From contig JAQWLT010000002.1 in assembly GCA_029247205.1 (NCBI GenBank), forward strand, positions 1 through 64,000: a stretch of 64,000 nucleotides of DNA. The letters run 5' to 3'. The notes under the pieces are model-generated. The model saw nothing but the letters and a program-made list of their open reading frames with translations. It was not told the origin of the DNA and made no database searches. This document shows positions 1 to 64,000 of this stretch, piece by piece; the first letter of the stretch is position 1, and every line of letters starts with the position of its first letter. This stretch comes from Phycisphaerales bacterium (GTDB lineage: Bacteria > Planctomycetota > Phycisphaerae > Phycisphaerales > SM1A02). A program made the translations under genes and the position numbers.

Positions 1-667
1 CATTGGGGGCAGCCTTGCCCTTGGTCCATGGGAGGAGTCGTTCACCACGTCGCTCTCGCAATAAAAGCGGCAGCAACATGACGACCGCCACAGCGATTGC
101 GATCACCAAGAACCCTGTTCGAAGACCGCTCACTGCAACCACAGTTCCCATCCCGGCGCCGCCAAGTGCGTTGCCCATGTACGAACTGCCGTACATAAAT
201 CCATTCACGCGGCCTCGTTCTTCATCTTGAAGCAAGTCCACTGCCAACGCGTCAACCGCCACATCCTGCATGGCCGACCATCCGCTCACAACAACAAGAC
301 CCCATGCCAACCATCCCCCATGCGTGAGAGGGTCCGGGCCAAAGGCAAGTGCGGCAAGCGACAGAATCAGGCCAACCTGAGCCAACAGAATCCACGGTCG
401 TCGCCGCCCCATCGATGCAAGACCAAATCGATCGAACACAGGACCGAGGACCCACTTAAACCCCCAGGGCAACATCGCGAGCGCAAGCAGACCGCCGATA
501 TCGCCTTCTGAATGGCCCGCGTCAGCCAGCACTGCCGCGATTGTGATGAACATGAAACCGAAGGGCAGGCCTTGAGTGAAGTACAGCCCGCACAACGCAA
601 CCAGTCGCCAGCCGGGCCGCTCTGCCAAAGCCCAACTGCGTTCTGGCCTATCAGCCTGCCGCGGCAT
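1..667 (-). CDS. AmpG-like major facilitator transporter (N-terminal part, cut by window edge)
   Basis: An open frame begins at an ATG at 667 and runs to the window edge without a stop (222 codons visible). The reading includes LYFTQGLPFGFMFIT, then a loop, LPWGFKWVLGPVFDRFG and MGRRRPWILLAQ, followed by further hydrophobic segments. The first-helix motif and the DRFG/GRRRPW loop are typical of MFS proteins of the AmpG/PAT group, which move muropeptides or related solutes across the inner membrane; the substrate here is not known. The start overlaps the last 17 bases of the upstream glycosyltransferase, so the two are probably co-transcribed. The C-terminal half lies outside the window. Confidence 0.75.
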   Translation of the reverse strand, partial: MPRQADRPERSWALAERPGWRLVALCGLYFTQGLPFGFMFITIAAVLADAGHSEGDIGGLLALAMLPWGFKWVLGPVFDRFGLASMGRRRPWILLAQVGLILSLAALAFGPDPLTHGGWLAWGLVVVSGWSAMQDVAVDALAVDLLQDEERGRVNGFMYGSSYMGNALGGAGMGTVVAVSGLRTGFLVIAIAVAVVMLLPLLLRERRGERLLPWTKGKAAPN

Positions 668-1802
668 CTCGGTACATCGCCTCAATCTGCCCGGCAATGT
701 GATCGACCGACATGCATTCAAAGATCCACCGTCGCCCCGCTTCTCCCATAGAAGTCAGTGTTTGAGGATCACCGAGCAAGTCACTGATACCTTCGACAAT
801 GGCGTCGGCCGATTGAGAGACCGCAATGCCACCTCCGCTATCAACGATCTCTTTCCACGTGTCGACCAGCGTTGTGGTCATAACAGGCGTTTCACACGCA
901 AGTGATTCGAACTGTACAAAACCAAAATTCTCTTGGCTGCTCGGCAATGCGAACATGTCACACGCCTCATACAACGACCACTTCTCTTCGCCGCCAACTT
1001 GCCCGGTGAAGTGGGTTCGCTCGAGCACACCCTTGGATTCGGCCAGTCGCTTAAGAGAACCGACATACGATTCATCGCCAGGACCAACGACAAAGAGTTG
1101 CAAGGCTGGATGCGCTGCAACCAAGTGCGGCATCGCTTCAAGCAAGTGCTCGATGCCCTTCTTGACATCCAGCCGACTCAGAAAGAGAAGATTCGGCCCT
1201 TCTTGTTTCAGAATCGGCCAACGGGCGTGCGCGAGTTCCGGTCCACGCAGTGTTTCGAAATCGGCAAGGTCCATGAGATTCGGGATGACACGCGGGTTGC
1301 CGCGTGGGAACCACTTGTGAGATTGTGCAAGCTCGCCCTCTGCAGTGCACTGCACATAGGCAGCGTCTTCCAAGACACGACGGCCACCCGCGCGTAGATA
1401 GAGTCGCTTCTTCCGACCTCGCTGAGCCATATTCCAATCGTCCAACATCCCTCGTAGCGTCACGACCCAAGGAATACCGAGTCGCCGAGCGAGTTTAGAC
1501 ACGCCGATATTGGCCCGCTCCCACACACCGTGCAGATGGAGTACATCCGCTTCGCGAAGCAGTTGTTCCAGTTCAGCCAACTGGGCATTCCGAAAGAAGC
1601 CACCTGGAAGTGATGGACGTGGGAGCACAAGCACTGCGGGGCCGTCACCCTGAAGCCATGCGGGTGGCACATCCTTTGTGTTTGTGGTTACAAGCGTCAC
1701 GTCATGGCCGCGACGATGGAGCACACGCACGAGGTCAACAACCGCTCTGGGTGGGCCGCCGATGGCAAAGTCGACATCTTCGATGAACTCAACAATTCTC
1801 AT
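651..1802 (-). CDS. Glycosyltransferase family 4
   Basis: A 383-residue protein beginning MRIVEFIEDVDFAIGGPPRA, with the GG(P) loop usual at the start of GT4 enzymes, followed by a Rossmann strand with the HGVWE segment. The C-terminal domain shows LLFLSRLDVKKGIEHLLEA (donor-binding strand) and the signature SSQENFGFVQFESLACETPV, the E-x7-E motif of retaining GT-B enzymes. It probably transfers a sugar from an NDP or GDP donor in capsule, LPS or exopolysaccharide synthesis; the acceptor cannot be read. The longer frame has a TTG two codons upstream at 1808; the ATG at 1802 is preferred. It is followed by the AmpG-like transporter with overlap. Confidence 0.85.
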   Translation of the reverse strand: MRIVEFIEDVDFAIGGPPRAVVDLVRVLHRRGHDVTLVTTNTKDVPPAWLQGDGPAVLVLPRPSLPGGFFRNAQLAELEQLLREADVLHLHGVWERANIGVSKLARRLGIPWVVTLRGMLDDWNMAQRGRKKRLYLRAGGRRVLEDAAYVQCTAEGELAQSHKWFPRGNPRVIPNLMDLADFETLRGPELAHARWPILKQEGPNLLFLSRLDVKKGIEHLLEAMPHLVAAHPALQLFVVGPGDESYVGSLKRLAESKGVLERTHFTGQVGGEEKWSLYEACDMFALPSSQENFGFVQFESLACETPVMTTTLVDTWKEIVDSGGGIAVSQSADAIVEGISDLLGDPQTLTSMGEAGRRWIFECMSVDHIAGQIEAMYRDAAAG

Positions 1803-1895
1803 ACTCAAGCGAGGATACAGCCCTGAGCAGAAATCCGCGTCGAGATTTGGCTCCCCACGCAGCCATCATCCTTTATGGGTGTTACTATCGACGCC

Positions 1896-2381
1896 ATGGA
1901 ATTTAACCCCTCAGATAGTGCCCCTCGAAGCGGATTTGAACTGCTTCCAGCAGGCGAGTACGACGTCGAAGTGATTGAAGCCGAGGAACGAACCAGCCAA
2001 AAGGGCAACCAGATGATTGCCCTCACGCTGCAAACTCGCCACCCAGACGGATACGACAGCCGTGTCTGGGACTTTCTTGTTTCGGTGCCTGCGGCGGTCT
2101 TCAAGATCAAGATGTTTTGTGAAGCAGCTGGACTGCAAAAACAATTTGAGGGTGGCCGGCTGACTGCAGAAGACTGCGTCGGGAGAAAAGCTGTGGCCAC
2201 GATCATCATCGAGGATGGTCGCGAGGGCTTCAGTGATCGCAATAGCATCCAAGAATATCGCACGGGTGGTGGCACAACCATAGGCGGTATCTCAACGCAA
2301 CCAGCAGCCACCTCTCATGCCACAGCCGAAGTGACAGCCAGCACTCCGCTTCCAGTCACTGAAGAAGACATCCCATTCTGA
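1896..2381 (+). CDS. DUF669-like protein with SSB-like acidic tail
   Basis: About 161 residues starting MEFNPSDSAPRSGFELLPAG. The order EFNPSDS...LLPAGEYDVEVIEAEERTSQKGNQM and a later VGRKAVATIIIED segment matches the plan of DUF669 proteins, mostly found in phages beside recombination genes. The C-terminus TEEDIPF resembles the acidic D-x-IPF tip by which bacterial SSB recruits replication and repair enzymes. Role inferred: single-stranded DNA or recombination accessory. No phage gene lies nearby, so it looks like a domesticated gene. An upstream in-frame ATG at 1875 is possible; neither start has a clear ribosome binding site. Confidence 0.6.
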   Translation: MEFNPSDSAPRSGFELLPAGEYDVEVIEAEERTSQKGNQMIALTLQTRHPDGYDSRVWDFLVSVPAAVFKIKMFCEAAGLQKQFEGGRLTAEDCVGRKAVATIIIEDGREGFSDRNSIQEYRTGGGTTIGGISTQPAATSHATAEVTASTPLPVTEEDIPF

Positions 2382-2398
2382 TCGGTTACGAGCGGGCT

Positions 2399-2527
2399 TC
2401 AGTCGGCTTCAGGAACTGATGCTGATTCCAACGTACTGCGGTAGGACCGCGCATTGGCAAAGCAGAGAATGGCGAAGAACAGCATGAAGACCATCCACAG
2501 GATGTTGACAAGTAGGGTCATAAACAT
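2399..2527 (-). CDS. Small single-span membrane protein
   Basis: A 42-residue frame beginning MFMTLLVNILWMVFMLFFAI and ending SVPEAD. It has one strong hydrophobic segment (about residues 3-24), then a positively charged stretch (ARSYRS) and a short acidic tail, as in small inner-membrane proteins. It sits convergent to the DUF669-like gene, 17 bases from its stop. No Shine-Dalgarno sequence is clear, and a second ATG lies two codons in. Function unknown. Confidence 0.4.
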   Translation of the reverse strand: MFMTLLVNILWMVFMLFFAILCFANARSYRSTLESASVPEAD

Positions 2528-2641
2528 AGGACGAGCAGGGTAACGTCCAGTATGTGCCCCGCCAAGTCTCTCAGACTGCCGCCCAGTCTGTCACACTACG
2601 CTCCCTCTCCAGTAGCGTGACCATCGGAGTTACCCCACCTC

Positions 2642-4465
2642 GTGACCGCCCAACCAAGTCTGATGCCCAATATGCACGTGCCTGTCCCGAAAACAGGGCG
2701 AGTGAGGCAGCTACTTTTTCGATTCGGTTGGCCGTTCTATCGATGGATAAGCAAGCTTGACCACGCAGATTCCGCCTACGCCGCAGGCGCCGCAGCCCCG
2801 AGCCATGGACAACTCGCCTGCCTCAAGCGTGCAGGAATTGATTGGAGCATCTCCGACACCGACCTCGCTCGAATTCCGGCCGAAGGCCCGGTGCTGCTCA
2901 TATCAAATCATCCGTATGGCATGGGCGAAGGCGTGCTCCAAGGCATGTTGCTGCGAAGCGTTCGCGAGGACTACCGGCAAATTGTCAATGAAATGCTTGC
3001 ATGCTTTCCAGACTTCGCCAAGCGGTACATCATGGTCAACGCATTTGAGAGTGCAGAAGCCAGTCAGCAGAACAGCTCGCCGCTCCGCGATGCACTTGCA
3101 TGGCTCAAGGCCGGGCATGCCATCGGCACCTTTCCTGCCGGAGCCGTATCGCACCGCACATGGGCCCGTCGAAAGGCCTTGGACCCGCCATGGAACCCAA
3201 GCATTGTGATGCTTGCCAAACGATCCAATGCCACGATCATTCCCGTCTTCTTTCACGGCCAGAACCGGTGGCCCTTTCAAGTGGCTGGACTCTTCTCGGC
3301 CCGCCTGCGAACTGCGCTCATCCCACGCGGTTTTGCAGACCTCAAAGGCAAAACCATTCAAACGACTATTGGCCCACCTATTCCTGCTGAGAAGTTACAT
3401 TCCTGCGCCAACCGCACTGATGCAATCGAGTACCTTCGTAGTCGAGTCTATATGTTGGAAGCACGAAAAAATAAACACGCGGCCAGCCCAGTCCAGGCTA
3501 CGCCCGCAACGAATCTTCCTCGGCAAGCGGCACCCTCTGCTGACTTCGCCTCAGAGATTGCGGCACTAGCACCCGGCGATCACCTCGGTGACAGCGGCAA
3601 ACTGAGCGTCTACATTGCTCGCGGCGAGCGAATTCCTTTGATCTTGCAAGAGATTGGACGACTTCGGGAAGTTGCATTCCGCCGTGTGGGGGAAGGCACT
3701 GGCAACGAACTCGATCTTGACGACTACGACAATACCTATCGGCATCTCTTTATCTGGAATCACAAGACCGAAGAAATCGTGGGCTCGTATCGGCTTGGCC
3801 TCAGCGACGAGATTCTGGCAGAACGGGGCATCAACGGGTTCTACACGCGGACACTCTTTCACTATGACGAGCGAATGCTTGAGAGACTTGGCGACTCTAT
3901 CGAACTGGGTCGTTCATTCATTCGACCTGAATATCAAAAGGGGTTCAAGCCACTCATGTTGCTTTGGAGAGGAATCTCCAATTTTGCGGCGAAGCAGCGG
4001 CGGTATCGACACTGCTTTGGTGTCGTCACAATCAGCAATGAATACACCGAGACATCGAAGGAACTGATGACGCGGTTTCTTGTACAAACCGAAATGCTCG
4101 AATCTCATCACTCCCTTGTCAGTTCACGCACACCCTACGCCCCACAGTCAACCGAAGGCATTGATGTGTCAGCCCTACTTAAAGGCTGCGCAACCATTGA
4201 AGATGTAGATGAGCTCGTGCGAGATCTTGAACAAACCAAAGTCGGTGTACCGGTACTTGTCAGGCAGTATCTCAAACTCAACGCAAAATTACTGGCGAAC
4301 TTCAATGTCGATCGCACGTTTGAGAATTGCATTGACGGGCTGATGCTGGTGGACTTCATGCAAGTCGAGCGACGAATCGCCCACTTCTATCTTGGTCGCG
4401 ATCTCGCCTCGGCGTTTCGTACACACCACGGCTTCAAGCCGTTTGACGACTCGTCCGACGACTAG
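2642..4465 (+). CDS. OlsF-like bifunctional acyltransferase (lysophospholipid acyltransferase + GNAT/hemolysin-type N-acyltransferase)
   Basis: A 607-residue protein from a GTG start. The first ~270 residues look like a PlsC-type acyltransferase: VLLISNHPYGMGEG near residue 90 and GTFPAGAVSHRTW near 160, the second typical of the hemolysin-like branch. The second half (about 300-520) resembles the OlsB/GNAT-like domain, with SIELGRSFIRPEYQKG and FGVVTISNEYTETSKELM. This order matches OlsF, which makes ornithine lipids by N-acylating ornithine and O-acylating the lyso-lipid. Aminolipid synthesis at the inner membrane is therefore inferred; the amino acid used is unknown. The HX4D box is altered (HPYGMGE, no Asp at the expected place). 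It stands alone, convergent with a hypothetical gene. Confidence 0.7.
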   Translation: MTAQPSLMPNMHVPVPKTGRVRQLLFRFGWPFYRWISKLDHADSAYAAGAAAPSHGQLACLKRAGIDWSISDTDLARIPAEGPVLLISNHPYGMGEGVLQGMLLRSVREDYRQIVNEMLACFPDFAKRYIMVNAFESAEASQQNSSPLRDALAWLKAGHAIGTFPAGAVSHRTWARRKALDPPWNPSIVMLAKRSNATIIPVFFHGQNRWPFQVAGLFSARLRTALIPRGFADLKGKTIQTTIGPPIPAEKLHSCANRTDAIEYLRSRVYMLEARKNKHAASPVQATPATNLPRQAAPSADFASEIAALAPGDHLGDSGKLSVYIARGERIPLILQEIGRLREVAFRRVGEGTGNELDLDDYDNTYRHLFIWNHKTEEIVGSYRLGLSDEILAERGINGFYTRTLFHYDERMLERLGDSIELGRSFIRPEYQKGFKPLMLLWRGISNFAAKQRRYRHCFGVVTISNEYTETSKELMTRFLVQTEMLESHHSLVSSRTPYAPQSTEGIDVSALLKGCATIEDVDELVRDLEQTKVGVPVLVRQYLKLNAKLLANFNVDRTFENCIDGLMLVDFMQVERRIAHFYLGRDLASAFRTHHGFKPFDDSSDD

Positions 4466-5058
4466 CGTATGAAGCCACTACGCACACCAATCGAATGAAA
4501 GCTGCCCGTCAAGGTTGGTTTGGCTGTTTCCGTGAAACTGTCTGGTGTCACTGCAGAACCAGCGTTCGGTGACGGAGTGGGCGTGAACCAGTCAGCAGTG
4601 AATTCAGCATGCACCTCGCCAGGATCGGCCCCGCGAAGCCAGCGCTGGGCTTCGTCAGACTCATCCCACTCCACGGCAATCGTGTCATTGAGCGGATGTC
4701 CAGGGCGAATAAAAACAGTAAGCCAACATGGCAATTCGAGCACATGCCCCGTGACATCTGATAGATCGCTTGGCGTGAGACGCAGCACTCCAGCGACCTC
4801 CTCAACTCCTGCACACATCGACGAACATTCCCATCGCATGTCCACCAGGATCATCCATTGCCCGGGCAAGACTTCTTCTAGTCGAACCCCGGTGTAGGTT
4901 GCTTCAAGTGCACTCGCTTCGCTTGCAGGCTTGATGAATTGCCCTGCTGCTGCCTGTGAGGGGACTGGCCCTGACAATACAAACCATGCCGCCGCGACTG
5001 CAGCAACACCACACAAGGCCACCATCCATAGAATTCGTCCTGATCCACGCTTCGACAT
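4462..5058 (-). CDS. Membrane-anchored or secreted protein of unknown function
   Basis: About 198 residues beginning MSKRGSGRILWMVALCGVAA. The start at 5058 is chosen over the longer frame (to 5208) because GGAGG lies just upstream with good spacing. One N-terminal hydrophobic segment (residues 9-31) serves as signal anchor or signal peptide. The mature part has three cysteines (RWECSSMCAG and LPCW) and a Thr/Pro-rich tail. No family is recognised. Its stop overlaps the end of the convergent acyltransferase gene by four bases. Confidence 0.6.
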   Translation of the reverse strand: MSKRGSGRILWMVALCGVAAVAAAWFVLSGPVPSQAAAGQFIKPASEASALEATYTGVRLEEVLPGQWMILVDMRWECSSMCAGVEEVAGVLRLTPSDLSDVTGHVLELPCWLTVFIRPGHPLNDTIAVEWDESDEAQRWLRGADPGEVHAEFTADWFTPTPSPNAGSAVTPDSFTETAKPTLTGSFHSIGVRSGFIR

Positions 5059-5183
5059 CTTTGCCTCCAAATAGGTGCTACTGAGAGGTGCCAGCGGTCG
5101 GCATCGCTCCCTGTTACTGCACTGAATCGGCAATTCAGATCGCCCCCTTGCGGCTAGGCTCAGATCGGAGACACTGCACCTGT

Positions 5184-5594
5184 ATGACACTCCCCCCACT
5201 CCCGCCAAGCCTGATTCGCCGCGTGCTCATCATGACCCTTCTGACCGGTACGACCAGCATCGTCGGATGCCGAAGTCCCGGCGGGGCTGCATTTCGTGGG
5301 GTAACACCTGGCATGAGCAAGGCCGAGGTATTGGAACTGCTCGGCCAGCCTTCCTCCCGTGTCGAAGCTGATTTGGCCCACAATAATGCTACTTGGGCAA
5401 GCAGGTGGCACTGGGGCGACACGCTGGGGACGCTCGCCACACACGCGATGATGCCCGATCAACCGCCACCACCCCGTGTATGGACTGTCTGGTTCGATGC
5501 ATCAGGCACTGCGATCAATATCGAGGCGGCCGATCAAGTCCAGCAACACATTGAAATGGCACCTTGGGAACCACCTAAACTCCCAAATCGTTGA
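5184..5594 (+). CDS. BamE/SmpA-like lipoprotein
   Basis: A 136-residue protein with a basic N-terminus (SLIRR), a hydrophobic stretch and lipobox IVGC, giving a mature lipid-anchored Cys at about residue 29. The mature part starts with FRGVTPGMSKAEVLELLGQP, the G-M-x-x-x-E-V-x-x-x-L-G-x-P pattern of SmpA/OmlA (BamE) folds, and later WTVWFDASGTAINIE, the W-x-V-x-F-D/N-G strand. Such proteins are periplasmic or outer membrane lipoproteins, some in the BAM complex; this one is too divergent to name. The longer frame from 5088 would bury the signal peptide, so 5184 (or 5232) is preferred. Confidence 0.6.
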   Translation: MTLPPLPPSLIRRVLIMTLLTGTTSIVGCRSPGGAAFRGVTPGMSKAEVLELLGQPSSRVEADLAHNNATWASRWHWGDTLGTLATHAMMPDQPPPPRVWTVWFDASGTAINIEAADQVQQHIEMAPWEPPKLPNR

Positions 5595-5670
5595 TTGAAT
5601 TGTCTTCGTAGCATGCAACTGGCTCTATTATGCGTGTCTCTATTGGTTCCCCTGCCCCGAGGACTCCTCT

Positions 5671-6486
5671 GTGACCACCACGATGCCACCTATTCAAGAT
5701 TCCAATACCGACGCTATCCCAGACGTCCAAGGCCGATCTGACGAACGACGTGTCGCCATCGACCGAGTCGGCGTCAAAGGCATTCGCTATCCGATTACCA
5801 TCGCGACACGTGCAGGCAGTACCGAGGCAGCCGATGCAACGGTCAATATGTACGTGTCACTGCCCGAAGATCGCAAGGGCACACACATGAGTCGGTTTCT
5901 GGAATTACTCAATGACTATCGCTCAGGCATGACGCCTCAGCGGATTGTCGAACTGTGCCACCAGATTCGCTCAACCCTTGATGCGGAACGTTCGCATGTA
6001 GAGATGTCCTTCACCTACTTCATCTCGAAGGCAGCCCCAGCAACGGGACGCCCTGGGCTCATGGACTATTCCGTCCGTATGGCCTGCGATGCCTCAAGCA
6101 CCGGCGACATCTTCACGCTTGGCGTGACAGCACCGGCGACGAGCCTGTGCCCCTGTTCGAAGGAGATTTCGGCCTACGGCGCGCACAACCAGCGATGCTT
6201 GATTACCGCTGAAATCCGCATGAATGCCATGGTCTGGATCGAAGAACTCGTTGAGTACATTGAATCAGCAGCGAGTTGCCCGGTGTACAGCGTGCTCAAA
6301 CGAGCAGACGAGAAAGTCGTCACCGAGCGGGCATATGAGAACCCCAAATTCGTCGAAGACACCGTTCGCGACCTCGCACATATGCTTGACGGCGTCGATC
6401 GCATCGACTGGTATCGAATCCACAGCGAAAACTTTGAGTCGATCCACTCGCATAACGCGTACGCTGAGATCGAACGAACAAAGTAA
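5671..6486 (+). CDS. folE2: GTP cyclohydrolase I, type IB (FolE2)
   Basis: A 271-residue protein matching the zinc-independent type IB GTP cyclohydrolase that makes 7,8-dihydroneopterin triphosphate for folate or queuosine synthesis. Visible hallmarks are VGVKGIRYPITI near residue 35, the long central strand set, and SLCPCSKEISAYGAHNQR near 155-172, containing the conserved Cys and the SKEIS.YGAHNQR signature. Near the end, VEDTVRDLAHML also fits the family. Length is normal. The start is a GTG at 5671, with an ATG four codons later. Regulation by zinc limitation is known in other bacteria, but no operator was recognised here. Confidence 0.93.
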   Translation: MTTTMPPIQDSNTDAIPDVQGRSDERRVAIDRVGVKGIRYPITIATRAGSTEAADATVNMYVSLPEDRKGTHMSRFLELLNDYRSGMTPQRIVELCHQIRSTLDAERSHVEMSFTYFISKAAPATGRPGLMDYSVRMACDASSTGDIFTLGVTAPATSLCPCSKEISAYGAHNQRCLITAEIRMNAMVWIEELVEYIESAASCPVYSVLKRADEKVVTERAYENPKFVEDTVRDLAHMLDGVDRIDWYRIHSENFESIHSHNAYAEIERTK

Positions 6487-6511
6487 ACGCAGCGTTCTTC
6501 AGCGGCCCCGA

Positions 6512-7279
6512 CTAGTAGCCGTACCCACCACCACCGCCGTACATACTTCCGGCATAGGTGTTGTAGTACGAATTCGGACCGTACTCGGTGTGGTACTTAT
6601 ATGCCTTCAATTTATTGGTCTGGTCGAATTTGTACTTCGTCCAAGACTGCTTGAGGAATTGCTCGTGCATGGTCTTCTGTGAAGCCTTGAAGTCGGTGTA
6701 CTGCGCCGCCTCCTTCTTCTTTAGTACCTTCTCTTGAGCCCCATGCTCCTTTGACACTTCAGCGTTCTTCTTCTCAGTTGCGGCGAGGGAAGACTTCCGC
6801 TGATCGTCCGACCAGCCAAGGTAGTCGCTGAACTTTTTCTTGCCATATATGCAATCGCTCATGTGCTCGACAGAAGCCATGGAGGTTTGCAACTTGTCCC
6901 ACGTCGACTGCGTCAGCGTGGTGTAGGCCCGAAGTTCACCAGCCGTTGCGGGCGAGTCGTAGCTTCCACGAGTGGACTGCTCGTGGTTAACGGCGATCTT
7001 CAATGCCTGATCAAAGGTCATGGCCATGTCGTGCGCATCATCACTTGTTGGTGAGCCGCCGCATGAGTCGGCCAGATCATTTTTCGCGATGTACGCCCGA
7101 AGCGATGCTTCCCGCTTGATTGATAGAGCAAGTTTGCTGCTTGCCGCGCTATTCATGGTTTCAAGAGCCCCCAACATGATGTCGGGCGAGACATTGCTTG
7201 GGGTCGATTGGGCCAGCACGCTTGTAGTCATTGACATCATGCAAGCGAGTGCGAGCACATGGAAGGGTCGAGCAATCAT
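6512..7279 (-). CDS. Secreted protein with Gly/Tyr-rich C-terminus
   Basis: A 255-residue protein with a clear signal peptide (MIARPFHVLALACMMSMTTSVLAQ, cleavage after VLA), preceded by AGGAG at proper spacing. The mature body is helical and rich in Lys, Ala and Ser, with about eight Lys/Glu-rich heptad-like turns near residues 155-200 (KKNAEVSKEHGAQEKVLKKK). The last 25 residues are rich in Tyr, Asn and Gly, ending GGGGGYGY. No family recognised; export to periplasm or surface is inferred. It is convergent with folE2. Confidence 0.65.
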   Translation of the reverse strand: MIARPFHVLALACMMSMTTSVLAQSTPSNVSPDIMLGALETMNSAASSKLALSIKREASLRAYIAKNDLADSCGGSPTSDDAHDMAMTFDQALKIAVNHEQSTRGSYDSPATAGELRAYTTLTQSTWDKLQTSMASVEHMSDCIYGKKKFSDYLGWSDDQRKSSLAATEKKNAEVSKEHGAQEKVLKKKEAAQYTDFKASQKTMHEQFLKQSWTKYKFDQTNKLKAYKYHTEYGPNSYYNTYAGSMYGGGGGYGY

Positions 7280-7438
7280 GGGTCGTCATCTCCTAAAAGC
7301 CGATGTGGTCTGGTTGATGCGCCACCGCATCGAGCCATCACCTGTGGCCGGGCGAAGAGTATAGGACCCTGCCGGTAGCCCTGTGGGTGCTGCTACCATC
7401 GCACCTCCTACCCAACACTTCGCCGAGGAGGTCTCATC

Positions 7439-8650
7439 ATGTCTACCTGCACCCTGTCACGCCGCGGATCTGAGGCACCAGCCTCGCCAATCAGGGCCCT
7501 CGCCGAGGTCGCCCGCGATGCCGCGAATCGAGGAATTACGGTCCACGGGCTCAACATTGGCCAACCGGACATCCCCACTCCTCCGCAAATGCTGCAGGCC
7601 TATCGCGACTTTCATGATGAGGTGCTCGCCTATGCCCCCAGCGACGGCTTCCCAGACCTTCGTGAAGCCTTAGCGGCCTGGTACACCAATGGCGGTGGCG
7701 TGCATCGGCCAATCGAGGCGGATGACATTGTCGTCACGACGGGTGGCTCAGAAGCCTTACTGTTCGCTATCGCTTGCGTTGCCGATCCTGGCGACGAGAT
7801 TCTGGTGTGCGAGCCCTACTACACAAATTACTGGGGCTTTAGCCACATGCTTGGAGTTGAGGTCGCCCCGGTCACACTCTCAGCAGATGATGGCTTCAAG
7901 GTTCATCCTGACCGCATTGAGGCCGCGATCACCGGCAAGACCCGCGCCCTGGTACTGCCCACGCCCGGCAATCCAACTGGCACGGTGCTGACGGCAGACG
8001 AACTTGCTCGGATCGCCGCAATCTGCGCCGAGCGTGACATATTCTTCATCTGCGACGAGGTCTACCGCGACTTTGTCTATGACATGCCCGCTGGCACGAG
8101 AGCTGCTTCGCTGCTCGACCAACCCATCGCCGATGAGTATGCCATCATCATCGACTCTGTCTCCAAGCGATACAGCGCCTGTGGCGCGCGGATGGGATGG
8201 CTTGTCACACGTAACTCAGAGGTTCGGGAAGCCGCGCTGCGGTTTGGCCAAGCACGGCTCTCTCCGGCAACGGTCGATCAGCATGCAGTGAAGGCTGCAC
8301 TCAGCACACCTGAGTCGTGGTTCCGTGAAGTCAATGCAGAATATCAGTCACGCCGAAACACTTTGGTAGAAGGACTCCGTGGCATTGGTCTGGACGTGCC
8401 CATGCCCGAAGGCGCCTTCTATCTGGCGATTCCGCTTCCTGTTGACGACGCCGAGGCATTCTGCCACTGGCTCGTAAGCGAATTTCAACTAGATGGCGAG
8501 ACGGTATGCCTCGCGCCACTCAATGGCTTCTACCGCACTGAGGGCCTCGGATGCAACGAAGTCCGCATGGCGTACTGCGTCAAGGAAGAAGTGCTTCGTA
8601 GCTGTGTGCGAATCCTCGATGCAGCGATCAAGGCGTGGAAGATTCGCTAG
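7439..8650 (+). CDS. Pyridoxal-phosphate aminotransferase, class I (aspartate aminotransferase-like)
   Basis: A 403-residue fold-type I aminotransferase. Visible: GLNIGQPDIPTPPQ at the N-terminus, YAPSDGFPDLREALAAWY, VTTGGSEALLFA (cofactor phosphate loop), LPTPGNPTGTVL with the Asn-Pro pair, FFICDEVYRDF with the Asp that pairs with the pyridine nitrogen, and SVSKRYSACGARMGW with the Schiff-base Lys near residue 243. The C-terminal NEVRMAYC supplies the carboxylate-binding Arg. It transfers amino groups between an amino acid and 2-oxoglutarate; exact substrate uncertain (Asp, aromatic or Ala). Start chosen because GAGGAGG lies 8 bases upstream. Its end overlaps the convergent gene by 23 bases. 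Confidence 0.88.
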   Translation: MSTCTLSRRGSEAPASPIRALAEVARDAANRGITVHGLNIGQPDIPTPPQMLQAYRDFHDEVLAYAPSDGFPDLREALAAWYTNGGGVHRPIEADDIVVTTGGSEALLFAIACVADPGDEILVCEPYYTNYWGFSHMLGVEVAPVTLSADDGFKVHPDRIEAAITGKTRALVLPTPGNPTGTVLTADELARIAAICAERDIFFICDEVYRDFVYDMPAGTRAASLLDQPIADEYAIIIDSVSKRYSACGARMGWLVTRNSEVREAALRFGQARLSPATVDQHAVKAALSTPESWFREVNAEYQSRRNTLVEGLRGIGLDVPMPEGAFYLAIPLPVDDAEAFCHWLVSEFQLDGETVCLAPLNGFYRTEGLGCNEVRMAYCVKEEVLRSCVRILDAAIKAWKIR

Positions 8651-9086
8651 AGGAAGCGGTCCAGACACTCGCCCCTTCTGTCGCAGACCAACGCCCAGCA
8701 CGTATCAGCGGTTCACTGTCAGCACCGGATACAAGCAACATTCCGTCGCCTGTTGGAGAGGCACCCAGACGAATGAGCCGCTTCCCTTTTTCGTCGAAGA
8801 TATTGACTACTCCTCCACTCTCGCCAGCAGACAGCACAAGTCCAGCGATGCCCGCCGAGTCGCGAACGTGAATACGCCCGCCCATCTCGGTACTGCCTGC
8901 CAAATCGATCACTGGCCGACCATCTTCATCGACAATGATCAAATTGGATGTGATGAGGGTCTTCGACATTGGATCGGCAGCTGCGCCCAGCCACGCCCCA
9001 ATCGCCAAACTTGCCAGCCCAGTCAATAACAGGCTGCGGCGGGACTTCTTTTCCAAACGATCAACGCGGTCATCGAGGCTCAGCAT
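8628..9086 (-). CDS. Membrane-anchored beta-repeat protein
   Basis: A 152-residue protein: a short cytosolic coil (DDRVDRLEKKSRR), one hydrophobic span (about 18-37), then three or four copies of a short strand-turn-strand unit with the pattern V-x-D-x-x-G-x-x-x-x-x-L (VDEDGRPVIDLAG, VRDSAGIAGLVLSA, IFDEKGKRLIRLGA). This points to a small beta-repeat domain outside the inner membrane. AAGGAG lies nine bases before the ATG. Function unknown. It ends inside the aminotransferase gene on the other strand. Confidence 0.6.
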   Translation of the reverse strand: MLSLDDRVDRLEKKSRRSLLLTGLASLAIGAWLGAAADPMSKTLITSNLIIVDEDGRPVIDLAGSTEMGGRIHVRDSAGIAGLVLSAGESGGVVNIFDEKGKRLIRLGASPTGDGMLLVSGADSEPLIRAGRWSATEGASVWTASSSESSTP

Positions 9087-9148
9087 CGGTTCATACTCCT
9101 TGAGTAGAGAGCCTACCGCCCAGGGACAGGAGGAATACGTAATCCAAG

Positions 9149-10387
9149 ATGTTCAATGATCGGATTCGGCCGTTCAGCCCGTATCATGGCCCGTGGAGCA
9201 GACGGGGTTGGAGCCGATCAGTGCAGGAACTTGCATCCAACGGATCAGTCAGTGTCACGTGGCGTCATCGCGTCCATACGTGCCGTCATGCGTTTGCCGA
9301 CGAGGGTGGAGCCCTGGCCAACCTCCTTCCGTGTGACAGCGGGCCCGCTCAGGTCTTGATCGTCCTCGACGAGGGCCTCCTCAGGGCCCAGCCAGACTTG
9401 CCCGCCCAGCTCTCGGCATGGTCAGACACGCACCGATCGCTGGTACATGCTGCAGGAGCGCCCCTCATTGTTCCTGGTGGCGAACAAGCCAAGAATGATC
9501 GGACAGAGTTCGACCTCGTTGTTCGCGCTATTCATGAGCGCCATATTTGCCGCCGCTCCTATGTGCTTGCCCTTGGTGGCGGTGCTGTATTGGATGCAGT
9601 GGGCTTTGCCGCGGCAACCGCACATCGTGGCGTACGGCTCATTCGCATGCCATCGACCACACTTTCGCAGGCTGACGCTGGTGTTGGTGTCAAGAATGGA
9701 CTCAATGCTTTTGGTGCCAAGAACCTCGTTGGCTCTTTCGCCCCGCCGTGGGCGGTCGTCAACGACACCATGCTGCTTTGCACCTTGAGCGATCGTGATT
9801 GGCGTGCGGGACTCAGTGAAGCAGTCAAGGTGGCGCTCCTCAAGGACCCCTCTCTTCTCTTTGAACTCGAACACACTGCCACAGCCCTGCGAGGCCGAGA
9901 CCTTGATGTCATGGAACGTATCGTGACGCGAACGGCTGAACTACATGTGTCACATATCGTTGCGGGTGGTGACCCATTTGAACTTGAGCGAGCAAGACCA
10001 CTGGACTTTGGTCACTGGTCTGCGCATCAATTAGAGCAGATGACAGGCTTTGGCCTCTCCCATGGCGACGCTGTTGCCATTGGCACACTCATCGATCTTC
10101 AATATGCCACTCTGATGCTTGGCGCATCCTCAGAACTCTCGCAGCGAGTGGCCAATTGCTTGGAATCACTTGGATTTCCACTGCACTGCGATGCACTCGG
10201 CGAAGAAGATCGACTGCTCGAAGGAATCGAACGGTTCCGCGAACACCTTGGTGGTTCACTTGCCATCACCATGGTGACGGCACCAGGGGTCAGCGATGAG
10301 GTCTCGCACATCGATCTGGACTGTATGCGACAAGCGATTCGCTTGACCCGCCGCCGTGGCGATGATCGTGCCTCGCGGGCCGGATAG
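9149..10387 (+). CDS. eboD: EboD: 3-dehydroquinate synthase-like sugar-phosphate cyclase
   Basis: A 412-residue protein of the dehydroquinate synthase fold. It shows VPGGEQAKND, the NAD-binding LALGGGAVLDAVGFAAAT, MPSTTLSQADAGVGVKNGLN, the Lys-bearing GLSEAVKVALLKD, and DFGHWSAHQLE with GLSHGDAVAIG, which hold the zinc ligands. The form HWSAHQLEQ and the neighbours mark it as EboD, a dedicated branch of sugar-phosphate cyclases, rather than AroB. Reaction in the ebo pathway is not established; cyclisation of a sugar phosphate is inferred. AGGAGG lies about 15 bases upstream, and the true start could be slightly downstream. It heads the ebo cluster. Confidence 0.85.
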   Translation: MFNDRIRPFSPYHGPWSRRGWSRSVQELASNGSVSVTWRHRVHTCRHAFADEGGALANLLPCDSGPAQVLIVLDEGLLRAQPDLPAQLSAWSDTHRSLVHAAGAPLIVPGGEQAKNDRTEFDLVVRAIHERHICRRSYVLALGGGAVLDAVGFAAATAHRGVRLIRMPSTTLSQADAGVGVKNGLNAFGAKNLVGSFAPPWAVVNDTMLLCTLSDRDWRAGLSEAVKVALLKDPSLLFELEHTATALRGRDLDVMERIVTRTAELHVSHIVAGGDPFELERARPLDFGHWSAHQLEQMTGFGLSHGDAVAIGTLIDLQYATLMLGASSELSQRVANCLESLGFPLHCDALGEEDRLLEGIERFREHLGGSLAITMVTAPGVSDEVSHIDLDCMRQAIRLTRRRGDDRASRAG

Positions 10388-10398
10388 GATGGGCAGCC

Positions 10399-10698
10399 AT
10401 GCAACGCACCTGCCCGATGACCAGCCAAGAAATTGTCGATGCGTACTTCCTTGAGACCCGGGCGAAGGTGCTTGATATCGCAGCCTTTCTAGACCGGCTC
10501 GACCGTGGTAAAACGAGCGGCGACGACTTTCGAGTGCAAGCACTGCGTGATGTGATCGCCTGCTTGATCGATGGCAATGACGATCGGGTCCGCCGCATTC
10601 AAGTCTTACTGAGCGACCACAGCACCGATCCCATTGAGGCAGCTCCCATGCAAGGTGCCTTTGGTGCACCACCAAAGGCTGATGGGACGTCGACATGA
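10399..10698 (+). CDS. Small helical protein in the EboA position
   Basis: A 99-residue protein between EboD and EboB, with the segment IVDAYFLETRAKVLDIAAFL (amphipathic helix) and FRVQALRDVIACLIDG, and a Pro/Ala-rich tail. It begins 11 bases after the EboD stop, and its stop overlaps the EboB start (ATGA). In other ebo clusters this slot holds EboA, usually over 200 residues, so this is either a strongly reduced EboA or an unrelated small subunit. No catalytic motif is visible. Coupled translation suggests it works with the ebo enzymes. Confidence 0.6.
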   Translation: MQRTCPMTSQEIVDAYFLETRAKVLDIAAFLDRLDRGKTSGDDFRVQALRDVIACLIDGNDDRVRRIQVLLSDHSTDPIEAAPMQGAFGAPPKADGTST

Positions 10699-11498
10699 AG
10701 TACATCGATCCACACATCCACATGGTGTCGCGGACAACCGATGACTATCGGCGTATGGCCCAAGCGGGATGTGTCGCTATTACTGAGCCAGCGTTTTGGG
10801 CTGGTTTCGATCGGTGCAGCGCCGATGGTTTCCGAGACTACTACCGCCAACTGACTGATACCGAACCGAAGCGGGCAGCACAGTACGGAATTCAACACCA
10901 CACGTGGCTCTGCATCAATCCAAAGGAAGCCGAAGACATCGGCTTCGCGCGTGAAGTGATGTCCATCATTCCAGACTTTCTTGACTGCCCTAATGTGTTA
11001 GGAATCGGCGAGATCGGTCTCAACAAGAACAGTAAGAATGAATTGCACGTACTCGAAGCTCACCTTGCACTGGCAAAGGAACGCAACACGCTCGTACTCG
11101 TGCACACGCCGCATCTTGAAGACAAACTCAAGGGCACACGACTGATTATGGCCGCTGTTGATAATGCAGGCCTCGATGCAGATCGCGTGCTGATTGACCA
11201 TGTTGAAGAGCACACCGTCGGAGAAGTGCTCGACCGTGGTTTTTGGGCGGGCATGACGTTGTACCCAGACACCAAGTGCACACCGCAGCGGGCCGTCGAC
11301 ATTCTGGAGCGATGGGGTACCGATCGCATTTGGATGAACTCAGCGGGCGACTGGGGTGACTCCGACCCGCTGGCCGTGCCGAAGGCTCGGATGGAAATGA
11401 AACGTCGACGACACCCCGCTGCCATGATCGAGCAAGTGACGTTTGGCAATCCAATCGAGTTTCTGGGCCGCTCACCAAATTTCCGGGTCGAAGCCTGA
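10695..11498 (+). CDS. eboB: EboB: TatD-like metal-dependent hydrolase
   Basis: A 267-residue TIM-barrel hydrolase beginning MKYIDPHIHMVSRTTDDYRR, whose DPHIHM motif supplies the first metal ligands. GIGEIGLNKNSKNE gives the conserved Glu, LVLVHTPH the middle His, and RVLIDHVEE the next His; WMNSAGDWGDSDPL near the end supplies the final Asp. The pattern AITEPAFWAGFDRCS is characteristic of the EboB branch. Its substrate is unknown. The start overlaps the previous stop by four bases, and the next gene (GTG at 11500) starts one base after its stop. Confidence 0.88.
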   Translation: MKYIDPHIHMVSRTTDDYRRMAQAGCVAITEPAFWAGFDRCSADGFRDYYRQLTDTEPKRAAQYGIQHHTWLCINPKEAEDIGFAREVMSIIPDFLDCPNVLGIGEIGLNKNSKNELHVLEAHLALAKERNTLVLVHTPHLEDKLKGTRLIMAAVDNAGLDADRVLIDHVEEHTVGEVLDRGFWAGMTLYPDTKCTPQRAVDILERWGTDRIWMNSAGDWGDSDPLAVPKARMEMKRRRHPAAMIEQVTFGNPIEFLGRSPNFRVEA

Positions 11499-11499
11499 C

Positions 11500-12573
11500 G
11501 TGCCCGTTGATCGGCTTGGCTGGTGCACCAATGTCTTGTCGGCCAATACGGTTGCGTCGCTCCTGAGCCAACTTGACAAGGTCTCTGCCTCGCTGCCTGC
11601 AGCAACACCCATTGGCCTGTGGCTTCCAGCATCGATGTTAGAAGAAGACCTGGGCCCTCTCCGTCAGTGGCTTGCCAACACAAAAACTTCAGTACTTGGC
11701 CTCAATGCCTTCCCGATCGATGCCTTTCACGCACCCATCGTCAAGTGTGATGTGTATCGGCCGCACTGGGCAGACTCGTCACGACTGACGTACACGCTCG
11801 CCGCCGGCCAAGCACTCGCATCAATGCTGCCAGATGGCGGCAGTGCAGGCCTCAGCACCGTGCCGATCGGCTGGCCAGATGACGATATTGACTTCAAGAT
11901 AGCCGCCTCCAATATTCGTGCCGCGTGCACACAACTCGCCGACCTATCGAAGCAAACCGGCAAGGACTTACATCTTGCCATCGAACCGGAGCCCGGTTGT
12001 GTCGTGAGCACGGCGGCGGATCTCGCCCGCTTTGTCGAGTCATATGCACTTGTCGACCTCGCCCGCGACGGGCTACTGCGAGCATGTCTTGATGCCTGCC
12101 ATCTTGCGGTCATGCACGAGCCTGCGAGCGAAGCAGTGTCTGCACTTGCGGCAGCTGACATCACGATCGGTCGACTACAACTCTCATCAGCACTCGAGGC
12201 CGACTCGGCGGTTGATCTCGCCGAGCTTGCAGAACCACGATGGCTACATCAGACAACCATCATGCGAGATGGTTCCTGTGAATTCTTCCGTGATATTCCA
12301 GAAGCGATCGGTAATGCTGATCCGGGCGGAATCTGTCGCACACACCTGCATGTGCCTATTCACCTGACACACCTCGGTGATCTTCGCACCACGCAGTCCG
12401 TCATGTATGACCTACTTGCAGCCACCGCTGACCTACCTTGTCGACCCACGCTCGAAGTCGAAACCTATGCGTGGTCGGCGCTGCCTACGAAAGCGCGGGC
12501 TCCAAGTCTGGGTGAAGATATTGCTGCCGAACTCGTCTGGGCCAACCACGCAATCAAGGAGGCTGGCTGGTGA
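11500..12573 (+). CDS. eboE: EboE: xylose isomerase-like TIM barrel
   Basis: About 357 residues from a GTG start giving VPVDRLGWCTNVLSANTV; the frame is open upstream to 11443, but that part overlaps EboB. The LGWCTNV opening is typical of EboE. A TIM barrel is suggested by DLHLAIEPEPGC (metal Glu), RACLDACHLAVMHE (Asp and His ligands) and CRTHLHVPIHL near the C-terminus. The family is metabolite-traits like, related to sugar-phosphate isomerases and epimerases; its reaction in the ebo pathway is not known. AAGGAGG near its end serves the next gene, whose GTG overlaps its TGA. Confidence 0.85.
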   Translation: MPVDRLGWCTNVLSANTVASLLSQLDKVSASLPAATPIGLWLPASMLEEDLGPLRQWLANTKTSVLGLNAFPIDAFHAPIVKCDVYRPHWADSSRLTYTLAAGQALASMLPDGGSAGLSTVPIGWPDDDIDFKIAASNIRAACTQLADLSKQTGKDLHLAIEPEPGCVVSTAADLARFVESYALVDLARDGLLRACLDACHLAVMHEPASEAVSALAAADITIGRLQLSSALEADSAVDLAELAEPRWLHQTTIMRDGSCEFFRDIPEAIGNADPGGICRTHLHVPIHLTHLGDLRTTQSVMYDLLAATADLPCRPTLEVETYAWSALPTKARAPSLGEDIAAELVWANHAIKEAGW

Positions 12574-13445
12574 GCAACTGCCGCGATTGGTTCACGACGC
12601 TCCGCGCGGCCAACCTGCCAACGGTTTGGTCCAATGTGCTATTGGGTGCTGGACTTGTTGCTGTTGAAGGCATCTTGGTGATACCGCTGCTTGGCGTACT
12701 CGCGGGCACATCCTGCATCTACCTCGGCGGCATGTCACTCAATGACGCAATCGATGTCAACTTTGATCGCAGAAACGCTTCGACAAGGCCAGTCGCGTCT
12801 GGTCGCATCGGCCCGGCGACTGCAATGACAGCGGGTGTACTCTTGCTCTTGGTGGGCTGGTTTGTCATTACGTTTACCGCCGAGTTGTCGGCGATGGCCA
12901 TGAATCTCTCACTCCTACTCGTGCTACTCGTGTCGCTCTATCAGTGGACGCACCGCGGCAGCGCTATCATTGCCGCCGGGCTGATGGCAGGGTGCCGCAT
13001 GTTGGTGCCTGCCATTGCAGCGGTCATGATGACTGGTGGAATTCCACCCATCGTATGGGTGGCGATCGCAGGTGTCGGCTGCTGGACGATTGGCGTGACA
13101 ATGATGGGTCGCGGCGAACGTGGTGGTGAGCGAGCGTTTCAGTGTGGATGGATCTGGCTAGTTGTGGCTGCGGTAGCCATTCCCCTCGTGACGGCCTTCG
13201 CGCCAATGGGTGATATCGCTGGAGCAGCCGCAGGACTCCTCATTATTCTGGTCGCCTGGATTCCGGCCGCAGCTCGCCAACTTCGAGCCGGCCAAATTGG
13301 GCAGGGAGTCTGCTGGGCCATTGCAGGTTTTGCCGTACTAGACTCGGGCATGCTGCTCGCCGCCGGGCAACCGGCTTGGGCAAGCGCTACCATGGTTTGC
13401 GCAGCAGTCACGCTTGGCGGGCAGCGTCTTGGTGGAGGATCCTAA
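12570..13445 (+). CDS. eboC: EboC: UbiA-family prenyltransferase
   Basis: A 291-residue integral membrane protein of the UbiA superfamily. The first Asp-rich motif is NDAIDVNFDRRNASTRP near residue 52, preceded by NLPTVWSNVLLG; some eight hydrophobic spans follow. The second Asp-rich motif is weak or absent in the visible C-terminal half. UbiA enzymes join a polyprenyl diphosphate to a polar acceptor at the membrane; in ebo clusters the acceptor is thought to be the product of the EboD/EboE branch (inference). GTG start with a strong AAGGAGG seven bases upstream, overlapping the EboE stop (GTGA). Confidence 0.88.
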   Translation: MSNCRDWFTTLRAANLPTVWSNVLLGAGLVAVEGILVIPLLGVLAGTSCIYLGGMSLNDAIDVNFDRRNASTRPVASGRIGPATAMTAGVLLLLVGWFVITFTAELSAMAMNLSLLLVLLVSLYQWTHRGSAIIAAGLMAGCRMLVPAIAAVMMTGGIPPIVWVAIAGVGCWTIGVTMMGRGERGGERAFQCGWIWLVVAAVAIPLVTAFAPMGDIAGAAAGLLIILVAWIPAAARQLRAGQIGQGVCWAIAGFAVLDSGMLLAAGQPAWASATMVCAAVTLGGQRLGGGS

Positions 13446-13450
13446 ACCAC

Positions 13451-14818
13451 ATGGCCAACCGCACCGCTGTCATCGACCTCGTTGCACTCACAGATACGCA
13501 GTTGCAGCACATGCCACGGCTGACTTCGCTGCTCACAAGTGGGAGTCGCTGCCGGCTGCAGCCTCCGCTTCCTGCAGTAACGTGCACCAGCCAATCCACC
13601 ATGCTTACTGGCTCGCCGCCCGCGAGCCATGGCATCGTCGGTAATGGGTGGTACAACCGAACGACTGCCGAGGCACGCCTTTGGCAGCAGTCCAATCACC
13701 TCGTGCAAGGCGAGAAGATCTGGGATCGGCTGAAGCGCATGGACCCCGACATCACGATCGCCAATTGCTTTTGGTGGTACGCGATGTACGCAGATGTCGA
13801 CGCAACCGTCACGCCACGACCGATGTATCTGGCTGACGGTCAAAAGATCCCTGACATCTGGACATCCCCCCCCACGCTGCGAGACGAGTTGCAAATGCGG
13901 CTCGGACAATTCCCACTCTTCAGATTCTGGGGACCAGCAGCGGACATTTCAGGAAGTCGCTGGATTGCCGACGCAGCGCGGCATGTCGACATCACGAGCG
14001 ACCCCACACTGCTACTGGTATATCTGCCCCACCTCGACTACGGGCTACAGAAACTAGGACCTACGCACGCAGACATGCCCCGGGAGTGCCGCTTGCTCGA
14101 CGAGGTTGCCGCAAACTTGATCGAAGATCTACAGGGGCGAGGCCGACAAATTCTGATCGTCAACGAGTACGGAATCGCACCAGTGACCGGTGACGTCTCG
14201 CCCAATCGTGAGCTTCGGTCACATGGATTTCTTCAGGTGCGAAACGAAAAAGGCCGCGAAATGCTCGACGCCGGCGCCAGTCGCGCCTTTGCTATTGCCG
14301 ACCATCAGATCGCCCATGTGTATGTTGCCAAAAACACACCGCTATCTGAAGTATGTGACTGCCTTGCTCAACTCGACGGCGTCGACCAAGTTCTCGTTGG
14401 GAAGTCCATCGAAGAAGCAGGGCTTGATCACGAGCGTTGTGGTGATATTGTGCTGATCGCCACACAAGGTCGATGGTTCAGTCACGACTGGTGGAATGAT
14501 CCGGATCAAGCCCCCGACTGGCAACGCACCGTCGAAATTCATCGCAAGCCTGGGTATGACCCGCGAGAGTTATTCATTGACCCAGCCATTCGGTTTCCGA
14601 AGTTCGCCATCGCATGGCGACTGCTCAAGCGGCGGCTTGGATTACGTACCTTGCTCGATGTCATTCCTTTAGACGCCTCACTTGTGCGAGGCAGTCATGG
14701 TCGAGTCGATCCAGAACTCGACCCCATATTGTGGTGCAGCGAAGACATACCAATGCCAGACCGCCTACCGATGACATCGGTCGCGGATCTCATTGAACAA
14801 CTTGTTCTATCCGAGTAG
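13451..14818 (+). CDS. eboF: EboF: type I phosphodiesterase / nucleotide pyrophosphatase-like
   Basis: A 455-residue alkaline-phosphatase superfamily protein. It shows AVIDLVALTDTQL (first metal Asp), TCTSQSTMLTGSPPASHGIVGNGW (Thr/Ser nucleophile region and HGI.GN.W; positions about 41-65), and YLPHLDYGLQKLGP (second metal site Asp and His), then HGFLQVR and a late metal His region at SHGRVDPELDP. These enzymes cleave phosphodiesters or pyrophosphates. In ebo clusters it is the last conserved member. Start at 13451, five bases after the EboC stop; the frame is open upstream to 13376 but overlaps EboC. Confidence 0.85.
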   Translation: MANRTAVIDLVALTDTQLQHMPRLTSLLTSGSRCRLQPPLPAVTCTSQSTMLTGSPPASHGIVGNGWYNRTTAEARLWQQSNHLVQGEKIWDRLKRMDPDITIANCFWWYAMYADVDATVTPRPMYLADGQKIPDIWTSPPTLRDELQMRLGQFPLFRFWGPAADISGSRWIADAARHVDITSDPTLLLVYLPHLDYGLQKLGPTHADMPRECRLLDEVAANLIEDLQGRGRQILIVNEYGIAPVTGDVSPNRELRSHGFLQVRNEKGREMLDAGASRAFAIADHQIAHVYVAKNTPLSEVCDCLAQLDGVDQVLVGKSIEEAGLDHERCGDIVLIATQGRWFSHDWWNDPDQAPDWQRTVEIHRKPGYDPRELFIDPAIRFPKFAIAWRLLKRRLGLRTLLDVIPLDASLVRGSHGRVDPELDPILWCSEDIPMPDRLPMTSVADLIEQLVLSE

Positions 14819-14820
14819 GA

Positions 14821-15891
14821 CTACCGCCAAAGCAGCATCAAGATGGCAAGATCACGACGATCAACGCGACCATCTTGGTCGAGATCGCCGCCATGACGAG
14901 CTTGCTGGACGCCACCTGCCATGCACCTGGTGCCCTCGCCTCGAAAGGTCCCACCGGCGGCTTCACAGTCTGCGCCCTCTGCCAACACGCAGGCACCATT
15001 GCCAAGAGTACATGCACCAACACGCTTGTCAACGCGAGCAACCTGATGCACACCATCGATTGAGTCGGTCGCAGTCTTGAAGATGCAACCAGATGCCATC
15101 ATTGAGGTCCGGAACCCAAAATAAACCGCGCCGCCATGAGAGCCGGCTCGGTTGCGTTCGAAACTTGAGTCAAGTATCTCGCCGGCGGAATCAAGTGAGC
15201 ATGCGCCACCCCCTTGATAGGCCGCACGATTCGTAATAAATGCGCACCCACGAAGCACTGGCCTGCTGGCCTTTGCTGCAAAGATGCCACCGCCGCAATA
15301 ACTTGCATTGTTGGACTTGAAGACACAGTCAACCATGACCGGGCGGCTCGAAACACAGAGCATCCCACCACCCTTCTCGGCAGTGTTGGACTCAAAGCGG
15401 CACCGTTCAAAGCGTACGTCCGCCGCGGGGCCGCAATAGGCGCCACCCCCGTTGTGGCTTGCGCGGTTCTCAAGGAATACACAGTCGCGAATTGTGGGAG
15501 ATGCGCCGATCGCAAGCAACCCTCCGCCAAGTGCTGTGTCAGCGCCACGAAGCCCACGATGCCCAGTGCCGCCTGTAAAGGTCAAACCTACGAGTACTGT
15601 GCCCGGACCCTCGGCCGTGATACATCGAACCACACTTTCGTTACGTCCTGTTGCATCAATGATTGTGCTTGCCGGCCCATCGCGACCTTGCACCACGATG
15701 GACTTGCCCCGCAGGTCAATCGCTTCGCGATATCGGCCTGGGGCGACATCGATCGTGTCGCCAGCCTTGGCCCGATCAATGGCATGCTGCACAGACAGGA
15801 CGTCCTCCGGAACCCGGATGACCTCTGCTGCGGCTGAGCAACCCAGCACAAGGGCGAGGGCTGCTATGCACCATCTCACAGGACGTATCAC
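14821..15891 (-). CDS. Secreted right-handed parallel beta-helix protein with a C-terminal dockerin-like repeat
   Basis: About 356 residues. A signal peptide (IRPVRWCIAALALVLGCSAAA) follows a GTG at 15891; the open frame reaches a TTG at 15924. The body starts IDRAKAGDTIDVAPGRYREA, typical of polysaccharide-binding or lyase beta-helices, and then has regular coils of about 22 residues with FENRASHNGGGAYC, FESNTAEKGGGMLC, FKSNNASYCGGGIF and similar rungs. The end, GDLDQDGRVDRRDLAILMLL, is a single dockerin-like calcium loop. Likely an extracellular carbohydrate-active or adhesion protein; catalytic residues cannot be assigned. It is convergent with eboF, with two bases between the stops. Confidence 0.75.
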   Translation of the reverse strand: MIRPVRWCIAALALVLGCSAAAEVIRVPEDVLSVQHAIDRAKAGDTIDVAPGRYREAIDLRGKSIVVQGRDGPASTIIDATGRNESVVRCITAEGPGTVLVGLTFTGGTGHRGLRGADTALGGGLLAIGASPTIRDCVFLENRASHNGGGAYCGPAADVRFERCRFESNTAEKGGGMLCVSSRPVMVDCVFKSNNASYCGGGIFAAKASRPVLRGCAFITNRAAYQGGGACSLDSAGEILDSSFERNRAGSHGGAVYFGFRTSMMASGCIFKTATDSIDGVHQVARVDKRVGACTLGNGACVLAEGADCEAAGGTFRGEGTRCMAGGVQQARHGGDLDQDGRVDRRDLAILMLLWR

Positions 15892-16126
15892 TTCAACTGC
15901 ACTCCGTATCTCTCCACACCACAATCAATGTCTGGCCTGCCAACCCACACCTTGTCGGCACTCTTGCCCCGTAGACCCCTCAATACTGTCTCCGCATTCA
16001 GCCGAGGCACCTTCCATACTCGATAGAAATCGCCTTGACGCCCATCATGGTCCGGTCCTGCGGCCTGAACCGGATGCAAGGCGATAGATATTCGCAGTTC
16101 AAGGGGGGAGTCGCTTCAAGCAACCA

Positions 16127-16159
16127 AGAAAAAGATCAAAAAGGGCTCTCAGGAGCCCT
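16127..16159 (-). terminator. Rho-independent terminator after the ABC transporter operon
   Basis: On the minus strand just beyond the ATP-binding protein stop there is a 7-bp stem, AGGGCTC/GAGCCCT (16142-16148 with 16153-16159), with a 4-base loop, followed on the minus strand by T5-GATC-T5. This is a good intrinsic terminator shape. Confidence 0.75.
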
Positions 16160-16161
16160 CC

Positions 16162-17469
16162 TCACCGGTCTTGTGCGGCTTCACCGAGTGTGAGAAGGCG
16201 ATCTGAAGCATTGTAGTCGAATAACTCGGCATATCGAGCCCAGCCAATCAGCGTGTCCAAGGCAGCCACAGCCCGCGGTTGTTGCTGCGCGATGCTGTCT
16301 TCCAGGTCAGTCCGGTCCAGCCCGCCGGGGCCTGCCTCACGGACCGATGACAGTACCCATTGCACCACATTGAGGCGTTGCAGTTGCACTGCCAGCAAAT
16401 CCTTACGAGCGGAAGTGTCGCGATCGAGCAAGGTGAGGCCAGCCTCAGTCACCCATACTTGTTCACCGCGGCTATCCACGAGATCAAGCAGTTCGCCCGC
16501 CTTCACAAGCCCAAGCAATCGACCGAGTTCCTCTTCTGTTTCTTCATCAAGCTCAAACAGGTCCATGGCATCACCATGATCGTGCAGCACTTCCACTACC
16601 CCAACAACCTCGGCCATTGTGACTTGAGGGAGCACCTCAAAGCGGCCATCCTCCGCAGCAGCAACGCGATCGGTCTCCGCAAGATCCTCGCCGGCAACAA
16701 TAGCGCCATGCAACCTACGAACCATCGCCTCAAACGCAGGGTCGTGATACTCGCGTGGATGGCTCACCGTATTGTCGATCACGCATTGGACTTGGCCGGG
16801 CCTTGCGGACATCACGACAATTCGGTCAGCCAGAAAGACCGCTTCTTCGATGATGTGCGTGATGATGAGCACACTGTGTAGACTCGACTCAGACTGGTCT
16901 CTATCGGCTTCACGTACAAGCCGATACACCTCGCTGCGAAGCGTCTCGGCAGTGAAGACATCCAGTGCACTAAATGGCTCATCCATGCAAAGCAATTGCG
17001 GTCCACGAGCAATCGCCCGCGCGATACCAACGCGTTGTTTCATCCCGCCAGAGAGTTCCTTCGGGTAAGCGGACTCAAACCCGTCGAGCCCGACGAGTTC
17101 GATGCAGCTTTCCAGACAGCGGCGGGCATCCGTATCTGAAAGGCCGAGTCCATTGATGCCCACCGCGACATTTTCCTCAACCGTCAACCACGGGAGCAAA
17201 GCAAAGTTCTGGAACACAATCGCAACACCTGGATGAACGCCCTCGAGTGGCTTCCCGTTGGCCGTCACAGTGCCCTCATCGGGCTCAATTAATCCACAGA
17301 GGGCACGTAGCAGCGTACTCTTGCCACATCCGCTCGGGCCCAAGATCGCCAGCGTCTCGCCTGAACGCACTTTCAAATCAACTTCGCTCAATACGTCACG
17401 AGGTGGATCGCCAAATCGAATAGACAAGCCCTTCGCTTCACAAATCGGTGTCGTGGTTTGTCTTGTCAC
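16162..17469 (-). CDS. ABC transporter ATP-binding protein with AAA-associated C-terminal domain (nitrate/sulfonate/taurine type)
   Basis: A 435-residue protein. The first ~250 residues are an ABC ATPase: LGPSGCGKSTLLRALCG (Walker A), FALLPWLTVEEN (Q-loop area), ELSGGMKQRVGIARA (signature) and LLCMDEPFSALD (Walker B). VMSARPGQVQCVI is typical of the SsuB/TauB/NrtC group. The remaining ~170 residues match the AAA_assoc_C winged-helix-like domain (MAEVVGVVEVLHDHGDAMD... IGWARYAELFDYN), thought to be regulatory. GTG start with AAGGAG six bases upstream. It lies nine bases after the fused permease and feeds the same importer; substrate unknown and no binding protein is encoded nearby. Confidence 0.88.
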   Translation of the reverse strand: MTRQTTTPICEAKGLSIRFGDPPRDVLSEVDLKVRSGETLAILGPSGCGKSTLLRALCGLIEPDEGTVTANGKPLEGVHPGVAIVFQNFALLPWLTVEENVAVGINGLGLSDTDARRCLESCIELVGLDGFESAYPKELSGGMKQRVGIARAIARGPQLLCMDEPFSALDVFTAETLRSEVYRLVREADRDQSESSLHSVLIITHIIEEAVFLADRIVVMSARPGQVQCVIDNTVSHPREYHDPAFEAMVRRLHGAIVAGEDLAETDRVAAAEDGRFEVLPQVTMAEVVGVVEVLHDHGDAMDLFELDEETEEELGRLLGLVKAGELLDLVDSRGEQVWVTEAGLTLLDRDTSARKDLLAVQLQRLNVVQWVLSSVREAGPGGLDRTDLEDSIAQQQPRAVAALDTLIGWARYAELFDYNASDRLLTLGEAAQDR

Positions 17470-17478
17470 GGCGACTCC

Positions 17479-19278
17479 TTAGGTCTGCAAGTTGAAGCGT
17501 GTGGCGCATAACGCGAAGAGGCGATGCCACACCAGACGATTGAAGATGACAACAAAGGCGGCGAGGCTCAACGTACTCGCTGCGAGCATGGCGAAGTCGC
17601 CGGTGTCGGTTGATGAAGCAATGAGTTCACCAATGCCTGGCGTCGTCATAACATCCGAGGAAGTAAGCCCTGTTTGAATGTACTCCGCAACAATGGTCGT
17701 ATTCCATGCGCCACCTGCGGCTGTCACCCAGCCTGTCACAAGCGAAGGCATCATGGCTGGCAAGTCTACGCTCCACATTCGTTTCCACCAACCAAGGCGA
17801 TACACGCTGGAGAGTTCGCCGAATTCGGCAGGAATCGCCATGGCGCCACTCATGGCATTGAACAGGATGTACCACTGACTACCCATCAGCATGAGAACCG
17901 CTGCGATGATCCAAAACGGCACGCCAAACGCAGCAAGCCCGACCGCCAACACCACAAAGTAGGCGGGTGATGGATAGGAGGCCAATACCTGCACGACAGG
18001 GCCAAGCCATGATCGCAACTTGGTAGACCGACCGATTGCGAGCCCAACAGGAATGGCCCACAATGAGGCAATAATCAGCACAGCCATCACCCGGCCGAAT
18101 GAACACCCAAGCCCAATCGCCACGTCTAGCCATCCACCCCGCTCTTCAGTGCCTCGAAATGGAAGTGGCCACACCAGCCTTGCAAGCGAAACGACGCCGG
18201 CAATCAAGATGGCAAGCAGCACAATGCGAATGAGCATGCGAGCAAGACCTCCAAGACGACGCAGCGTGAGATGGTCAGCAGAGGAGGCGTGAATGATCTG
18301 CTTGGGCGACGTTCTTGACGCTACAGCCGAAGCAGCGTTTTTCTCGCGTCGCGCGGACCTGCGAGCAGCGTTATGTCGACGCAGAGCCCGCACCATGGGC
18401 GAGCGATTCCACAGCGTAACCACCCACGAACGTGGTGGTTGCTGCGTCTGCTGCTCTTCAACCTTGAACTTCTGAGCCCAGTACAAGAGCGGGCGGAATA
18501 ACAACTGATCGGTGCCAACAATCAGCACCACGAGTACCAGGCTTCCGACGATCACCAAGCCCCATCTATGTTCCTGCTGCGCCATGGCCAACCACGACCC
18601 AATCCCCGGCAAACGAAAGTCACGGTTCTCCAGCGTGAACATCTCAATGGTTGTCAAGAAGAACCAACCACCTGCAAATGACATCATTGAGTTGTAAATG
18701 AGCCCGATCATCGAAGCGGGCAACTCGACTCGCATGAATGTGCGCCCTGGCCCCAATCGATTGACTTTTGCCACTTCGTACAGACTCGGCGGAACTGCTC
18801 GGATGGACTGGTAGAAGCCGAAAGCCATATTCCAAGCTTGGCCTGTGAAAATCATGATGATGCATGCCAGTTCCAGTCCAAACTCATTCCCTGGCATGAG
18901 TGTGATGAGCGCCAGCGTGACGGGCGGCAAGAACGAGAGCACAGGAATGGTCTGCAGTACATCGAGCGCGGGAATCATGAACCGATCGGCCCGACGCGAG
19001 TGGGCAGCGATCGATCCGTAGATAACGGTGAACACCAACGAGAGCAGCATGGCTGCGAGACACCGAGACAAACTCAGTCCCGCGTAAGCAGGTAAGGCCG
19101 ACAGGCTCAGTTCAATAGGCGCTTCACGAACATAGCCCTCACTCATCTGTCGGCCATACAGAATCAACAGCCCAACCACGCCGAGCAGCAATCCAAACAC
19201 CATTGAATCAGAGACAGCGCTGCCAGATCTCCGAGAGAGGCTACGAAGCAGACTTCCAGACACCAGGCCGATCGCCAC
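17479..19278 (-). CDS. Fused double ABC permease (two BPD_transp_1 domains)
   Basis: A 599-residue inner membrane protein with two permease units joined by a cytosolic linker. Unit 1 (about 30-280) has the EAA-type loop YEVAKVNRLGPGRTFMRVELP; unit 2 (about 345-595) has GELSSVYRLGWWKRMWSVDLPAMMP at the same place. Both have five or six membrane spans, so one chain supplies the whole translocation pore. The linker is Arg/Ala-rich (RRHNAARRSARREKN). GTG start with AAGGAGG eight bases upstream. It pairs with the ATPase downstream. Fused permeases of this sort are known in the NitT/TauT group; the substrate is not evident. Confidence 0.85.
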   Translation of the reverse strand: MAIGLVSGSLLRSLSRRSGSAVSDSMVFGLLLGVVGLLILYGRQMSEGYVREAPIELSLSALPAYAGLSLSRCLAAMLLSLVFTVIYGSIAAHSRRADRFMIPALDVLQTIPVLSFLPPVTLALITLMPGNEFGLELACIIMIFTGQAWNMAFGFYQSIRAVPPSLYEVAKVNRLGPGRTFMRVELPASMIGLIYNSMMSFAGGWFFLTTIEMFTLENRDFRLPGIGSWLAMAQQEHRWGLVIVGSLVLVVLIVGTDQLLFRPLLYWAQKFKVEEQQTQQPPRSWVVTLWNRSPMVRALRRHNAARRSARREKNAASAVASRTSPKQIIHASSADHLTLRRLGGLARMLIRIVLLAILIAGVVSLARLVWPLPFRGTEERGGWLDVAIGLGCSFGRVMAVLIIASLWAIPVGLAIGRSTKLRSWLGPVVQVLASYPSPAYFVVLAVGLAAFGVPFWIIAAVLMLMGSQWYILFNAMSGAMAIPAEFGELSSVYRLGWWKRMWSVDLPAMMPSLVTGWVTAAGGAWNTTIVAEYIQTGLTSSDVMTTPGIGELIASSTDTGDFAMLAASTLSLAAFVVIFNRLVWHRLFALCATRFNLQT

Positions 19279-19413
19279 GATCGATCCTCCTTCGCAGGCC
19301 TCCCAGGCACCGGCTCTGAGATGGCTGGCCCTCTTTCACACCATGCTTGTGGCCGATACCCTATACACCAGCCAGACCCGCCACAAGACAAGACGAGGCC
19401 CATAAGGGAGCTG

Positions 19414-20550
19414 ATGTCAGAGACTGCGGGATCACGGAGCTCGCCCCGAGTGAATCCTCCAAGAGACCAACAACGTGCCGACCAGATCTTTGCGGAAGCA
19501 ATGGATCGTCCGCCGGCGGCCCGTCTTGACTTTATTGAGTCGGTCTGTGGCGAGGATGACACGCTTCGTTCGGAAGTACAAGAATTGCTCGACCACTACT
19601 CGTCCGCCGAAGATGCGCTCACGCAAACTCGCACGACACATCGCATCACTGGCCGTCCCGAGATCGAGCAGGTTGACCTACGGACTGACTCAGGACGGAC
19701 TGTTGGCACGTGTCGGCTTGATGGCAAACTGCCAGACGACGGTTTATTTGAACAATGGGCGACTCGCCGCAATAGCGATGGGCCCCCTGCAATTCTGTCG
19801 CTCGCACGTTCGCGGCTCTCGCTCGACGAAGCGAGACGGGTTGGCGTGCATGCAGAGTCATTGCTGCGGCTGGATCATCCCGGCCTTCCACGCGTCTTGG
19901 AAGCAGGCACCGTCGATCTCGGCCGAGGCCCAGAAGCATTCTTTCTCGTCGAGCGAATCGAAGGCACACCACTTCTAGAAGGTGCCGCAAGTTCAATCGC
20001 TGACTTGCGCAACTGTGTCGAGTATCTCGTTGATGTATGCGATGCGGTTCAGGAACTGCACTTCAGCGGACTCCTGCATGGCCGTATCACCACCGACCGC
20101 TGTGTCGTCACCGAAGACGGCAGCGTTCGGCTCATTGGCCCCGGTCTACTCGCAGCCGTAGCCACAGCGGTACCCGAGAGTGTGGCAGCAATCGAATTAC
20201 GTGAGGCTGATGGCGCACCTGAGCGACCAGTACTTGCAGCATTAGCGCTGGATGGACGCGTAGACGTCTTCGACCTCGGCACAATGATCAAGACCTGGCT
20301 GGCCGACATAATCGGTCCACTTGCAGACCAACTCAGGATCATTGCTGCCAAAGCCACCAGCCACGACCGCCAAGATCGCTACCGATCTGCTGGCGAACTG
20401 GGTGATGCCCTCCGCTGCGCCCTCTCGCCTCACGCCCACAATGGCGACGACGGGATGACGCTTACGGATGGGCTTTCCCCAATCACCAAGATTGCGCTCT
20501 TGATGACCAGCGCCGTGGTGGGGTTCACCATCGGCGTCCTACTGTTCTGA
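19414..20550 (+). CDS. Membrane-anchored Ser/Thr pseudokinase
   Basis: About 378 residues from an ATG at 19414, with GGGAG close upstream; the frame is open to 19321. The N-terminal ~60 residues (RADQIFAEAMDRPPAARLDF and ESVCGEDDTLRSEV) are the helical segment found before planctomycete kinases. The kinase-like region keeps the overall order but has lost every catalytic motif: no Gly loop, AILSLARS where the ATP-binding Lys is expected, LLHGRITTDRCVV in place of HRDxKxxN, and LIGPG in place of DFG. The last 22 residues are one membrane span (ALLMTSAVVGFTIGVLLF). Likely a scaffold or receptor, divergent from the ABC operon. Confidence 0.75.
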   Translation: MSETAGSRSSPRVNPPRDQQRADQIFAEAMDRPPAARLDFIESVCGEDDTLRSEVQELLDHYSSAEDALTQTRTTHRITGRPEIEQVDLRTDSGRTVGTCRLDGKLPDDGLFEQWATRRNSDGPPAILSLARSRLSLDEARRVGVHAESLLRLDHPGLPRVLEAGTVDLGRGPEAFFLVERIEGTPLLEGAASSIADLRNCVEYLVDVCDAVQELHFSGLLHGRITTDRCVVTEDGSVRLIGPGLLAAVATAVPESVAAIELREADGAPERPVLAALALDGRVDVFDLGTMIKTWLADIIGPLADQLRIIAAKATSHDRQDRYRSAGELGDALRCALSPHAHNGDDGMTLTDGLSPITKIALLMTSAVVGFTIGVLLF

Positions 20551-21225
20551 TCAGCGACGACGACGACGTCCCGCAAGACCGGCCAAACCAAGCAATGCCA
20601 ACGCACCAGGCGCTGGGATGGCGGCATACCTCAAGTCCATTGTTGCCGTATTCAAGCTAATGTTGACCGTATCAGAGCTCCAAATCAGGCCAACTTCGCG
20701 AATGTCGGCAGAGAGGCCAGAGAGATCAAAGCTCCAACTGACATTGACGATGGCACCCGGTCCCTGGCCAAAGTCCACTTCCTCGTAGTAATTCATGCTG
20801 TAATCAAAGAGAGGCATAACAATGCCCGATTCACCACCTTCGGTTCCATCGTTCCAAGCAAGCATGGCGCCGGCGTAATCGATCTCGGTCCCCATTGTGG
20901 CAAAGTTGAATACCACATCCTGAATATCAGTATCGGAATAGCCGTAGGTATGAATGTTCAAGGCGCCACCGAAACCATAGATATTGCCGGCACCAGTGAT
21001 GATGGCATTCTCCCCGAAGTTGAAGAGCAACGCATTGCCTGAAGGGAAGGGTTCGTTCCCTGGGAAATTAGGCCCACCAGTAATGCCATCCGCTGATGTA
21101 AAGGTCTCCCACTCATAGTGGGCTGTGTTTGCATCGCCTCGCCAGTCGGGGGCATCTTCAACAACGTACGCAGCACCGGCAAATCCAGTCGTAGCAAGTG
21201 CAAACAAAACTGTAAAACGCTTCAT
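20551..21225 (-). CDS. PEP-CTERM-like secreted protein
   Basis: A 224-residue protein with signal peptide MKRFTVLFALATTGFAGAAYV; the start at 21225 has AAGGAGAG upstream. The body is beta-rich with many Tyr, Asn and Gly residues. It ends IPAPGALALLGLAGLAGRRRRR: a PAPG motif, a hydrophobic helix and an Arg cluster, the tripartite form of PEP-CTERM sorting tails with Ala in place of Glu. Such tails are cut by exosortase or archaeosortase-type enzymes during export. The body has no known enzymatic motif. It shares its stop area with the end of the convergent pseudokinase gene. Confidence 0.75.
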   Translation of the reverse strand: MKRFTVLFALATTGFAGAAYVVEDAPDWRGDANTAHYEWETFTSADGITGGPNFPGNEPFPSGNALLFNFGENAIITGAGNIYGFGGALNIHTYGYSDTDIQDVVFNFATMGTEIDYAGAMLAWNDGTEGGESGIVMPLFDYSMNYYEEVDFGQGPGAIVNVSWSFDLSGLSADIREVGLIWSSDTVNISLNTATMDLRYAAIPAPGALALLGLAGLAGRRRRR

Positions 21226-21305
21226 CTCTCTATCTCTCCTTGAGCCGTCAGACCAAGTCGACGGTATGAAAAAAACACTTCTTCCAATAAGTTTCGTCAT
21301 CAGGC

Positions 21306-22295
21306 CTACCACGCACTAATCACATCAAGCAAATCATTGACATCCACAACACCCGAACTATCAAGGTCCGCTGCACAACATGGGCAACGGCCGAAAGCCT
21401 CAAGCACACCAAGTAAGTCCTCCACATTCACCAAGCCATCACCAGTGACATCACCTGGTACGCCAGATGGAACTTGCAATTCGACGGCAAGTTGAAGCGA
21501 TGCGGCAGACGTCACGCCAAGATCAATCAGCGGATTTTCCTTGAGTACCCAATCTGGATAATTCGCTACGCCGCCAGAGCCCGGCTCTGAAGCGGGATGG
21601 AGCGACGTGACCATAAACTCGAGAAGCCCATCGGCGAGCGCTCGCCTGAGATAACACTGCACGTCGACATCATTGACATCGACATCGAAAGTGAGTGTGG
21701 AATAGGCCGGTATCAGTGAACCCTCGGATACATCCGCGACGGTGCCTGTGGCCCACACATTTGGATCAAATGCCTGCGTCAGATTGTTGGAGATATCACG
21801 TGGGCTACCATCCTGATCAAAGTCAATTGGGAAACAATTCCGAACACCCGCAGCCATTGCCTCACCGAATGGGCCGTCTTCGCCGAAGGACCAGCCCGTC
21901 CAGCCATTACGAAATCCAATGCCCGTGAGCGAGGTTGGCCGACCGACATCATCATCACCAAGCCCATTTGGATCGTACGTACTCCACGCATCAGGCGATG
22001 AATCGTATGGAATATCGTCACTGGCCAGCGCGATTTCAATCGTGCACTGCGTAACTCGGTAAGAAGATGATGGCAAGAGCACGTCGATCGAGTCGCCTGT
22101 GACGAAGCCGAGCAATACTTGCCCATCGCGATCATCGAAGGGGTAGTCACTGCCAAATGCAGTAAAGGTCGGACCAACCGGTCGCGTCCCGGCTGCTGAG
22201 TTAAACGCATAGTTCCAGCGATCATAGGTCGGCATTGAGAAACTATGGTCCACTGGGGCACCAAGCAAAGCTGGACAAACAATGCAGATCAACAT
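21306..22295 (-). CDS. Secreted protein with two C-terminal dockerin-like repeats
   Basis: About 329 residues. The start at 22295 (MLICIVCPALLGAPVDHSFS, signal peptide) is preferred over the open frame to 22418, since GGAG lies ten bases upstream. The middle part is beta-rich and Asp-rich, of unknown family. The C-terminus holds GDVTGDGLVNVEDLLGVLEA and, 18 residues on, ADLDSSGVVDVNDLLDVISA: two EF-hand-like calcium loops in the dockerin type I arrangement. Likely surface or extracellular; partner cohesins were not found in the window. Confidence 0.7.
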   Translation of the reverse strand: MLICIVCPALLGAPVDHSFSMPTYDRWNYAFNSAAGTRPVGPTFTAFGSDYPFDDRDGQVLLGFVTGDSIDVLLPSSSYRVTQCTIEIALASDDIPYDSSPDAWSTYDPNGLGDDDVGRPTSLTGIGFRNGWTGWSFGEDGPFGEAMAAGVRNCFPIDFDQDGSPRDISNNLTQAFDPNVWATGTVADVSEGSLIPAYSTLTFDVDVNDVDVQCYLRRALADGLLEFMVTSLHPASEPGSGGVANYPDWVLKENPLIDLGVTSAASLQLAVELQVPSGVPGDVTGDGLVNVEDLLGVLEAFGRCPCCAADLDSSGVVDVNDLLDVISAW

Positions 22296-22407
22296 TTTGA
22301 CACTACTCCAAGCCAAACGATGCGCTATACACCACTTATGATCATCAAAATATACGCCGAGAACTGAACAGCAAATTCGAAGGCATGCTATCCTACAGTT
22401 GTTGCGA

Positions 22408-22435
22408 TTGACTCGCAAGCACTTCTACATAATTA
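22408..22435 (+). promoter_or_regulatory. Candidate sigma70-type promoter for the prepilin-like gene
   Basis: TTGACT (22408-22413), a 16-base spacer, and TAATTA (22430-22435) lie 28 bases before the ATG at 22463, in the AT-rich gap between divergent genes. Spacing and match are fair; the call rests on consensus only. Confidence 0.4.
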
Positions 22436-22462
22436 AGATCCTTTTATCCGATTAAGGCCGCC

Positions 22463-23431
22463 ATGCGAATTGCTCGACACTTTGAAACGCCTTCGCCTCG
22501 CACCCACAGGCCCACGCCAGGCGATCGACGCCAGACCGCAGGCTTCACGCTCATCGAGTTACTGGTCGTCATTGTCATTCTGGGAATATTGGCAGCCATC
22601 ATCATCCCGGCGGCAACCGCAGTATCTGGTGCGTCTCGAACAACGCACGAGCGGGCCGCAGCCCGCGGGCTGCTCGTTGCATGGAGGCAATGGTCGCTCG
22701 ACCATGATGGTCGCCTCCTTCCAGGCCAACTTGAATTGTCGGCCCCACTGCCCGGAAGCGAAGCGCCCATGCAGTGGAATGGCACAGCCATTCCGGAAAT
22801 TGCCAGACGAAGATGGATCTGGCAACTGCATTCATATCTCGACGACCCTGACGCATGCCTGTGGGTCAATGACCAAGAGACATTTCACGAGAATGCCATC
22901 GCCAATGCTGCCGATCCGGCAGATGGGGTCTACCTCGCAACCCTGCATCCGTCCTTCGGTCTTAACACAGACTTTCTTGGTGGCCGTCAGTCCAATGCCT
23001 GTGACACATGGACACTCTCGGAGTACATCAGATCACAGGATGAGGGCGCACGACCGCTCTATAGCGACTCGCTCGCCCGCATTCGCAGGCCCGCGGACCT
23101 TATTGCGTTTGCCTCAAGTCGCGGTCCATTTACAGATGCAAATGCAACCCGAACCATCGAAGGATTCTGGAGGCTGAACCCGCCGTGGAAACCTGCCGCT
23201 GGAGGTAGCGCACCGCGGTGGGCGACCAATGGCAACGGCGGCTTTGCAGTTCCTGCTGACGGCACGGACCCCGAACTCGTTGGTGGATTCTTGTCCCCGC
23301 GACATGGCGGCCGGATCGTCGTCGCTGCCCCAGATGGGCACGTCAGCCTGCAGCCATTTGAGGCCATGGGCAACATGCGCCGATGGGCTGATGCCGCAAC
23401 AGGGCCCCACTGGGCACCCTCACTGCCTTGA
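22463..23431 (+). CDS. Type II secretion / type IV pilin-like protein (prepilin)
   Basis: A 322-residue protein with a prepilin N-terminus: RRQTAGFTLIELLVVIVILG, with cleavage expected after AG and Glu at mature position +5, then a hydrophobic helix (about residues 32-52). The long globular part has a planctomycete H-X9-DG-like region (FLSPRHGGRIVVAAPDGHVS near the end) common in pseudopilin-like proteins of this phylum. It may be a pseudopilin of a secretion machine or one of the many prepilin-like surface proteins of planctomycetes. It stands alone here; no GspE or PilD gene is near. Confidence 0.78.
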   Translation: MRIARHFETPSPRTHRPTPGDRRQTAGFTLIELLVVIVILGILAAIIIPAATAVSGASRTTHERAAARGLLVAWRQWSLDHDGRLLPGQLELSAPLPGSEAPMQWNGTAIPEIARRRWIWQLHSYLDDPDACLWVNDQETFHENAIANAADPADGVYLATLHPSFGLNTDFLGGRQSNACDTWTLSEYIRSQDEGARPLYSDSLARIRRPADLIAFASSRGPFTDANATRTIEGFWRLNPPWKPAAGGSAPRWATNGNGGFAVPADGTDPELVGGFLSPRHGGRIVVAAPDGHVSLQPFEAMGNMRRWADAATGPHWAPSLP

Positions 23432-23526
23432 CCGCACTGAAAATCAGCCGCACCAAATCCCAAGTACTCTGTGCCAAGAAAGCTACAAGTTGGTTGTGGC
23501 GTCATCACCAATAAGGAAGTCTTGCC

Positions 23527-25080
23527 ATGGCCATGTTGCTCTTGCTGATCGGTATCGCTGCTGCGATTCCGTTATTTATCTGGGCATTCACGTCTGAGAG
23601 CAGCACGATCAAAGTATTCGGCGCTATCGGAGCACTCGCTGTGCTCTTCCTCTTTGTGTTGTTTAGTTCTGTCCGGCACGTTGGCGAGTCCGAGGTCGGA
23701 ATTGTGGTCAAGCACTTCGGAGAGGAACTCCCAAGTGGCGACATCATCGCCACGAATGGCGAGAAGGGCCCACAAGCACTCATCTTGGGGCCTGGCTGGC
23801 ACTTCTGGCTGTGGCCCGGCTTGTTTGATGTCGAGATCGATCAGGTTGTGCGCGTCGAGAGTGACAAAGTTGGGCTCCTCACGGCAATTGATGGGCAACC
23901 CCTACCAAGCGGGCAGGCCTTTGCAGACGAATGGGAAAACCCGAATGACATGCTCAGAGCCGAGCACTTCCTCTCTGATGGAAATGGATTTCGCGGCCCA
24001 CAAGTCTCTGTACTGAAACCGGGCAACTACCGCCTGAACACACGGCTCTTTGATATCGAACTCGTCGACGTCACGAATATCCCAAAGGCTCAAATTGGAG
24101 TCGTCAAATCGAACGTAGGCAACGAGGCCGCTACAGGCGATGACGACGTGACAGCCATTGTCGACAAGGGGCAACGAGGTATCTGGCGAGAACCGCTGCA
24201 CCCCAACAAGCTCTACCTCAACACCAAAGCATACGAGGTCACGCTGCTCTCCACCGAGCAGCAGATCATTCGGTACGGCATTGGTCCTGACTCAGCCGAA
24301 GGATCCGACGGCCGTGAAATCGAAGTGCGCACCTCCGATGGCTTCACCTTCCCGGTGGACGTCCGAGTGGAATTTCGTATTCGTCCCATCGATGCCCCGC
24401 AGGTTGTAGCTGAATTTGGCGGTGATCAGGAGAATCTCCAGCGATACCTTGCTTCGGTTGTGCGGGCGATCTTCCGCAATAACGCCGAGAACGTAAAGGC
24501 CCTCGACTACGTGCAGCAACGATCTCAACAAGAGTCATCGAGCACAGAAACCATCCAAACTGAAATGGCCCAAGTGGGAGTCGCAGTGAACGCTGTTCGA
24601 ATCGGTCAAATCGGCGACGATGCGTCGCTTGGCAACCTGCTCAAGACCCAGACAGATCGCGAAATTGCATTGCAAGAGCAAATCACGTTTCAGGAACAAG
24701 AGCGGGCCGCTGAGCAACAAAAGGCGCTCAGCCGAACGCAGCAAGAGGCCGCAGAAGAAGCCAATCTTGCAACGGCGACCTACGCAGTAAAGATTGCGGA
24801 ACAGTCCAAGGAGCAACGAATTATCGAAGCAACGGCCGAAGCCGAGGCCATTCGAATCGGAGCCGAAGCTCAAGCCGAACTCTTTCGGCGACTGGCCGAA
24901 GAGATTGGACCGCAAAATGCTGCGCTACTTGAGTTGCTGAAGGTCATCGGCGAGCGGAATATCGAAATTACACCGCGCGTCATGGTTGTCGGTCAGGACG
25001 GTGGCGGTGGAAATGAAAGCACAGCGCTCATCGGGACGATGCTCGACAGCATGGTGCACCGCGAACCTGTGCAAAACTAA
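23527..25080 (+). CDS. SPFH/Band 7 (flotillin-like) membrane protein
   Basis: A 517-residue protein: two hydrophobic segments at the N-terminus (MAMLLLLIGIAAAIPLFIW and AIGALAVLFLFVLF), then a Band 7 domain from about residue 55 (VRHVGESEVGIVVKHFGEEL) to about 360 with VDVRVEFRI and ALDYVQQRS, then a long Glu/Gln/Ala coiled coil (KALSRTQQEAAEEANLATA). Such proteins form oligomeric membrane scaffolds. AAGGAAG precedes the ATG. Its stop shares the CTAA bases with the convergent lipoprotein gene. Confidence 0.85.
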   Translation: MAMLLLLIGIAAAIPLFIWAFTSESSTIKVFGAIGALAVLFLFVLFSSVRHVGESEVGIVVKHFGEELPSGDIIATNGEKGPQALILGPGWHFWLWPGLFDVEIDQVVRVESDKVGLLTAIDGQPLPSGQAFADEWENPNDMLRAEHFLSDGNGFRGPQVSVLKPGNYRLNTRLFDIELVDVTNIPKAQIGVVKSNVGNEAATGDDDVTAIVDKGQRGIWREPLHPNKLYLNTKAYEVTLLSTEQQIIRYGIGPDSAEGSDGREIEVRTSDGFTFPVDVRVEFRIRPIDAPQVVAEFGGDQENLQRYLASVVRAIFRNNAENVKALDYVQQRSQQESSSTETIQTEMAQVGVAVNAVRIGQIGDDASLGNLLKTQTDREIALQEQITFQEQERAAEQQKALSRTQQEAAEEANLATATYAVKIAEQSKEQRIIEATAEAEAIRIGAEAQAELFRRLAEEIGPQNAALLELLKVIGERNIEITPRVMVVGQDGGGGNESTALIGTMLDSMVHREPVQN

Positions 25081-25538
25081 CGAACTTGAATCTGCCCCAT
25101 CCAACGCTCGTCGCTCGTTGACACACCGGTCCCAGGACGCACCAGTGCCAGGGTGAGAATCGCCTCGCCGATGCCCACCGCTTCGAATCGCAGGTGCTGC
25201 ATTCCGATGAGATCTTTGCGGGCCTTCTGTTCCTCCGTCTGATCAAACCGATTGCCGTCGGGCATGATCACCATCTGATCCGGCCTCCGGACAAGTTGCC
25301 ACACCCGACCAGACGACGGGCTCTCAGGCAAATTCACAAGCAGTATCTGCCCGACACGCAGTTCGATGACGGTGCCCGCCTCAGCGAGCCCAACCACCAA
25401 CTCGTTGTCAGAACTTGCGGTCTGGCCACTGCCTGATCGCCCATCCTTGCTCGACGCGCAGCCCAGAGAAAGCATGCCGAGCAGCAGCATGCCACCGAGA
25501 ACCGCCTTAATCTTGAACGACTTCTGTGGTGTATTCAT
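25077..25538 (-). CDS. Lipoprotein with chagasin-like (I42) peptidase inhibitor fold
   Basis: A 153-residue protein with basic N-terminus, hydrophobic stretch and lipobox LSLGC near residue 27. The mature part has RVGQILLVNLPESPSSGRVWQLV, which fits the N-P-T-T-G-Y-x-W loop of chagasin-type inhibitors (here SPSSGRVW), and LRFEAVGIGEAILTLALVRPG, fitting their F-x-A-x-x-x-G-x-A-x-L-x-L-x-x-x-R-P strand. Such proteins block papain-like cysteine peptidases. Inference: an envelope inhibitor. The longer frame to 25769 is not needed; the ATG at 25538 is used. Confidence 0.55.
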   Translation of the reverse strand: MNTPQKSFKIKAVLGGMLLLGMLSLGCASSKDGRSGSGQTASSDNELVVGLAEAGTVIELRVGQILLVNLPESPSSGRVWQLVRRPDQMVIMPDGNRFDQTEEQKARKDLIGMQHLRFEAVGIGEAILTLALVRPGTGVSTSDERWMGQIQVR

Positions 25539-25611
25539 GGGTTCGAGTGTAGCGGGTCGAGCGCGGCCGTACCATTCACGCCACGGCAAATGGCACAGGA
25601 GAACCGAGCCC

Positions 25612-27558
25612 ATGTCCACGATGACCACATCCTGCAGCACCCTCGACGCGTTGGTCGACAAACACGGCGAGTCCTGTCGAGTACGCGCCGAAGCCGGCAT
25701 CGCCCGAGTCGCTGGAAGATGGGCCGATGAAGATGGCACTGCAGAGGATCGGCATGCATTCTGCATCAAGCACTTCGTCGCTCTCGACCGCCTTCCCGCC
25801 CTGCTTCACCGACTCGAAATCGCGATGGAGCAGATCGGCGGACACCTTTACGAAATGCACCGCACGCTACGCAGATGGTCTGATTTACGAGGCGAGCAAA
25901 TGGACGAGATCGATGACGTCCTCGCCATGTTCGACCCTGCACCGGACCTCAGCGATCAGTTCTATCGACAGAAGTTGGCCTTTGTTGCCCTACTCAATCT
26001 TGATCGTCCAACGCTGCCCGAAATGCTCGAGCACGGCGAGCACTGGGACGCCGCGCAGTGGGCCGCCGTTCGCATTTGCAAGAGTTTCGGCCCCCGCATC
26101 CCAGTAGAAGTTGCCGATCTTGCGCGTGAACTTGGACACAAGGCCGACACTTTTGTGTCCGGATTTCATGTGCCGGTGGGCACGCTGGTCACAGCGTCGG
26201 GAGAGCGACCGTTCGCCGCTGACCGCAAACTACTGGCGCACTGGCTCATTCGTGAAGAACTTCGCGGCTCGTACGCAGATGAAGATGGTCTGCCCCGCCA
26301 GCGGTCGCTCATGTGGGTCATGCGAAGGCATATCGACGGCACCATTCCTACCTCAGTCATGGCGGACAAAGATACGGGTGATTGGAATCCCATTGACAAT
26401 ACAATTGGCGGTGTTGAAGCAAGCGACGTCCATGGCCTTGAGCGTTACGAGCGATGGATCGACATGTTCCACGTCGCGCAAGCCTATGACAAACACTACC
26501 CCGACCATCCGACAGCCATCGCCCGCAAGTTCGACTTAGCCAGAGAGATCCCAGAAGAGAAGGTAGAACAATTGTTGCTCGACCTTCTGGAATCACCATC
26601 GCGACCGGCGCTGATGTCGCTTGTGAAAGAGCGACTCGGCCGCCCGCTTGAGCCCCATGACATCTACTTTGATCAGGTCGCACCATCGAAACCAATCGGT
26701 GAACTCAATGCGATGGTCCGCGAGCAATTTGGCGATCACCGCGGCCTACAACTCGCCCTGCCAGAGATTCTGCGAGGGCTTGGCTTCCCCGGCGGCGATG
26801 CCGACTTCCTTGGCAACCGCGTACAAGTCGAAATCGCACGCGGATCCGGCCACGCCATGCGGCCGTACCTCCCCGAGTACAACGCATGGCTTCGCACCAA
26901 TAGCCTCGACACCGAACTTGGCTGGGACGGGTTTGATACCGCCATGCACGAACTCGGCCACAATCTTGAACAGTTGTGTTCGACGCACTACGTGCCGCGT
27001 CCGGCCTTGCGGGGCGTCCCCAATACAGCCTGCACTGAAGCATTTGCTTTCCTGTACCAAGCGCTTGCTCCCCGTGTGCTTGGCCTTGAAGAAGATGCGG
27101 CAGCCGCAGACTGCACCACTGTCGAAACCATGCTTGAAGCCTGCCAAATCGCAGGCCCTGCCCTACTGGAACTCTATGTCTGGCGATGGCTCTATGAGAA
27201 TCCAAAAGCTGATGCAGAGTCACTCCGCTCACAAGTGCTGACGATTGCAGATGAACTCTGGGCCACTCACTTCCGTGAGTACTTTGGCCCAGACCCGTAC
27301 GCAACACTCGCGGCGTATCAACACATGATTGGTTACCCCTTGTACTTGGCAGACTATGCACTCGGCCACACCATCAGTCATCAGGTCAGACAGTTTGTCA
27401 GCAAGCGTGACCTTTCCAATGAGACGCATCGCATCTGCGCCATCGGCCGCCTCACGCCAGACGCTTGGATGCAACAGGCGGTTGGATGCGGAATCGATGC
27501 CAAATTACTCGGCCGCGACGCGGGCAAAGCGTGCTCGCGTATTCAGGAGGGCTGCTGA
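25612..27558 (+). CDS. Zinc metallopeptidase (HExxH gluzincin type)
   Basis: A 648-residue protein, mostly helical. The motif FDTAMHELGHNLEQ begins near residue 442 and gives the zinc His pair (about 446 and 450) and the catalytic Glu; VPNTACTEAFAFLYQ about 30 residues on gives the third ligand Glu. The size and helical plan are like M2, M3 and M32 peptidases, but the family cannot be fixed. No signal peptide is present, so it is likely cytosolic. AGGAG lies about ten bases before the ATG at 25612; the frame is open upstream to 25366. Its stop is followed one base later by the GTG of serA, suggesting one transcript. Confidence 0.75.
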   Translation: MSTMTTSCSTLDALVDKHGESCRVRAEAGIARVAGRWADEDGTAEDRHAFCIKHFVALDRLPALLHRLEIAMEQIGGHLYEMHRTLRRWSDLRGEQMDEIDDVLAMFDPAPDLSDQFYRQKLAFVALLNLDRPTLPEMLEHGEHWDAAQWAAVRICKSFGPRIPVEVADLARELGHKADTFVSGFHVPVGTLVTASGERPFAADRKLLAHWLIREELRGSYADEDGLPRQRSLMWVMRRHIDGTIPTSVMADKDTGDWNPIDNTIGGVEASDVHGLERYERWIDMFHVAQAYDKHYPDHPTAIARKFDLAREIPEEKVEQLLLDLLESPSRPALMSLVKERLGRPLEPHDIYFDQVAPSKPIGELNAMVREQFGDHRGLQLALPEILRGLGFPGGDADFLGNRVQVEIARGSGHAMRPYLPEYNAWLRTNSLDTELGWDGFDTAMHELGHNLEQLCSTHYVPRPALRGVPNTACTEAFAFLYQALAPRVLGLEEDAAAADCTTVETMLEACQIAGPALLELYVWRWLYENPKADAESLRSQVLTIADELWATHFREYFGPDPYATLAAYQHMIGYPLYLADYALGHTISHQVRQFVSKRDLSNETHRICAIGRLTPDAWMQQAVGCGIDAKLLGRDAGKACSRIQEGC

Positions 27559-27559
27559 C

Positions 27560-28762
27560 GTGTCTGATGTGGTGCTGCTTGAACGCATTCACGACGCTGC
27601 CGAGGTGGCCCTGGGACGGGCTGGCCTGACCATGGCCCGCGTCGATGGTGGGCTCTCGGGACAACCTTTAATCGACGCCATTGCCACGACTCGCTTTCTC
27701 GGCATTCGCTCGAAGAGCCACGTCAACGCCGATGTGATCGCTGCAAGCCCTTCGCTCGAAGCAATCGGTTGCTTTTGCATCGGTACCAATCAGGTCGATC
27801 TCGAGGCCGCAGCTGCCGCAGGCATCGTCGTGTTCAATTCGCCATTTTCAAATACGCGCAGCGTTGCTGAACTTACAATCGCTGAGACGATCGCTCTTCA
27901 ACGAAAGCTCTTTGACCGCTCCATGAGTTTGCATGGTGGGCACTGGAGCAAGTCTGCATCGGGAGCGCACGAAGTGCGTGGCCGCACACTCGGAATCGTT
28001 GGATACGGACACATCGGCTCACAAGTTTCGGTACTCGCTGAAGCCATGGGCATGCGCGTGCTCTATCACGATGTACTTCCACGCATGGCGCTGGGTAACG
28101 CCCAACCCTGTGGCTCGCTTGCTGAACTACTTCGCGAGTCAGATGTTGTCACGCTCCATGTCCCAGCAACTGCCACCACGAAGAACCTCATCGATGCAAA
28201 GGCGATCGCTCGCATGAAACAGGGGGCGTCGGTCATCAACAATGCTCGCGGTAGCGTCGTCGACCTTGCAGCCCTTCGTAGCGCGATCGAGTCTGGGCAC
28301 ATCTCCGGCGCAGCCATTGACGTATTCCCCGAAGAACCCGGGTCCAATGACGAGGCCTTCGAGTGCCCGCTTGCAGGGTGCCACAATGTCATCCTGACAC
28401 CGCATGTTGGAGGCAGCACTGAGGAAGCGCAAGCCCAAATCGCCACCGATGTTGCCACCAAACTCAGTCGGTATGCCGCGACCGGAACGACCTCCTCAGC
28501 CGTCAACGTCCCGGAAGTAGATCTGCCGGACCATCAAGACGATCAAGCTCGGATCTTGCACTTCCACCGCAATGTCCCAGGCGTTTTGAGCGCGCTGCAC
28601 ACGATCATTGCCGACAGCGGCGCCAATATTCATGCGGAATATCTGCAGAGCCACGGTGACTTGTCCTACGTGATCCTGGATATTGATCGAGTTGACGCGG
28701 CCACACTTGGTACACACATCGCTGCGCTTCCCGAGACGATTCGATACCGCATCCTGGGCTGA
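27560..28762 (+). CDS. serA: D-3-phosphoglycerate dehydrogenase
   Basis: About 400 residues from a GTG one base after the peptidase stop. It catalyses the first step of serine synthesis, 3-phosphoglycerate to 3-phosphohydroxypyruvate. Visible: SHVNADVIAASPSLEAIGCF and GTNQVDLEAAAAAGIVVFN (substrate domain), LGIVGYGHIGSQVSVLAEAM (NAD site, about 143-162), INNARGSVVDLAALRSA (catalytic Arg), DVFPEEPGS (Glu) and LTPHVGGSTEEAQ (catalytic His). The C-terminal ~75 residues are an ACT domain (HRNVPGVLSALHTIIADSGA), as in the E. coli-length enzyme, which in that enzyme binds L-serine for feedback control. Convergent with gcvP. Confidence 0.92.
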   Translation: MSDVVLLERIHDAAEVALGRAGLTMARVDGGLSGQPLIDAIATTRFLGIRSKSHVNADVIAASPSLEAIGCFCIGTNQVDLEAAAAAGIVVFNSPFSNTRSVAELTIAETIALQRKLFDRSMSLHGGHWSKSASGAHEVRGRTLGIVGYGHIGSQVSVLAEAMGMRVLYHDVLPRMALGNAQPCGSLAELLRESDVVTLHVPATATTKNLIDAKAIARMKQGASVINNARGSVVDLAALRSAIESGHISGAAIDVFPEEPGSNDEAFECPLAGCHNVILTPHVGGSTEEAQAQIATDVATKLSRYAATGTTSSAVNVPEVDLPDHQDDQARILHFHRNVPGVLSALHTIIADSGANIHAEYLQSHGDLSYVILDIDRVDAATLGTHIAALPETIRYRILG

Positions 28763-28766
28763 TCGA

Positions 28767-31670
28767 CTACGCGTCTCGAAAAGCGTCCATACCTTCGCAT
28801 GTACACGCGAGATTGCGATCACCCCATGGGTTATCGATCCGGCCTACCGGAGGCCAGAACTTTCGCCCACGCAGCCATGGCAGAGGCCACGCAGCCTGCT
28901 CGCGTGAGTAGGCATGCGGCCATTCGTTGGCCGTAACCATTGCGAGTGAGTGAGGTGCTCCGTGAACGACGTTGTCCTCTTGGTCTGCTTCGCCTCGCTC
29001 GATGGCTGCAATCTCTTTCCTGATCGCAATCAAGGCATCGCAGTAACGGTCGATCTCAGCGAGTGATTCACTTTCGGTTGGTTCAATCATCAGCGTGCCT
29101 GGCACCGGCCATGACATCGTCGGTGCATGGAACCCATAGTCCATCAGTCGCTTGGCCACATCGTCTGACTTGATGCCCACCGACTTGTCGAAGGGACGGA
29201 GATCGATGATGAACTCATGCGCACAGAATCCAACAGGGTTGCGGAACAGAACTTCATAGTGATCTGCAAGTCGAGATGCCATGTAGTTGGCAGACAAGAC
29301 CGAAACCGACGATGCTCTGGCAAGGCCAGCGTCGCCCATCATCATGATGTACATCCACGAGATCGGCAGAATGCTGGCGCTCCCCCAAGGAGCCGCCGAT
29401 ATTGCGTTGATGGCCTGCTCGCTATCGCCCCGAGGAGCGACCACAGGGTGGCCTGGCAGGAATGGCGTGAGATGGGCACCGGTCGCAATCGGGCCCATGC
29501 CAGGGCCCCCACCACCGTGGGGAATACAGAATGTTTTGTGGAGATTGAGATGGCAGACGTCGGCGCCGATATCGCCAGGCCGTGCATGGCCGAGCATTGC
29601 GTTGAGATTTGCGCCGTCTAGGTAGACCTGCCCGCCAGCGTCATGCACCAAATCGCAGATGCGACAAATCGTGTCCTCAAATACTCCATGCGTCGATGGA
29701 TACGTAATCATGATGGCGCCGATTCGATCACGATTCGCTTCAATCTTGGCTTCGAGATCAGTCAGCGAGATGTCGCCCGCGTCGCACGCAACTGACACCA
29801 CCCTGAACCCAGCTACGACAGCACTTGCTGGGTTTGTCCCATGAGCAGACATCGGAATAAGGCATACGTCGCGATCGGTGTCGCCGCGTGAACGATGCCA
29901 TGCGTCGATAACCAGCAAACCCGCATACTCGCCTTGCGAACCAGCATTGGGCTGAAGGGATACACCGTCGAACCCAGTCAGTTCTGCTAACCGCTGCTCA
30001 AGTTGGCTGAACATAGTCGAATAGCCAGTCCATTGATCACGGGGAGCAAAGGGATGTAGACCACCAATGGTCCGCCAACTCACGGGCAACATTTCAGACG
30101 TTGCGTTGAGCTTCATCGTGCATGAGCCGAGCGGAATCATGGAGTGCGCCAATGAGAGATCGCGTGACTGCAGCCGCGTGATATAGCGGAGCATTTCGGT
30201 CTCGCTGTGATGGGCATTGAAGACCTCATCAAGCAAGTACCCTGATTCACGGCTGAGTGACGCGGGCAAGTCCTCATCAGCAGAGGTGTCAACTACCGCG
30301 CCTGGCACAATCGCTGCCACTAGTTTTGTGACATCATCGTCGCTGGTCGTCTCATCAAAGGAGATACCAATATGAGCCGAGTTCGGGAATTGGCGGAGGT
30401 TGTAACCGGCATTCAATGCAGCTGCCATCACAGCGTCTGCGTCGTCATTGCTTGAACACCGCACCATCACCGTGTCAAATCGGCTTGCATCTTCGACTGC
30501 TACGCCAGCTGCACTGAGCGAGCGGGCCAAGCGCTCTGTGTGCGATCGAATTTGCAACGCAATCTGCCGCAGCCCATCCGGGCCGTGCCAGACGGCATAC
30601 ATCCCAGCCATGATGGCCAGAAGAACCTGTGCAGTGCAGATATTGCTCGTTGCTCGGTCTCGCCGAATATGTTGCTCGCGTGTTTGGATCGCCATGCGAA
30701 GCGCGGGCTCGCCCGTGATGTCTCTCGAGACACCGATAATGCGGCCAGGCATCTTGCGAACGTATGCGGTCTGTGTTGCCATGTACGCAGCATGCGGGCC
30801 ACCAAAGCCCATCGGCACGCCGAACCGCTGCGTTGAACCAACGGCGATGTCAAAGCCCATTTCGCCCGGAGGCGTGGCGAGTGTCAGGGCAAGCGGGTCA
30901 GCCACAGCAACAGCCACTGCGCCAGCATCCTTCGCTGCTTCTGTCAGTGCACGCCAGTCATGCAGATGACCTCGCGTATCGGGGGTCTGCACAAGCACAC
31001 CGAATGCGTCACTCATGTCCGGAATCGTGTCACCGAGGTCACACACATCAACATCAATATCAAGTGGTGCAGCACGGCCAAGTAAGACTGCAATTGTTTG
31101 TGGATGGCATTGATCCGACACAACAAAGCGCGTGCGGCCCTGGGACGCGATTTGACGGCACATCAGCATGGCCTCAGCCGCCGCCGTGCTTTCGTCAAGA
31201 AGTGATGCGTTTGCAACCGGAAGTCCAGTCAAGTCGCACACCATTGTTTGGAAGTTAAGCAGCGCCTCAAGTCGTCCTTGGGAAATCTCAGCTTGGTACG
31301 GCGTGTACTGCGTGTACCACAATGGATTTTCGAGAATAGAGCGAAGAATTACCGGCGGCAATACGACATCGTGATAGCCCATGCCAATGCACGAGCGAAG
31401 CACTTTGTTCTCCTCGGCAATATGCCATAACTGAGACATCGCCTCGGCCTCGGACAGTGCGACAGCAGACCCAGGCGTTGCCAAACGAATGTCTTCTGGA
31501 ATGGCCTTCGCCATCACGTCAGCGAGACTATTGCAGCCAACCGCTGCAAGCATCGTCGCAATTTCGCTTGCGTCCGGTCCAATATGCCTCGATGCAAAAC
31601 TCCCGCCTCCAACAGCGAATGCCTCACATGTCTCAGCAAGATTCAATTCATCGGCCATGCACTGCTCCAT
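28767..31670 (-). CDS. gcvP: Glycine dehydrogenase (decarboxylating), P-protein of the glycine cleavage system
   Basis: About 967 residues, full-length fused P-protein. It decarboxylates glycine and passes the aminomethyl group to lipoyl-GcvH. Near the N-terminus is FASRHIGPDASEIATML; further on is SKSLLDESTA-like SLLDESTAAAEAM and GSTQRFGVPMGFGGPHAAYM; near 700 is HLNLHKTFCIPHGGGGPG, with the PLP Lys, and near the end the usual FHAPTMSWPVPGTLMIEPTE. The start at 31670 has AAGGAA upstream; an ATG at 31709 would add 13 residues. GcvH, GcvT and Lpd are not in the window. Confidence 0.93.
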   Translation of the reverse strand: MEQCMADELNLAETCEAFAVGGGSFASRHIGPDASEIATMLAAVGCNSLADVMAKAIPEDIRLATPGSAVALSEAEAMSQLWHIAEENKVLRSCIGMGYHDVVLPPVILRSILENPLWYTQYTPYQAEISQGRLEALLNFQTMVCDLTGLPVANASLLDESTAAAEAMLMCRQIASQGRTRFVVSDQCHPQTIAVLLGRAAPLDIDVDVCDLGDTIPDMSDAFGVLVQTPDTRGHLHDWRALTEAAKDAGAVAVAVADPLALTLATPPGEMGFDIAVGSTQRFGVPMGFGGPHAAYMATQTAYVRKMPGRIIGVSRDITGEPALRMAIQTREQHIRRDRATSNICTAQVLLAIMAGMYAVWHGPDGLRQIALQIRSHTERLARSLSAAGVAVEDASRFDTVMVRCSSNDDADAVMAAALNAGYNLRQFPNSAHIGISFDETTSDDDVTKLVAAIVPGAVVDTSADEDLPASLSRESGYLLDEVFNAHHSETEMLRYITRLQSRDLSLAHSMIPLGSCTMKLNATSEMLPVSWRTIGGLHPFAPRDQWTGYSTMFSQLEQRLAELTGFDGVSLQPNAGSQGEYAGLLVIDAWHRSRGDTDRDVCLIPMSAHGTNPASAVVAGFRVVSVACDAGDISLTDLEAKIEANRDRIGAIMITYPSTHGVFEDTICRICDLVHDAGGQVYLDGANLNAMLGHARPGDIGADVCHLNLHKTFCIPHGGGGPGMGPIATGAHLTPFLPGHPVVAPRGDSEQAINAISAAPWGSASILPISWMYIMMMGDAGLARASSVSVLSANYMASRLADHYEVLFRNPVGFCAHEFIIDLRPFDKSVGIKSDDVAKRLMDYGFHAPTMSWPVPGTLMIEPTESESLAEIDRYCDALIAIRKEIAAIERGEADQEDNVVHGAPHSLAMVTANEWPHAYSREQAAWPLPWLRGRKFWPPVGRIDNPWGDRNLACTCEGMDAFRDA

Positions 31671-31734
31671 CAGGGATGCTTCCTTCGCATTCAATTGAGA
31701 AGGCTGCATTGTAGTGCCAACGGGCCTCAGTTAA

Positions 31735-32475
31735 CTAGGATGAAACGATCACTTCGCCCTCGGCCAGAAGCCTCATTGGGCCCTCGGGAGGGGTACTTCC
31801 ATCGGGCAGATGGATCAGCCGAATACGCGACTTGAGCTCATCTCCAAGCGTATCTAATTCGGCCCAAGTCGTGTGCTTAAAGTTGTCGCCGCACTCATGG
31901 ACGATCAAATCGCATTCCGCGAGCCATTCGATGTGGGCCATCTCGAATTCAGTGTCGGCGGACCAGCCAATCGAGCCACTCGGTCCCCGCAATCGCACGC
32001 CTGCGGTTGGCACGGAATGAAGCGTGCGGCGGCAATCGACCTCAAGCCCCGCAACTTCGTACTGTTGGCCTGGGATCAATTCCATAGGCTCAAAGTAGTC
32101 TTCAAGATGGCTCATGCCGCCATGCTCACGGGTGGCACCATCCATCGCCGGGGCGAGTTTCTCCCAGACCCGCTCGAGTACCTCTGGCAAAGCGTGCAGT
32201 CGGGGTCGCCGAGGCTCGCTGCTGAGATATCGGCGAGCAAATCCAAGGGTCTCTAGTCCATCGCTGTGATCGCCATGCAGATGGGTGAGCAGAATGTCAT
32301 CGATCGCCTGTACTTCGATTGGAATGCCACTGCTGGCCGAGGCTGCTCGGTACATCCCAAGCAGTCGTCCGGGACAGTCAATAGCGATGAGGCCTGCTGG
32401 AGCCTCGACAATGGCACTTGACCCGTAATGCAGGGCGCTGAAGGCGTCCCCGATTCCCGTAATAATGGCTCGCAT
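31735..32475 (-). CDS. MBL-fold metallohydrolase
   Basis: About 246 residues starting MRAIITGIGDAFSALHYGSS. The motif LLTHLHGDHSDGLETL holds the zinc-binding HxHxDH set; RRTLHSVPTAGVRLRG gives a further His, GWSADTEFEM the Asp, and IRLIHLPDG the last His. The layout is of the RNase Z or phnP-like group. Substrate unknown. The frame is open upstream to 32649, but the fold begins at the chosen Met. It is upstream of gcvP by 25 bases on the same strand and might share its transcript. Confidence 0.8.
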   Translation of the reverse strand: MRAIITGIGDAFSALHYGSSAIVEAPAGLIAIDCPGRLLGMYRAASASSGIPIEVQAIDDILLTHLHGDHSDGLETLGFARRYLSSEPRRPRLHALPEVLERVWEKLAPAMDGATREHGGMSHLEDYFEPMELIPGQQYEVAGLEVDCRRTLHSVPTAGVRLRGPSGSIGWSADTEFEMAHIEWLAECDLIVHECGDNFKHTTWAELDTLGDELKSRIRLIHLPDGSTPPEGPMRLLAEGEVIVSS

Positions 32476-32582
32476 ACCGACATAGTTACATGAATGAGTG
32501 GCTCGTGCAGCAAGATGTCGAAGATTGGTAGACTTCCAACCTGAGATCGTATGCCTGACGCCCTTAGTGCGGAAGGGACGCC

Positions 32583-34091
32583 ATGTCTGACAGGACGAGA
32601 GGAGGTCTCGTGCGACCACTTTCAGCACTTCTTGGGGGAACACCTCCACTCACCACGATCATTCTGCTGGCTATTCTTCTCGGCAGCAGCCCTGAGGCGA
32701 GCGGACAAGACCGTGGGACGGCCCTGCTCAATCGCATTGAGCAGCAGATGCTTGATGAAGAAATTGATCGCCGGCTCGCTGACCATCGCGGGCAGACCTT
32801 TGGCGAGAAACTGACACTCGACTACGGGGCCTCGCTCAGATTCGGCTGGGCCAAGTTGGACGACGCCAACTTCAACCCCTACGGACTTCGGCAATACGAG
32901 GCTAATGTGTACGTGCAGGCAACCGCCGGAGGCGGGCATAAGGTGTTCGGAAACCTTCGGTTCTTGTACAGCCAGTACTACAACAGTGAAAACTCAAATA
33001 ACGGCTATCTCAATCCAATCGGAAACCGGTATTGGTATCAGTTCGATCTCGGTGACTGGCAGCGTGTCAACGAAGGTGCCGCCGGCCCCTTCGACTTCAA
33101 TATCCGCGCAGGCCGACAATTCATAACGTGGAACTCGGGGCTCGTCTGGAGCAACGACATCTACGGTGCCAAGATGCGGGCAAGTTGGGAAGCGTTGTCA
33201 TTTGAAAGTGTTGTTGGCGTCTCGGCTCGCAGCGGCCTGTATGACTTTGATACCAGCCGACCGAATTACGACTCTGATACCAACCGGCATGTGTGGGGCA
33301 TTCGAGGGCAGTATGAGATCTCACCTGAACTCTCACCCTTCGTCTCGTACTTCGTGCAGCGAGATCACAATGACGAAACGAGGACGCTGCCAGCTCCCTT
33401 CGGCACCATGGAATTTGGATATGACTCGCAATATCTCTCCTTTGGCACTGATGGTTCAATCGGCAACCAATTTCTGTACACCCTGGAAATCTGTCATGAG
33501 TCGGGGACGGGATACTCGAGACCCGCCATTAATCCAGTGACCGGATTCGGATATCAGACACAAGGGGATATCGACGCGTGGGCTGGCGTCCTCAACATGG
33601 TGTACCTGCTGCGAGACGACCAACTCACACGATTTGAAATGACACTCGGATTTGGCAGTGGCGACGACAAGCGACTCACGAGCAGCTCGACAGCCGGCGC
33701 CCCACCGCCAACATCACCGAATGACCGGCAATTCAATAGCCTTGGGTACGTCAATACAGGCCTCGCCTTGGCTCCGAGCATGTCCAACCTCTTGATGGCC
33801 CGCGTTGGCGCCAGCACCGGCATTCCAATCAATCCGCATCGACCGGACGACTTACGAATTGGCGCCGACTTCTTCTTGCTTGGCAAGAACAATACCGACG
33901 CACCAATATCCGCCCCCTCAACACTCAGCCGCTACGTCGGCTGGGAGTGCGACTTCCGGGTGGACTGGCGAATCACCAGCGACGTCAGTTTCAACTTCAG
34001 ATACGGACTCTTCGTTCCAAACGGCGGAAACCCCGAACCCATCGATCAAGTCCGGCAGTTTGTTTATGGGGGGATCAGCTATGCGTTCTGA
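32583..34091 (+). CDS. Outer membrane beta-barrel, alginate-export/porin-like
   Basis: A 502-residue protein with signal peptide (about residues 1-42, ending SPEASGQ), a short helical stretch (LLNRIEQQMLDEEIDRRLAD), then a barrel of alternating aromatic and polar strands such as LDYGASLRFGWAKL and FGNLRFLYSQYYNSENSN, ending RQFVYGGISYAF with terminal Phe as in outer membrane barrels. The pattern of an alginate-export (AlgE-like) domain fits best, but the transported solute is not known. It overlaps the next gene (ATG at 34081) by eleven bases, and heads an operon of envelope and signalling genes. Confidence 0.7.
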   Translation: MSDRTRGGLVRPLSALLGGTPPLTTIILLAILLGSSPEASGQDRGTALLNRIEQQMLDEEIDRRLADHRGQTFGEKLTLDYGASLRFGWAKLDDANFNPYGLRQYEANVYVQATAGGGHKVFGNLRFLYSQYYNSENSNNGYLNPIGNRYWYQFDLGDWQRVNEGAAGPFDFNIRAGRQFITWNSGLVWSNDIYGAKMRASWEALSFESVVGVSARSGLYDFDTSRPNYDSDTNRHVWGIRGQYEISPELSPFVSYFVQRDHNDETRTLPAPFGTMEFGYDSQYLSFGTDGSIGNQFLYTLEICHESGTGYSRPAINPVTGFGYQTQGDIDAWAGVLNMVYLLRDDQLTRFEMTLGFGSGDDKRLTSSSTAGAPPPTSPNDRQFNSLGYVNTGLALAPSMSNLLMARVGASTGIPINPHRPDDLRIGADFFLLGKNNTDAPISAPSTLSRYVGWECDFRVDWRITSDVSFNFRYGLFVPNGGNPEPIDQVRQFVYGGISYAF

Positions 34092-34740
34092 ATGCAAACT
34101 CCTTGTATCCATGGTCACAATTGCTTACCTGAGTGGATGTGGGCTCACTGCACGCACCTCGATCGAATCGCCTGCTTCTCATCAATACCCCGCCGACGCC
34201 GACTCGCTGGACTTCTGGGATACCCTCGAGGCCCAACCAGTCACAACCAATGACGACGCGCTCCATGGGCTCTTGTTATTAGTTCAACAGAACCCACCTA
34301 CCGAAACATGGGAATCTCGGCTCACAGCAGCCCAGACCAAGGGCTGGATAGGCGAAAAAACCACGCTAGAGCCCAATGAATCGGCCCAAATGGGCATGAT
34401 CGCCGTATGCCTATGCCACATTCTGGATGTGCAGGGTGGTCTATCCATGCGGATGTTTGGCAGAATTCCTCGCTATTCCACCAGAGAACTGGTTCACATA
34501 GGGCTGATACCCGGCATAACCGAGCATGAAGCCCTGAGTGGGGCTGAATTCATCGCGTTGCTGGGCGCTGCCGAGCAACGCCAGTCCATCGACCACGCTC
34601 TGGCAGTCCGTAATGCCTCGGCGGCGGTCGCGGAGCCGGTTGCTGATGCACCCGGCCCCGATGCACCGGAAGCGGAACCGACGCCCGATACCCCATCGGA
34701 CCAGGCTCCAACAACCGAGGAAGGCGATACGACGTCATGA
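34081..34740 (+). CDS. Lipoprotein of unknown function
   Basis: A 219-residue protein from an ATG inside the previous gene's end. MRSECKLLVSMVTIAYLSGC carries a lipobox LSGC at residue 20. The middle section (WESRLTAAQTKGWIG, then MGMIAVCLCHILDVQGG and RYSTRELVHIGLIPGITEHE) looks helical and globular. The tail, about 40 residues, is rich in Pro, Ala, Asp and Glu and probably disordered. No family recognised. Translation is coupled to the barrel before and the FecR protein after (ATGA overlap at 34737-34740). Confidence 0.7.
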   Translation: MRSECKLLVSMVTIAYLSGCGLTARTSIESPASHQYPADADSLDFWDTLEAQPVTTNDDALHGLLLLVQQNPPTETWESRLTAAQTKGWIGEKTTLEPNESAQMGMIAVCLCHILDVQGGLSMRMFGRIPRYSTRELVHIGLIPGITEHEALSGAEFIALLGAAEQRQSIDHALAVRNASAAVAEPVADAPGPDAPEAEPTPDTPSDQAPTTEEGDTTS

Positions 34741-36236
34741 CGATTCGATACGCCCTGATCATCGCTCTTTGCTTGTCGGCCGCAGTCTCTGCGCAAGACA
34801 ACGCCCCTGTCACAACATCAACGACGCAAGAAAGCTTGGCGCCCTCTAGCCAGTCGACGAGGCAGACCATTCAAGCACGGCTTGCTGCGCTCAAGGCGAT
34901 TGCTCTAAAGGCTGCAAAGAAATTGCCTGAGGGTGAGACCAAGGTGCTACGAGCCGTCGTCATGGAAACTGCCGGCAAGGTTCAGTGGCGAAAGAATGCC
35001 GAGTCGGCTTGGAAGAAAGCTGCAAAGGATGACGTACTCGAACCAGACTCCATGATTCGAACCGGCTTGCGATCGTTCATGATGCTCAGGGTTGGTCTCA
35101 ACGCAAATATTCTCATCGATAGCGGCAGCCGAGTCACTCTCCCTCAGATGGTGCATGCGGGAGACACGCTGCGAACAACAGTACAGGTCGAACGCGGTCG
35201 CACAGACGTACAGGTTGGCCATGTCGGCTTGACGAATGACTTTTCAGTGCTGACGCCGTCCGGCGCCTTGGCCGTTCGCGGAACTGGCATGGCCGTGTCG
35301 CACAATGCGCTCAAGGGAACGCAGATCTTCGGCTCCCGCACCAATGCAATGGGCGCCATCGCCATGAAGTACTACGGGAGCAAAGTCTCCCACGTGATGT
35401 CGGGCGATGCGATCTCTACACAAAAGAGCCCGGACCCGGCGGCAGCCGAAGCATTCGAAACAGCTGGGCCAGCGCCGCTGCTCGCTACGGAGTCGCAGGA
35501 TCGGCAAGACGCCCCCGATCAGACGACGCAAGCAGTTTCAGGCGGCGATGCAGTCAATCAGTCGGTTCGCGTGTTGTTGGCTGATCAACAACAGGCCATC
35601 AATGATGAAATCATTGATGAGGAATTCGGCGATCCATTCTTGCAAGATGGCTTCTCGTGGTATGTCGGGGAAAATGGCGTCGTACTTCCTGAAGACATGG
35701 GTGCCGTTGCAACTGCGCTCTACTGGGACATGAAACTTCAGTACGTCCCACCGCATGTTGATCCGTATAACTCTGGCGGACACCGCGTCGCATCACGATT
35801 TGAACATGGGCTGTTCGCCGCAACTGGGTGGGTTGATCCACAACGAACCGAGTACATCCACGGCACGCCAGAGCAAGGCTACTCTCTCTGGATCCCCTTT
35901 GGCACCGAGTTGCCCACCGGCGAGGGCGCGTTGGCTACGACCTACCAGTCGATCATCGATTATGGCGATGCCAACTGGTCAGGCAGCCCATTCACAACAG
36001 ATGCTGAACTTGGCACCATGCTGACTATTGTAGATGGGTTCTGCGTGAACACGTTTGGCGGAGACGGTGACCATATCGTCGTGTGCCGAAAGGCCTTTGC
36101 CGATGCGATGAACGAAACTCTCTACAACGATTACTTCGGCATACCCAGCCTGACGCCCTACGGCCAAGGGCTGCAGAACCCCTATGGGGGCCAACTCGAG
36201 ATCCCAGGACACAACGAGCAAGATCACGTGCACTGA
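34737..36236 (+). CDS. Secreted FecR-domain protein
   Basis: A 499-residue protein with signal peptide MTIRYALIIALCLSAAVSAQ. After a coil region, residues about 80-220 hold a FecR domain: AVVMETAGKVQWRKN, PDSMIRTGLRSFMMLRVG, TTVQVERGRTDVQVG and SVLTPSGALAVRGTGMAVS. The C-terminal part has no known domain. In other bacteria FecR domains sit in surface signalling proteins or sense export substrates. It lies between the lipoprotein and a CHASE2 cyclase; the context suggests it monitors the cell surface. Stop at 36234-36236 precedes the cyclase start by about 28 bases. Confidence 0.8.
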   Translation: MTIRYALIIALCLSAAVSAQDNAPVTTSTTQESLAPSSQSTRQTIQARLAALKAIALKAAKKLPEGETKVLRAVVMETAGKVQWRKNAESAWKKAAKDDVLEPDSMIRTGLRSFMMLRVGLNANILIDSGSRVTLPQMVHAGDTLRTTVQVERGRTDVQVGHVGLTNDFSVLTPSGALAVRGTGMAVSHNALKGTQIFGSRTNAMGAIAMKYYGSKVSHVMSGDAISTQKSPDPAAAEAFETAGPAPLLATESQDRQDAPDQTTQAVSGGDAVNQSVRVLLADQQQAINDEIIDEEFGDPFLQDGFSWYVGENGVVLPEDMGAVATALYWDMKLQYVPPHVDPYNSGGHRVASRFEHGLFAATGWVDPQRTEYIHGTPEQGYSLWIPFGTELPTGEGALATTYQSIIDYGDANWSGSPFTTDAELGTMLTIVDGFCVNTFGGDGDHIVVCRKAFADAMNETLYNDYFGIPSLTPYGQGLQNPYGGQLEIPGHNEQDHVH

Positions 36237-36264
36237 ACGCGGGCGTGATACGCTGCGTGGCAGC

Positions 36265-38910
36265 GTGATTCGTCGTTCCAATCCCAAGGTACTTCTCTCG
36301 GCATTACTTGCCACACTAGCTGTTGTCTTGATTGACATTGCCGGCGGATTTGTCGGCTGGAATGAACAGCTGCTTGATCTTGAGCAGCAGCACTTGCCGC
36401 GCGACGTCGGCCCAATGTCGGACGACATCGTGATGGTTGACATCGACGACGCGGCCCTTGAGCGGCTTGCCCGCTGGCCGTGGCCGCGGAGCAAAATCGC
36501 TGGAGCAATCGAAGAATTGCACCGAGCTGGCGCCCGCACAATCGCCATCGATCTTGATCTCGCAGATCCACAAGAAAGCGATTCGATTGACCACGACGCA
36601 GAACTGGCTCGAGCCATCTCAGATCGCGTCATTCTGGGCACACTCTTGATTCCAGATGAACTCGAACTGCGATGGAACGGAGCCGGTGGAACCAATGAAC
36701 AACTAGAACAGGTACTGTCGGCCATCCAACAGGATCTCTCGCAAGACCCTCGGCTCAGCGCCCCTGAGTCAGCAGAACTCATTCAGGAAACGCTCCACTT
36801 GCTCCGCCGAAGAGCAATCTTTGAATCATCGGCTACTGAAACAGCGGAGTCACTGAGAAAGTCAGCGGGTGATCATCACGTTGCACTTGGACCAGCCATT
36901 GATGCTGCAGTACGACAGCGAGCAAGTCGCGATGGACTCATGGGCACGCTACCGGGCGGCCCAGACCGACCTCCCTCTGCAAGTGATCGCTTCCCACTAG
37001 AGAAATTCGCTGCTGCCTCTGGAGGCACCGGCTATGTCAATATCGTTCGCCGGAGCGTCGATGGCGGCATACGCCATATGGTGCCTTCGCAGCCAGTCGG
37101 CTACTCGAAAGTTATTGCCCCACTAGGCATTGCTGCAGTGCATCGATTTCTTGGAGAAGACACACCGCTCGTCATCGAGAACGACGAGTTGCGTATCGGC
37201 GATGTGGTTATTCCGCTCACTGACAATGCCATGACCGTCTGTTGGCCACGTGGGATAGCTGGTCTCGATTGGCCAAACCTCCATAGAAAAAATAGCGATG
37301 ACAATCGCTTCACTGGCCATGTGTCGATTGGCGAAGTCGTTGCTATGTCCGAAGCCAGAGACTTTCTTCAGTTGCAAGAGCAGGAAGTTGACAAAGCCTC
37401 GCGACTCGTACTTGCCGTCGTTCGTGGAACCGATGCCTTGGATATCGACGACTGGAACTCGCCTGAAATACAAGCTGAGATTCGCGAGGAAGTCTCGTGG
37501 TCACTTGAAAATATTACAACGCGCGCCGATATTGATGCTGCCGATATCAGCGAGGATGACCGCAACGGATTCCGGCGTATGTTCGACTGGAAAGTTGCGA
37601 CCAATAACCTCGCCGCTGCCAAGAGCCGACTTGCATCGTCTGAGGAACAACTTCGCAAAGCCGTCGACGACCGCCTCGTCTTTATTGGATGGACTGCAAC
37701 CGGAACACTGGCTGACTTTGTTCCTACGGCAGCGGGACCACGGACGCCTGGCGTCATGGTCCACGCCGCCATTGCCGACATGGTTCTACAGAACCGAGTA
37801 CTCCAAGAAGGACCAGCGTGGTGGTCCCCAGTGGCTGCTGCTCTCTGTGGCGTGATCGTTGCGCTACTTGCCAGCATCTTCAGCCCACTACCTGCAACGA
37901 TATCGGCTGTTGCCGTACTCACGGTGTGGGCAGGCATGCTGGTGTTGCTCTTTGGCCAATTTGGCTTAGTGCTGCCAGCCGCATCGCCACTTGTAGCGAT
38001 CACGCTGGCGTGGGCAAGTGGTACAAGTTCTCGTGCCATCTTGGTACAGCAGGAGAAAGGTCGCATCACGCGTCAGTTCCGCGCTCGCGTTCCTGCGGCT
38101 TTGATAGATGAGCTTGCTCGTGATCCAGATGCGCTCAGTATGCGTGGCGTGCGACGAGAAGTGTGCGTGATGTTTGGCGATCTTGCTGGCTTTACAACCC
38201 TCAGCGAGCAACTTGACACAGAAGCAACCGTGGCACTACTCAATCGCTGTATGGCAGGCCTGACCGAGCGTGTGACTGACCGCCACGCCTATCTCAACAA
38301 GTTTCTCGGCGATGGGTTCCTTGCATTCTGGTCTGCGTTTGGTGAGCAGCCGGATCAAGCCACACTCGCCTGTCACGCAGCGATTGAATGCCAAGCCTTC
38401 ATGGAGGAAATCAATGCCGCCTCTTCTGATGGCCTCCCAAAGTTAGGCCTACGAATCGGCATTGCGACGGGCGAGGCGGTCGTTGGTGACTGTGGAGCGC
38501 CCCCAAAATTGAACGACTACACAGTCATCGGGGATGTCGCAAATCTTGCCGCCAGGCTCGAGTCAGCCAATAAACAGTTTGGCACACCCATCTTGATGGA
38601 TGGTCGAACTCGCTCGCTCGTAACCAGCGGCGAGCTGCCCTTAATCGAAGTTGGTCCCATTCAGGTTGTTGGACGCGATGGCGTGATTGATGCATGGACG
38701 CTCGCCACCGGTCCGACTGACTGTGCGTTGGCCACACAAGCCTCCTCATTCGCCACGGCCATCCGATCGGGCGATCGTGTTGCGGCACAACAGGCCCTAA
38801 AGGGAATGAAGCAGCACGGTGCAAACTCAACCCTTACCCAAAAACTCTCAGAGTTGGTCAGCCAGAGCAGCGACCCCATGCCACACGCACTGCGGTTGAG
38901 CGAGAAATGA
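36265..38910 (+). CDS. CHASE2-domain adenylate/guanylate cyclase (class III)
   Basis: About 881 residues from a GTG at 36265 (frame open to 36184). One N-terminal span is followed by a CHASE2 sensor domain (VMVDIDDAALERLARWPWPR, TIAIDLDLADPQ), three membrane spans (around 520-620), then a class III cyclase: VCVMFGDLAGFTTLSEQL (metal Asp), LNKFLGDGFLAFWSAFGEQP (Lys and second Asp), GIATGEAVVGDCG, and NDYTVIGDVANLAARLESAN (Asn and Arg for the transition state). The Lys and Asp pair points to cAMP rather than cGMP. It turns an extracellular signal into cAMP. Its stop overlaps the next ATG. Confidence 0.88.
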   Translation: MIRRSNPKVLLSALLATLAVVLIDIAGGFVGWNEQLLDLEQQHLPRDVGPMSDDIVMVDIDDAALERLARWPWPRSKIAGAIEELHRAGARTIAIDLDLADPQESDSIDHDAELARAISDRVILGTLLIPDELELRWNGAGGTNEQLEQVLSAIQQDLSQDPRLSAPESAELIQETLHLLRRRAIFESSATETAESLRKSAGDHHVALGPAIDAAVRQRASRDGLMGTLPGGPDRPPSASDRFPLEKFAAASGGTGYVNIVRRSVDGGIRHMVPSQPVGYSKVIAPLGIAAVHRFLGEDTPLVIENDELRIGDVVIPLTDNAMTVCWPRGIAGLDWPNLHRKNSDDNRFTGHVSIGEVVAMSEARDFLQLQEQEVDKASRLVLAVVRGTDALDIDDWNSPEIQAEIREEVSWSLENITTRADIDAADISEDDRNGFRRMFDWKVATNNLAAAKSRLASSEEQLRKAVDDRLVFIGWTATGTLADFVPTAAGPRTPGVMVHAAIADMVLQNRVLQEGPAWWSPVAAALCGVIVALLASIFSPLPATISAVAVLTVWAGMLVLLFGQFGLVLPAASPLVAITLAWASGTSSRAILVQQEKGRITRQFRARVPAALIDELARDPDALSMRGVRREVCVMFGDLAGFTTLSEQLDTEATVALLNRCMAGLTERVTDRHAYLNKFLGDGFLAFWSAFGEQPDQATLACHAAIECQAFMEEINAASSDGLPKLGLRIGIATGEAVVGDCGAPPKLNDYTVIGDVANLAARLESANKQFGTPILMDGRTRSLVTSGELPLIEVGPIQVVGRDGVIDAWTLATGPTDCALATQASSFATAIRSGDRVAAQQALKGMKQHGANSTLTQKLSELVSQSSDPMPHALRLSEK

Positions 38911-40196
38911 TCTCGCCAGAGGAACATATGCCCCAGATTACAGCAGAACAAATTGATTGCATTCTGGAAGTCAGCCGCGTTCTGGGCAGCACCGATGATG
39001 CAGAGGCTGTCATTCATCGTGTCGCTGACTGTTTGCGGGATATTCTCGACGCCGAACGCGCCACAGTCTTTCAGTACGAGCCGAAATCGAGAGAGCTTGT
39101 CGCTGTTGCTGGGCACGGCCCCGACGGAACGTTCATGGAGTCACTCGGCGACATCCGCGTGCCACTCGGGACCGGCATCGCTGGCACTGCTGGAGAGACG
39201 CGAGAGATCATCAATATTCCAGACGCATATGCAGATGACCGGTTCTATCGAGGCATCGATGAGAAGACTGGCTATCGAACACGTAACATCCTGACAATTC
39301 CGTTGGTTGCCGCTGATGTAGATGAGTTGGTTGGCGTGGCGCAAGTACTCAACCGGCGTGAAGGACCCTTTGGCCCTGAATGTGAACGCATTGCCGCTGC
39401 GCTTGCGGCCCAGTCAGCCGTTGCGATGCGGCGAGCCTTGCTCTTGGCAGACCGGCTTGAACTTGTCAAATTGCAGCACGACCTCGACATAGCCCGTCGC
39501 ATTCAAGCGGCGACATTCCCTGATGTCTTTCCCGAATTACCCGGCTGGGAAATTCATGGGTGGAGCATGCCTGCCGATGCTACTGGGGGCGACGCCTTTG
39601 ATGCCGTTGTAGTAAACGGTGGCGCCATGCTCGTGGTTGGCGATGCGACCGGCCATGGCATTGGGCCAGCGATTTCAGTTACTCAGGTGCGATCGATGCT
39701 TCGAATGGGCGTGCGACTCGATGCACCACTTCTAGAACTCGTGCGAGAGCTCAATCATCAGTTGTGGCAGGACACATCATCGATGCAGTTCGTCACGGCC
39801 TTCTTTGGTCGAGTGAATGCCACAACCGGAGAGATCGAAACCATTTCAGCAGGGCATGGACCGAATCTACTCATTCGCGCTGACGGGACGATTGAGGAGT
39901 TGGATGCTGACGCCCCACCACTAGGCGTACTCGAAGACCTCGCACTCGATGAACCGCGCATGATCACGCTCAACCCAGGCGACATGCTCGCAATTCCAAC
40001 TGATGGCATCTTTGAAGCCATGGACGAGGCAGGTGTCATGTATGGCACCGAACCCATGCTCGACCTACTGCGAGCACCGGACGATCGCTCGCTTGCTGAG
40101 ACACTTGAACTCTTACGAATAGACACAGAGCGCTTTCGAAACGATGGGGCGCCACAAGACGACCGCACGATTCTGGCTATCCGGCGCAGCATCTAG
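38907..40196 (+). CDS. GAF-domain SpoIIE-type protein phosphatase (RsbU-like)
   Basis: A 429-residue protein. The GAF domain covers about residues 18-180 (ILEVSRVLGSTDDAEAVI, VPLGTGIAGTAGETREIINI), a short coil follows, then a PPM/SpoIIE phosphatase: MPADATGGDAFDAVVV (metal Asp), MLVVGDATGHGIGPAI, ETISAGHGPNLL and LAIPTDGIFEAMD (metal Asp). Such enzymes dephosphorylate anti-sigma factor antagonists. It overlaps the cyclase stop by four bases (ATGA). The GAF domain could bind cAMP made by its neighbour (inference). The anti-sigma partner is not in the window. Confidence 0.85.
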   Translation: MISPEEHMPQITAEQIDCILEVSRVLGSTDDAEAVIHRVADCLRDILDAERATVFQYEPKSRELVAVAGHGPDGTFMESLGDIRVPLGTGIAGTAGETREIINIPDAYADDRFYRGIDEKTGYRTRNILTIPLVAADVDELVGVAQVLNRREGPFGPECERIAAALAAQSAVAMRRALLLADRLELVKLQHDLDIARRIQAATFPDVFPELPGWEIHGWSMPADATGGDAFDAVVVNGGAMLVVGDATGHGIGPAISVTQVRSMLRMGVRLDAPLLELVRELNHQLWQDTSSMQFVTAFFGRVNATTGEIETISAGHGPNLLIRADGTIEELDADAPPLGVLEDLALDEPRMITLNPGDMLAIPTDGIFEAMDEAGVMYGTEPMLDLLRAPDDRSLAETLELLRIDTERFRNDGAPQDDRTILAIRRSI

Positions 40197-40198
40197 CA

Positions 40199-41557
40199 TT
40201 ACGAAGTGCGTGATGCTGTGATTGACGAGTCCTCCCACTCATCACTCTGGCCATATCCCAACGCTTCACTATTCTCCCATGCTTCAATCTCAACCCGAGC
40301 AAGATCATCGCGGAACGAGATGGCAAACATGAAGAACACCATGCCAAGGAAAGCCCATGTGACCGTCGGGTAGTACAGGGTCTGATTCGTCATGCTCTGC
40401 AAGAACATTGCCACCATGATTGATGAAACTGCATGAATCGTCATTTGATCCTCGGCATACACAAACAGTTTGCGTGCTCGCCAAGTTCGCAAAATGCTCT
40501 TCGCAGCGACGATCGCCGGTATGAACATCATGATGAAAAGAGGAATCCCCCCCACATACAACATGTCAATCCAAGCATTGTGAGCGTGATTACCAATGAT
40601 CTCATCCATCAGTCCATCATGGCCACTCGTTCCAAACAACCCAAGTGGACGGCGAATCAACGTATGCAGATAGTCCCACCAGATTTCAACGCGACCACTG
40701 CTATGGAGCTCTGTGAGTCTCGCGCCAGCGCCTTCTTCAAAGCCAGCAATGATCGGAATGAGAATGGCAGCGACAATACCTCCAGCAATCAAAATGCCTG
40801 GACGCTTCACCAATGGGAATAGCATGAGCACGCTCACAATGCCGAGTGACATGAAACTCATGCGGCTGCCCGCCAGGAGAATAAATCCGCAGCTCGCAGC
40901 AAATCCGCCCATGCAAATCAGACGATAAAGCTGGACTTTGGTCGTCATCAATAAGTACAAGAGCATCGCGCCGGAGATAACGAAAGAAATGCCGATCATG
41001 TTTGGCGAGGCACCCCACGGTTCAAATCGATGTAGACCTGGGATGAACGCGCCTGAACCCTGAATCGCCAGAGCAGAGAATGGCACAACGAGCGCAATAG
41101 TCGTACCCACAGCCATCGCTCGCATGAGTCGAGCCAAATCTTCGAGATCTCTTAACGACCCAATAAGGGAAATGGCCGCAAGTGCCATCACAATGCCCTG
41201 CCCACGAATGAGCAGCATGTCAATATTGTTGGATGTGCCTACCACACAAATCATCATCCACACACCAGCAACCGGGTAGAGCCACACGATGCCAGGGATA
41301 TATCGCCGTTCTCCTGGGCGGAGCCACGCAGCGACCGCGATCAGTAGTAACAGAATGCCCGACGAGAGTTTTGTCATCGCCTGGATTGCGCCGAGATCGA
41401 CACACTTCGATAGAAACAGCCATAGTGGCATGAGCCAAATCAAAATGAAGGGGCGGCTATTGGCTGGCAGCATGACAAATACAATGCATGCGGCAATGGC
41501 CCCGATGACCAAAACGGGCAGTGGCACAATCTCAAGATAGATCGCGAGTTTGTCCAC
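40199..41557 (-). CDS. O-antigen ligase / polymerase-like membrane protein
   Basis: A 452-residue protein from a GTG start with 10-12 hydrophobic spans. A large periplasmic loop around residues 300-340 (WWDYLHTLIRRPLGLFGTSG and HAHNAWIDMLYVGGI) holds the H-x-x-x-x-x-x-x-G-like region of WaaL/Wzy ligases and polymerases, and RMSFMSLGIV the usual short Arg turn. Inferred role: joins polysaccharide chains on the outer side of the inner membrane. It is convergent with the phosphatase gene, two bases between stops, and downstream of the flippase. Confidence 0.72.
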   Translation of the reverse strand: MDKLAIYLEIVPLPVLVIGAIAACIVFVMLPANSRPFILIWLMPLWLFLSKCVDLGAIQAMTKLSSGILLLLIAVAAWLRPGERRYIPGIVWLYPVAGVWMMICVVGTSNNIDMLLIRGQGIVMALAAISLIGSLRDLEDLARLMRAMAVGTTIALVVPFSALAIQGSGAFIPGLHRFEPWGASPNMIGISFVISGAMLLYLLMTTKVQLYRLICMGGFAASCGFILLAGSRMSFMSLGIVSVLMLFPLVKRPGILIAGGIVAAILIPIIAGFEEGAGARLTELHSSGRVEIWWDYLHTLIRRPLGLFGTSGHDGLMDEIIGNHAHNAWIDMLYVGGIPLFIMMFIPAIVAAKSILRTWRARKLFVYAEDQMTIHAVSSIMVAMFLQSMTNQTLYYPTVTWAFLGMVFFMFAISFRDDLARVEIEAWENSEALGYGQSDEWEDSSITASRTS

Positions 41558-41628
41558 TCAACGGCGCCTTTCTGTCTTGTCGAAGCTGTCCGGTTCGTCG
41601 ATCACTAATCTTGGGGGCATGAGACCAT

Positions 41629-43251
41629 TCATCGTCGCAGCATCCCAAGAATTCGTACCCGTTCGTCTCGGTGTATAAGGATACCGAGCACGCATGGAGC
41701 GGACACCGCCCCAACAATGGCAACCATGACGATAAGCAAAGGCCATGTCCAAGCGTCAATCTGCCAGACCATCAAACTAGCAGTAAGCAGTGGTATGACT
41801 GCTGTGAGTATTGGGCGACCAAATGCACTCCATAGATAGGTTAATCCACGGATGCCCGTGAGACGAACGAGTCGCCGAGGAAAAATAAAACCAAAGAACA
41901 CTACTTGCACAAGCAAGGTCGACGCAGGGAAGAGCAGCACAGTTTCAACGGCTGGCTTCCCGCCAGCAGCAACCTGCAGCACGGCGATGACGATGGAAAT
42001 CGATAGTACGAACTTCGTCACTGCGGCGGCATACATAATTCCGGCATATCGTTTGACGTGGCCCATTCCGAAGAGGAATTGTGTGCCAACCTGAGCGATC
42101 TCAAGCAAAATGCCGCCAATGAGCAACAACATAAGGATAAACCACACCAGATCAAGTGCCTCGTCGTATGACATGATCGAAATAAGCGACTCATCAGATC
42201 GAAGACGAGAGCCCAGCCAGAGGTCAATGAGCGGCCGAAAGAAAATCGCTACAAAACCAGTACAGAGAATCATGGCGCCTGAGGTAATTCGGGTCACGGC
42301 TAACATCGCCCGAACGTTCACTTCATGCCCACTTCGCTCGTGCATGTCGGCCACGGTCGCTTCCATGCCAGAGAAACCTTCAGAACCAATTCGCCGCGCA
42401 TACCCACGCAACTGATTCACGATTCCCCAAATGGCGTTGTAAATAGGCCCATAGACAATATTGAGTAGGTAGTTATCGAGGAAAAAGAAGGTGACATTGC
42501 CAACTGGCTGCGACATCGACAGCGAACCAACGTGTGCAAGCCTCTTGCTTGTCGTTCTGCACAAGGATCGATATCGAAAGCGTGCTTCCGGTATCTGTGA
42601 CCATGTCATGACAAGCCGCACACCAGAGTGCAGCAACGTAAACACCATACGAGCGACTACAAACCCGATGAAGACATCGAATCCGAAAAGATGATGATCA
42701 AGTACCGCGACACCAAAGGCAACCATATCCAAGATGCGAAGTACTGTCAGATCGGTGTTAAACGCGATGGGCTGATGCTTCACGAGGTAGAGCGACAGCC
42801 ACGGTGCCGTCGTCACGGTGGTGGCAACGATGACTGCTTGGCATGCAAAGGCAATTGTGACCGCACGCGTCTGCGACTCTGGAAAATTCAATAGGACGGG
42901 CAAGAATGCCAGGCAAGCCCCAGCGATCACAAGGAGCACGACGGACAGTACCAGTACGACCGCGACTCCATTGGTGAACTCTCGCTCAACACCCTCTTGC
43001 CCCTTTTTCGCGCGGGCATGCACGATGGCCTTGACGACGGTACGCGTCACGGCCGAGCGAAGCGGTGAGGTCAAGGCCATGGAAAGTTGATTGAGAAGTT
43101 GAAAGAGGCCAAAGAGCACGAGGCCAAAGGCGCCAATCTGAAGTGGCGTTAAGACAAACCCAACCAGCATCATCAGACCCATACGGACAGTATTGGATCC
43201 AAAGAAGAACACTAAATTGCGGGAGACCCCAGGGCGAGGCGACTGGCTCAT
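41629..43251 (-). CDS. Polysaccharide flippase-like membrane protein (Wzx/MurJ superfamily)
   Basis: About 540 residues starting MSQSPRPGVSRNLVFFFGSN; the frame is open to 43344. About 12-14 hydrophobic spans, with the first helix NTVRMGLMMLVGFVLTPLQIGAFG and charged loops typical of polysaccharide transporters. It would flip lipid-linked sugar units across the inner membrane. It lies upstream of the ligase on the same strand, with 71 bases between, and divergent from a sulfotransferase gene. Together they suggest a surface polysaccharide locus. Confidence 0.72.
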   Translation of the reverse strand: MSQSPRPGVSRNLVFFFGSNTVRMGLMMLVGFVLTPLQIGAFGLVLFGLFQLLNQLSMALTSPLRSAVTRTVVKAIVHARAKKGQEGVEREFTNGVAVVLVLSVVLLVIAGACLAFLPVLLNFPESQTRAVTIAFACQAVIVATTVTTAPWLSLYLVKHQPIAFNTDLTVLRILDMVAFGVAVLDHHLFGFDVFIGFVVARMVFTLLHSGVRLVMTWSQIPEARFRYRSLCRTTSKRLAHVGSLSMSQPVGNVTFFFLDNYLLNIVYGPIYNAIWGIVNQLRGYARRIGSEGFSGMEATVADMHERSGHEVNVRAMLAVTRITSGAMILCTGFVAIFFRPLIDLWLGSRLRSDESLISIMSYDEALDLVWFILMLLLIGGILLEIAQVGTQFLFGMGHVKRYAGIMYAAAVTKFVLSISIVIAVLQVAAGGKPAVETVLLFPASTLLVQVVFFGFIFPRRLVRLTGIRGLTYLWSAFGRPILTAVIPLLTASLMVWQIDAWTWPLLIVMVAIVGAVSAPCVLGILIHRDERVRILGMLRR

Positions 43252-43419
43252 GCCATCGCTCCCAGACCCACGGTTCGGAGAGGTGGTCCCAGCGGCTGTG
43301 TGCAGCGGCTCATCGGCTCGTATCGTAGCAGGCAACCAACCCACGGCATGGTTGGCAAGGTGAACGCCCCCCCGACGAGGCTATACTCCCAACTCTTCAA
43401 GCATGCGGCGACTCTACAC

Positions 43420-44304
43420 ATGACACTTCCGTCCTTCTTGATCATCGGCGCCATGAAGTCTGGCACGACGACGCTTTTTCAAGATCTCGCGACGCACCCT
43501 GATGTCGCCGATCCCCTTGACAAAGAACCTGGGGATCTCAAGAGCGACGAAGTCCTCTCGCCACACGGACTGGCGGCCTACCAGCGACAATTTTCCGCGT
43601 GTAAGGCAGGCCAACAGACTTATGAGGCATCAACCCACTACACCCAACGACCGCGGTGGACAGGGGCTGCCGCCCGGGCTCGCACTATTCTCGGAAAGGA
43701 CCTTCGGATCCTATACATCGTCCGCGAGCCGGTCGCCCGAGCGTGCTCGCACCATCGACATCTGGTCGCCGCAGGCGAAGCCGACACGGACATCAACACC
43801 GTTGTCCGGGACAATCCACTACTCATTCAGTACAGCCGCTACTTCATGCAACTTGAGCCATGGCTTCAGACATTTGATCGTGATCAAATCAAAGTCATTC
43901 GATTCGAGTCGTATGTCGCAGATCGACCAAGCGCTGCCACCGATGTGCAAGCGTTTCTTGGTCTGAGCCCTCGACCAGATTTGGTCCACAAGTCGTCGAT
44001 CAGCAATGCGAGCGAAGGCAAACTCATGCACACGAGCTTCAGCGATAACATTGGAAATTCCCCGCTCTACCGCAGTCTCATTCGCCCACTTATACCCGCT
44101 CGATTCAAGCGTGCTGCGAAACAGCGTTTGATGAGGCGGACGTCTGGATCGGTTGATGCCCCACGAAGCGACACGATTCGTCTCATTCTTGATGCCACCG
44201 CGGAAGACACCCAGCGAATTAGCTCGCTGATATCGCCCTCGCTGCCTGCCGGGCATATGGCATGGGATGAAACTTCCGCCATGAAACTTACACGAGACGC
44301 TTGA
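43420..44304 (+). CDS. Sulfotransferase
   Basis: A 294-residue cytosolic enzyme using PAPS. The 5'-phosphosulfate loop is FLIIGAMKSGTTTLFQDLAT at the N-terminus, the 3'-phosphate region is LRILYIVREPVARACSHHRH near 110, and there is a C-terminal sulfotransferase block. Acceptor unknown; the nearby flippase and ligase point to a polysaccharide. ATG at 43420 is used; the frame is open upstream to 43300. The 44302-44304 stop precedes the next gene's ATG by 23 bases. Confidence 0.82.
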   Translation: MTLPSFLIIGAMKSGTTTLFQDLATHPDVADPLDKEPGDLKSDEVLSPHGLAAYQRQFSACKAGQQTYEASTHYTQRPRWTGAAARARTILGKDLRILYIVREPVARACSHHRHLVAAGEADTDINTVVRDNPLLIQYSRYFMQLEPWLQTFDRDQIKVIRFESYVADRPSAATDVQAFLGLSPRPDLVHKSSISNASEGKLMHTSFSDNIGNSPLYRSLIRPLIPARFKRAAKQRLMRRTSGSVDAPRSDTIRLILDATAEDTQRISSLISPSLPAGHMAWDETSAMKLTRDA

Positions 44305-44327
44305 GAATCGCGAGGAGCATCCACGCC

Positions 44328-45254
44328 ATGCCTGCCGCCACTAGATCTGCCATTGCGTTGTTGTTATTGGCGACCGCGGCGTCAGGTACAGACGAACCGA
44401 CTGATCCGCCAGCATGGCCAAAGATCGCGATTGGCTACCAAGACTCGGCGCCAGCAGGTGACTGGTCGCCCGCAAAGGCGTGGTTCATTTCTGGCTATGC
44501 GCTTGGTGCCAAGTTGCGGACAACCGTTGACGAGTTCATCGCCATATCAGACGACGAACTCACTCAGCAAATCACAACATACCTCTCACGACATCCGTCA
44601 CTGAATGCGAAGACGACCGGGTTTGTCATCCTTGATATCGAAAGCCCCGAGCCGCCGAGCAAGATCGCAGGACTACTTGAAACAGAGTCGCCGGAACTCG
44701 GCCAACGTAGATTCGCCGCAGTGGTGCAAGCCTATAAGCGGCGGATCGCCATTGTTCGGCAAGCCCTTCCGAACGCGACACTCTGCCTCTACGACGTTGG
44801 CAGTCCTGCTGCACGAGGAAAGGACTCCTCGGAGTGGAGGTCGCGCGTAGTGGCGCAACGAATGGCCGCCGAGCAGGGTCTTCTTACATTTATTGACGGC
44901 GTATGTCCGGTTCTCTACAGTCGCTATGGAAAGAGCGAATCGGGATACAAGACCAACACAGCCGCAGCCCAGAATGCGATTGCCGCTTGCCGGGAGATCA
45001 CACAGGGCATCGAACCGGCACCCCAAATCATCCCCCTGCTCAGCTTTGCAATCTACAACGGAAACTCGACCGACAACCGGCTTGCAGCAAGCACAACTGG
45101 GGTCGCTGAAAGACTGCAGGTCTTGTCCAAACTCGGAATTGGACAGGTCATCTTCTGGAATGCCGGACCAACACTTCCAGATTCGGATGAATCCACCAAG
45201 ACATGGGCTACCTCACTTGAGGCACTTCAGCCACGCTCGCCAGTTGGCGAGTGA
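44328..45254 (+). CDS. Secreted protein, paralogue of the convergent dockerin protein
   Basis: About 308 residues with signal peptide MPAATRSAIALLLLATAASG; AGGAG lies ten bases before the ATG. The mature domain (about 280 residues) has TTGFVILDIESPEPPSKIAG, AYKRRIAIVRQALPNATLCLYDVGSP, IDGVCPVLYSRYGKS, IIPLLSFAIYNGNSTDN and IGQVIFWNAG. The same blocks recur in the convergent gene at 45397-46617. The alternation of strands and helices with LDIE and PVLYSRYG suggests a TIM-barrel glycoside hydrolase-like fold, but no family is recognised. It follows the sulfotransferase on the same strand. Confidence 0.65.
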   Translation: MPAATRSAIALLLLATAASGTDEPTDPPAWPKIAIGYQDSAPAGDWSPAKAWFISGYALGAKLRTTVDEFIAISDDELTQQITTYLSRHPSLNAKTTGFVILDIESPEPPSKIAGLLETESPELGQRRFAAVVQAYKRRIAIVRQALPNATLCLYDVGSPAARGKDSSEWRSRVVAQRMAAEQGLLTFIDGVCPVLYSRYGKSESGYKTNTAAAQNAIAACREITQGIEPAPQIIPLLSFAIYNGNSTDNRLAASTTGVAERLQVLSKLGIGQVIFWNAGPTLPDSDESTKTWATSLEALQPRSPVGE

Positions 45255-45396
45255 TCTGCAAAACAATCGAGACTTGGGCAGATTACGGAGGGCCCCTCGA
45301 CAGTCCCTATGTCGATTGATGTGCAACCGCGCATCTCGGCACCCTGGCACTTGCTCACTGCGGTGCAATCAGCAACTGTGGCTCTGCCGGGACAAA

Positions 45397-46617
45397 TCAG
45401 AAGTCCTCACTCAAATCACCCTGCATCCAACTAAGCAGATTGTCGAAGTAATCGGTCACCAATAGGTCAGTATCGGAGACGGTGTCATCATCATTCCAGA
45501 CCAACCACTTGGTGTATCCACGTTCCTGCAAGACGCCAATCTGAGCAGCGAGGTCCTCAACCAGAATGGGTTGCTCGTGATCTGCTGAACTACCGTTGAA
45601 AATGGCCAGCGACATGACGGGCATGATGCTTGGCGTCGTGCCGTCTGAACGTCGCAACAGACCAGCAGAGTCAATGCCGAGTTGTGTGTATGGCTCAATA
45701 CTGTAATGCCGGGCATCACTCCGTCCAAATCGCTGGTAGATCACTGGGCACAGAACGTCGAGGTCGTCGTACAACCCCGCAGCCGACGCTGCCAGAAAGC
45801 CGCTCTGTCTCGTTATCTGAGCTTCGATGGTTGCGTTTCCGAATGGGTGTGGAGTTGTCACGCCAAACAGTCCGAGTTGAGCATTTGGGAAGAGTTCGCG
45901 GGCAACTGAGATGCGAAGTGTGAAAGCATCGATGATTCTTGCAAACTGAGCAGGGTCGTATAAGTCATGCGATGGGTTGAGGTACCCACCAAAGGTACGA
46001 GGGTGTACCGGGTGCTCGATGTCAAGAATGACATAGTCGGTCGTCTCAGGATCGAGTTCAACTTTGTCTGAGAGGTACGCAAGCAGTTTGGCCCGAATAT
46101 CCTCTTCGGTGGCGGCGAAGAACTCCTCCACAGTAATGTCGTTGGGCGCAACGACTGCATAGCCGTGGAGCATCCAGCAGTCATTCTTAACACCAGCTTC
46201 TTCCAATGAACTTACGTCATCGGCGTATCGGCTTTGCTCGCAAAGGTATGTTCCAGAGAGCAACGTCTGCACATCGCCGTCCACATTTGCAGGAATGACC
46301 GCGCCGTAGTGAGCCAATACCTGGAGCAGGTCAAACATGCTGACCTCACCATCAAGATCAGTATCTGCTCGACAAGGCGTGGCCTCACAGTCATCGCCGT
46401 ACTCGTCAATGACAATCAAGATGTCATTGACATCGACCATGCCGCTTCGATCAGCGTCGGCTCGTAATTCATAATCTTCATTCGCCGTAATTGCTGAAGC
46501 AACGGCTGCCATGACAACAGTGGATGGAATAACAGTTGCATGGGCGAAAGAGGAGAGCAGCAAAGCTGCAATGATCGCGTTGGCCGCTGCCGCGGCCCGT
46601 ATGAGGATGCTGGTCAT
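45397..46617 (-). CDS. Secreted dockerin-like protein, paralogue of the convergent gene
   Basis: About 406 residues. Signal peptide from the ATG at 46617 (MTSILIRAAAAANAIIAALL), with a TTG at 46638 as the alternative. Next come two dockerin-like loops at the N-terminus: RADADRSGMVDVNDILIVID and ADTDLDGEVSMFDLLQVLAH. The C-terminal ~270 residues repeat the convergent protein's domain: TTDYVILDIEHPVHPRTFGG, FTLRISVARELFPNAQLGLFG, LDVLCPVIYQRFGRSD, IMPVMSLAIFNGSSADHEQ and TKWLVWND. Having the dockerin pair before the catalytic-like domain is unusual. Confidence 0.68.
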   Translation of the reverse strand: MTSILIRAAAAANAIIAALLLSSFAHATVIPSTVVMAAVASAITANEDYELRADADRSGMVDVNDILIVIDEYGDDCEATPCRADTDLDGEVSMFDLLQVLAHYGAVIPANVDGDVQTLLSGTYLCEQSRYADDVSSLEEAGVKNDCWMLHGYAVVAPNDITVEEFFAATEEDIRAKLLAYLSDKVELDPETTDYVILDIEHPVHPRTFGGYLNPSHDLYDPAQFARIIDAFTLRISVARELFPNAQLGLFGVTTPHPFGNATIEAQITRQSGFLAASAAGLYDDLDVLCPVIYQRFGRSDARHYSIEPYTQLGIDSAGLLRRSDGTTPSIMPVMSLAIFNGSSADHEQPILVEDLAAQIGVLQERGYTKWLVWNDDDTVSDTDLLVTDYFDNLLSWMQGDLSEDF

Positions 46618-46722
46618 ATGGTTGTTGTGTCCTGCCAAGCAGTGGGGAAGGATCCGACGAGCGGGCTCCTGTCTTTACTTGGCGGAATCAAATGAGGCCA
46701 GAACGCCTATTCGACGACTTGT

Positions 46723-46992
46723 TCATCGGAGGTTGGTGTTCGCGACGACAGTCATTCCGACGGGCTTGGACCACCAGCCATCAGGTTGTGTGGCTTGGGT
46801 CAGTCGAGTGGAATGCGCCAACAAATTGGCTGGCACTGCCTCCATCAACTGCATGCCAAGGGCATCTCCTGCTGCGAGGCACACTGGCACATCTGGCCGG
46901 ACTGCCGAATCGGACATCGCAAAGACACTGTCAGAAAATGTTGAAAGTGAAGCGAAGAAAGAAATCGCAGCGATCATACAGGTGGCAGTCAT
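46723..46992 (-). CDS. Small secreted protein
   Basis: An 89-residue frame from ATG 46992, with AAGGAG at ideal spacing. The signal peptide is MTATCMIAAISFFASLSTFS and the mature part is short and polar (DSAVRPDVPVCLAAGDALGM). No family recognised. The strong RBS supports it as a gene. The frame is open to 47082. An 8-bp inverted repeat lies upstream at 47047-47076. Confidence 0.5.
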   Translation of the reverse strand: MTATCMIAAISFFASLSTFSDSVFAMSDSAVRPDVPVCLAAGDALGMQLMEAVPANLLAHSTRLTQATQPDGWWSKPVGMTVVANTNLR

Positions 46993-47046
46993 GGCCAGCT
47001 CCTTGAGTTGAAGTACACGGGGAATGTGTTTGGCCGACAACATGGG

Positions 47047-47076
47047 CCGTCGAAGGGCCAATCCCCAATTCGACGG
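47047..47076. repeat. Inverted repeat upstream of the small secreted gene
   Basis: CCGTCGAA (47047-47054) and TTCGACGG (47069-47076) form a perfect 8-bp inverted repeat around a 14-base loop, 55 bases upstream of the ATG at 46992. A run of eight Ts lies beyond it at 47110-47117. It could be an operator or a transcript hairpin. Confidence 0.4.
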
Positions 47077-47082
47077 GGCCAT

Positions 47083-47767
47083 TCAGTTGCGGTCCACGCA
47101 GTCCGACTTTTTTTTGACAGAGTTCGGCTTGTTACGCCTGATCAGCGCAACTGCGACCTAGATTGAACGGCACACTGCATGCCCTCTGACTGTGATTCAA
47201 ACGCGTCACCTTGTAAATGCCCAAGAATGGCAACTTGAATCACGGCCACATCTTCAAGGGCCATCGGCCCATTCAGTTTGAAGCCCTCGAGCCAAACCAC
47301 CGCCCCACGCAGGGGCAAGTCCTTGAATATGAACGAGTGAAATCTCCAAATCTGGACGGCTGCACGAGACCAATCGGGAGAGCGATAAAAGGTCCCCTTA
47401 CAGGTGTCTAGAAGACCCCCAGAAGCATCCAAGGTGTTTGGGGAAGGCATGCTCAAGGTCTCGCCGCTTCGGACCGATGGATTCTTGGGAACACCTCAAA
47501 TACCACCGGAGCCCATACAGGATGGCCATCCATGTGACAAAATCTGTGGCCGCCACCATGCCAATGGCCAATCGCCTTCATCCCGCGTGGTCGATGGAAC
47601 CGCTAGCGACTTCCGGTCGTAGTGATCGCATGGGCTATCCGCCCGCCTTGCAGCCAATTACATCCCATGACTTCACCAATGCCTCGGCAGATCTTGCGAT
47701 GGATCGTAGATTTGCTTGGACCACTTTCCCCAACTCATTTGACCAGCCGCGGGCTGCCCTGACCAAC
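47083..47767. other. 685-base stretch with no supported gene
   Basis: This gap lies between a small minus-strand secreted gene and a plus-strand PEP-CTERM-like gene. It has a T8 tract at 47110 and short open frames on both strands, the longest at 47142-47456 minus (104 codons, TTG start, no RBS) and 47404-47622 plus. None shows a domain or good start. It probably holds divergent promoters. Confidence 0.4.
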
Positions 47768-48553
47768 ATGACCCTGAGATCAGCACACCACACCTCGACT
47801 TGGATTCCCTGCCGTCTCAATTGGCTTGCCAGTGGAGTCCTTGCAGCAACATTGTCGAGTGCTTCGATCGCGGGCTCACCTCCAAATGTCTCCATGTCGT
47901 GGCAGGCATCAAGTGATGTGGACACGCCGATCAACTTCGACCTTGCTACTGCCGGCGAGTGGGCCGAGATGGAAGACGGCAGCGTGGTCTACACAGGCGC
48001 ACTCTTCAGCGACACCTGGCAGTTGAGTTGGACTACCAGCGTCACAGATGACTCGCAGACCACACTCGACACGCTCCTGACCATCACCAACACGTCGGCT
48101 GACAACCAATGGTTCTCGGCTGGAACTGACTACGAGGTCGATATTGAGGACGCCTCAAGTCGAATCCTGGAGATGGCTTCAAGCCTGAGTTTGATGAATC
48201 TGGCCTTCGATGGCTCTGCGATGCTGCAATCACTCCCGAATGAATCACTCGTCGGAAGTCTTCTAGATGATGAACAGGTCGCTGCAGTCTTTGCGCCGGT
48301 GTATGCATTGCAAGCAAATGGTCCGTTTGGGATCGCCATCGACTCTGCAGATGAATCTGTGTTTCTTGCTGCAGGCGCCGCCACTTCGCTTGGACAACGA
48401 GCAGATTTCATGCTGACAGGCGGCGACACCATGACCATTCACACGATCGCCTCAATCTCAACAATTCCGGCTCCAGGCGCTTTGACGATTCTGGCCTTGG
48501 CGGCGACGTTTGGGCGCAGCCGACGACGCACTTTGAGGAGAGAACTCTCATGA
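47768..48553 (+). CDS. PEP-CTERM-like secreted protein
   Basis: About 261 residues from ATG 47768, with a long signal-like N-terminus (CRLNWLASGVLAATLSSASI). The beta-rich body starts MSWQASSDVDTPINFDLATA. The C-terminus ends STIPAPGALTILALAATFGRSRRRT, a PAPG-type sorting tail. No enzymatic motif. The open frame reaches 47438, but the signal peptide places the start here; no clear RBS is seen. It overlaps the next gene at ATGA. Confidence 0.6.
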   Translation: MTLRSAHHTSTWIPCRLNWLASGVLAATLSSASIAGSPPNVSMSWQASSDVDTPINFDLATAGEWAEMEDGSVVYTGALFSDTWQLSWTTSVTDDSQTTLDTLLTITNTSADNQWFSAGTDYEVDIEDASSRILEMASSLSLMNLAFDGSAMLQSLPNESLVGSLLDDEQVAAVFAPVYALQANGPFGIAIDSADESVFLAAGAATSLGQRADFMLTGGDTMTIHTIASISTIPAPGALTILALAATFGRSRRRTLRRELS

Positions 48554-49257
48554 CTCTAAGACAAATGAAGACACAAGCCTGCTTTGGAGCGACGGCGATC
48601 ATGCTGAGTTGCCTAGCCACCGTTTCGCAAGCGAGTTTGGTCGGCACACTGAGTGTCGGAACAGACACGGGCTACGGCGAGACCTTTGAGGTTGTGGGAT
48701 CACCCCTTCCCGGCGACGCGTGGTTCTGGACATCTCAAATTGCAACAAGCGAGTTCACAGCCTCCATTTCGATGATGGGCGAACCTGGCACACCGAGTCT
48801 TGGCACATCCTTACAAGTCGTCAATGGAACGACTGAGTCGATGGAGATGTCGGTCGACTTCATAATGCCGATTGACCTATTAGTGAATGGAGAACTGGAG
48901 TGGTCCGGATCGCAGGCGGCAACGCTCAACGGTACCGATGTCATTCTTGCAAGCGTGTTGGACGCATCAGTGTGGTCAGCCAGCCTCGGCGAAGACACAT
49001 TCGCGATGCTACTTGATGCACCCTTTGAATTGCAGGTAAACGGGACTGGCTCTAACGCCGCAAGCGACTCCTCCTCGGGGACGCTGACATGGACTGGAGG
49101 CGAGACGTTGTCGGTGCACTACCTATTCGAACTCAGTGGCGGGGCATCGGTGCAATTCAATGGCGGAGTCGGGCTCCTTCAGGTACCTGCAGCCCCTTCG
49201 ATCGCCCTCCTCCTTGCCGCCGGAATTGTTGGCCGCACTCGGCGACGCAGCTGCTGA
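48550..49257 (+). CDS. PEP-CTERM-like secreted protein, second of a pair
   Basis: A 235-residue protein whose ATG overlaps the previous stop, with GAGGAG nine bases upstream. Signal peptide FGATAIMLSCLATVSQAS; the body resembles the preceding protein in composition (GDAWFWTSQIATSEFTASIS, many Thr, Ser, Gly), suggesting an old duplication, though similarity is weak. It ends VPAAPSIALLLAAGIVGRTRRR, a PAPS-type tail. The two are probably made together. Confidence 0.68.
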   Translation: MTLRQMKTQACFGATAIMLSCLATVSQASLVGTLSVGTDTGYGETFEVVGSPLPGDAWFWTSQIATSEFTASISMMGEPGTPSLGTSLQVVNGTTESMEMSVDFIMPIDLLVNGELEWSGSQAATLNGTDVILASVLDASVWSASLGEDTFAMLLDAPFELQVNGTGSNAASDSSSGTLTWTGGETLSVHYLFELSGGASVQFNGGVGLLQVPAAPSIALLLAAGIVGRTRRRSC

Positions 49258-49589
49258 GCCAACATTTGGCAATTCTGGGAACCTGCCGCGTCAACTGGCT
49301 ATCGCTTCCAGAGTGCACAAACTTGCTGCACTCGACCGGCTTGCGAATCCCGACGGTGTGTACCAATCGCATCAATCCCGTGGCATGGGCATACCTTCTC
49401 CTTGTTTACCTCGCAACATCGCTCGTCTAATGAAAGCGGGGCCAGAAGGAAAGCACTGTTCAGATTTGCAATGACGTCAAGCGACAGATGTTCAGCAAAG
49501 CGATGCTTTTCGGTGAAACCATGATTGTGCGGGCCGTTCGCAAGTAGCGACGCGGTCTACCAACCTTCATCCCTTCTTCAGGGGCGTGC
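49258..49589. other. 332-base stretch with no supported gene
   Basis: This gap lies between convergent genes. Only short overlapping frames occur, without RBS or domains. No clear terminator hairpin with a T-run was seen. Confidence 0.5.
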
Positions 49590-49985
49590 TCATGTTGCAG
49601 CATGAGCCATGAGATCTGCTAAAGACACAACTTCCAGCGTTCGCTGATGGGTCGCATCCAAGACGACTTCCGGAGCACAGTCATGCTCGAACGCCTCTTG
49701 CCAGCGTGGCGCGCACAAACACCATTGGTCGCCCGGCTTTAGTCCAGGGAAACCCCACTCGGGGTGTGGCGTACTGAGGTCATTGCCTGCGGCTTGAGAG
49801 AATGCAAGGAACGCAGCGGTCATGACTACACAGACTGTGTGCATTCCTTCGTCGTCGGTGCCGCTCTCACAACAACCAGTGCGATAGAAGCCCGTAACAG
49901 GATCGCGTGAGCACAATTGAAGCGGCTCACCGAGCACGTTTAACGACTCTGTGACTTGATTGGCCGGGGTGGCTTGCTTGATCAT
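49590..49985 (-). CDS. DUF2237 family protein
   Basis: A 131-residue protein with the full DUF2237 pattern: SLNVLGEPLQLCSRDPVTGF, TGCCESGTDDEGMHTVCVVM, GNDLSTPHPEWGFPGLKPGD and WCLCAPRWQEAF. Five conserved Cys residues and Asp/His positions suggest a metal site. Function unknown in all hosts. It starts four bases after the peroxiredoxin stop, so the two are probably co-transcribed, hinting at a redox role. Confidence 0.85.
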   Translation of the reverse strand: MIKQATPANQVTESLNVLGEPLQLCSRDPVTGFYRTGCCESGTDDEGMHTVCVVMTAAFLAFSQAAGNDLSTPHPEWGFPGLKPGDQWCLCAPRWQEAFEHDCAPEVVLDATHQRTLEVVSLADLMAHAAT

Positions 49986-49989
49986 CGTG

Positions 49990-50472
49990 TCAGGCGGTAG
50001 AAGTCAACTCGCGAACTGCTGAGAGCACCTCTTCGTATGGAGGTTGCTCACCGGGATTGTCCGCCAACCACCTCCACGACACTGCCCCAGTGGCGTCGAT
50101 AACAAAGACACTTCGCTGAGCGACGTCATAGCCAGGCATGTTTGCAAGATCTGCAAACCGAATTCCGTAGGCGTCAATTGTACTTCTCGTGTAGTCGGAT
50201 AACACTTGAAAGTTGAGCTGATGAGCAGCAACAAATGCGGCGTTCACGAACCGACTGTCGATGCTGATTCCAAGGACCTTTGCATCAATATCGTTGTAGG
50301 TTGCCATAGAGTCTCGGAATGAACACAGTTCTGTTTCGCATACTCCAGTAAATGCCGCTGGGAAGAAAGCAAGAACGACAGGCGTTCCGCGAAGATCGCT
50401 CAGTGTCACTTGATCGCCGTTGTCTGCGAAGAGCGTGAAGTCTGGAGCTGCTTGTCCGATGGATGTGGTCAT
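49990..50472 (-). CDS. Peroxiredoxin (AhpC/TSA, AhpE-like)
   Basis: A 160-residue thioredoxin-fold peroxidase that reduces hydroperoxides. The peroxidatic Cys lies in FFPAAFTGVCETELCSFRD near residue 45, and a second Cys five residues later could act as the resolving Cys. The length and the strand LGISIDSRFVNAAFVAAHQ fit the AhpE-like/1-Cys group. Electron donor unknown. It precedes the DUF2237 gene by four bases. Confidence 0.87.
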   Translation of the reverse strand: MTTSIGQAAPDFTLFADNGDQVTLSDLRGTPVVLAFFPAAFTGVCETELCSFRDSMATYNDIDAKVLGISIDSRFVNAAFVAAHQLNFQVLSDYTRSTIDAYGIRFADLANMPGYDVAQRSVFVIDATGAVSWRWLADNPGEQPPYEEVLSAVRELTSTA

Positions 50473-50646
50473 TATGTGGTTCCGTGTGTGATGTGGTGAG
50501 CAAAGAAGATTCTAGGGAAGAATCAGAGATCATAGAGCAAGTTCCTAAGCCGGTGTCGCAGCTTAGCAGCGGCCACGCCACTTCTGGCCTATAGCCTGCT
50601 CCTTGACCCTACTACAGCGAGTCAATGAACGATGTAACCAGATAGC

Positions 50647-51618
50647 ATGTCGATGACACAAACAAGATCATTGTTGCCCGTTGTTATTCAACCCGAACTG
50701 GACCTTTCTATGGATCCCCTGCTCGTTGCTGCCTTCTACCAATTCACGGCACTTGACGATCATGCTGCGCTACAGTCGCCCATCAAAGCGTGCTGCGAGG
50801 CCAACAATGTTCGCGGAATTATCCTACTCGCGAGTGAAGGTATCAACTCCACAATTGCCGGCCCACGGGCAGGTGTCATGGCGGTCCTCGACTTCATTCG
50901 TGCTGACCCACGATTTGCTGACTTAACGTGGAAAGAGTCGTCGGCGAGCACCCAACCCTTTCGGAAGATGCGGGTGAGGCTCAAGCAGGAAATTGTCACA
51001 ATGGGTGTGCCGGGCATTGATCCCTGCCAACTTGTTGGCACATACGTCAAACCTGAAGACTGGAATGCACTCATCAGCGACTCAGCCACGATCGTGATTG
51101 ACACGCGCAACGACTACGAAGTAGATATTGGGACGTTTTCCGGCGCGATCAATCCAGACATCAAATCGTTTACTGAACTCCCAGCGTGGCTCACTGAACA
51201 ACTCGATCTCGAATCTCAGCCACGTGTGGCAATGTTTTGTACCGGCGGCATTCGCTGCGAAAAATCCACTGCCCTGCTCAAGCAAGCGGGCATCACGGAG
51301 GTCTACCACCTTGAGGGTGGCATTCTCAAGTACCTCGAACGCATACCCGAGAGCGAGAGCCTGTGGCAGGGCCAGTGTTTTGTATTTGACGAACGTGTCT
51401 CAGTTGGGCATGGTCTTACCGTCGGTGCATACGAACTGTGCCGCGCCTGCCGTTCCCCAATCCAAGAGATCGACAAGAAGTCCTCAACGTATCTCGAAGG
51501 CGTAAGTTGTCCGCGTTGTCATGATCAAACAACCGATGCGCAAAAGTCTCGGTATGCCCAGCGGCAACTGCAGGTTGATTTGGCGCGGTCGCGTGGAGAT
51601 TCGCATCTGGCCACTTGA
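50647..51618 (+). CDS. trhO: tRNA uridine(34) hydroxylase, rhodanese-like
   Basis: A 323-residue protein of the UPF0176/YceA family. An N-terminal ferredoxin-like half (LLVAAFYQFTALDDHAALQS, GIILLASEGINSTIAGPRAG) is followed by a rhodanese domain with VIDTRNDYEVDIGTFSGAIN and the active loop AMFCTGGIRCEKSTALLKQA, and then a Cys-rich end (CRACRSP and CPRCHD). In E. coli the enzyme hydroxylates wobble uridine in tRNA, the first step to cmo5U. Length is normal. Monocistronic. Confidence 0.92.
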   Translation: MSMTQTRSLLPVVIQPELDLSMDPLLVAAFYQFTALDDHAALQSPIKACCEANNVRGIILLASEGINSTIAGPRAGVMAVLDFIRADPRFADLTWKESSASTQPFRKMRVRLKQEIVTMGVPGIDPCQLVGTYVKPEDWNALISDSATIVIDTRNDYEVDIGTFSGAINPDIKSFTELPAWLTEQLDLESQPRVAMFCTGGIRCEKSTALLKQAGITEVYHLEGGILKYLERIPESESLWQGQCFVFDERVSVGHGLTVGAYELCRACRSPIQEIDKKSSTYLEGVSCPRCHDQTTDAQKSRYAQRQLQVDLARSRGDSHLAT

Positions 51619-51775
51619 CGCCAGGGGCGACTTTCATTCAGTCATCAATGAAAACCCCGTTACATGATGAACTGAACGATTTCTATCCGTAAGTTCAAAG
51701 TGGACTCGACAAAATTGATCTGGGCAGAATGGCTACTGGCCGTCAACACCTGCCCTGATCTTCGCGAACGGTTTA

Positions 51776-53242
51776 CTAGATCTGAACGACCTGATCGAAG
51801 GGCATGGTCGCCACATAGACCAGACCATTCACTTCCAACTGAAGATCGGCAGTGCCACCTAACTCATGAGGAATAGCTGCCTGCAGTATCTGTGTCCCAA
51901 ACCCACCGGCAATTGACTCTGGCAATACTCCTGAATGTTGCTCGCGCCAGACAAGTTTCAATTCCGTTTCTGACCCGCGTTCGATCGACCATTTCACTGA
52001 TATTTGACCGCAATGCAAGATGGCCCCATGTTTGGTGGCATTGGTCGCCAACTCATTAAGCACCATGGCTAGTGTCATGGCGGCCTTAGGCACAAATCGG
52101 CATTTGGGCGCATCGACCTCGATGACTTGACTTCCATCTTTTACATAGGGCGATAGACAAAGCCAAGTCAACTCCGCGCAATCAACACCCGTTGCTCGCT
52201 CATTACTGAGCAATTCATGAACAGCGGAGAAGTTTTGAATACGACGACTGAGCGATTCAATCACATTGATATCAGAAGTTGCATTTGTTTCCGCCTCCCT
52301 GCACAGCACAAGGATTTGGGAAAGCATATTTTTGACTCGATGATCAAGTTCGTTACCGAGGAGCCGTTCCTGCTCTGCTGCAATTTTCAATGCTTCCTGC
52401 TGCTCACGCACCGCTGTGAGATCTCGAAGCGTAGCCGTAAAGTACTGATTCCCTTTGTGCACAAAAGGTATGACAGCCATTTCCACTGGAAACTCTTGGC
52501 CATCCTGCTTCATAGCCATCACCTCAATCCGACGATTAAGAATTGGCCCTTCGGCGGTTTTACGGAAGTGCCGCATGCCTGCAGCATGCTGGGCACGTAA
52601 AGCAGGCGGAATAATCAGGGTGCTTAGTTCCTTGCCGATTGCGCTATCACGCGCGTGACCAAACATGTCAGAAGCAACATCATTGAATTCTACGATACAC
52701 CCCTGATCATCGATTGTGATCATCCCATCAAGTGCGCTATCGAGGATAGACTTCAAACGCTCTCGCTGCTGCTCCCGAATAAGGCTGCTCTCTGTGGACT
52801 CACGAAACGCTACATCTCGCGCCTGAAGGGCAAACAGCAAATCTGGCACTGAGTCCTGCGGCGCAAAGTCGTTTATTACGAGACCCGACTCAACAAATTC
52901 AGCGTGCGACCTGATCAATGGCACCGCAGCCATGATGCAGGCACATTCTGCATCAGTCGTAAATGCGGCCCCTCGCAGTTGTACGCTCAGCCCGGCAAAC
53001 TCCATCACAACCAGCCGCCCGGAGATCCGATGCAAATCGTCGAGATTGGAAATCTCACATGCTGGCTGCACAATAGAGACCCAATCTGTAAACAGAACTC
53101 CGGGTCGAATGCCCTCGACGTGCCTGCTCAGACACTCGCCAACATGTGTGATACGCAGTTGATGATCGACAACAAAGGACCATGGCAATGGACCATTCAG
53201 ATCACTGGCCTTCAAGTGCGGCGAATCAGGACCAGTTGACAT
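51776..53242 (-). CDS. H-NOX-associated (HNOBA) PAS histidine kinase, HisKA_2 type
   Basis: About 488 residues from ATG 53242; the frame is open to 53290. Residues 1-150 match the haem-NO-binding-associated domain (LPWSFVVDHQLRITHVGECL, ISGRLVVMEFAGLSVQLRGA). A PAS domain follows (about 165-280, ILDSALDGMITIDDQGCIVE and a PAC segment). The kinase has GNELDHRVKNMLSQILVLCR, with the phospho-acceptor His near 301, and MVLNELATNATKHGA (N box) of HisKA_2/HWE kinases. It overlaps the H-NOX gene upstream by 17 bases. It likely transmits NO or O2 sensing to a response regulator. Confidence 0.87.
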   Translation of the reverse strand: MSTGPDSPHLKASDLNGPLPWSFVVDHQLRITHVGECLSRHVEGIRPGVLFTDWVSIVQPACEISNLDDLHRISGRLVVMEFAGLSVQLRGAAFTTDAECACIMAAVPLIRSHAEFVESGLVINDFAPQDSVPDLLFALQARDVAFRESTESSLIREQQRERLKSILDSALDGMITIDDQGCIVEFNDVASDMFGHARDSAIGKELSTLIIPPALRAQHAAGMRHFRKTAEGPILNRRIEVMAMKQDGQEFPVEMAVIPFVHKGNQYFTATLRDLTAVREQQEALKIAAEQERLLGNELDHRVKNMLSQILVLCREAETNATSDINVIESLSRRIQNFSAVHELLSNERATGVDCAELTWLCLSPYVKDGSQVIEVDAPKCRFVPKAAMTLAMVLNELATNATKHGAILHCGQISVKWSIERGSETELKLVWREQHSGVLPESIAGGFGTQILQAAIPHELGGTADLQLEVNGLVYVATMPFDQVVQI

Positions 53243-53771
53243 GAAATACTGATTCCAATCCCGTGTCTTCTTTGGAAGACACCTGCTCAATCTTCACGTC
53301 AATTTTAAATCGCCGCCCCAACCCACGCAGTAGACCGATGACAAGATCATCAAGGCCATCACGCCCGGACTTATAGTGGAGCATCAGACTGCCCTCGGCA
53401 ATCTCCGAGCATACAAATGACGGCGGCTTGAGATCCGGGTACATCATGCCCACTCGCGTATGCAACTGATCCAAGTTCTGTAGAAATTCAGGAAGGGTGC
53501 TTCCAGCGGCATCCAATAGTGGTCCATACCCCTCATCGGCTGTGAATTCGGTCCAGTACTCACCGAAGGCCTGAAGGATTTCTGACGCAGGCAAGCCAAG
53601 CACATCCGAAGCAGCTCCAACCAGCGCGTATGTCGTCGCATCATCACCTGGGCACATGCGAATAAAAGCTGCATCGGTGGCACCAGATTGTTTGAAAATC
53701 TGATCCCACTGCTGCTCGCTAAACTTAGATTTGACGAGATCTCGGATTGCAATATTGATTAATCCATACAT
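53226..53771 (-). CDS. H-NOX haem-nitric oxide/oxygen sensor
   Basis: A 181-residue protein with the full H-NOX signature: MYGLINIAIRDLV at the start, TTYALVGAASDVLGLPASEI, FGEYWTEFTADEGYG, haem-ligand His at residue 104 (DQLHTRV), the conserved Pro region (PDLKPPSF) and the haem-propionate motif Y-x-S-x-R at 133-137 (LHYKSGRDG). H-NOX proteins bind NO at haem and control a partner kinase or cyclase. Here the partner is the overlapping HNOBA kinase. No Tyr for O2 binding can be assigned by eye. Intergenic distance to the divergent regulator is 91 bases. Confidence 0.92.
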   Translation of the reverse strand: MYGLINIAIRDLVKSKFSEQQWDQIFKQSGATDAAFIRMCPGDDATTYALVGAASDVLGLPASEILQAFGEYWTEFTADEGYGPLLDAAGSTLPEFLQNLDQLHTRVGMMYPDLKPPSFVCSEIAEGSLMLHYKSGRDGLDDLVIGLLRGLGRRFKIDVKIEQVSSKEDTGLESVFHVNWS

Positions 53772-53862
53772 ATTGCAGCACTATAGTAGGAGACGAACTT
53801 CAACGAAATCACCTACCCTGCACATCGATGCAGATGGGAGCCTTCGCGGTATATTCAATCTC

Positions 53863-54228
53863 ATGACCTCCACTCAAGCCATTCTGACCGTAGAAGACGC
53901 CTTTCTGGTGGGCCTTCAACTCAAACGGGATGTCGAATCACTTGGATATGAAGTTCTTGGACCAGCGCCCACGGCTAAAGCTGCTCTTGCCTTGCTGGAT
54001 CATCCCAATCTCGCCTTCGCCATACTCGACATCAATTTAGGTGAAGGAAACTCGATCACGGTAGCCAAAGCCCTGCAAGATCGTGACATTCCGTTTGTCT
54101 TCATTACCGGCTATCAGTCAGTAGATGTCGCCGGGCTCGAGCACGCTGAAGTGATCCGAAAGCCTGCCTCTGCAGCCCAGATCCTCAGTGCAATCACAAA
54201 GGCTATCCCCCCACCAACATCATCGTAG
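53863..54228 (+). CDS. Single-domain response regulator
   Basis: A 121-residue receiver domain with no output domain: ILTVEDAFLVGLQLKRDVES (acidic pocket), phospho-Asp at residue 56 in AFAILDINLGEGNS, conserved Thr in FVFITGY and Lys in VIRKPAS. It resembles CheY-like receivers paired with HWE/HisKA_2 kinases. The frame is open to 53731, but the ATG at 53863 gives a complete receiver. Divergent from H-NOX, it is the likely phosphate target of the HNOBA kinase. Confidence 0.88.
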   Translation: MTSTQAILTVEDAFLVGLQLKRDVESLGYEVLGPAPTAKAALALLDHPNLAFAILDINLGEGNSITVAKALQDRDIPFVFITGYQSVDVAGLEHAEVIRKPASAAQILSAITKAIPPPTSS

Positions 54229-54326
54229 ATTGACTGACCAAGAGATCATCAGTTTCCTTGGTGCGATCTACAAACCAACTGAAGCTGCCTCTCATGTCAC
54301 AGCACACTATTGGTGGGACATCTAGT

Positions 54327-54343
54327 ACTCAACTGACTTGAGT
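54327..54343. terminator. Hairpin at the 3' end of the Ser/Thr kinase gene
   Basis: ACTCAA (54327-54332) and TTGAGT (54338-54343) form a 6-bp stem with a 5-base loop, overlapping the kinase stop codon. It has no T-run, so it is a weak terminator or an RNA-stability hairpin. Confidence 0.3.
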
Positions 54344-55806
54344 TACTTGCACAACTTCTTGTAAGCAACCATCAACTCGTCGTACTCCTGCTCTTTCGCA
54401 GCTAGTCGCTCAATAAGTTGTACTTGGATATTCATAGACAGTTCGTCGCCCTTGGCAATCAGCTGGTCCGCCAACGCATCGATTCGGTGCCGCATCACAT
54501 CAGCACGGTCGGCCCCGGTATCACCCGCTAGTTCTCGATATTGCACCATTATGGAGCGTGCTGCAGCAATCCGCTGCTGTGAGATCGCTGCATTACAAAG
54601 CAGGTAGAGACATTTCTCCAGGTTTCGAGCCACTGTTGTATTACTTGGCCATTCGTGCAGGATGCGTTCCAATCCAAACCTGCAACGTGTGCCAAGCTCA
54701 TTGAATTTGGAGATGTCTTTATTCCTGTCCTCGGCCATCTCAATGAGTGCGTTCAAATCTTGATCACAGTCTGCCTCTAACTCAGTAAGTTCGCCGTATT
54801 CAATGACGTAGCGGAGATCCTCAAGCATCGCGCGTGCCGAGGCGTAACGATCATTTGGATCTGCCTCCATCGCCTTGCGGCATAGCATCTTCAGTGCATC
54901 CGGCCATCCTTCCGCAAATGTCGGCATCGGAGAAGTCAATATCCGCTCAAACACTTCCTCGGTGGTCTCACCTTGATGTGGCGGATACCCGGTCACAATG
55001 TTGTAGAGCGTGGAGCCAAGCAGATAAACATCTGTGCGTGCGTCTAATTTCGGCGCTCGACTAAGCATCTCGGGAGCTGCGAAGCAGGGTGTACCTGCAA
55101 ATCCAAGAGCGTTATAGACACCATCATCTTGTAGTTCCACTGAAATACCCCAGTCGAGAAGGTAAACCTCTCCGTACTGGCCAATCACGATATTTGATGG
55201 CTTGATGTCGCGATGGATAATGCCCTGGCCATGCGAGAATGCCACCGCCTCACAAATACGAATAAAACTATTTAACTCATTACGAAGCACTGCACCACGC
55301 AGCAGCCCGTCTCCTTCTGACGAAGGAAACTCAGCCAGCTTGTCATTCCAGGGCACACCCCGAATCCACCGCATGACCAGAACAGGCTCCTTGTCATTCC
55401 CCATGCCGATGAGATATGCCGGTGGAATCGCAGGATGCTCAAGCCGACCCATGAGGTGTGCCTCACGTTGAAGTTGCTCTTCGGCTGCAGCAGATCTGCG
55501 ATCTGGCCTGACTCTTTTAATAGCGACTTCTCTATTCAGGCAGGATTGCTCAGCACTATGAACAATGCCAAAGCCGCCAGAACCAATCAACGCTCCAACC
55601 GAAAAGTCGAAAGACGCCTTTTCAGAATCATCTTTGCTTTTTATGTCCAGTCTCGACAAATGCCCACAGCTGATATCTGCTGGTTGAGACTGACTCTGCG
55701 ACAGGTCGATGGGCCACGGCAAGCGAGGAAAACAAGTCACGGTTGGCAACAGGTCTGAGGGAATCGTGCTCGCAAGTCGTGCCGCCTGATTTTTGGCATC
55801 ACTCAT
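54343..55806 (-). CDS. Serine/threonine protein kinase
   Basis: A 487-residue cytosolic kinase. Gly loop GALIGSGGFGIVHSAEQ, ATP Lys near 97 (REVAIKRVRP), catalytic loop GQGIIHRDIKPSNIVI (Asp 200) and DWG in place of DFG (LLDWGISVE, Asp 218), then GFAGTPCFAAPEML. All catalytic residues are present. The last ~130 residues are helical with Glu/Lys/Gln repeats (QLIERLAAKEQEYDELMVAY), probably a coiled coil. Its ATG overlaps the stop of the isochorismatase-like gene, so the two are translated together. Confidence 0.9.
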   Translation of the reverse strand: MSDAKNQAARLASTIPSDLLPTVTCFPRLPWPIDLSQSQSQPADISCGHLSRLDIKSKDDSEKASFDFSVGALIGSGGFGIVHSAEQSCLNREVAIKRVRPDRRSAAAEEQLQREAHLMGRLEHPAIPPAYLIGMGNDKEPVLVMRWIRGVPWNDKLAEFPSSEGDGLLRGAVLRNELNSFIRICEAVAFSHGQGIIHRDIKPSNIVIGQYGEVYLLDWGISVELQDDGVYNALGFAGTPCFAAPEMLSRAPKLDARTDVYLLGSTLYNIVTGYPPHQGETTEEVFERILTSPMPTFAEGWPDALKMLCRKAMEADPNDRYASARAMLEDLRYVIEYGELTELEADCDQDLNALIEMAEDRNKDISKFNELGTRCRFGLERILHEWPSNTTVARNLEKCLYLLCNAAISQQRIAAARSIMVQYRELAGDTGADRADVMRHRIDALADQLIAKGDELSMNIQVQLIERLAAKEQEYDELMVAYKKLCK

Positions 55807-56390
55807 GCAGCGCCTCCGAGCAGATCAGCGGAGTGAGTCACTTGCACGATGCTATGAAGAACCGCATCAAGATAAACTTTCAACTCGGCCACAGAGCATG
55901 CAAGCAGGCAGTCTGATGGCACAATGACCTCATAGCCAAGTAGGTAGGCCGAAAGAGAGGTGGAGAGCAACATCCCTCCGATCGTCGCGCCAACCATAAT
56001 AATCTGGCTTAGATCACGATTACTCAAATATTCGTCCAAGCCACTGCCCTGAAATGCATTGGAACCAGCTGCTGCCGTCAGCATGACCGCGCTCGGGCAT
56101 GCGTGGGCAAGCGATGGATGCACCTGCGCACCAGTAGTTCCGGGCTTCAGCGATTGGTGCGCTATTAATAGATCCTCCGCCTTACTTGCCTGCTTATTCT
56201 GTCGAATCTTCTGTTGCATCGAGACATGCACAATACAGTCCCAATCGATGAGCGGGCTACTGACGAGTGTTGTGATGGTGGACCGAACCCGATCTATTGC
56301 GTCTGGCGGTGCGACGCACTGGCGGAACGGAGCATTTTCATCAAACAGCCCTCGCTGTAAACCTAGAATGACAAGCACTCGCTTTGACAT
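55803..56390 (-). CDS. Isochorismatase-fold protein lacking the catalytic triad
   Basis: A 195-residue protein of the cysteine hydrolase (isochorismatase/nicotinamidase) fold: a first strand VLVILGLQRGLFDENAPFRQ, VMLTAAAGSNAFQGSGLDEYL and QIIMVGATIGGMLLSTSLSAYLLGYEV. The Asp expected in the first strand (D-x-Q) is Gly10, the Lys before the N-A-F segment is absent, and the Cys expected in the G-x-x-x-x-x-C-V-x-S-T block is Met140. It is thus probably not an enzyme of that family, but a binding or regulatory partner of the downstream kinase. The start has no obvious RBS. Confidence 0.75.
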   Translation of the reverse strand: MSKRVLVILGLQRGLFDENAPFRQCVAPPDAIDRVRSTITTLVSSPLIDWDCIVHVSMQQKIRQNKQASKAEDLLIAHQSLKPGTTGAQVHPSLAHACPSAVMLTAAAGSNAFQGSGLDEYLSNRDLSQIIMVGATIGGMLLSTSLSAYLLGYEVIVPSDCLLACSVAELKVYLDAVLHSIVQVTHSADLLGGAA

Positions 56391-56635
56391 AGCCCAAGCC
56401 TAGCGGATCAGACGACAATTCACCGACTTCGGACCCTCCGTCACACATGAACGAACTTCCGCAGCCCTGCCAATCACATGCATTCTTTCACGCTCATGCC
56501 GAAGAAGACCTCTACTCAGGTGTTTGGCACTTATAAGAAATCAAAGCCCCACGTGCCCCCACCATGCTTCAACTCGAATACCTTCGTACCCGAACCCAAA
56601 CAAATATCTCTTTACAAGCTACAGGAGGTTCACTT

Positions 56636-57451
56636 ATGAACCGCATTACCCGACTCATCAATTCGAACTACACACACACTCCAGCCCCCATGTGGAAGGC
56701 GTTCTCATTCTGCACGGCTATGGCTATCACTGCAGCTATTGGCTTGACAACTGTTGCCATCACAAGCCCTGCGACGGCACAGGACAGAACTACTGAATCT
56801 GAAGCTGGCCAAGATCATTCCACTGATGGTCCATTCCCCTCCAAAGAATCAATGGATGAAGGAGTCAGCGCCGAAGTCGAGAGAGGCAATCTGACCGAAA
56901 TACAAGCGACTGCAATCATGCGCGTGTATGCGCGACTGGCGATGGGCCTTGAAAGCAACAAACTTTCCGAGAGTGAAGCAATCGCAATCTTGGGCGAGCG
57001 GGCCAAAGCTATCTATGAGGAAGAACAAGGCCAGCCAAGCATCACTCGCAAGGACTATGCCGATGCACAAGCCATGATGCAGAAGATGGTTGATGCTGGC
57101 GAGATCACTCAAGAGCAGATGGATGCGAAACTGATCGAAATGCGAAAGATGATCAGTAGAAGTCAGCCAAGCATCACTCGCAAGAACTATGCCGATGCAC
57201 AAGAATCGATGCAGAAGATGGTCGACGCTGGAGAGATCACTCAAGAGCAGATGCAACAGCGACTCGACCGGATGAAAGCTGCAATTGCACAGCAGTCCAA
57301 GCCAAAGATGACTCACAAGGACTTTCCTGCCGCGGTCGCAAAGATGATCGAGATGGTCAAGTCTGGCAAGATGACCCGCAAGCAAATGCAGCAACGACTT
57401 GAGGCAATGCGCGACGAGGCACCTCAAGCGGATAGCAGTACACCAGAATAA
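56636..57451 (+). CDS. Secreted protein with tandem helical repeats
   Basis: A 271-residue protein from an ATG with AGGAGG eight bases upstream. Signal peptide SFCTAMAITAAIGLTTVAIT. After an acidic linker come repeat units: two near-identical 44-residue copies, QPSITRKDYADAQAMMQKMV...DAGEITQEQM and QPSITRKNYADAQESMQKMV...DAGEITQEQM, a third looser unit (KPKMTHKDFPAAVAKMIEMV) and two degenerate units near residues 80-140. The unit is a helix-turn-helix of the x-G-x-(I/M)-T-x-E-Q-(M/A) type. Function unknown; export is inferred. Confidence 0.7.
   Translation: MNRITRLINSNYTHTPAPMWKAFSFCTAMAITAAIGLTTVAITSPATAQDRTTESEAGQDHSTDGPFPSKESMDEGVSAEVERGNLTEIQATAIMRVYARLAMGLESNKLSESEAIAILGERAKAIYEEEQGQPSITRKDYADAQAMMQKMVDAGEITQEQMDAKLIEMRKMISRSQPSITRKNYADAQESMQKMVDAGEITQEQMQQRLDRMKAAIAQQSKPKMTHKDFPAAVAKMIEMVKSGKMTRKQMQQRLEAMRDEAPQADSSTPE
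57032..57295 (+). repeat. 132-bp tandem repeat, two copies
   Basis: Two copies of a 132-base unit start at 57032 and 57164. They agree closely over the first 95 bases, including GACTATGCCGATGCACAA and GAGATCACTCAAGAGCAGAT. They code the two most similar repeat units of the secreted protein, a recent in-frame duplication. Confidence 0.75.
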
Positions 57452-57466
57452 ATATCAGACGGCTAC

Positions 57467-57619
57467 ATGGCGATTGAGCGACGCATCCGAACTGCGATGG
57501 AAGAAAGAGCGATGGCATCTGAAGATGCCAAGAAGATTTGGGACGCCCTAGGCTGCCCCTGGGTACTCATTTGTATTCCTCAAAATGAGTATGCCCCTAG
57601 CTCACCTGCAGTGGAATAA
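57467..57619 (+). pseudogene. In-frame repeat-like extension after the stop of the repeat protein
   Basis: After the TAA at 57449-57451 the same frame stays open, and from ATG 57467 codes 50 residues: MAIERRIRTAMEERAMASED, then AKKIWDAL, ending at 57617-57619. Read with the codons before it (DGYMAIERRIRTAM), it resembles another repeat unit (DYADAQ..MQKMV). It may be a lost C-terminal repeat cut by a stop, a leftover, or a tiny separate gene. A strong hairpin (ACTCATTT/AAATGAGT, 57565-57590) lies within it. Confidence 0.35.
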
Positions 57620-57970
57620 CCCCGGTCGATATAAATGCCACGAGCATGCCTGACGCCGGCACATAAGCTGAGCATGAACATCACTTTGCAAAAACATGCT
57701 GTCGAGAAAAGGGCGTTTTGACATCAAGGCCAATCCGATTGGCCCCATAACATCTCTCTATGCACGGGAGTACTGCTCAGCCCTTCTGAATACACCAGCC
57801 TACAGCTCTGTCAAGATTCATATTTTGCAGTGCGTAGCAGCTACTATTGAACGCCAACTGGAAACAACGTTTCAACTGACAGGCTGATCGCCATAATTGA
57901 TTATGACCTGGTGTACTGCCGAAGCTGATTGATGGTTGTTGAGTGGATTACATTTGCCTACGCTTCATAC
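57620..57970. other. 351-base gap with no supported gene
   Basis: A short frame (57696-57887, 63 codons) has no RBS and no domain. The stretch probably holds the promoter of yaaA. Confidence 0.4.
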
Positions 57971-58765
57971 ATGAGCAACATGCTGGCCATCTTATCCCCC
58001 GCAAAGACCATGGAAATGGACCAGCCTCAGACCACTGTTCGCGCATCGCGTCCGCGGCTGGGATCTCACACGAAGCAACTCGCGGAAGAACTTCAAGGCT
58101 ATAGCGCTAAAAAACTCGGCACTCTGATGTCCATCTCCGACAAACTCGCGTTGCTCAATGAGGATCGCTGGCAGTGCTTTGGTGATCGAACGAACCCACG
58201 TGGGCCGGCGGCGATCTGCTTCCGTGGGGACGTCTACCAAGGGCTGGAAGCCTGGACGCTTAACCAGCGCAGCCTCGCCTGGGCCCAAGATCACGTCCGA
58301 ATCCTGAGCGGTCTTTACGGTCTGCTTCGACCCATGGATGTGATCCAGCCGTACCGACTGGAAATGAGCACACGGCTCAAGACCAGTGAAGGCGTCAGCC
58401 TCTACGAGTTCTGGGGCAACTCGATTTCAAAGATTCTCCAGAAGGATCTCAAGAACATCAAAGCGACCGCGCTGATTAACCTTGCCAGCGATGAGTATTC
58501 AAAGGCACTTGATCTGAAAGATATGGATATCCCGGTCATCAATGTGAAATTCCTTCAACGGGATGGTGCCCGCGACAAGTTCATCTCCTTCTTCGCCAAG
58601 CGAGCACGTGGCCTGATGGCCCGGTGGATGTCAGAGCATCGTCCACGAACACTGAGCGATCTCACCGAATTCACGAGTGAAGGCTACAAGATCAATGCCA
58701 AAACAAGTGATGAACAGACGCTGATCTTTAGCCGGCCAAAGCCACAGGCAAAAAAAGCCGTCTGA
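57971..58765 (+). CDS. yaaA: YaaA/DUF328 family, peroxide stress resistance protein
   Basis: A 264-residue protein with the family opening MLAILSPAKTMEMD, then RGDVYQGLEAWTLNQRSLAW, HVRILSGLYGLLRPMDVIQP, RLEMSTRLKTSEGVSLYEFW and INLASDEYSKAL. In E. coli YaaA protects DNA during peroxide stress by lowering free iron and binds DNA. Start at 57971 (MSNMLAIL) or three codons later. Monocistronic. Confidence 0.92.
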   Translation: MSNMLAILSPAKTMEMDQPQTTVRASRPRLGSHTKQLAEELQGYSAKKLGTLMSISDKLALLNEDRWQCFGDRTNPRGPAAICFRGDVYQGLEAWTLNQRSLAWAQDHVRILSGLYGLLRPMDVIQPYRLEMSTRLKTSEGVSLYEFWGNSISKILQKDLKNIKATALINLASDEYSKALDLKDMDIPVINVKFLQRDGARDKFISFFAKRARGLMARWMSEHRPRTLSDLTEFTSEGYKINAKTSDEQTLIFSRPKPQAKKAV

Positions 58766-58819
58766 ACTCAATCCATTCTGTAGACGCTCGCCTCAGAGAG
58801 ATGGAGCTTGTGCATGCTG

Positions 58820-60169
58820 CTACGGACAGTCAGCCGGCCGCGGGATTCCCTCGGGCCAGCCTGGACACTCCCCCCACTTGCCAAGAACCAGCAGCAGGTC
58901 ATCGACATTCACCAGAGGTGTTTCCTTGTCGAAGTTCGCGCAGATGTTGTGGCCACCGTAACTGTCGATCACGAGAAGGAGATCATCGACACCCACGGCA
59001 CCATCCATGTTCAGATCTTCTGCACAGGAATCACACCACGGAACCTGGCCCTCTTGGGGGATACCCAGATACTGCGATCCTGACCAGTCGCCGATCACGT
59101 ACATACTTGCATTGCCATTGAGTATGAACTCGGACTGAGCGAAGAAACCATCCTCGATGCCCGGCTCATCTAGGAGTTGCCAATCACCCGTCATGCCAAT
59201 GGAACTGTATGGAAACTGTGCATACGGATTGTTGGAAGGATCGCCGGTATCACCAAACCATGACACCTGCTGCCAGGCAACGAGGCACTCTGCAAAACCG
59301 TCCGGGCCGGTGCAGAAGGTGCCATCGAACCTGATGCCGACAAAATCATCGACTGCCTGTTGCTGCGCTGCATAGATCGGACCATCTCCAGGACCGGCCA
59401 GACGGTAACTCGATGACACGGCATCCCAGATAGGCACTCCATTGTCGGTCACATGCTCATCGGTGGTCGGATTGACAGTCGGATTGTAGGAAGGACGCAC
59501 GAAGGCATCACGATCAGCGATGGCAACCACCATGGTTGCCTGCCACCACGCGATGCCCCCTGGATCAGACGCATAGGCATCATTCATGTCCAGAGGACGG
59601 CTGGGAAGCGCATACGGCATGCCCACGGTCGGCAGTCCCCAAGCGACTGCATCTTCACAAGCTGCTGCACTCACCATGGGATTCAGACATGACCGATCCA
59701 TTCCAACAACTTCATCTAGGTACCACTTCATGTTGCCATCAAGGGTGACCCAGAGATTGCTCATTGCAATCGTGTCTGCATTGGCATCAGGCCGGTAGGC
59801 CTGCAGTGGCTTAAACTTCTGAAAGGCCACGCTGGCAGGATCATTGGCGGCGCTGAAGACCCAGGTTGTCACGAGTACCGGATTCTCAAGGTGCACCTGC
59901 TGGGTGATGTAGGAACCATCTTCCTGCAGGAACGGTGCCTCAAATGTCACACTGTCAGCATCGTCCATGACCCACAGACGATCGAATGGAATCTGATCTG
60001 GGGGCGTCATGTGCGCCGCCTGCGCGACATCAATCGAATCGCTGTAAGGCTGCTCCCAGCCCGAGGCGCCCGCAAAAGGGTTGGGATTGGGCTGCTGACA
60101 GAGCTCAACTCCGCCCAGAATTGGCGCGGAGACCAGCGTGATTGATAACAGGCACCATTCCAGTTTCAT
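58820..60169 (-). CDS. Secreted protein with C-terminal dockerin-like pair
   Basis: About 449 residues with signal peptide MKLEWCLLSITLVSAPILGG; GGAGGGAG lies upstream. The large N-terminal region (about 25-375) is not recognised; it has many Trp, Pro and Asp residues and segments such as WVTLDGNMKWYLDEVVGMDR and CLVAWQQVSWFGDTGDPSNN. The end holds EDLNMDGAVGVDDLLLVIDS and, after about 20 residues, ETPLVNVDDLLLVLGKWGEC, dockerin-like loops. Likely extracellular. Confidence 0.7.
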   Translation of the reverse strand: MKLEWCLLSITLVSAPILGGVELCQQPNPNPFAGASGWEQPYSDSIDVAQAAHMTPPDQIPFDRLWVMDDADSVTFEAPFLQEDGSYITQQVHLENPVLVTTWVFSAANDPASVAFQKFKPLQAYRPDANADTIAMSNLWVTLDGNMKWYLDEVVGMDRSCLNPMVSAAACEDAVAWGLPTVGMPYALPSRPLDMNDAYASDPGGIAWWQATMVVAIADRDAFVRPSYNPTVNPTTDEHVTDNGVPIWDAVSSSYRLAGPGDGPIYAAQQQAVDDFVGIRFDGTFCTGPDGFAECLVAWQQVSWFGDTGDPSNNPYAQFPYSSIGMTGDWQLLDEPGIEDGFFAQSEFILNGNASMYVIGDWSGSQYLGIPQEGQVPWCDSCAEDLNMDGAVGVDDLLLVIDSYGGHNICANFDKETPLVNVDDLLLVLGKWGECPGWPEGIPRPADCP

Positions 60170-60301
60170 ATCGAGGATGCTCCCTCCCCCTGATGCCCAC
60201 CGGCACCACGGTGTAATCAACTGGTCAAGTCGATGTGGTTGGGCCAGAATTGAGAACTGTAAACATGACATTCAGCCACTGTAATAGCCTAAAGTCTGCA
60301 C

Positions 60302-60676
60302 GTGAACTCCATTGATATCAGCCAGACACTCAATTGCTTTAACGACCACTGGTCTCCGCGGATCATTGCGGAGCTCAATGGCCAACATGTCAAGCTGGCC
60401 AAGTTCCTCGGCGAGTTTCCCTGGCACGCACACCCTGAAGAAGATGAGATGTTCCTAGTGATCCAGGGCTCGTTCACCATGGAGTTCCGGGATCGTTCAG
60501 TTGAACTTCGCGAAGGGCAGATGCTGGTGGTCCCCCGCGGCATCGAACACCGACCGGTCGCAACGCAGGAGTGCGCCGTGATGATGGTAGAACCAGCGGG
60601 ACTTGTGAATACGGGGGATTCCGAAGTCTCGGATCGGACAACAACCGGTACGTGGATCACGGAACAAGATCCCTAG
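60302..60676 (+). CDS. Single-domain cupin
   Basis: A 124-residue beta-barrel protein from a GTG. The first cupin motif is FPWHAHPEEDEMFLVIQGSF (two His and Glu metal ligands) and the second GQMLVVPRGIEHRPVAT (final His). It may bind a metal and a small sugar or acid; no reaction can be named. Its stop and the stop of the convergent esterase share the CTAG palindrome at 60673-60676. Confidence 0.82.
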   Translation: MNSIDISQTLNCFNDHWSPRIIAELNGQHVKLAKFLGEFPWHAHPEEDEMFLVIQGSFTMEFRDRSVELREGQMLVVPRGIEHRPVATQECAVMMVEPAGLVNTGDSEVSDRTTTGTWITEQDP

Positions 60677-61716
60677 GCGCACGCTCCCCAGTCACCCATC
60701 ACGACGAGCAGATCGGTCACATCGACAATGCCGTCACCGTTGACATCCGACGCAGCAGCATCGGTGCCCCAGTCGTTAATCACCTGCAACAGGTCCACGA
60801 CATTCACCTGCTGATCGCCCGTCACGTCTGCCTCGCACTCTGGCTCGGCCATTGGCTTCGAGTGGTTATCGAGATAGCCGAAGAGTGACGCAATCCCCTC
60901 ATCCGATAAAGAAACAAAGTGACCGCCTGCGCTGACTTCCCACAACTCGGCCGACCCAGCGGATGCGTCATCGCATCCGCCATAGATCCACCGGGTCGTT
61001 TCATTGAACCAGATGAGCCAGTCCAAGTCGATGTATCCGGCCTCGGTCGCGGTGGTCGAGCAACCATTCTGCGCCGCCCAATACTCGATGGTCGTGTTCA
61101 CACCGGGATACGGCGTGAGGCCAATGAACCCGCCAAGCCACCAGATTACCGGGTCGAGCGTACCGTGAACTTCTAACACATGAATGGGCTCGGTTGGCTG
61201 ACAGTTCGATGGATCATTCCACATCGCACCGGCAATGCTCACAACAGATGCAAACTTTTCCGAGGCTTCGCAAGCCATGCGGTGGCCCATGAAGCCTCCA
61301 TTGGAATGACCCACGATATGGATGCGCCCTGGATCAATATTGTAGTTCGCCTCAATTGAATCGACGAGCGCGAGCAAGTAGCCAACATGATCGGGGTCAT
61401 TCCCCCACATATCGCAGCAAGCTTCGGTTGCATTCCAGTAGAACTCTCCAAGGCCATCCTGGCTGCCATCGGGCTTAGCGAATATATAACCACGATCGTT
61501 GGCATCTTCCTGCAGTGGAAGAAGAATGTCGTACCAGGCTGTGGTGAGCGGCGAATAGCCATGCAAGAAGATAAGCAGGGGCATTGATTGATCAGGGTCA
61601 TAGTCGGTGGGGACAAAGACAGGCACCTCACCTGGAGGCGTCTGACCCGGCCACTGCGCATTGGCACGAACCGCAGTCAGGCAGATGATCATCAGTGGTA
61701 ATAAATACCTCGCCAT
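60673..61716 (-). CDS. Secreted alpha/beta-hydrolase (LpqC/poly(3-hydroxybutyrate) depolymerase-like) with C-terminal dockerin pair
   Basis: About 347 residues with signal peptide MARYLLPLMIICLTAVRANAQ. The hydrolase has MPLLIFLHGYSPLTTAW (oxyanion HG), RIHIVGHSNGGFMGHRMACE (nucleophile Ser in GHSNGG), PIHVLEVHGTLDPVIWW (Asp) and AGGHFVSLSDEG (His). This is the plan of the polyhydroxybutyrate depolymerase/feruloyl esterase group. The last ~60 residues hold ADVTGDQQVNVVDLLQVIND and SDVNGDGIVDVTDLLVVMGD, two dockerin-like loops. Substrate unknown. The frame is open upstream to 61818. Confidence 0.82.
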   Translation of the reverse strand: MARYLLPLMIICLTAVRANAQWPGQTPPGEVPVFVPTDYDPDQSMPLLIFLHGYSPLTTAWYDILLPLQEDANDRGYIFAKPDGSQDGLGEFYWNATEACCDMWGNDPDHVGYLLALVDSIEANYNIDPGRIHIVGHSNGGFMGHRMACEASEKFASVVSIAGAMWNDPSNCQPTEPIHVLEVHGTLDPVIWWLGGFIGLTPYPGVNTTIEYWAAQNGCSTTATEAGYIDLDWLIWFNETTRWIYGGCDDASAGSAELWEVSAGGHFVSLSDEGIASLFGYLDNHSKPMAEPECEADVTGDQQVNVVDLLQVINDWGTDAAASDVNGDGIVDVTDLLVVMGDWGACA

Positions 61717-61887
61717 ACCCGAGTCTACCCCATGCCATATGCAGAGCAAGGATAAACGACAGACGAGCGAGGCGATCGGCCATAAACAGCCACAGCAAGC
61801 ACCTATTCCCCATGCCACAGCACGCCCTGTGAAGAAGACACTGCTACAGCCAGACAGTCGGCTTGAGAGATGATGTGCTGCGAATCG

Positions 61888-62076
61888 TCACCCGGACTGC
61901 TTGAACAATTGAACGCCAGATCGAATCAACTTGTACCCACCGTAGAGAGACACAGCCGCCAAGATGGCGTAGCCGATCTTCCACATGGTGATGCCTGGGT
62001 ATTCAAAAGAAGCAAGAAATCCATATGAACAGAATGCCCCAAAGAAGACCAGCAGTGCCCCAAATACAATTCTCAC
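61888..62076 (-). CDS. Small two-span membrane protein
   Basis: A 62-residue protein from a GTG with GGAG six bases upstream. Two hydrophobic spans (IVFGALLVFFGAFCSYG and MWKIGYAILAAVSLYGGYKL) with a short loop; a basic C-terminus (LFKQSG). No family recognised. Confidence 0.55.
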   Translation of the reverse strand: MRIVFGALLVFFGAFCSYGFLASFEYPGITMWKIGYAILAAVSLYGGYKLIRSGVQLFKQSG

Positions 62077-62555
62077 TCATCACTCCAAGCAGTGCGCACA
62101 TAAATCAGAGATGTACCCCACAACAACAATTTTGTACTCATAGGGGGATCATGACAATACAGAATCTTGGGGATAACTGGCGAAAACCTCGAATCATGGA
62201 ATCGTCGGTATAAATGATCTTCTTCTATTCCTTGATGCCTATGGCGAATGCTCCTGAATTGTATAACTGCAAACGCACTCTAGATTTGCTTCGCCGTCTC
62301 TTACGCCAACTCTGACCCGTTCAATCAAGCCAACTAAACGGCAGGCCGAGTGTGGCCTTCTGTAGCCTTGGCTGATCTCCGCCTGGAGCACCTGCCTGTA
62401 GCCCCAACGCATCTCTCCGCCACATAGACGGCAAATTGCCTGAGAAATATGCGTAGAATGGTTTGCCTTTGTGCATCTGCAGCGCAAGATTTACGAAGCA
62501 ATTATTTATCGCCAGCCGCATATCAGATAAAGTCCTGAACTGGAGAGGTGATCCA
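62077..62555. other. 479-base stretch without a supported gene
   Basis: AT-richer DNA with only short overlapping frames (a 94-codon and an 82-codon minus frame, both without RBS or domain). It likely holds the promoter and leader of the arylsulfotransferase-like gene. Confidence 0.4.
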
Positions 62556-64000
62556 TTGAAAGCACGGAATGTAGCACTCCGATCTGTTGTGGTCACCATG
62601 GCCACATTGTTTGCAATGAACCCATTGGCAACGGCTGAGCGGACTATTGGCTTATTGCAACATTCAGGACAAGACCTCTCTGACGGTACGAACTACAGGT
62701 TGTTCTCTCCACTCAACTCGACCACAACCTATTTGATTGACATCGATGGGCGCCTCATCAGAAGTTGGGAATCTGAGTTTCAACCCGGTAATTCTGCTTA
62801 TCTACTTGAAGATGGCTCACTTTTGCGTGCCGGGAAGCCGCCAGGGAATGCCGATTTCATTGCAGGAGGCCAGGGCGGACAGGTGGAACGATTTAACTGG
62901 GAAGGCGTATTAGAGTGGTCCTTCCGCTACTCCGAGACGAACTTGTACAAGGCGCACCACGACATTCAGCCCCTGCCTAATGGCAATATCCTCATTCTCG
63001 CTTGGGAGATGAAATCCGAGCAAGAGTGCATCGCTGTTGGACGGGAACCGGGGACGCTGCAGTTTGGAGAACTGTGGCCTGAACATGTCATCGAAGTTAT
63101 GCCAACAGGCTTTGATAGTGGCGAAATCGTATGGGAATGGCATATCTGGGATCACTTGATTCAAGACCACGACCCACTACTACCCAACTACGGCCAGCCG
63201 ATGGACTATCCCAATAAAATGGATATCAACTTTACGGCGGGCTTCGACGGCGATTGGCTTCACGCCAATGCAATTCATTACAACCCTGAGCTCGATCAGA
63301 TCATGCTCAGCCTGCATCGACTGGGTGAGATTTGGATTATTGATCACAACACCACCACCACCCAAGCAGCAGGACCTGCAGGAGACCTTCTGTACCGCTG
63401 GGGTAATCCGCAGGTCTACAACCGTGACGCGGATGCCAATGCCCGTAAGTTCTTCGGCCAACATGATGCTCGATGGATTCAAAATGGACAACCTGGCCAC
63501 GGAAATATCATGGTCTTTAATAACGGTCAGAATCGGCCAGAAGGCAACTACACGACAATCGATGAGTTCACGCCACCATTACTTTCAGATGGCACATACC
63601 TGATTGGCGAGAACGGAATGTATGGGCCAGAAGATGTTGAAATTGCGTACATAGCTAACCCGCCCAGTAGCTTCTATGCGTCTTTCATATCTGGAGCAGA
63701 ACGGTTACCAAATGGCAATACCCTGATCTGCAGTGGGCCATGGGGTGACTTTTTTGAGGTCAACCCATCTGGCCAGAGCGTATGGGTATACAAGAACCCG
63801 GTCACAAGTACTGGAATCTTGTCGCAAGGTGAATTGCCAGATGGACAAGGCAGTAATTCCACAAACAACCGGACATTTCGATGCGGCCACTATGCACCTG
63901 ATTTCGTAGGCTTTGAAGGCAAAGATTTGACACCTGGATTACCCATCGAGACATATATGGGGCCATGCCTTGCTGACCTTGATGGCGCTAATGGCATCGG
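62556..64000 (+). CDS. Secreted arylsulfotransferase-like protein with dockerin start (cut by window edge)
   Basis: An open frame from a TTG at 62556, with GGAGAGG close upstream, to the window end (481 codons). Signal peptide KARNVALRSVVVTMATLFAM, cleaved near ATA. The body follows the ASST (arylsulfotransferase) propeller plan: LHANAIHYNPELDQIMLSLH with the conserved His segment, HHDIQPLPNGNILILAWE, QHDARWIQNGQPGHGNIMVF and GAERLPNGNTLICSGPWG. The last residues, CLADLDGANGIG, look like the start of a dockerin-like loop. The TTG start is why a plain ATG search would miss it. Confidence 0.75.
   Translation, partial: MKARNVALRSVVVTMATLFAMNPLATAERTIGLLQHSGQDLSDGTNYRLFSPLNSTTTYLIDIDGRLIRSWESEFQPGNSAYLLEDGSLLRAGKPPGNADFIAGGQGGQVERFNWEGVLEWSFRYSETNLYKAHHDIQPLPNGNILILAWEMKSEQECIAVGREPGTLQFGELWPEHVIEVMPTGFDSGEIVWEWHIWDHLIQDHDPLLPNYGQPMDYPNKMDINFTAGFDGDWLHANAIHYNPELDQIMLSLHRLGEIWIIDHNTTTTQAAGPAGDLLYRWGNPQVYNRDADANARKFFGQHDARWIQNGQPGHGNIMVFNNGQNRPEGNYTTIDEFTPPLLSDGTYLIGENGMYGPEDVEIAYIANPPSSFYASFISGAERLPNGNTLICSGPWGDFFEVNPSGQSVWVYKNPVTSTGILSQGELPDGQGSNSTNNRTFRCGHYAPDFVGFEGKDLTPGLPIETYMGPCLADLDGANGI

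Follow-up and report, generated by a model that had tools for sequence, protein, structure and literature searches.

The ebo cluster of the window and its short second gene

The window, by which we mean the whole 64,000-nucleotide stretch of Phycisphaerales DNA that was analysed, carries an ebo cluster with the gene order D-G-B-E-C-F. It belongs to a 2.26 Mb assembly that is 86% complete. The genes and the matches by which they were named are as follows:

9149–10387, + strand: eboD-like sugar phosphate cyclase, AroB-related (NF004852, 470 bits, cut-off 333; a homologue precedes eboG in each of the two Deinococcus clusters)
10399–10698, + strand: probable eboG, 99 residues (BLASTP and HHalign matches to Deinococcus EboG)
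10695–11498, + strand: eboB, TatD-like hydrolase of the EboG type (TatD_DNase over the Pfam cut-off; EboB tree, 100/98; HTPHL, DHxEEH and Trp71)
11443–12573, + strand: eboE, xylose-isomerase-like TIM barrel (NF035939, 292 bits, cut-off 250)
12570–13445, + strand: eboC-like UbiA prenyltransferase (UbiA over the Pfam cut-off; NF035940, 72.9 bits, below the cut-off of 250)
13376–14818, + strand: eboF-like type I phosphodiesterase (Phosphodiest, 172.9 bits)

The listed TTG start of eboE overlaps eboB, with the family match beginning at 11515, and that of the eboF-like gene overlaps eboC; in both cases the true start probably lies later. Upstream of the cluster lie genes for a folE2-type GTP cyclohydrolase (5671–6486) and for a PLP aminotransferase that scores above the NF005744 cut-off (7439–8650); at 2642–4465, an acyltransferase (PF19576) and a GNAT domain (PF13444) are fused in one protein of 607 residues.

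The second gene of the cluster runs from an ATG to a TGA stop codon, which overlaps the ATG of eboB by four nucleotides in the sequence ATGA at 10695. In comparisons with four relatives (91–97 codons aligned), changes fell mostly on the third codon position (e.g. 21/18/58 at positions 1/2/3), and dN was 0.23–0.31 against a dS of 1.7–2.0 in three of the four, the fourth dS being not computable; from this we conclude that the frame is coding. The chosen ATG is backed by a Cys-Pro pair near the N-terminus, Pro6 being present in 54 of the 56 rows reaching it in a 71-row alignment. A spurious reading frame between eboD and eboB, as might be suspected from the short length and from searches of Pfam and NCBIfam that returned no significant match, is refuted by strong purifying selection and by the conservation of the family across phyla. 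The original prediction of a 99-residue protein, with the start of EboB overlapping its end, was thus accurate.

AlphaFold2 modelling on 71 sequences yielded three main helices at residues 9–36, 44–56 and 63–71 and a short helix at 85–88 within an unsure tail, with a mean pLDDT of 83.5 and a pTM of 0.68, in keeping with the helical character that had been anticipated. Eight charged residues (R21, D32, R33, R36, D43, R45, R63 and D73) were invariant in 71 of 71 sequences; further invariant residues were found in the stretch A28–R33 (AAFLDR) and at S72, A87 and G89. Divergent members are shorter and have no C-terminal tail, its absence being judged by length in part of them. A link between this tail and EboE was considered and rejected, as evident from a genome with the tail and no EboE (G040) and from three with EboE and no tail (G041, G048 and G060). 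A search of the PDB with the model gave no fold match at E 0.001, the only PDB match returned by Foldseek having an E of 5, and no sequence relative was found there at E 0.1. Assignment to a known domain family likewise failed, since no Pfam or NCBIfam family matched more than three of the 71 members (best single E 0.0013).

Assignment to EboG and comparison with EboA

In 2016, eboG was reported as a mutually exclusive alternative to eboA (Open Biol. 2016, PMC5133447). The passages of that paper on EboG describe Deinococcus, Truepera, Herpetosiphon, Thermithiobacillus and Acidobacteriaceae KBS 96 as having no eboA and a short, poorly conserved eboG in the cluster, and mention the gene in 'many other bacterial species', with data not shown there. 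They further give a negative HHalign result for homology between EboA and EboG, an EboB tree separating EboA taxa from EboG taxa, and, for three Planctomycetes, no clustering of ebo genes. In the open-access literature, EboG was encountered as an operon gene only in PMC5133447, which was also, among the matches listed, the only paper tying ebo genes to Planctomycetota.

Two Deinococcus plasmids carry ebo clusters in the order D-small-B-E-C-F, the same as in the window, and the small gene in the slot is the sole gene annotated as hypothetical that is common to both. BLASTP of the window protein against these two slot genes gave 35% identity over 89 aa (E 5e-17) and 43% over 96 aa (E 3e-22), and HHalign of the EboG alignment with Deinococcus/Gemmatirosa EboG gave a probability of 99.9% (E 1e-31). 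From these comparisons, the common gene order and the naming of Deinococcus as an eboG bearer in PMC5133447, the window gene is very probably (roughly 0.9) eboG, which replaces eboA in the second of the two operon versions known for ebo.

The match to the EboG of PMC5133447 itself rests on genus, slot and the text of its EboG passages; Truepera, Herpetosiphon and Thermithiobacillus were absent from the best 80 of at least 467 relatives. As described in those passages, that EboG resembles the window gene in being small, in occupying the eboA slot, in occurring in Deinococcus and Acidobacteria, in having no HHalign relation to EboA and in accompanying a separate EboB clade. It differs in that no ebo clustering was seen there in three Planctomycetes, whereas the window gene lies in a full Phycisphaerales cluster. 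EboG is a little-noticed but already known family, of which the window gene is a real member. New here are the complete eboG clusters in Phycisphaerales, which correct the view, drawn from only three Planctomycetes, that clustered ebo operons are missing from this group, and the active-site signature of EboG-type EboB sequences described below.

The slot directly upstream of eboB is also that of EboA (NF035938), which is helical, like EboG, by a prediction reported in the part of PMC6282210 on this protein, and an accessory role is presumed for both. This common position, the small and helical make-up of the window protein and the mutual exclusiveness of the two would suit a shortened, diverged EboA keeping a minimal core, which was one of two readings in the original prediction. 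HHalign, however, returned a probability of 0.13% for 15 small proteins against three EboA proteins and of 0.2% for 71 small proteins against six EboA sequences (two of them consisting of the HMM-matched part only), compared with 99.9% and 98.8% in the positive controls (the 71 EboG against Deinococcus/Gemmatirosa EboG, and actinobacterial against other EboA, respectively). In addition, the EboA model matched none of the 71 EboG family members at E 0.1, and EboG is itself an old family of similar length in several phyla. Minimal EboA, very improbable on these grounds, was therefore ruled out: as a true member of the EboG family, the window gene is no shrunken EboA. What stood was the other reading, a different small protein (putatively a subunit of an ebo complex) in the EboA slot, which corresponds to the EboG described in the relevant passages of PMC5133447 as the slot holder of the second operon version.

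EboA and EboG show no detectable homology and differ in length. Four annotated EboA genes encode 228–247 aa, in agreement with the stated length of more than 200 residues, which the 99 aa of the window protein do not reach. EboG lengths in relatives, with starts chosen by script, were 73–133 aa (51 loci) and 88–134 aa (80 loci). A full-length EboA elsewhere in the window's own genome (86% complete) was not found, the EboA model giving no match at E 10. Above its cut-off, the model matched in none of 61 genomes (the window's own and 60 relatives), with eight sub-threshold matches (E 0.003–0.09).

Occurrence of eboG and its linkage to eboB

In the same 61 genomes, searched for EboB at 1e-15 and for eboG at E 1e-3 or better, EboB was present in 48 and the small gene in the same 48, so that its co-occurrence with EboB, on which the original prediction had been made to depend, holds in 48 of 48. 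It lies adjacent to and before eboB in 46 of the 47 relatives concerned, the two being on different contigs in the remaining one (G023). The order D-G-B-E-C-F was seen in 27 of the 47, some contigs being cut and some clusters having inserted genes; EboE gave no match at 1e-8 in G007 (84% complete, cut contig), nor in four further relatives named below.

A second survey covered named genomes, the best 80 of at least 467 confirmed relatives being analysed. Phycisphaerales and further Planctomycetes made up most of these 80; by record title, Acidobacteriia (two), Armatimonadetes (one) and Akkermansiaceae (one) were also represented. Here, eboG precedes eboB in 79 of the 80 loci, the 80th lying at a contig end; the two genes overlap by four bases in 38 of the 79, and the order D-G-B-E-C-F was found in 35 of the 80. 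In a plasmid collection of 72,556 records, EboG was detected at E 1 in three. Ranked by closeness of their EboB to that of the window, the same three come first among 51 EboB-bearing records.

The third survey comprised 149 Planctomycetota genomes (EboG at 1e-5; EboA at 1e-5, every match also exceeding the model's cut-off; EboB at 1e-30). Twenty genomes had EboG, 39 had EboA and none had the two; EboB was found in 119, including all EboG and all EboA genomes. Independence would predict some 6.6 genomes carrying both, against none seen; the hypergeometric P of 1.4e-4 for this difference is only indicative because it ignores the kinship of the genomes. When the genomes are ranked by their EboB match, the first 20 (at least 295 bits) are the very 20 that have EboG, and the next match, at 276 bits, comes from a genome without it. 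Of the 119 genomes with EboB, 60 gave a match to neither EboA nor EboG, which implies that at least other EboB classes manage without either. In 20 of these 60, no third slot protein beside eboB was common to most, and some pairs of close relatives have common eboB neighbours. An EboC-like gene was seen near two such partnerless EboB loci (L187 and L188, among e.g. L169–L188).

The two genes were adjacent in 15 of the 20 EboG genomes of this survey and unlinked in five (G083, G144, G161, G181 and G192). These five, together with G023, show that linkage is not required. Loci L189–L193 encode EboG of 82–90 aa and show no eboB over roughly 4 kb around it, and in L189 and L192 the eboG gene lies beside a hisF-like gene, as judged by eye. 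In seven genomes (G040, G041, G044, G048, G052, G056 and G060), the cluster has dissolved, with eboD on another contig or more than 3 Mb away, and eboG and eboB are still together, which speaks for EboB being the functional partner of EboG. EboC-like homologues (all below cut-off) and EboF-like homologues were found elsewhere in the same seven genomes, of which G040, G044, G052 and G056 gave no EboE match at 1e-8. Near the lone eboG-eboB pair, a Gfo/Idh/MocA oxidoreductase was recognised by Pfam in three loci (L070, 5705–6973; L073, 1642–2844; L078, 1685–2872).

EboB classes and a proposed role for EboG

EboB, a TatD-like hydrolase, is the neighbouring enzyme and candidate partner of EboG and not its relative. 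In a tree of 37 EboB rows, 28 EboG-type sequences, including that of the window, are split from the nine others at 100/98. For the analysis of active-site signatures, 164 loci in which the EboB match spanned 200 residues or more were taken, shorter ones being dropped, and the removal of 18 duplicates left 146. It was found that a Leu inserted after HTPH, Glu171, His173 and Trp71 occur in 113 of 113 distinct EboG-type EboBs and in none of the 33 others, of which 10 are accompanied by EboA and 23 by neither partner. Gloeothece, counted among these 23, has a weak EboA-like match upstream. The classes (loci L029–L203; window positions 71, 141, 171 and 173) thus read HTPHL, DHxEEH and Trp71 versus HTPH- and DHx[N/T]E. 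The residues that we take to be the TatD metal ligands are invariant in both classes. The only PDB sequence match of EboB at E 1e-5 was 3guw (AF_1765).

Because all EboG-type EboBs fall into a single clade (100/98, 37 rows), the signature counts as one evolutionary event and may reflect one old split rather than EboG itself. In a mirror-tree comparison of 39 full clusters, the EboG tree agreed most strongly with that of EboB only when Deinococcus was included (partial r 0.71); without Deinococcus, the values were 0.27 for EboB and 0.27 for EboC, so that EboB did not stand out. A natural EboG-EboB fusion was not seen in the translated loci.

Taken together, co-occurrence, position and the class split of EboB make it reasonably probable that EboG is a dedicated partner of EboG-type EboB. 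In the mechanism that we propose, EboG would be a cytosolic three-helix protein, probably made in translational coupling with EboB, as the gene overlap in many genomes suggests. It would bind EboG-type EboB, stabilising, positioning or gating it, and the unrelated EboA would play the same part for the other EboB class. As the EboB classes diverge in the loop that follows HTPH and in the DHxEEH segment, the choice of partner probably goes with a different active-site geometry of EboB, perhaps with a different substrate.

A lesser chance is given to an EboG that does not bind EboB and acts as a regulator or as the terminal-step enzyme of its pathway version. In its passages on EboG, PMC5133447 itself considers both regulation and a terminal step yielding alternative products, unlinked eboG genes exist, and the invariant charged residues listed above could make up a ligand site. 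Such a role is rendered rather unlikely by the fact that the occurrence of EboG, and mostly also its position, follows that of EboB, the two remaining paired in the seven genomes with a distant eboD, as well as by the outcome of the family and fold searches, with no consistent match to an enzyme or regulator family and nothing of similar fold in the PDB at E 0.001.

Returning to EboG as the partner of EboB, a more speculative and on the whole doubtful extension would be that the ebo operon represents two chemically distinct systems, with EboG supplying or shaping part of the rebuilt EboB site (HTPHL, DHxEEH and Trp71). If this were true, the rebuilt site would imply a substrate or geometry different from that of the EboA-partnered EboB.

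The ebo cluster is widespread and, according to the section of PMC6282210 on this function, required for the export of the scytonemin precursor in Nostoc. The split of EboB into classes matching the presence of EboG offers a concrete handle on the roles of EboA and EboG, as it indicates which enzyme pairs with which partner for tests, and it singles out Trp71, Leu141, Glu171 and His173 of the window EboB for mutation. On haloarchaeal plasmids (Halobaculum, L035; Haladaptatus, L165), where neither EboA nor EboG lies beside EboB, an ebo-like cluster was observed that comprises EboB, UbiA, sugar isomerases and a phosphodiesterase, joined in one case by an inositol-3-phosphate synthase.

Follow-up and report, generated by a model that had tools for sequence, protein, structure and literature searches.

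A conserved Phycisphaerales locus that may link a surface-started cAMP signal to a GAF-SpoIIE phosphatase

The closest known system to the locus described here is the NsrA-CyaK pair of Sinorhizobium meliloti. NsrA has been described as an outer-membrane barrel protein, its barrel occupying residues 600-1200, and is needed for CHASE2-cyclase signalling in S. meliloti, where the cyclases are CyaK, CyaD1 and CyaD2 (PMC7529298, PMC13001267). Immediately upstream of a CHASE2 cyclase gene, S. meliloti encodes a protein that carries a FecR domain, TPR and, in its C-terminal part, a weak match to a barrel; its layout and size fit NsrA, an identification that is our own. In the present locus, too, a CHASE2 class III cyclase gene directly follows coding sequence for an outer-membrane barrel and a FecR domain, and in both systems a surface signal would lead to cAMP. 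The two differ in that FecR, TPR and barrel form one protein in NsrA, whereas here separate genes are found together with an SLH-like lipoprotein; in that S. meliloti uses the CRP-type regulator Clr as its cAMP reader, whereas no CRP was found here; and in that the core of the present locus has genes for a GAF-SpoIIE phosphatase and an Apyc1-like phosphodiesterase at its sides. The Burkholderia BiofilmReg operon, which encodes a LysM-FecR protein and a CHASE2 histidine kinase, also pairs an exported FecR with a CHASE2 sensor, but its output is a histidine kinase with a response regulator, it has no cyclase, and no barrel has been described for it (PMC5192318). A FecR domain and barrel upstream of a CHASE2 cyclase are already known from S. 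meliloti, and the present locus departs from that arrangement in its division into separate genes, its SLH-like lipoprotein, the lack of a detected CRP and the two genes on its flanks.

The window, which is the whole 64-kb stretch of DNA that was analysed, belongs to a genome assembly of 2.26 Mb in 70 contigs that is 86% complete. The first-pass annotation had described a run of five genes with overlapping ends, and all five ORFs do lie on the forward strand with their ends coupled. They encode a predicted AlgE-like outer-membrane beta-barrel of 18 strands (32583..34091), a lipoprotein with a predicted SLH-like helical fold (34081..34740), an exported FecR-domain protein (34737..36236), an inner-membrane CHASE2 adenylate cyclase (36265..38910) and a GAF-SpoIIE (PP2C-type) phosphatase that is a candidate cAMP reader (38907..40196). 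A start of the barrel ORF at GTG 32610, directly 3' of AGGAGGT, is likelier than one at 32583, and the cyclase start was placed at GTG 36265, with ATG 36184 as the alternative. The barrel and lipoprotein genes overlap by 11 nt (ATGCGTTCTGA), the lipoprotein and FecR genes by 4 nt and the cyclase and phosphatase genes by 4 nt, while the FecR and cyclase genes are separated by 28 nt if the GTG is used and overlap by 53 nt if the ATG is used. Because the genes overlap, it is likely that all five are carried on one transcript in this lineage. Upstream on the complementary strand lies a phosphodiesterase-like gene (31735..32475) that had previously been overlooked; its product is an Apyc1/YhfI-like MBL-fold class II enzyme and a candidate cAMP eraser. 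The intergenic sequence between this gene and the divergent barrel gene (32476..32609) is probably the promoter region. A promoter and terminator scan at the locus gave nothing above shuffled sequence, and an Rfam and tRNA scan of the window found no element.

Among 201 genomes of the order, matches to the FecR protein were found in 66 and to the cyclase in 85. Forty regions were taken for a comparison of gene order, with profile searches run on all ORFs, and the order barrel-lipoprotein-FecR-cyclase was present in nearly all intact loci from families f1, f2, f4, f5 and f6, the exceptions being some FecR duplications and a few rearrangements. A contig scan with the lipoprotein alignment found 73 loci with the same order in nearly all of them; these lie partly on the same contigs as the fetched regions, and their bins are mostly titled planctomycetes, with a few titled otherwise or as uncultured. 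Of 72 loci, 54 retain an ATG in frame 11 nt ahead of the barrel stop codon, most often as ATGCGTTCTGA. The same kind of scan with the cyclase alone as query gave no match. The operon is widely conserved in five families of one order, and the gene order, on whose conservation the earlier reading had been made to depend, is kept across families.

The cyclase matches Pfam CHASE2 (E 3.7e-32) and Guanylate_cyc (E 5.2e-18). Its metal-binding Asp pair, purine-site Lys, and Asn and Arg are invariant in 41 of 41 homologues, and the purine-site Asp is kept in 40 of 41. Since the metal Asp pair, the purine-site Lys and Asp and the transition-state Asn and Arg are all conserved, the protein should be an active adenylate cyclase. 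The sensor would consist of the AlgE-like barrel and the SLH-like lipoprotein in the outer membrane together with the exported FecR-domain protein, and its state would be passed across the periplasm to the CHASE2 domain of the inner-membrane cyclase, leading to the synthesis of cAMP. Contact between FecR and barrel is supported by their being joined in the S. meliloti protein, and NsrA provides the precedent for a working path from surface to cyclase. With that precedent and a conserved four-gene core, the surface-sensing route to cAMP proposed in the first-pass annotation stands, and the sensor and cyclase part of the model is well supported.

Two readings of the flanking genes were weighed. 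In the one we prefer, to which we give about an even chance, the locus is a surface-started cassette that writes, reads and erases cAMP, with a partner-switching phosphatase instead of a CRP as its output. The SpoIIE-type phosphatase encoded next to the cyclase would read cytosolic cAMP through its GAF domain and then dephosphorylate a STAS-type protein, thereby switching the partner of that protein, which may be an anti-sigma kinase or some other target, while the divergently encoded MBL phosphodiesterase would destroy cAMP and reset the system. In the other, which we consider unlikely, the four-gene core alone is the signalling unit, the phosphatase is a stable neighbour with another ligand or cyclase, and cAMP is read elsewhere, for example by a REC-GAF-kinase on another contig (G000:C19) or by the CNB channels of some relatives. 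Among 181 genomes of the family, 68 have both phosphatase and cyclase, 8 only the cyclase, 9 only the phosphatase and 96 neither (Fisher p 2e-30, relatedness not corrected). Wherever phosphatase and cyclase share a contig (55 cases), the phosphatase gene lies 3' of the cyclase, with 16 pairs codirectional and 39 convergent; in 54 of these (16 codirectional, 38 convergent) it is within 490 bp of the cyclase 3' end. Such adjacency in two orientations, always on the same side, argues together with the strong co-occurrence against a core acting by itself, and it bears out the physical tie of phosphatase to cyclase that had been noted earlier. A five-gene unit remains likely for this lineage, where the genes overlap, but not as a general rule, because most relatives have the phosphatase gene in convergent orientation, which makes it a conserved neighbour that is not always an operon member; this orientation favours the core as the unit. 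All 45 same-contig cases have the MBL gene upstream in divergent orientation, and its co-occurrence with the cyclase, counted in the same order, is 68, 8, 24 and 81 (p 5e-20, relatedness not corrected). Four genomes (G033, G205, G206 and G207) have lost the core, and in these the phosphatase and MBL genes adjoin on one strand; no class III cyclase was detected in G205 and G207. Their adjacency indicates that both flanks belong to one locus, and their retention that the flanks can outlive the core, which counts against the cassette and in favour of a separate core.

The phosphatase matches Pfam SpoIIE (E 6.8e-42) and GAF (E 1.9e-14), and the catalytic Asp residues of its SpoIIE domain (in GGD, DATGHG, DG and DD; D229, D246, D366, D418 and D419) are all invariant. 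The best PDB relatives of the GAF domain, which is encoded at 38964-39476, are CyaB2 (1.5e-27) and PDE2A GAF-B (1.8e-27), followed by PDE10A, PDE5 and PDE6, and nearly all are cyclic-nucleotide-binding GAFs, although an HD-domain phosphohydrolase also appears in this group. No match to the cyclic-nucleotide-binding type was obtained for two further GAF domains from this genome. In CyaB2 the residues R291, T293, D356 and N359 touch cAMP, R291 and T293 at its adenine base (PMC4411481). They align to R51, T53, D118 and T121 of the present GAF domain (a chain offset of 57 fits all four), which are invariant in 19 homologues. This GAF domain shares its sequence type and adenine-contact residues with those of Anabaena CyaB2 and mammalian PDE2 and PDE10 (PMC4411481); it differs in that the effector is a SpoIIE phosphatase, where theirs is a cyclase or phosphodiesterase, and in an incomplete NKFDE motif. 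The N and F of that motif are kept in the window, K is replaced by R and D by C159, the D being kept in 16 of the 19 homologues. Alanine changes in the motif abolish cGMP binding in PDE2 (PMC11977230), and the incomplete motif counts against cAMP binding and so in favour of a phosphatase with another ligand. The GAF type and conserved contact residues count the other way: the lead from sequence is that the domain is of the cyclic-nucleotide-binding type, and we infer that its base contacts favour cAMP, because the R and T contact adenine in CyaB2. On these grounds the phosphatase probably senses cAMP. Of the four papers that a literature search for cAMP-regulated GAF-SpoIIE phosphatases brought up, none deals with such an enzyme by its title.

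The output of cAMP in bacteria is generally identified with regulators of the CRP family. A CRP was considered as the cAMP reader and set aside, as a search for CNB domains in the window's own genome gave no match and no CRP-type cAMP receptor was found there; at 86% completeness this absence is not final, and two more complete genomes of the same genus (96% and 97%) agree with it. Among the 31 genomes of family f1 that have the operon, 16 are without a CNB domain, and the GAF phosphatase is present in 13 of those 16. The f1 CNB proteins examined were MscS-type channels, an ion channel, POPDC-like proteins and a lone CNB, with no CRP among them, and the remaining ones have frames of at least 448 aa and so are unlikely to be CRPs. 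Crp-HTH proteins occur in families f5 and f6, in which the phosphatase was not observed next to the operon. Three genomes (G075, G117 and G193) have the core with neither a CNB domain nor this phosphatase; they count against the cassette, which leaves them unexplained, and in favour of a core that works without the phosphatase.

The window's genome encodes STAS and RsbW-like HATPase gene pairs on contigs C2 and C39, further genes of these kinds, including one for a STAS protein on C32, an FHA-GAF-SpoIIE protein (domains read by eye), and, on C19, a STAS gene that follows a gene for a REC-GAF-Ser/Thr kinase. A target for partner switching is available in these STAS and RsbW-like proteins. None of the STAS genes is linked to the operon and no linked phosphatase target was found, which counts against the cassette. 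The anti-sigma output that had been proposed is accordingly a possibility only, with the STAS and RsbW-like proteins in its favour and their lack of linkage to the operon against it. The GAF domain of the kinase on C19 is of the cyclic-nucleotide type (2e-21); as a second such domain in the genome it fits a reader outside the locus, and it is possible that the kinase, with the same GAF type and its position before a STAS gene, opposes the phosphatase.

The candidate eraser scores 46.9 bits against Pfam Apyc1, just under the cut-off of 50, and also matches Lactamase_B_2. A profile of 21 homologues has the Apyc1 structures 7u2r (E 4e-33) and 7u2s (E 2e-32) as its best PDB matches, and the metal-ligand residues (HxHxDH motif) are invariant. 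MBL enzymes have varied substrates, and this, with the score just below the cut-off, counts against a role as cAMP eraser. YhfI from B. subtilis, which is closely related to Apyc1, has a preference for cAMP and cGMP (PMC9117128). The present protein resembles Apyc1 and YhfI in fold family, as its best structural relatives, and in conserved metal ligands (PMC9117128); it differs in that its gene is chromosomal and has a conserved place beside an adenylate cyclase operon, and in that cAMP is a candidate substrate only. Likely, by these similarities, it is a cAMP-destroying enzyme. The fuller pathway, in which surface-triggered cAMP would act without CRP through a GAF-gated PP2C phosphatase on STAS partner switching, with an Apyc1-like off-switch, we put forward tentatively, as somewhat short of an even chance. 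Were it true, cAMP would have a second route to cell control and possibly a new kind of output, whose likely receptor is a phosphatase in bacteria for which no CRP was detected. Apyc1-like phosphodiesterases would then have a chromosomal role in signalling, and there would be a first account of environment sensing in these uncultured planctomycetes.

The barrel and lipoprotein bear on a further explanation, that the locus serves export or assembly of a surface polysaccharide, with the barrel as polymer channel, the lipoprotein as anchor, and FecR, cyclase and phosphatase regulating the polymer. We regard this as improbable. The barrel is predicted to be an 18-strand AlgE-like outer-membrane channel: it matches Pfam Alginate_exp just under its cut-off (E 1.9e-5), its AlphaFold2 model (pLDDT 81.6) has 18 strands, 35 homologues of it were found, its C-terminal residue is Phe, and its best 17 PDB matches by Foldseek are all the alginate exporter AlgE (E about 1e-17), by far the best fold match. 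Downstream of the operon the window encodes an O-antigen-ligase-like protein (40199-41557), then a multi-spanning membrane protein (41629-43344) and lastly a sulfotransferase (43300-44304); the first two also have homologues after the operon in one relative (G181). Most relatives, however, keep the core without ligase-like and multi-spanning homologues following it, and NsrA, whose barrel has the same setting in S. meliloti, is a receptor. AlgE-like barrels also act as general channels, and this one differs from AlgE in its linkage to signalling genes and shares only 13-14% identity with it; a search of the barrel profile against the PDB by sequence found no relative. The lipoprotein carries a lipobox with a Cys that all of 32 homologues share, and it has so far been seen only in planctomycete bins, apart from the few titled otherwise among the 73 loci. 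It has no match in Pfam or NCBIfam, Pfam SLH included, and its profile found no PDB relative by sequence. Its model is helical and confident (pLDDT 88.7), and its best 15 Foldseek PDB matches are SLH domains, modest ones at E 2e-3 at best and TM about 0.4-0.6, so that it looks SLH-like.

The adjoining FecR domain and outer-membrane barrel also recall FecA-FecR-FecI signalling, with the barrel as receptor and FecR as anti-sigma factor for an ECF sigma factor, but this is hardly credible and is contradicted by the anatomy, as the barrel is AlgE-like with no TonB-dependent receptor among its structure matches, and the sigma factor beside a membrane-spanning FecR that marks such systems was not seen among the adjacent genes scanned. 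From hydropathy the FecR protein has a signal peptide or single N-terminal hydrophobic segment and no further membrane segment, and looks exported and soluble; FecR as an anti-sigma factor was rejected on this anatomy and the lack of a neighbouring sigma gene. A search of its sequence against the PDB found no relative. Its FecR domain (residues 107-189) scores 22.8 bits by hmmscan against a cut-off of 24, and 26.3 bits in the genome search. In the Phycisphaerales-type FecR proteins scanned FecR is the only domain recognised, and relatives of the protein range in length from 276 to 1748 aa.

Elsewhere in the genome of the Phycisphaerales bacterium, on contig C19, a gene encoding a REC-GAF-Ser/Thr kinase (positions 39235-41574; 4235-6574 of region L144) is followed by a STAS gene. 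The GAF domain of this kinase is also of the cyclic-nucleotide type, matching that of the Anabaena cyclase CyaB2 with an E value of 2e-21. It is possible that the kinase is the opponent of the operon's GAF-SpoIIE phosphatase, and the STAS protein is a candidate for the substrate shared by the two enzymes. On contig C39 of the same genome, HATPase_c_2 and STAS genes (approximately 48610-50437; L141:6611-8437), with an MlaE permease gene immediately after them, form a partner-switch pair adjoining a lipid-transport permease.

Genomes G117, G193, and G075 carry the core operon (regions L065, L066, and L068, respectively), and despite this neither a cyclic-nucleotide-binding domain nor a GAF-SpoIIE phosphatase was found in them. 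Genomes G033, G205, G206, and G207 have no core operon, and their GAF-SpoIIE and MBL phosphodiesterase genes adjoin on the same strand (for example, contig C1 of G033, 2856487-2858550), which is the arrangement expected if the convergent layout had lost the core. In L147, L148, and L149, from relatives that have the operon, MscS-type mechanosensitive channels bear a cyclic-nucleotide-binding domain at their C-terminal end.

Within the same operon slot, the FecR protein ranges from 276 to 1748 aa and is occasionally duplicated (L074, L067, L086, L089, and L092); in the proteins that were scanned, the long C-terminal parts matched no Pfam family.

Three genes come after the operon in the window (40199-44304). 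They code in turn for an O-antigen-ligase-like protein, for a multi-spanning membrane protein that matches no Pfam family, and for a sulfotransferase, and may make up a cluster for a sulfated polysaccharide. In G181, too, the operon is followed by homologues of the first two. Farther along the window, a PAS/HWE histidine kinase is encoded at 51776-53290 and a Ser/Thr kinase at 54343-55806.
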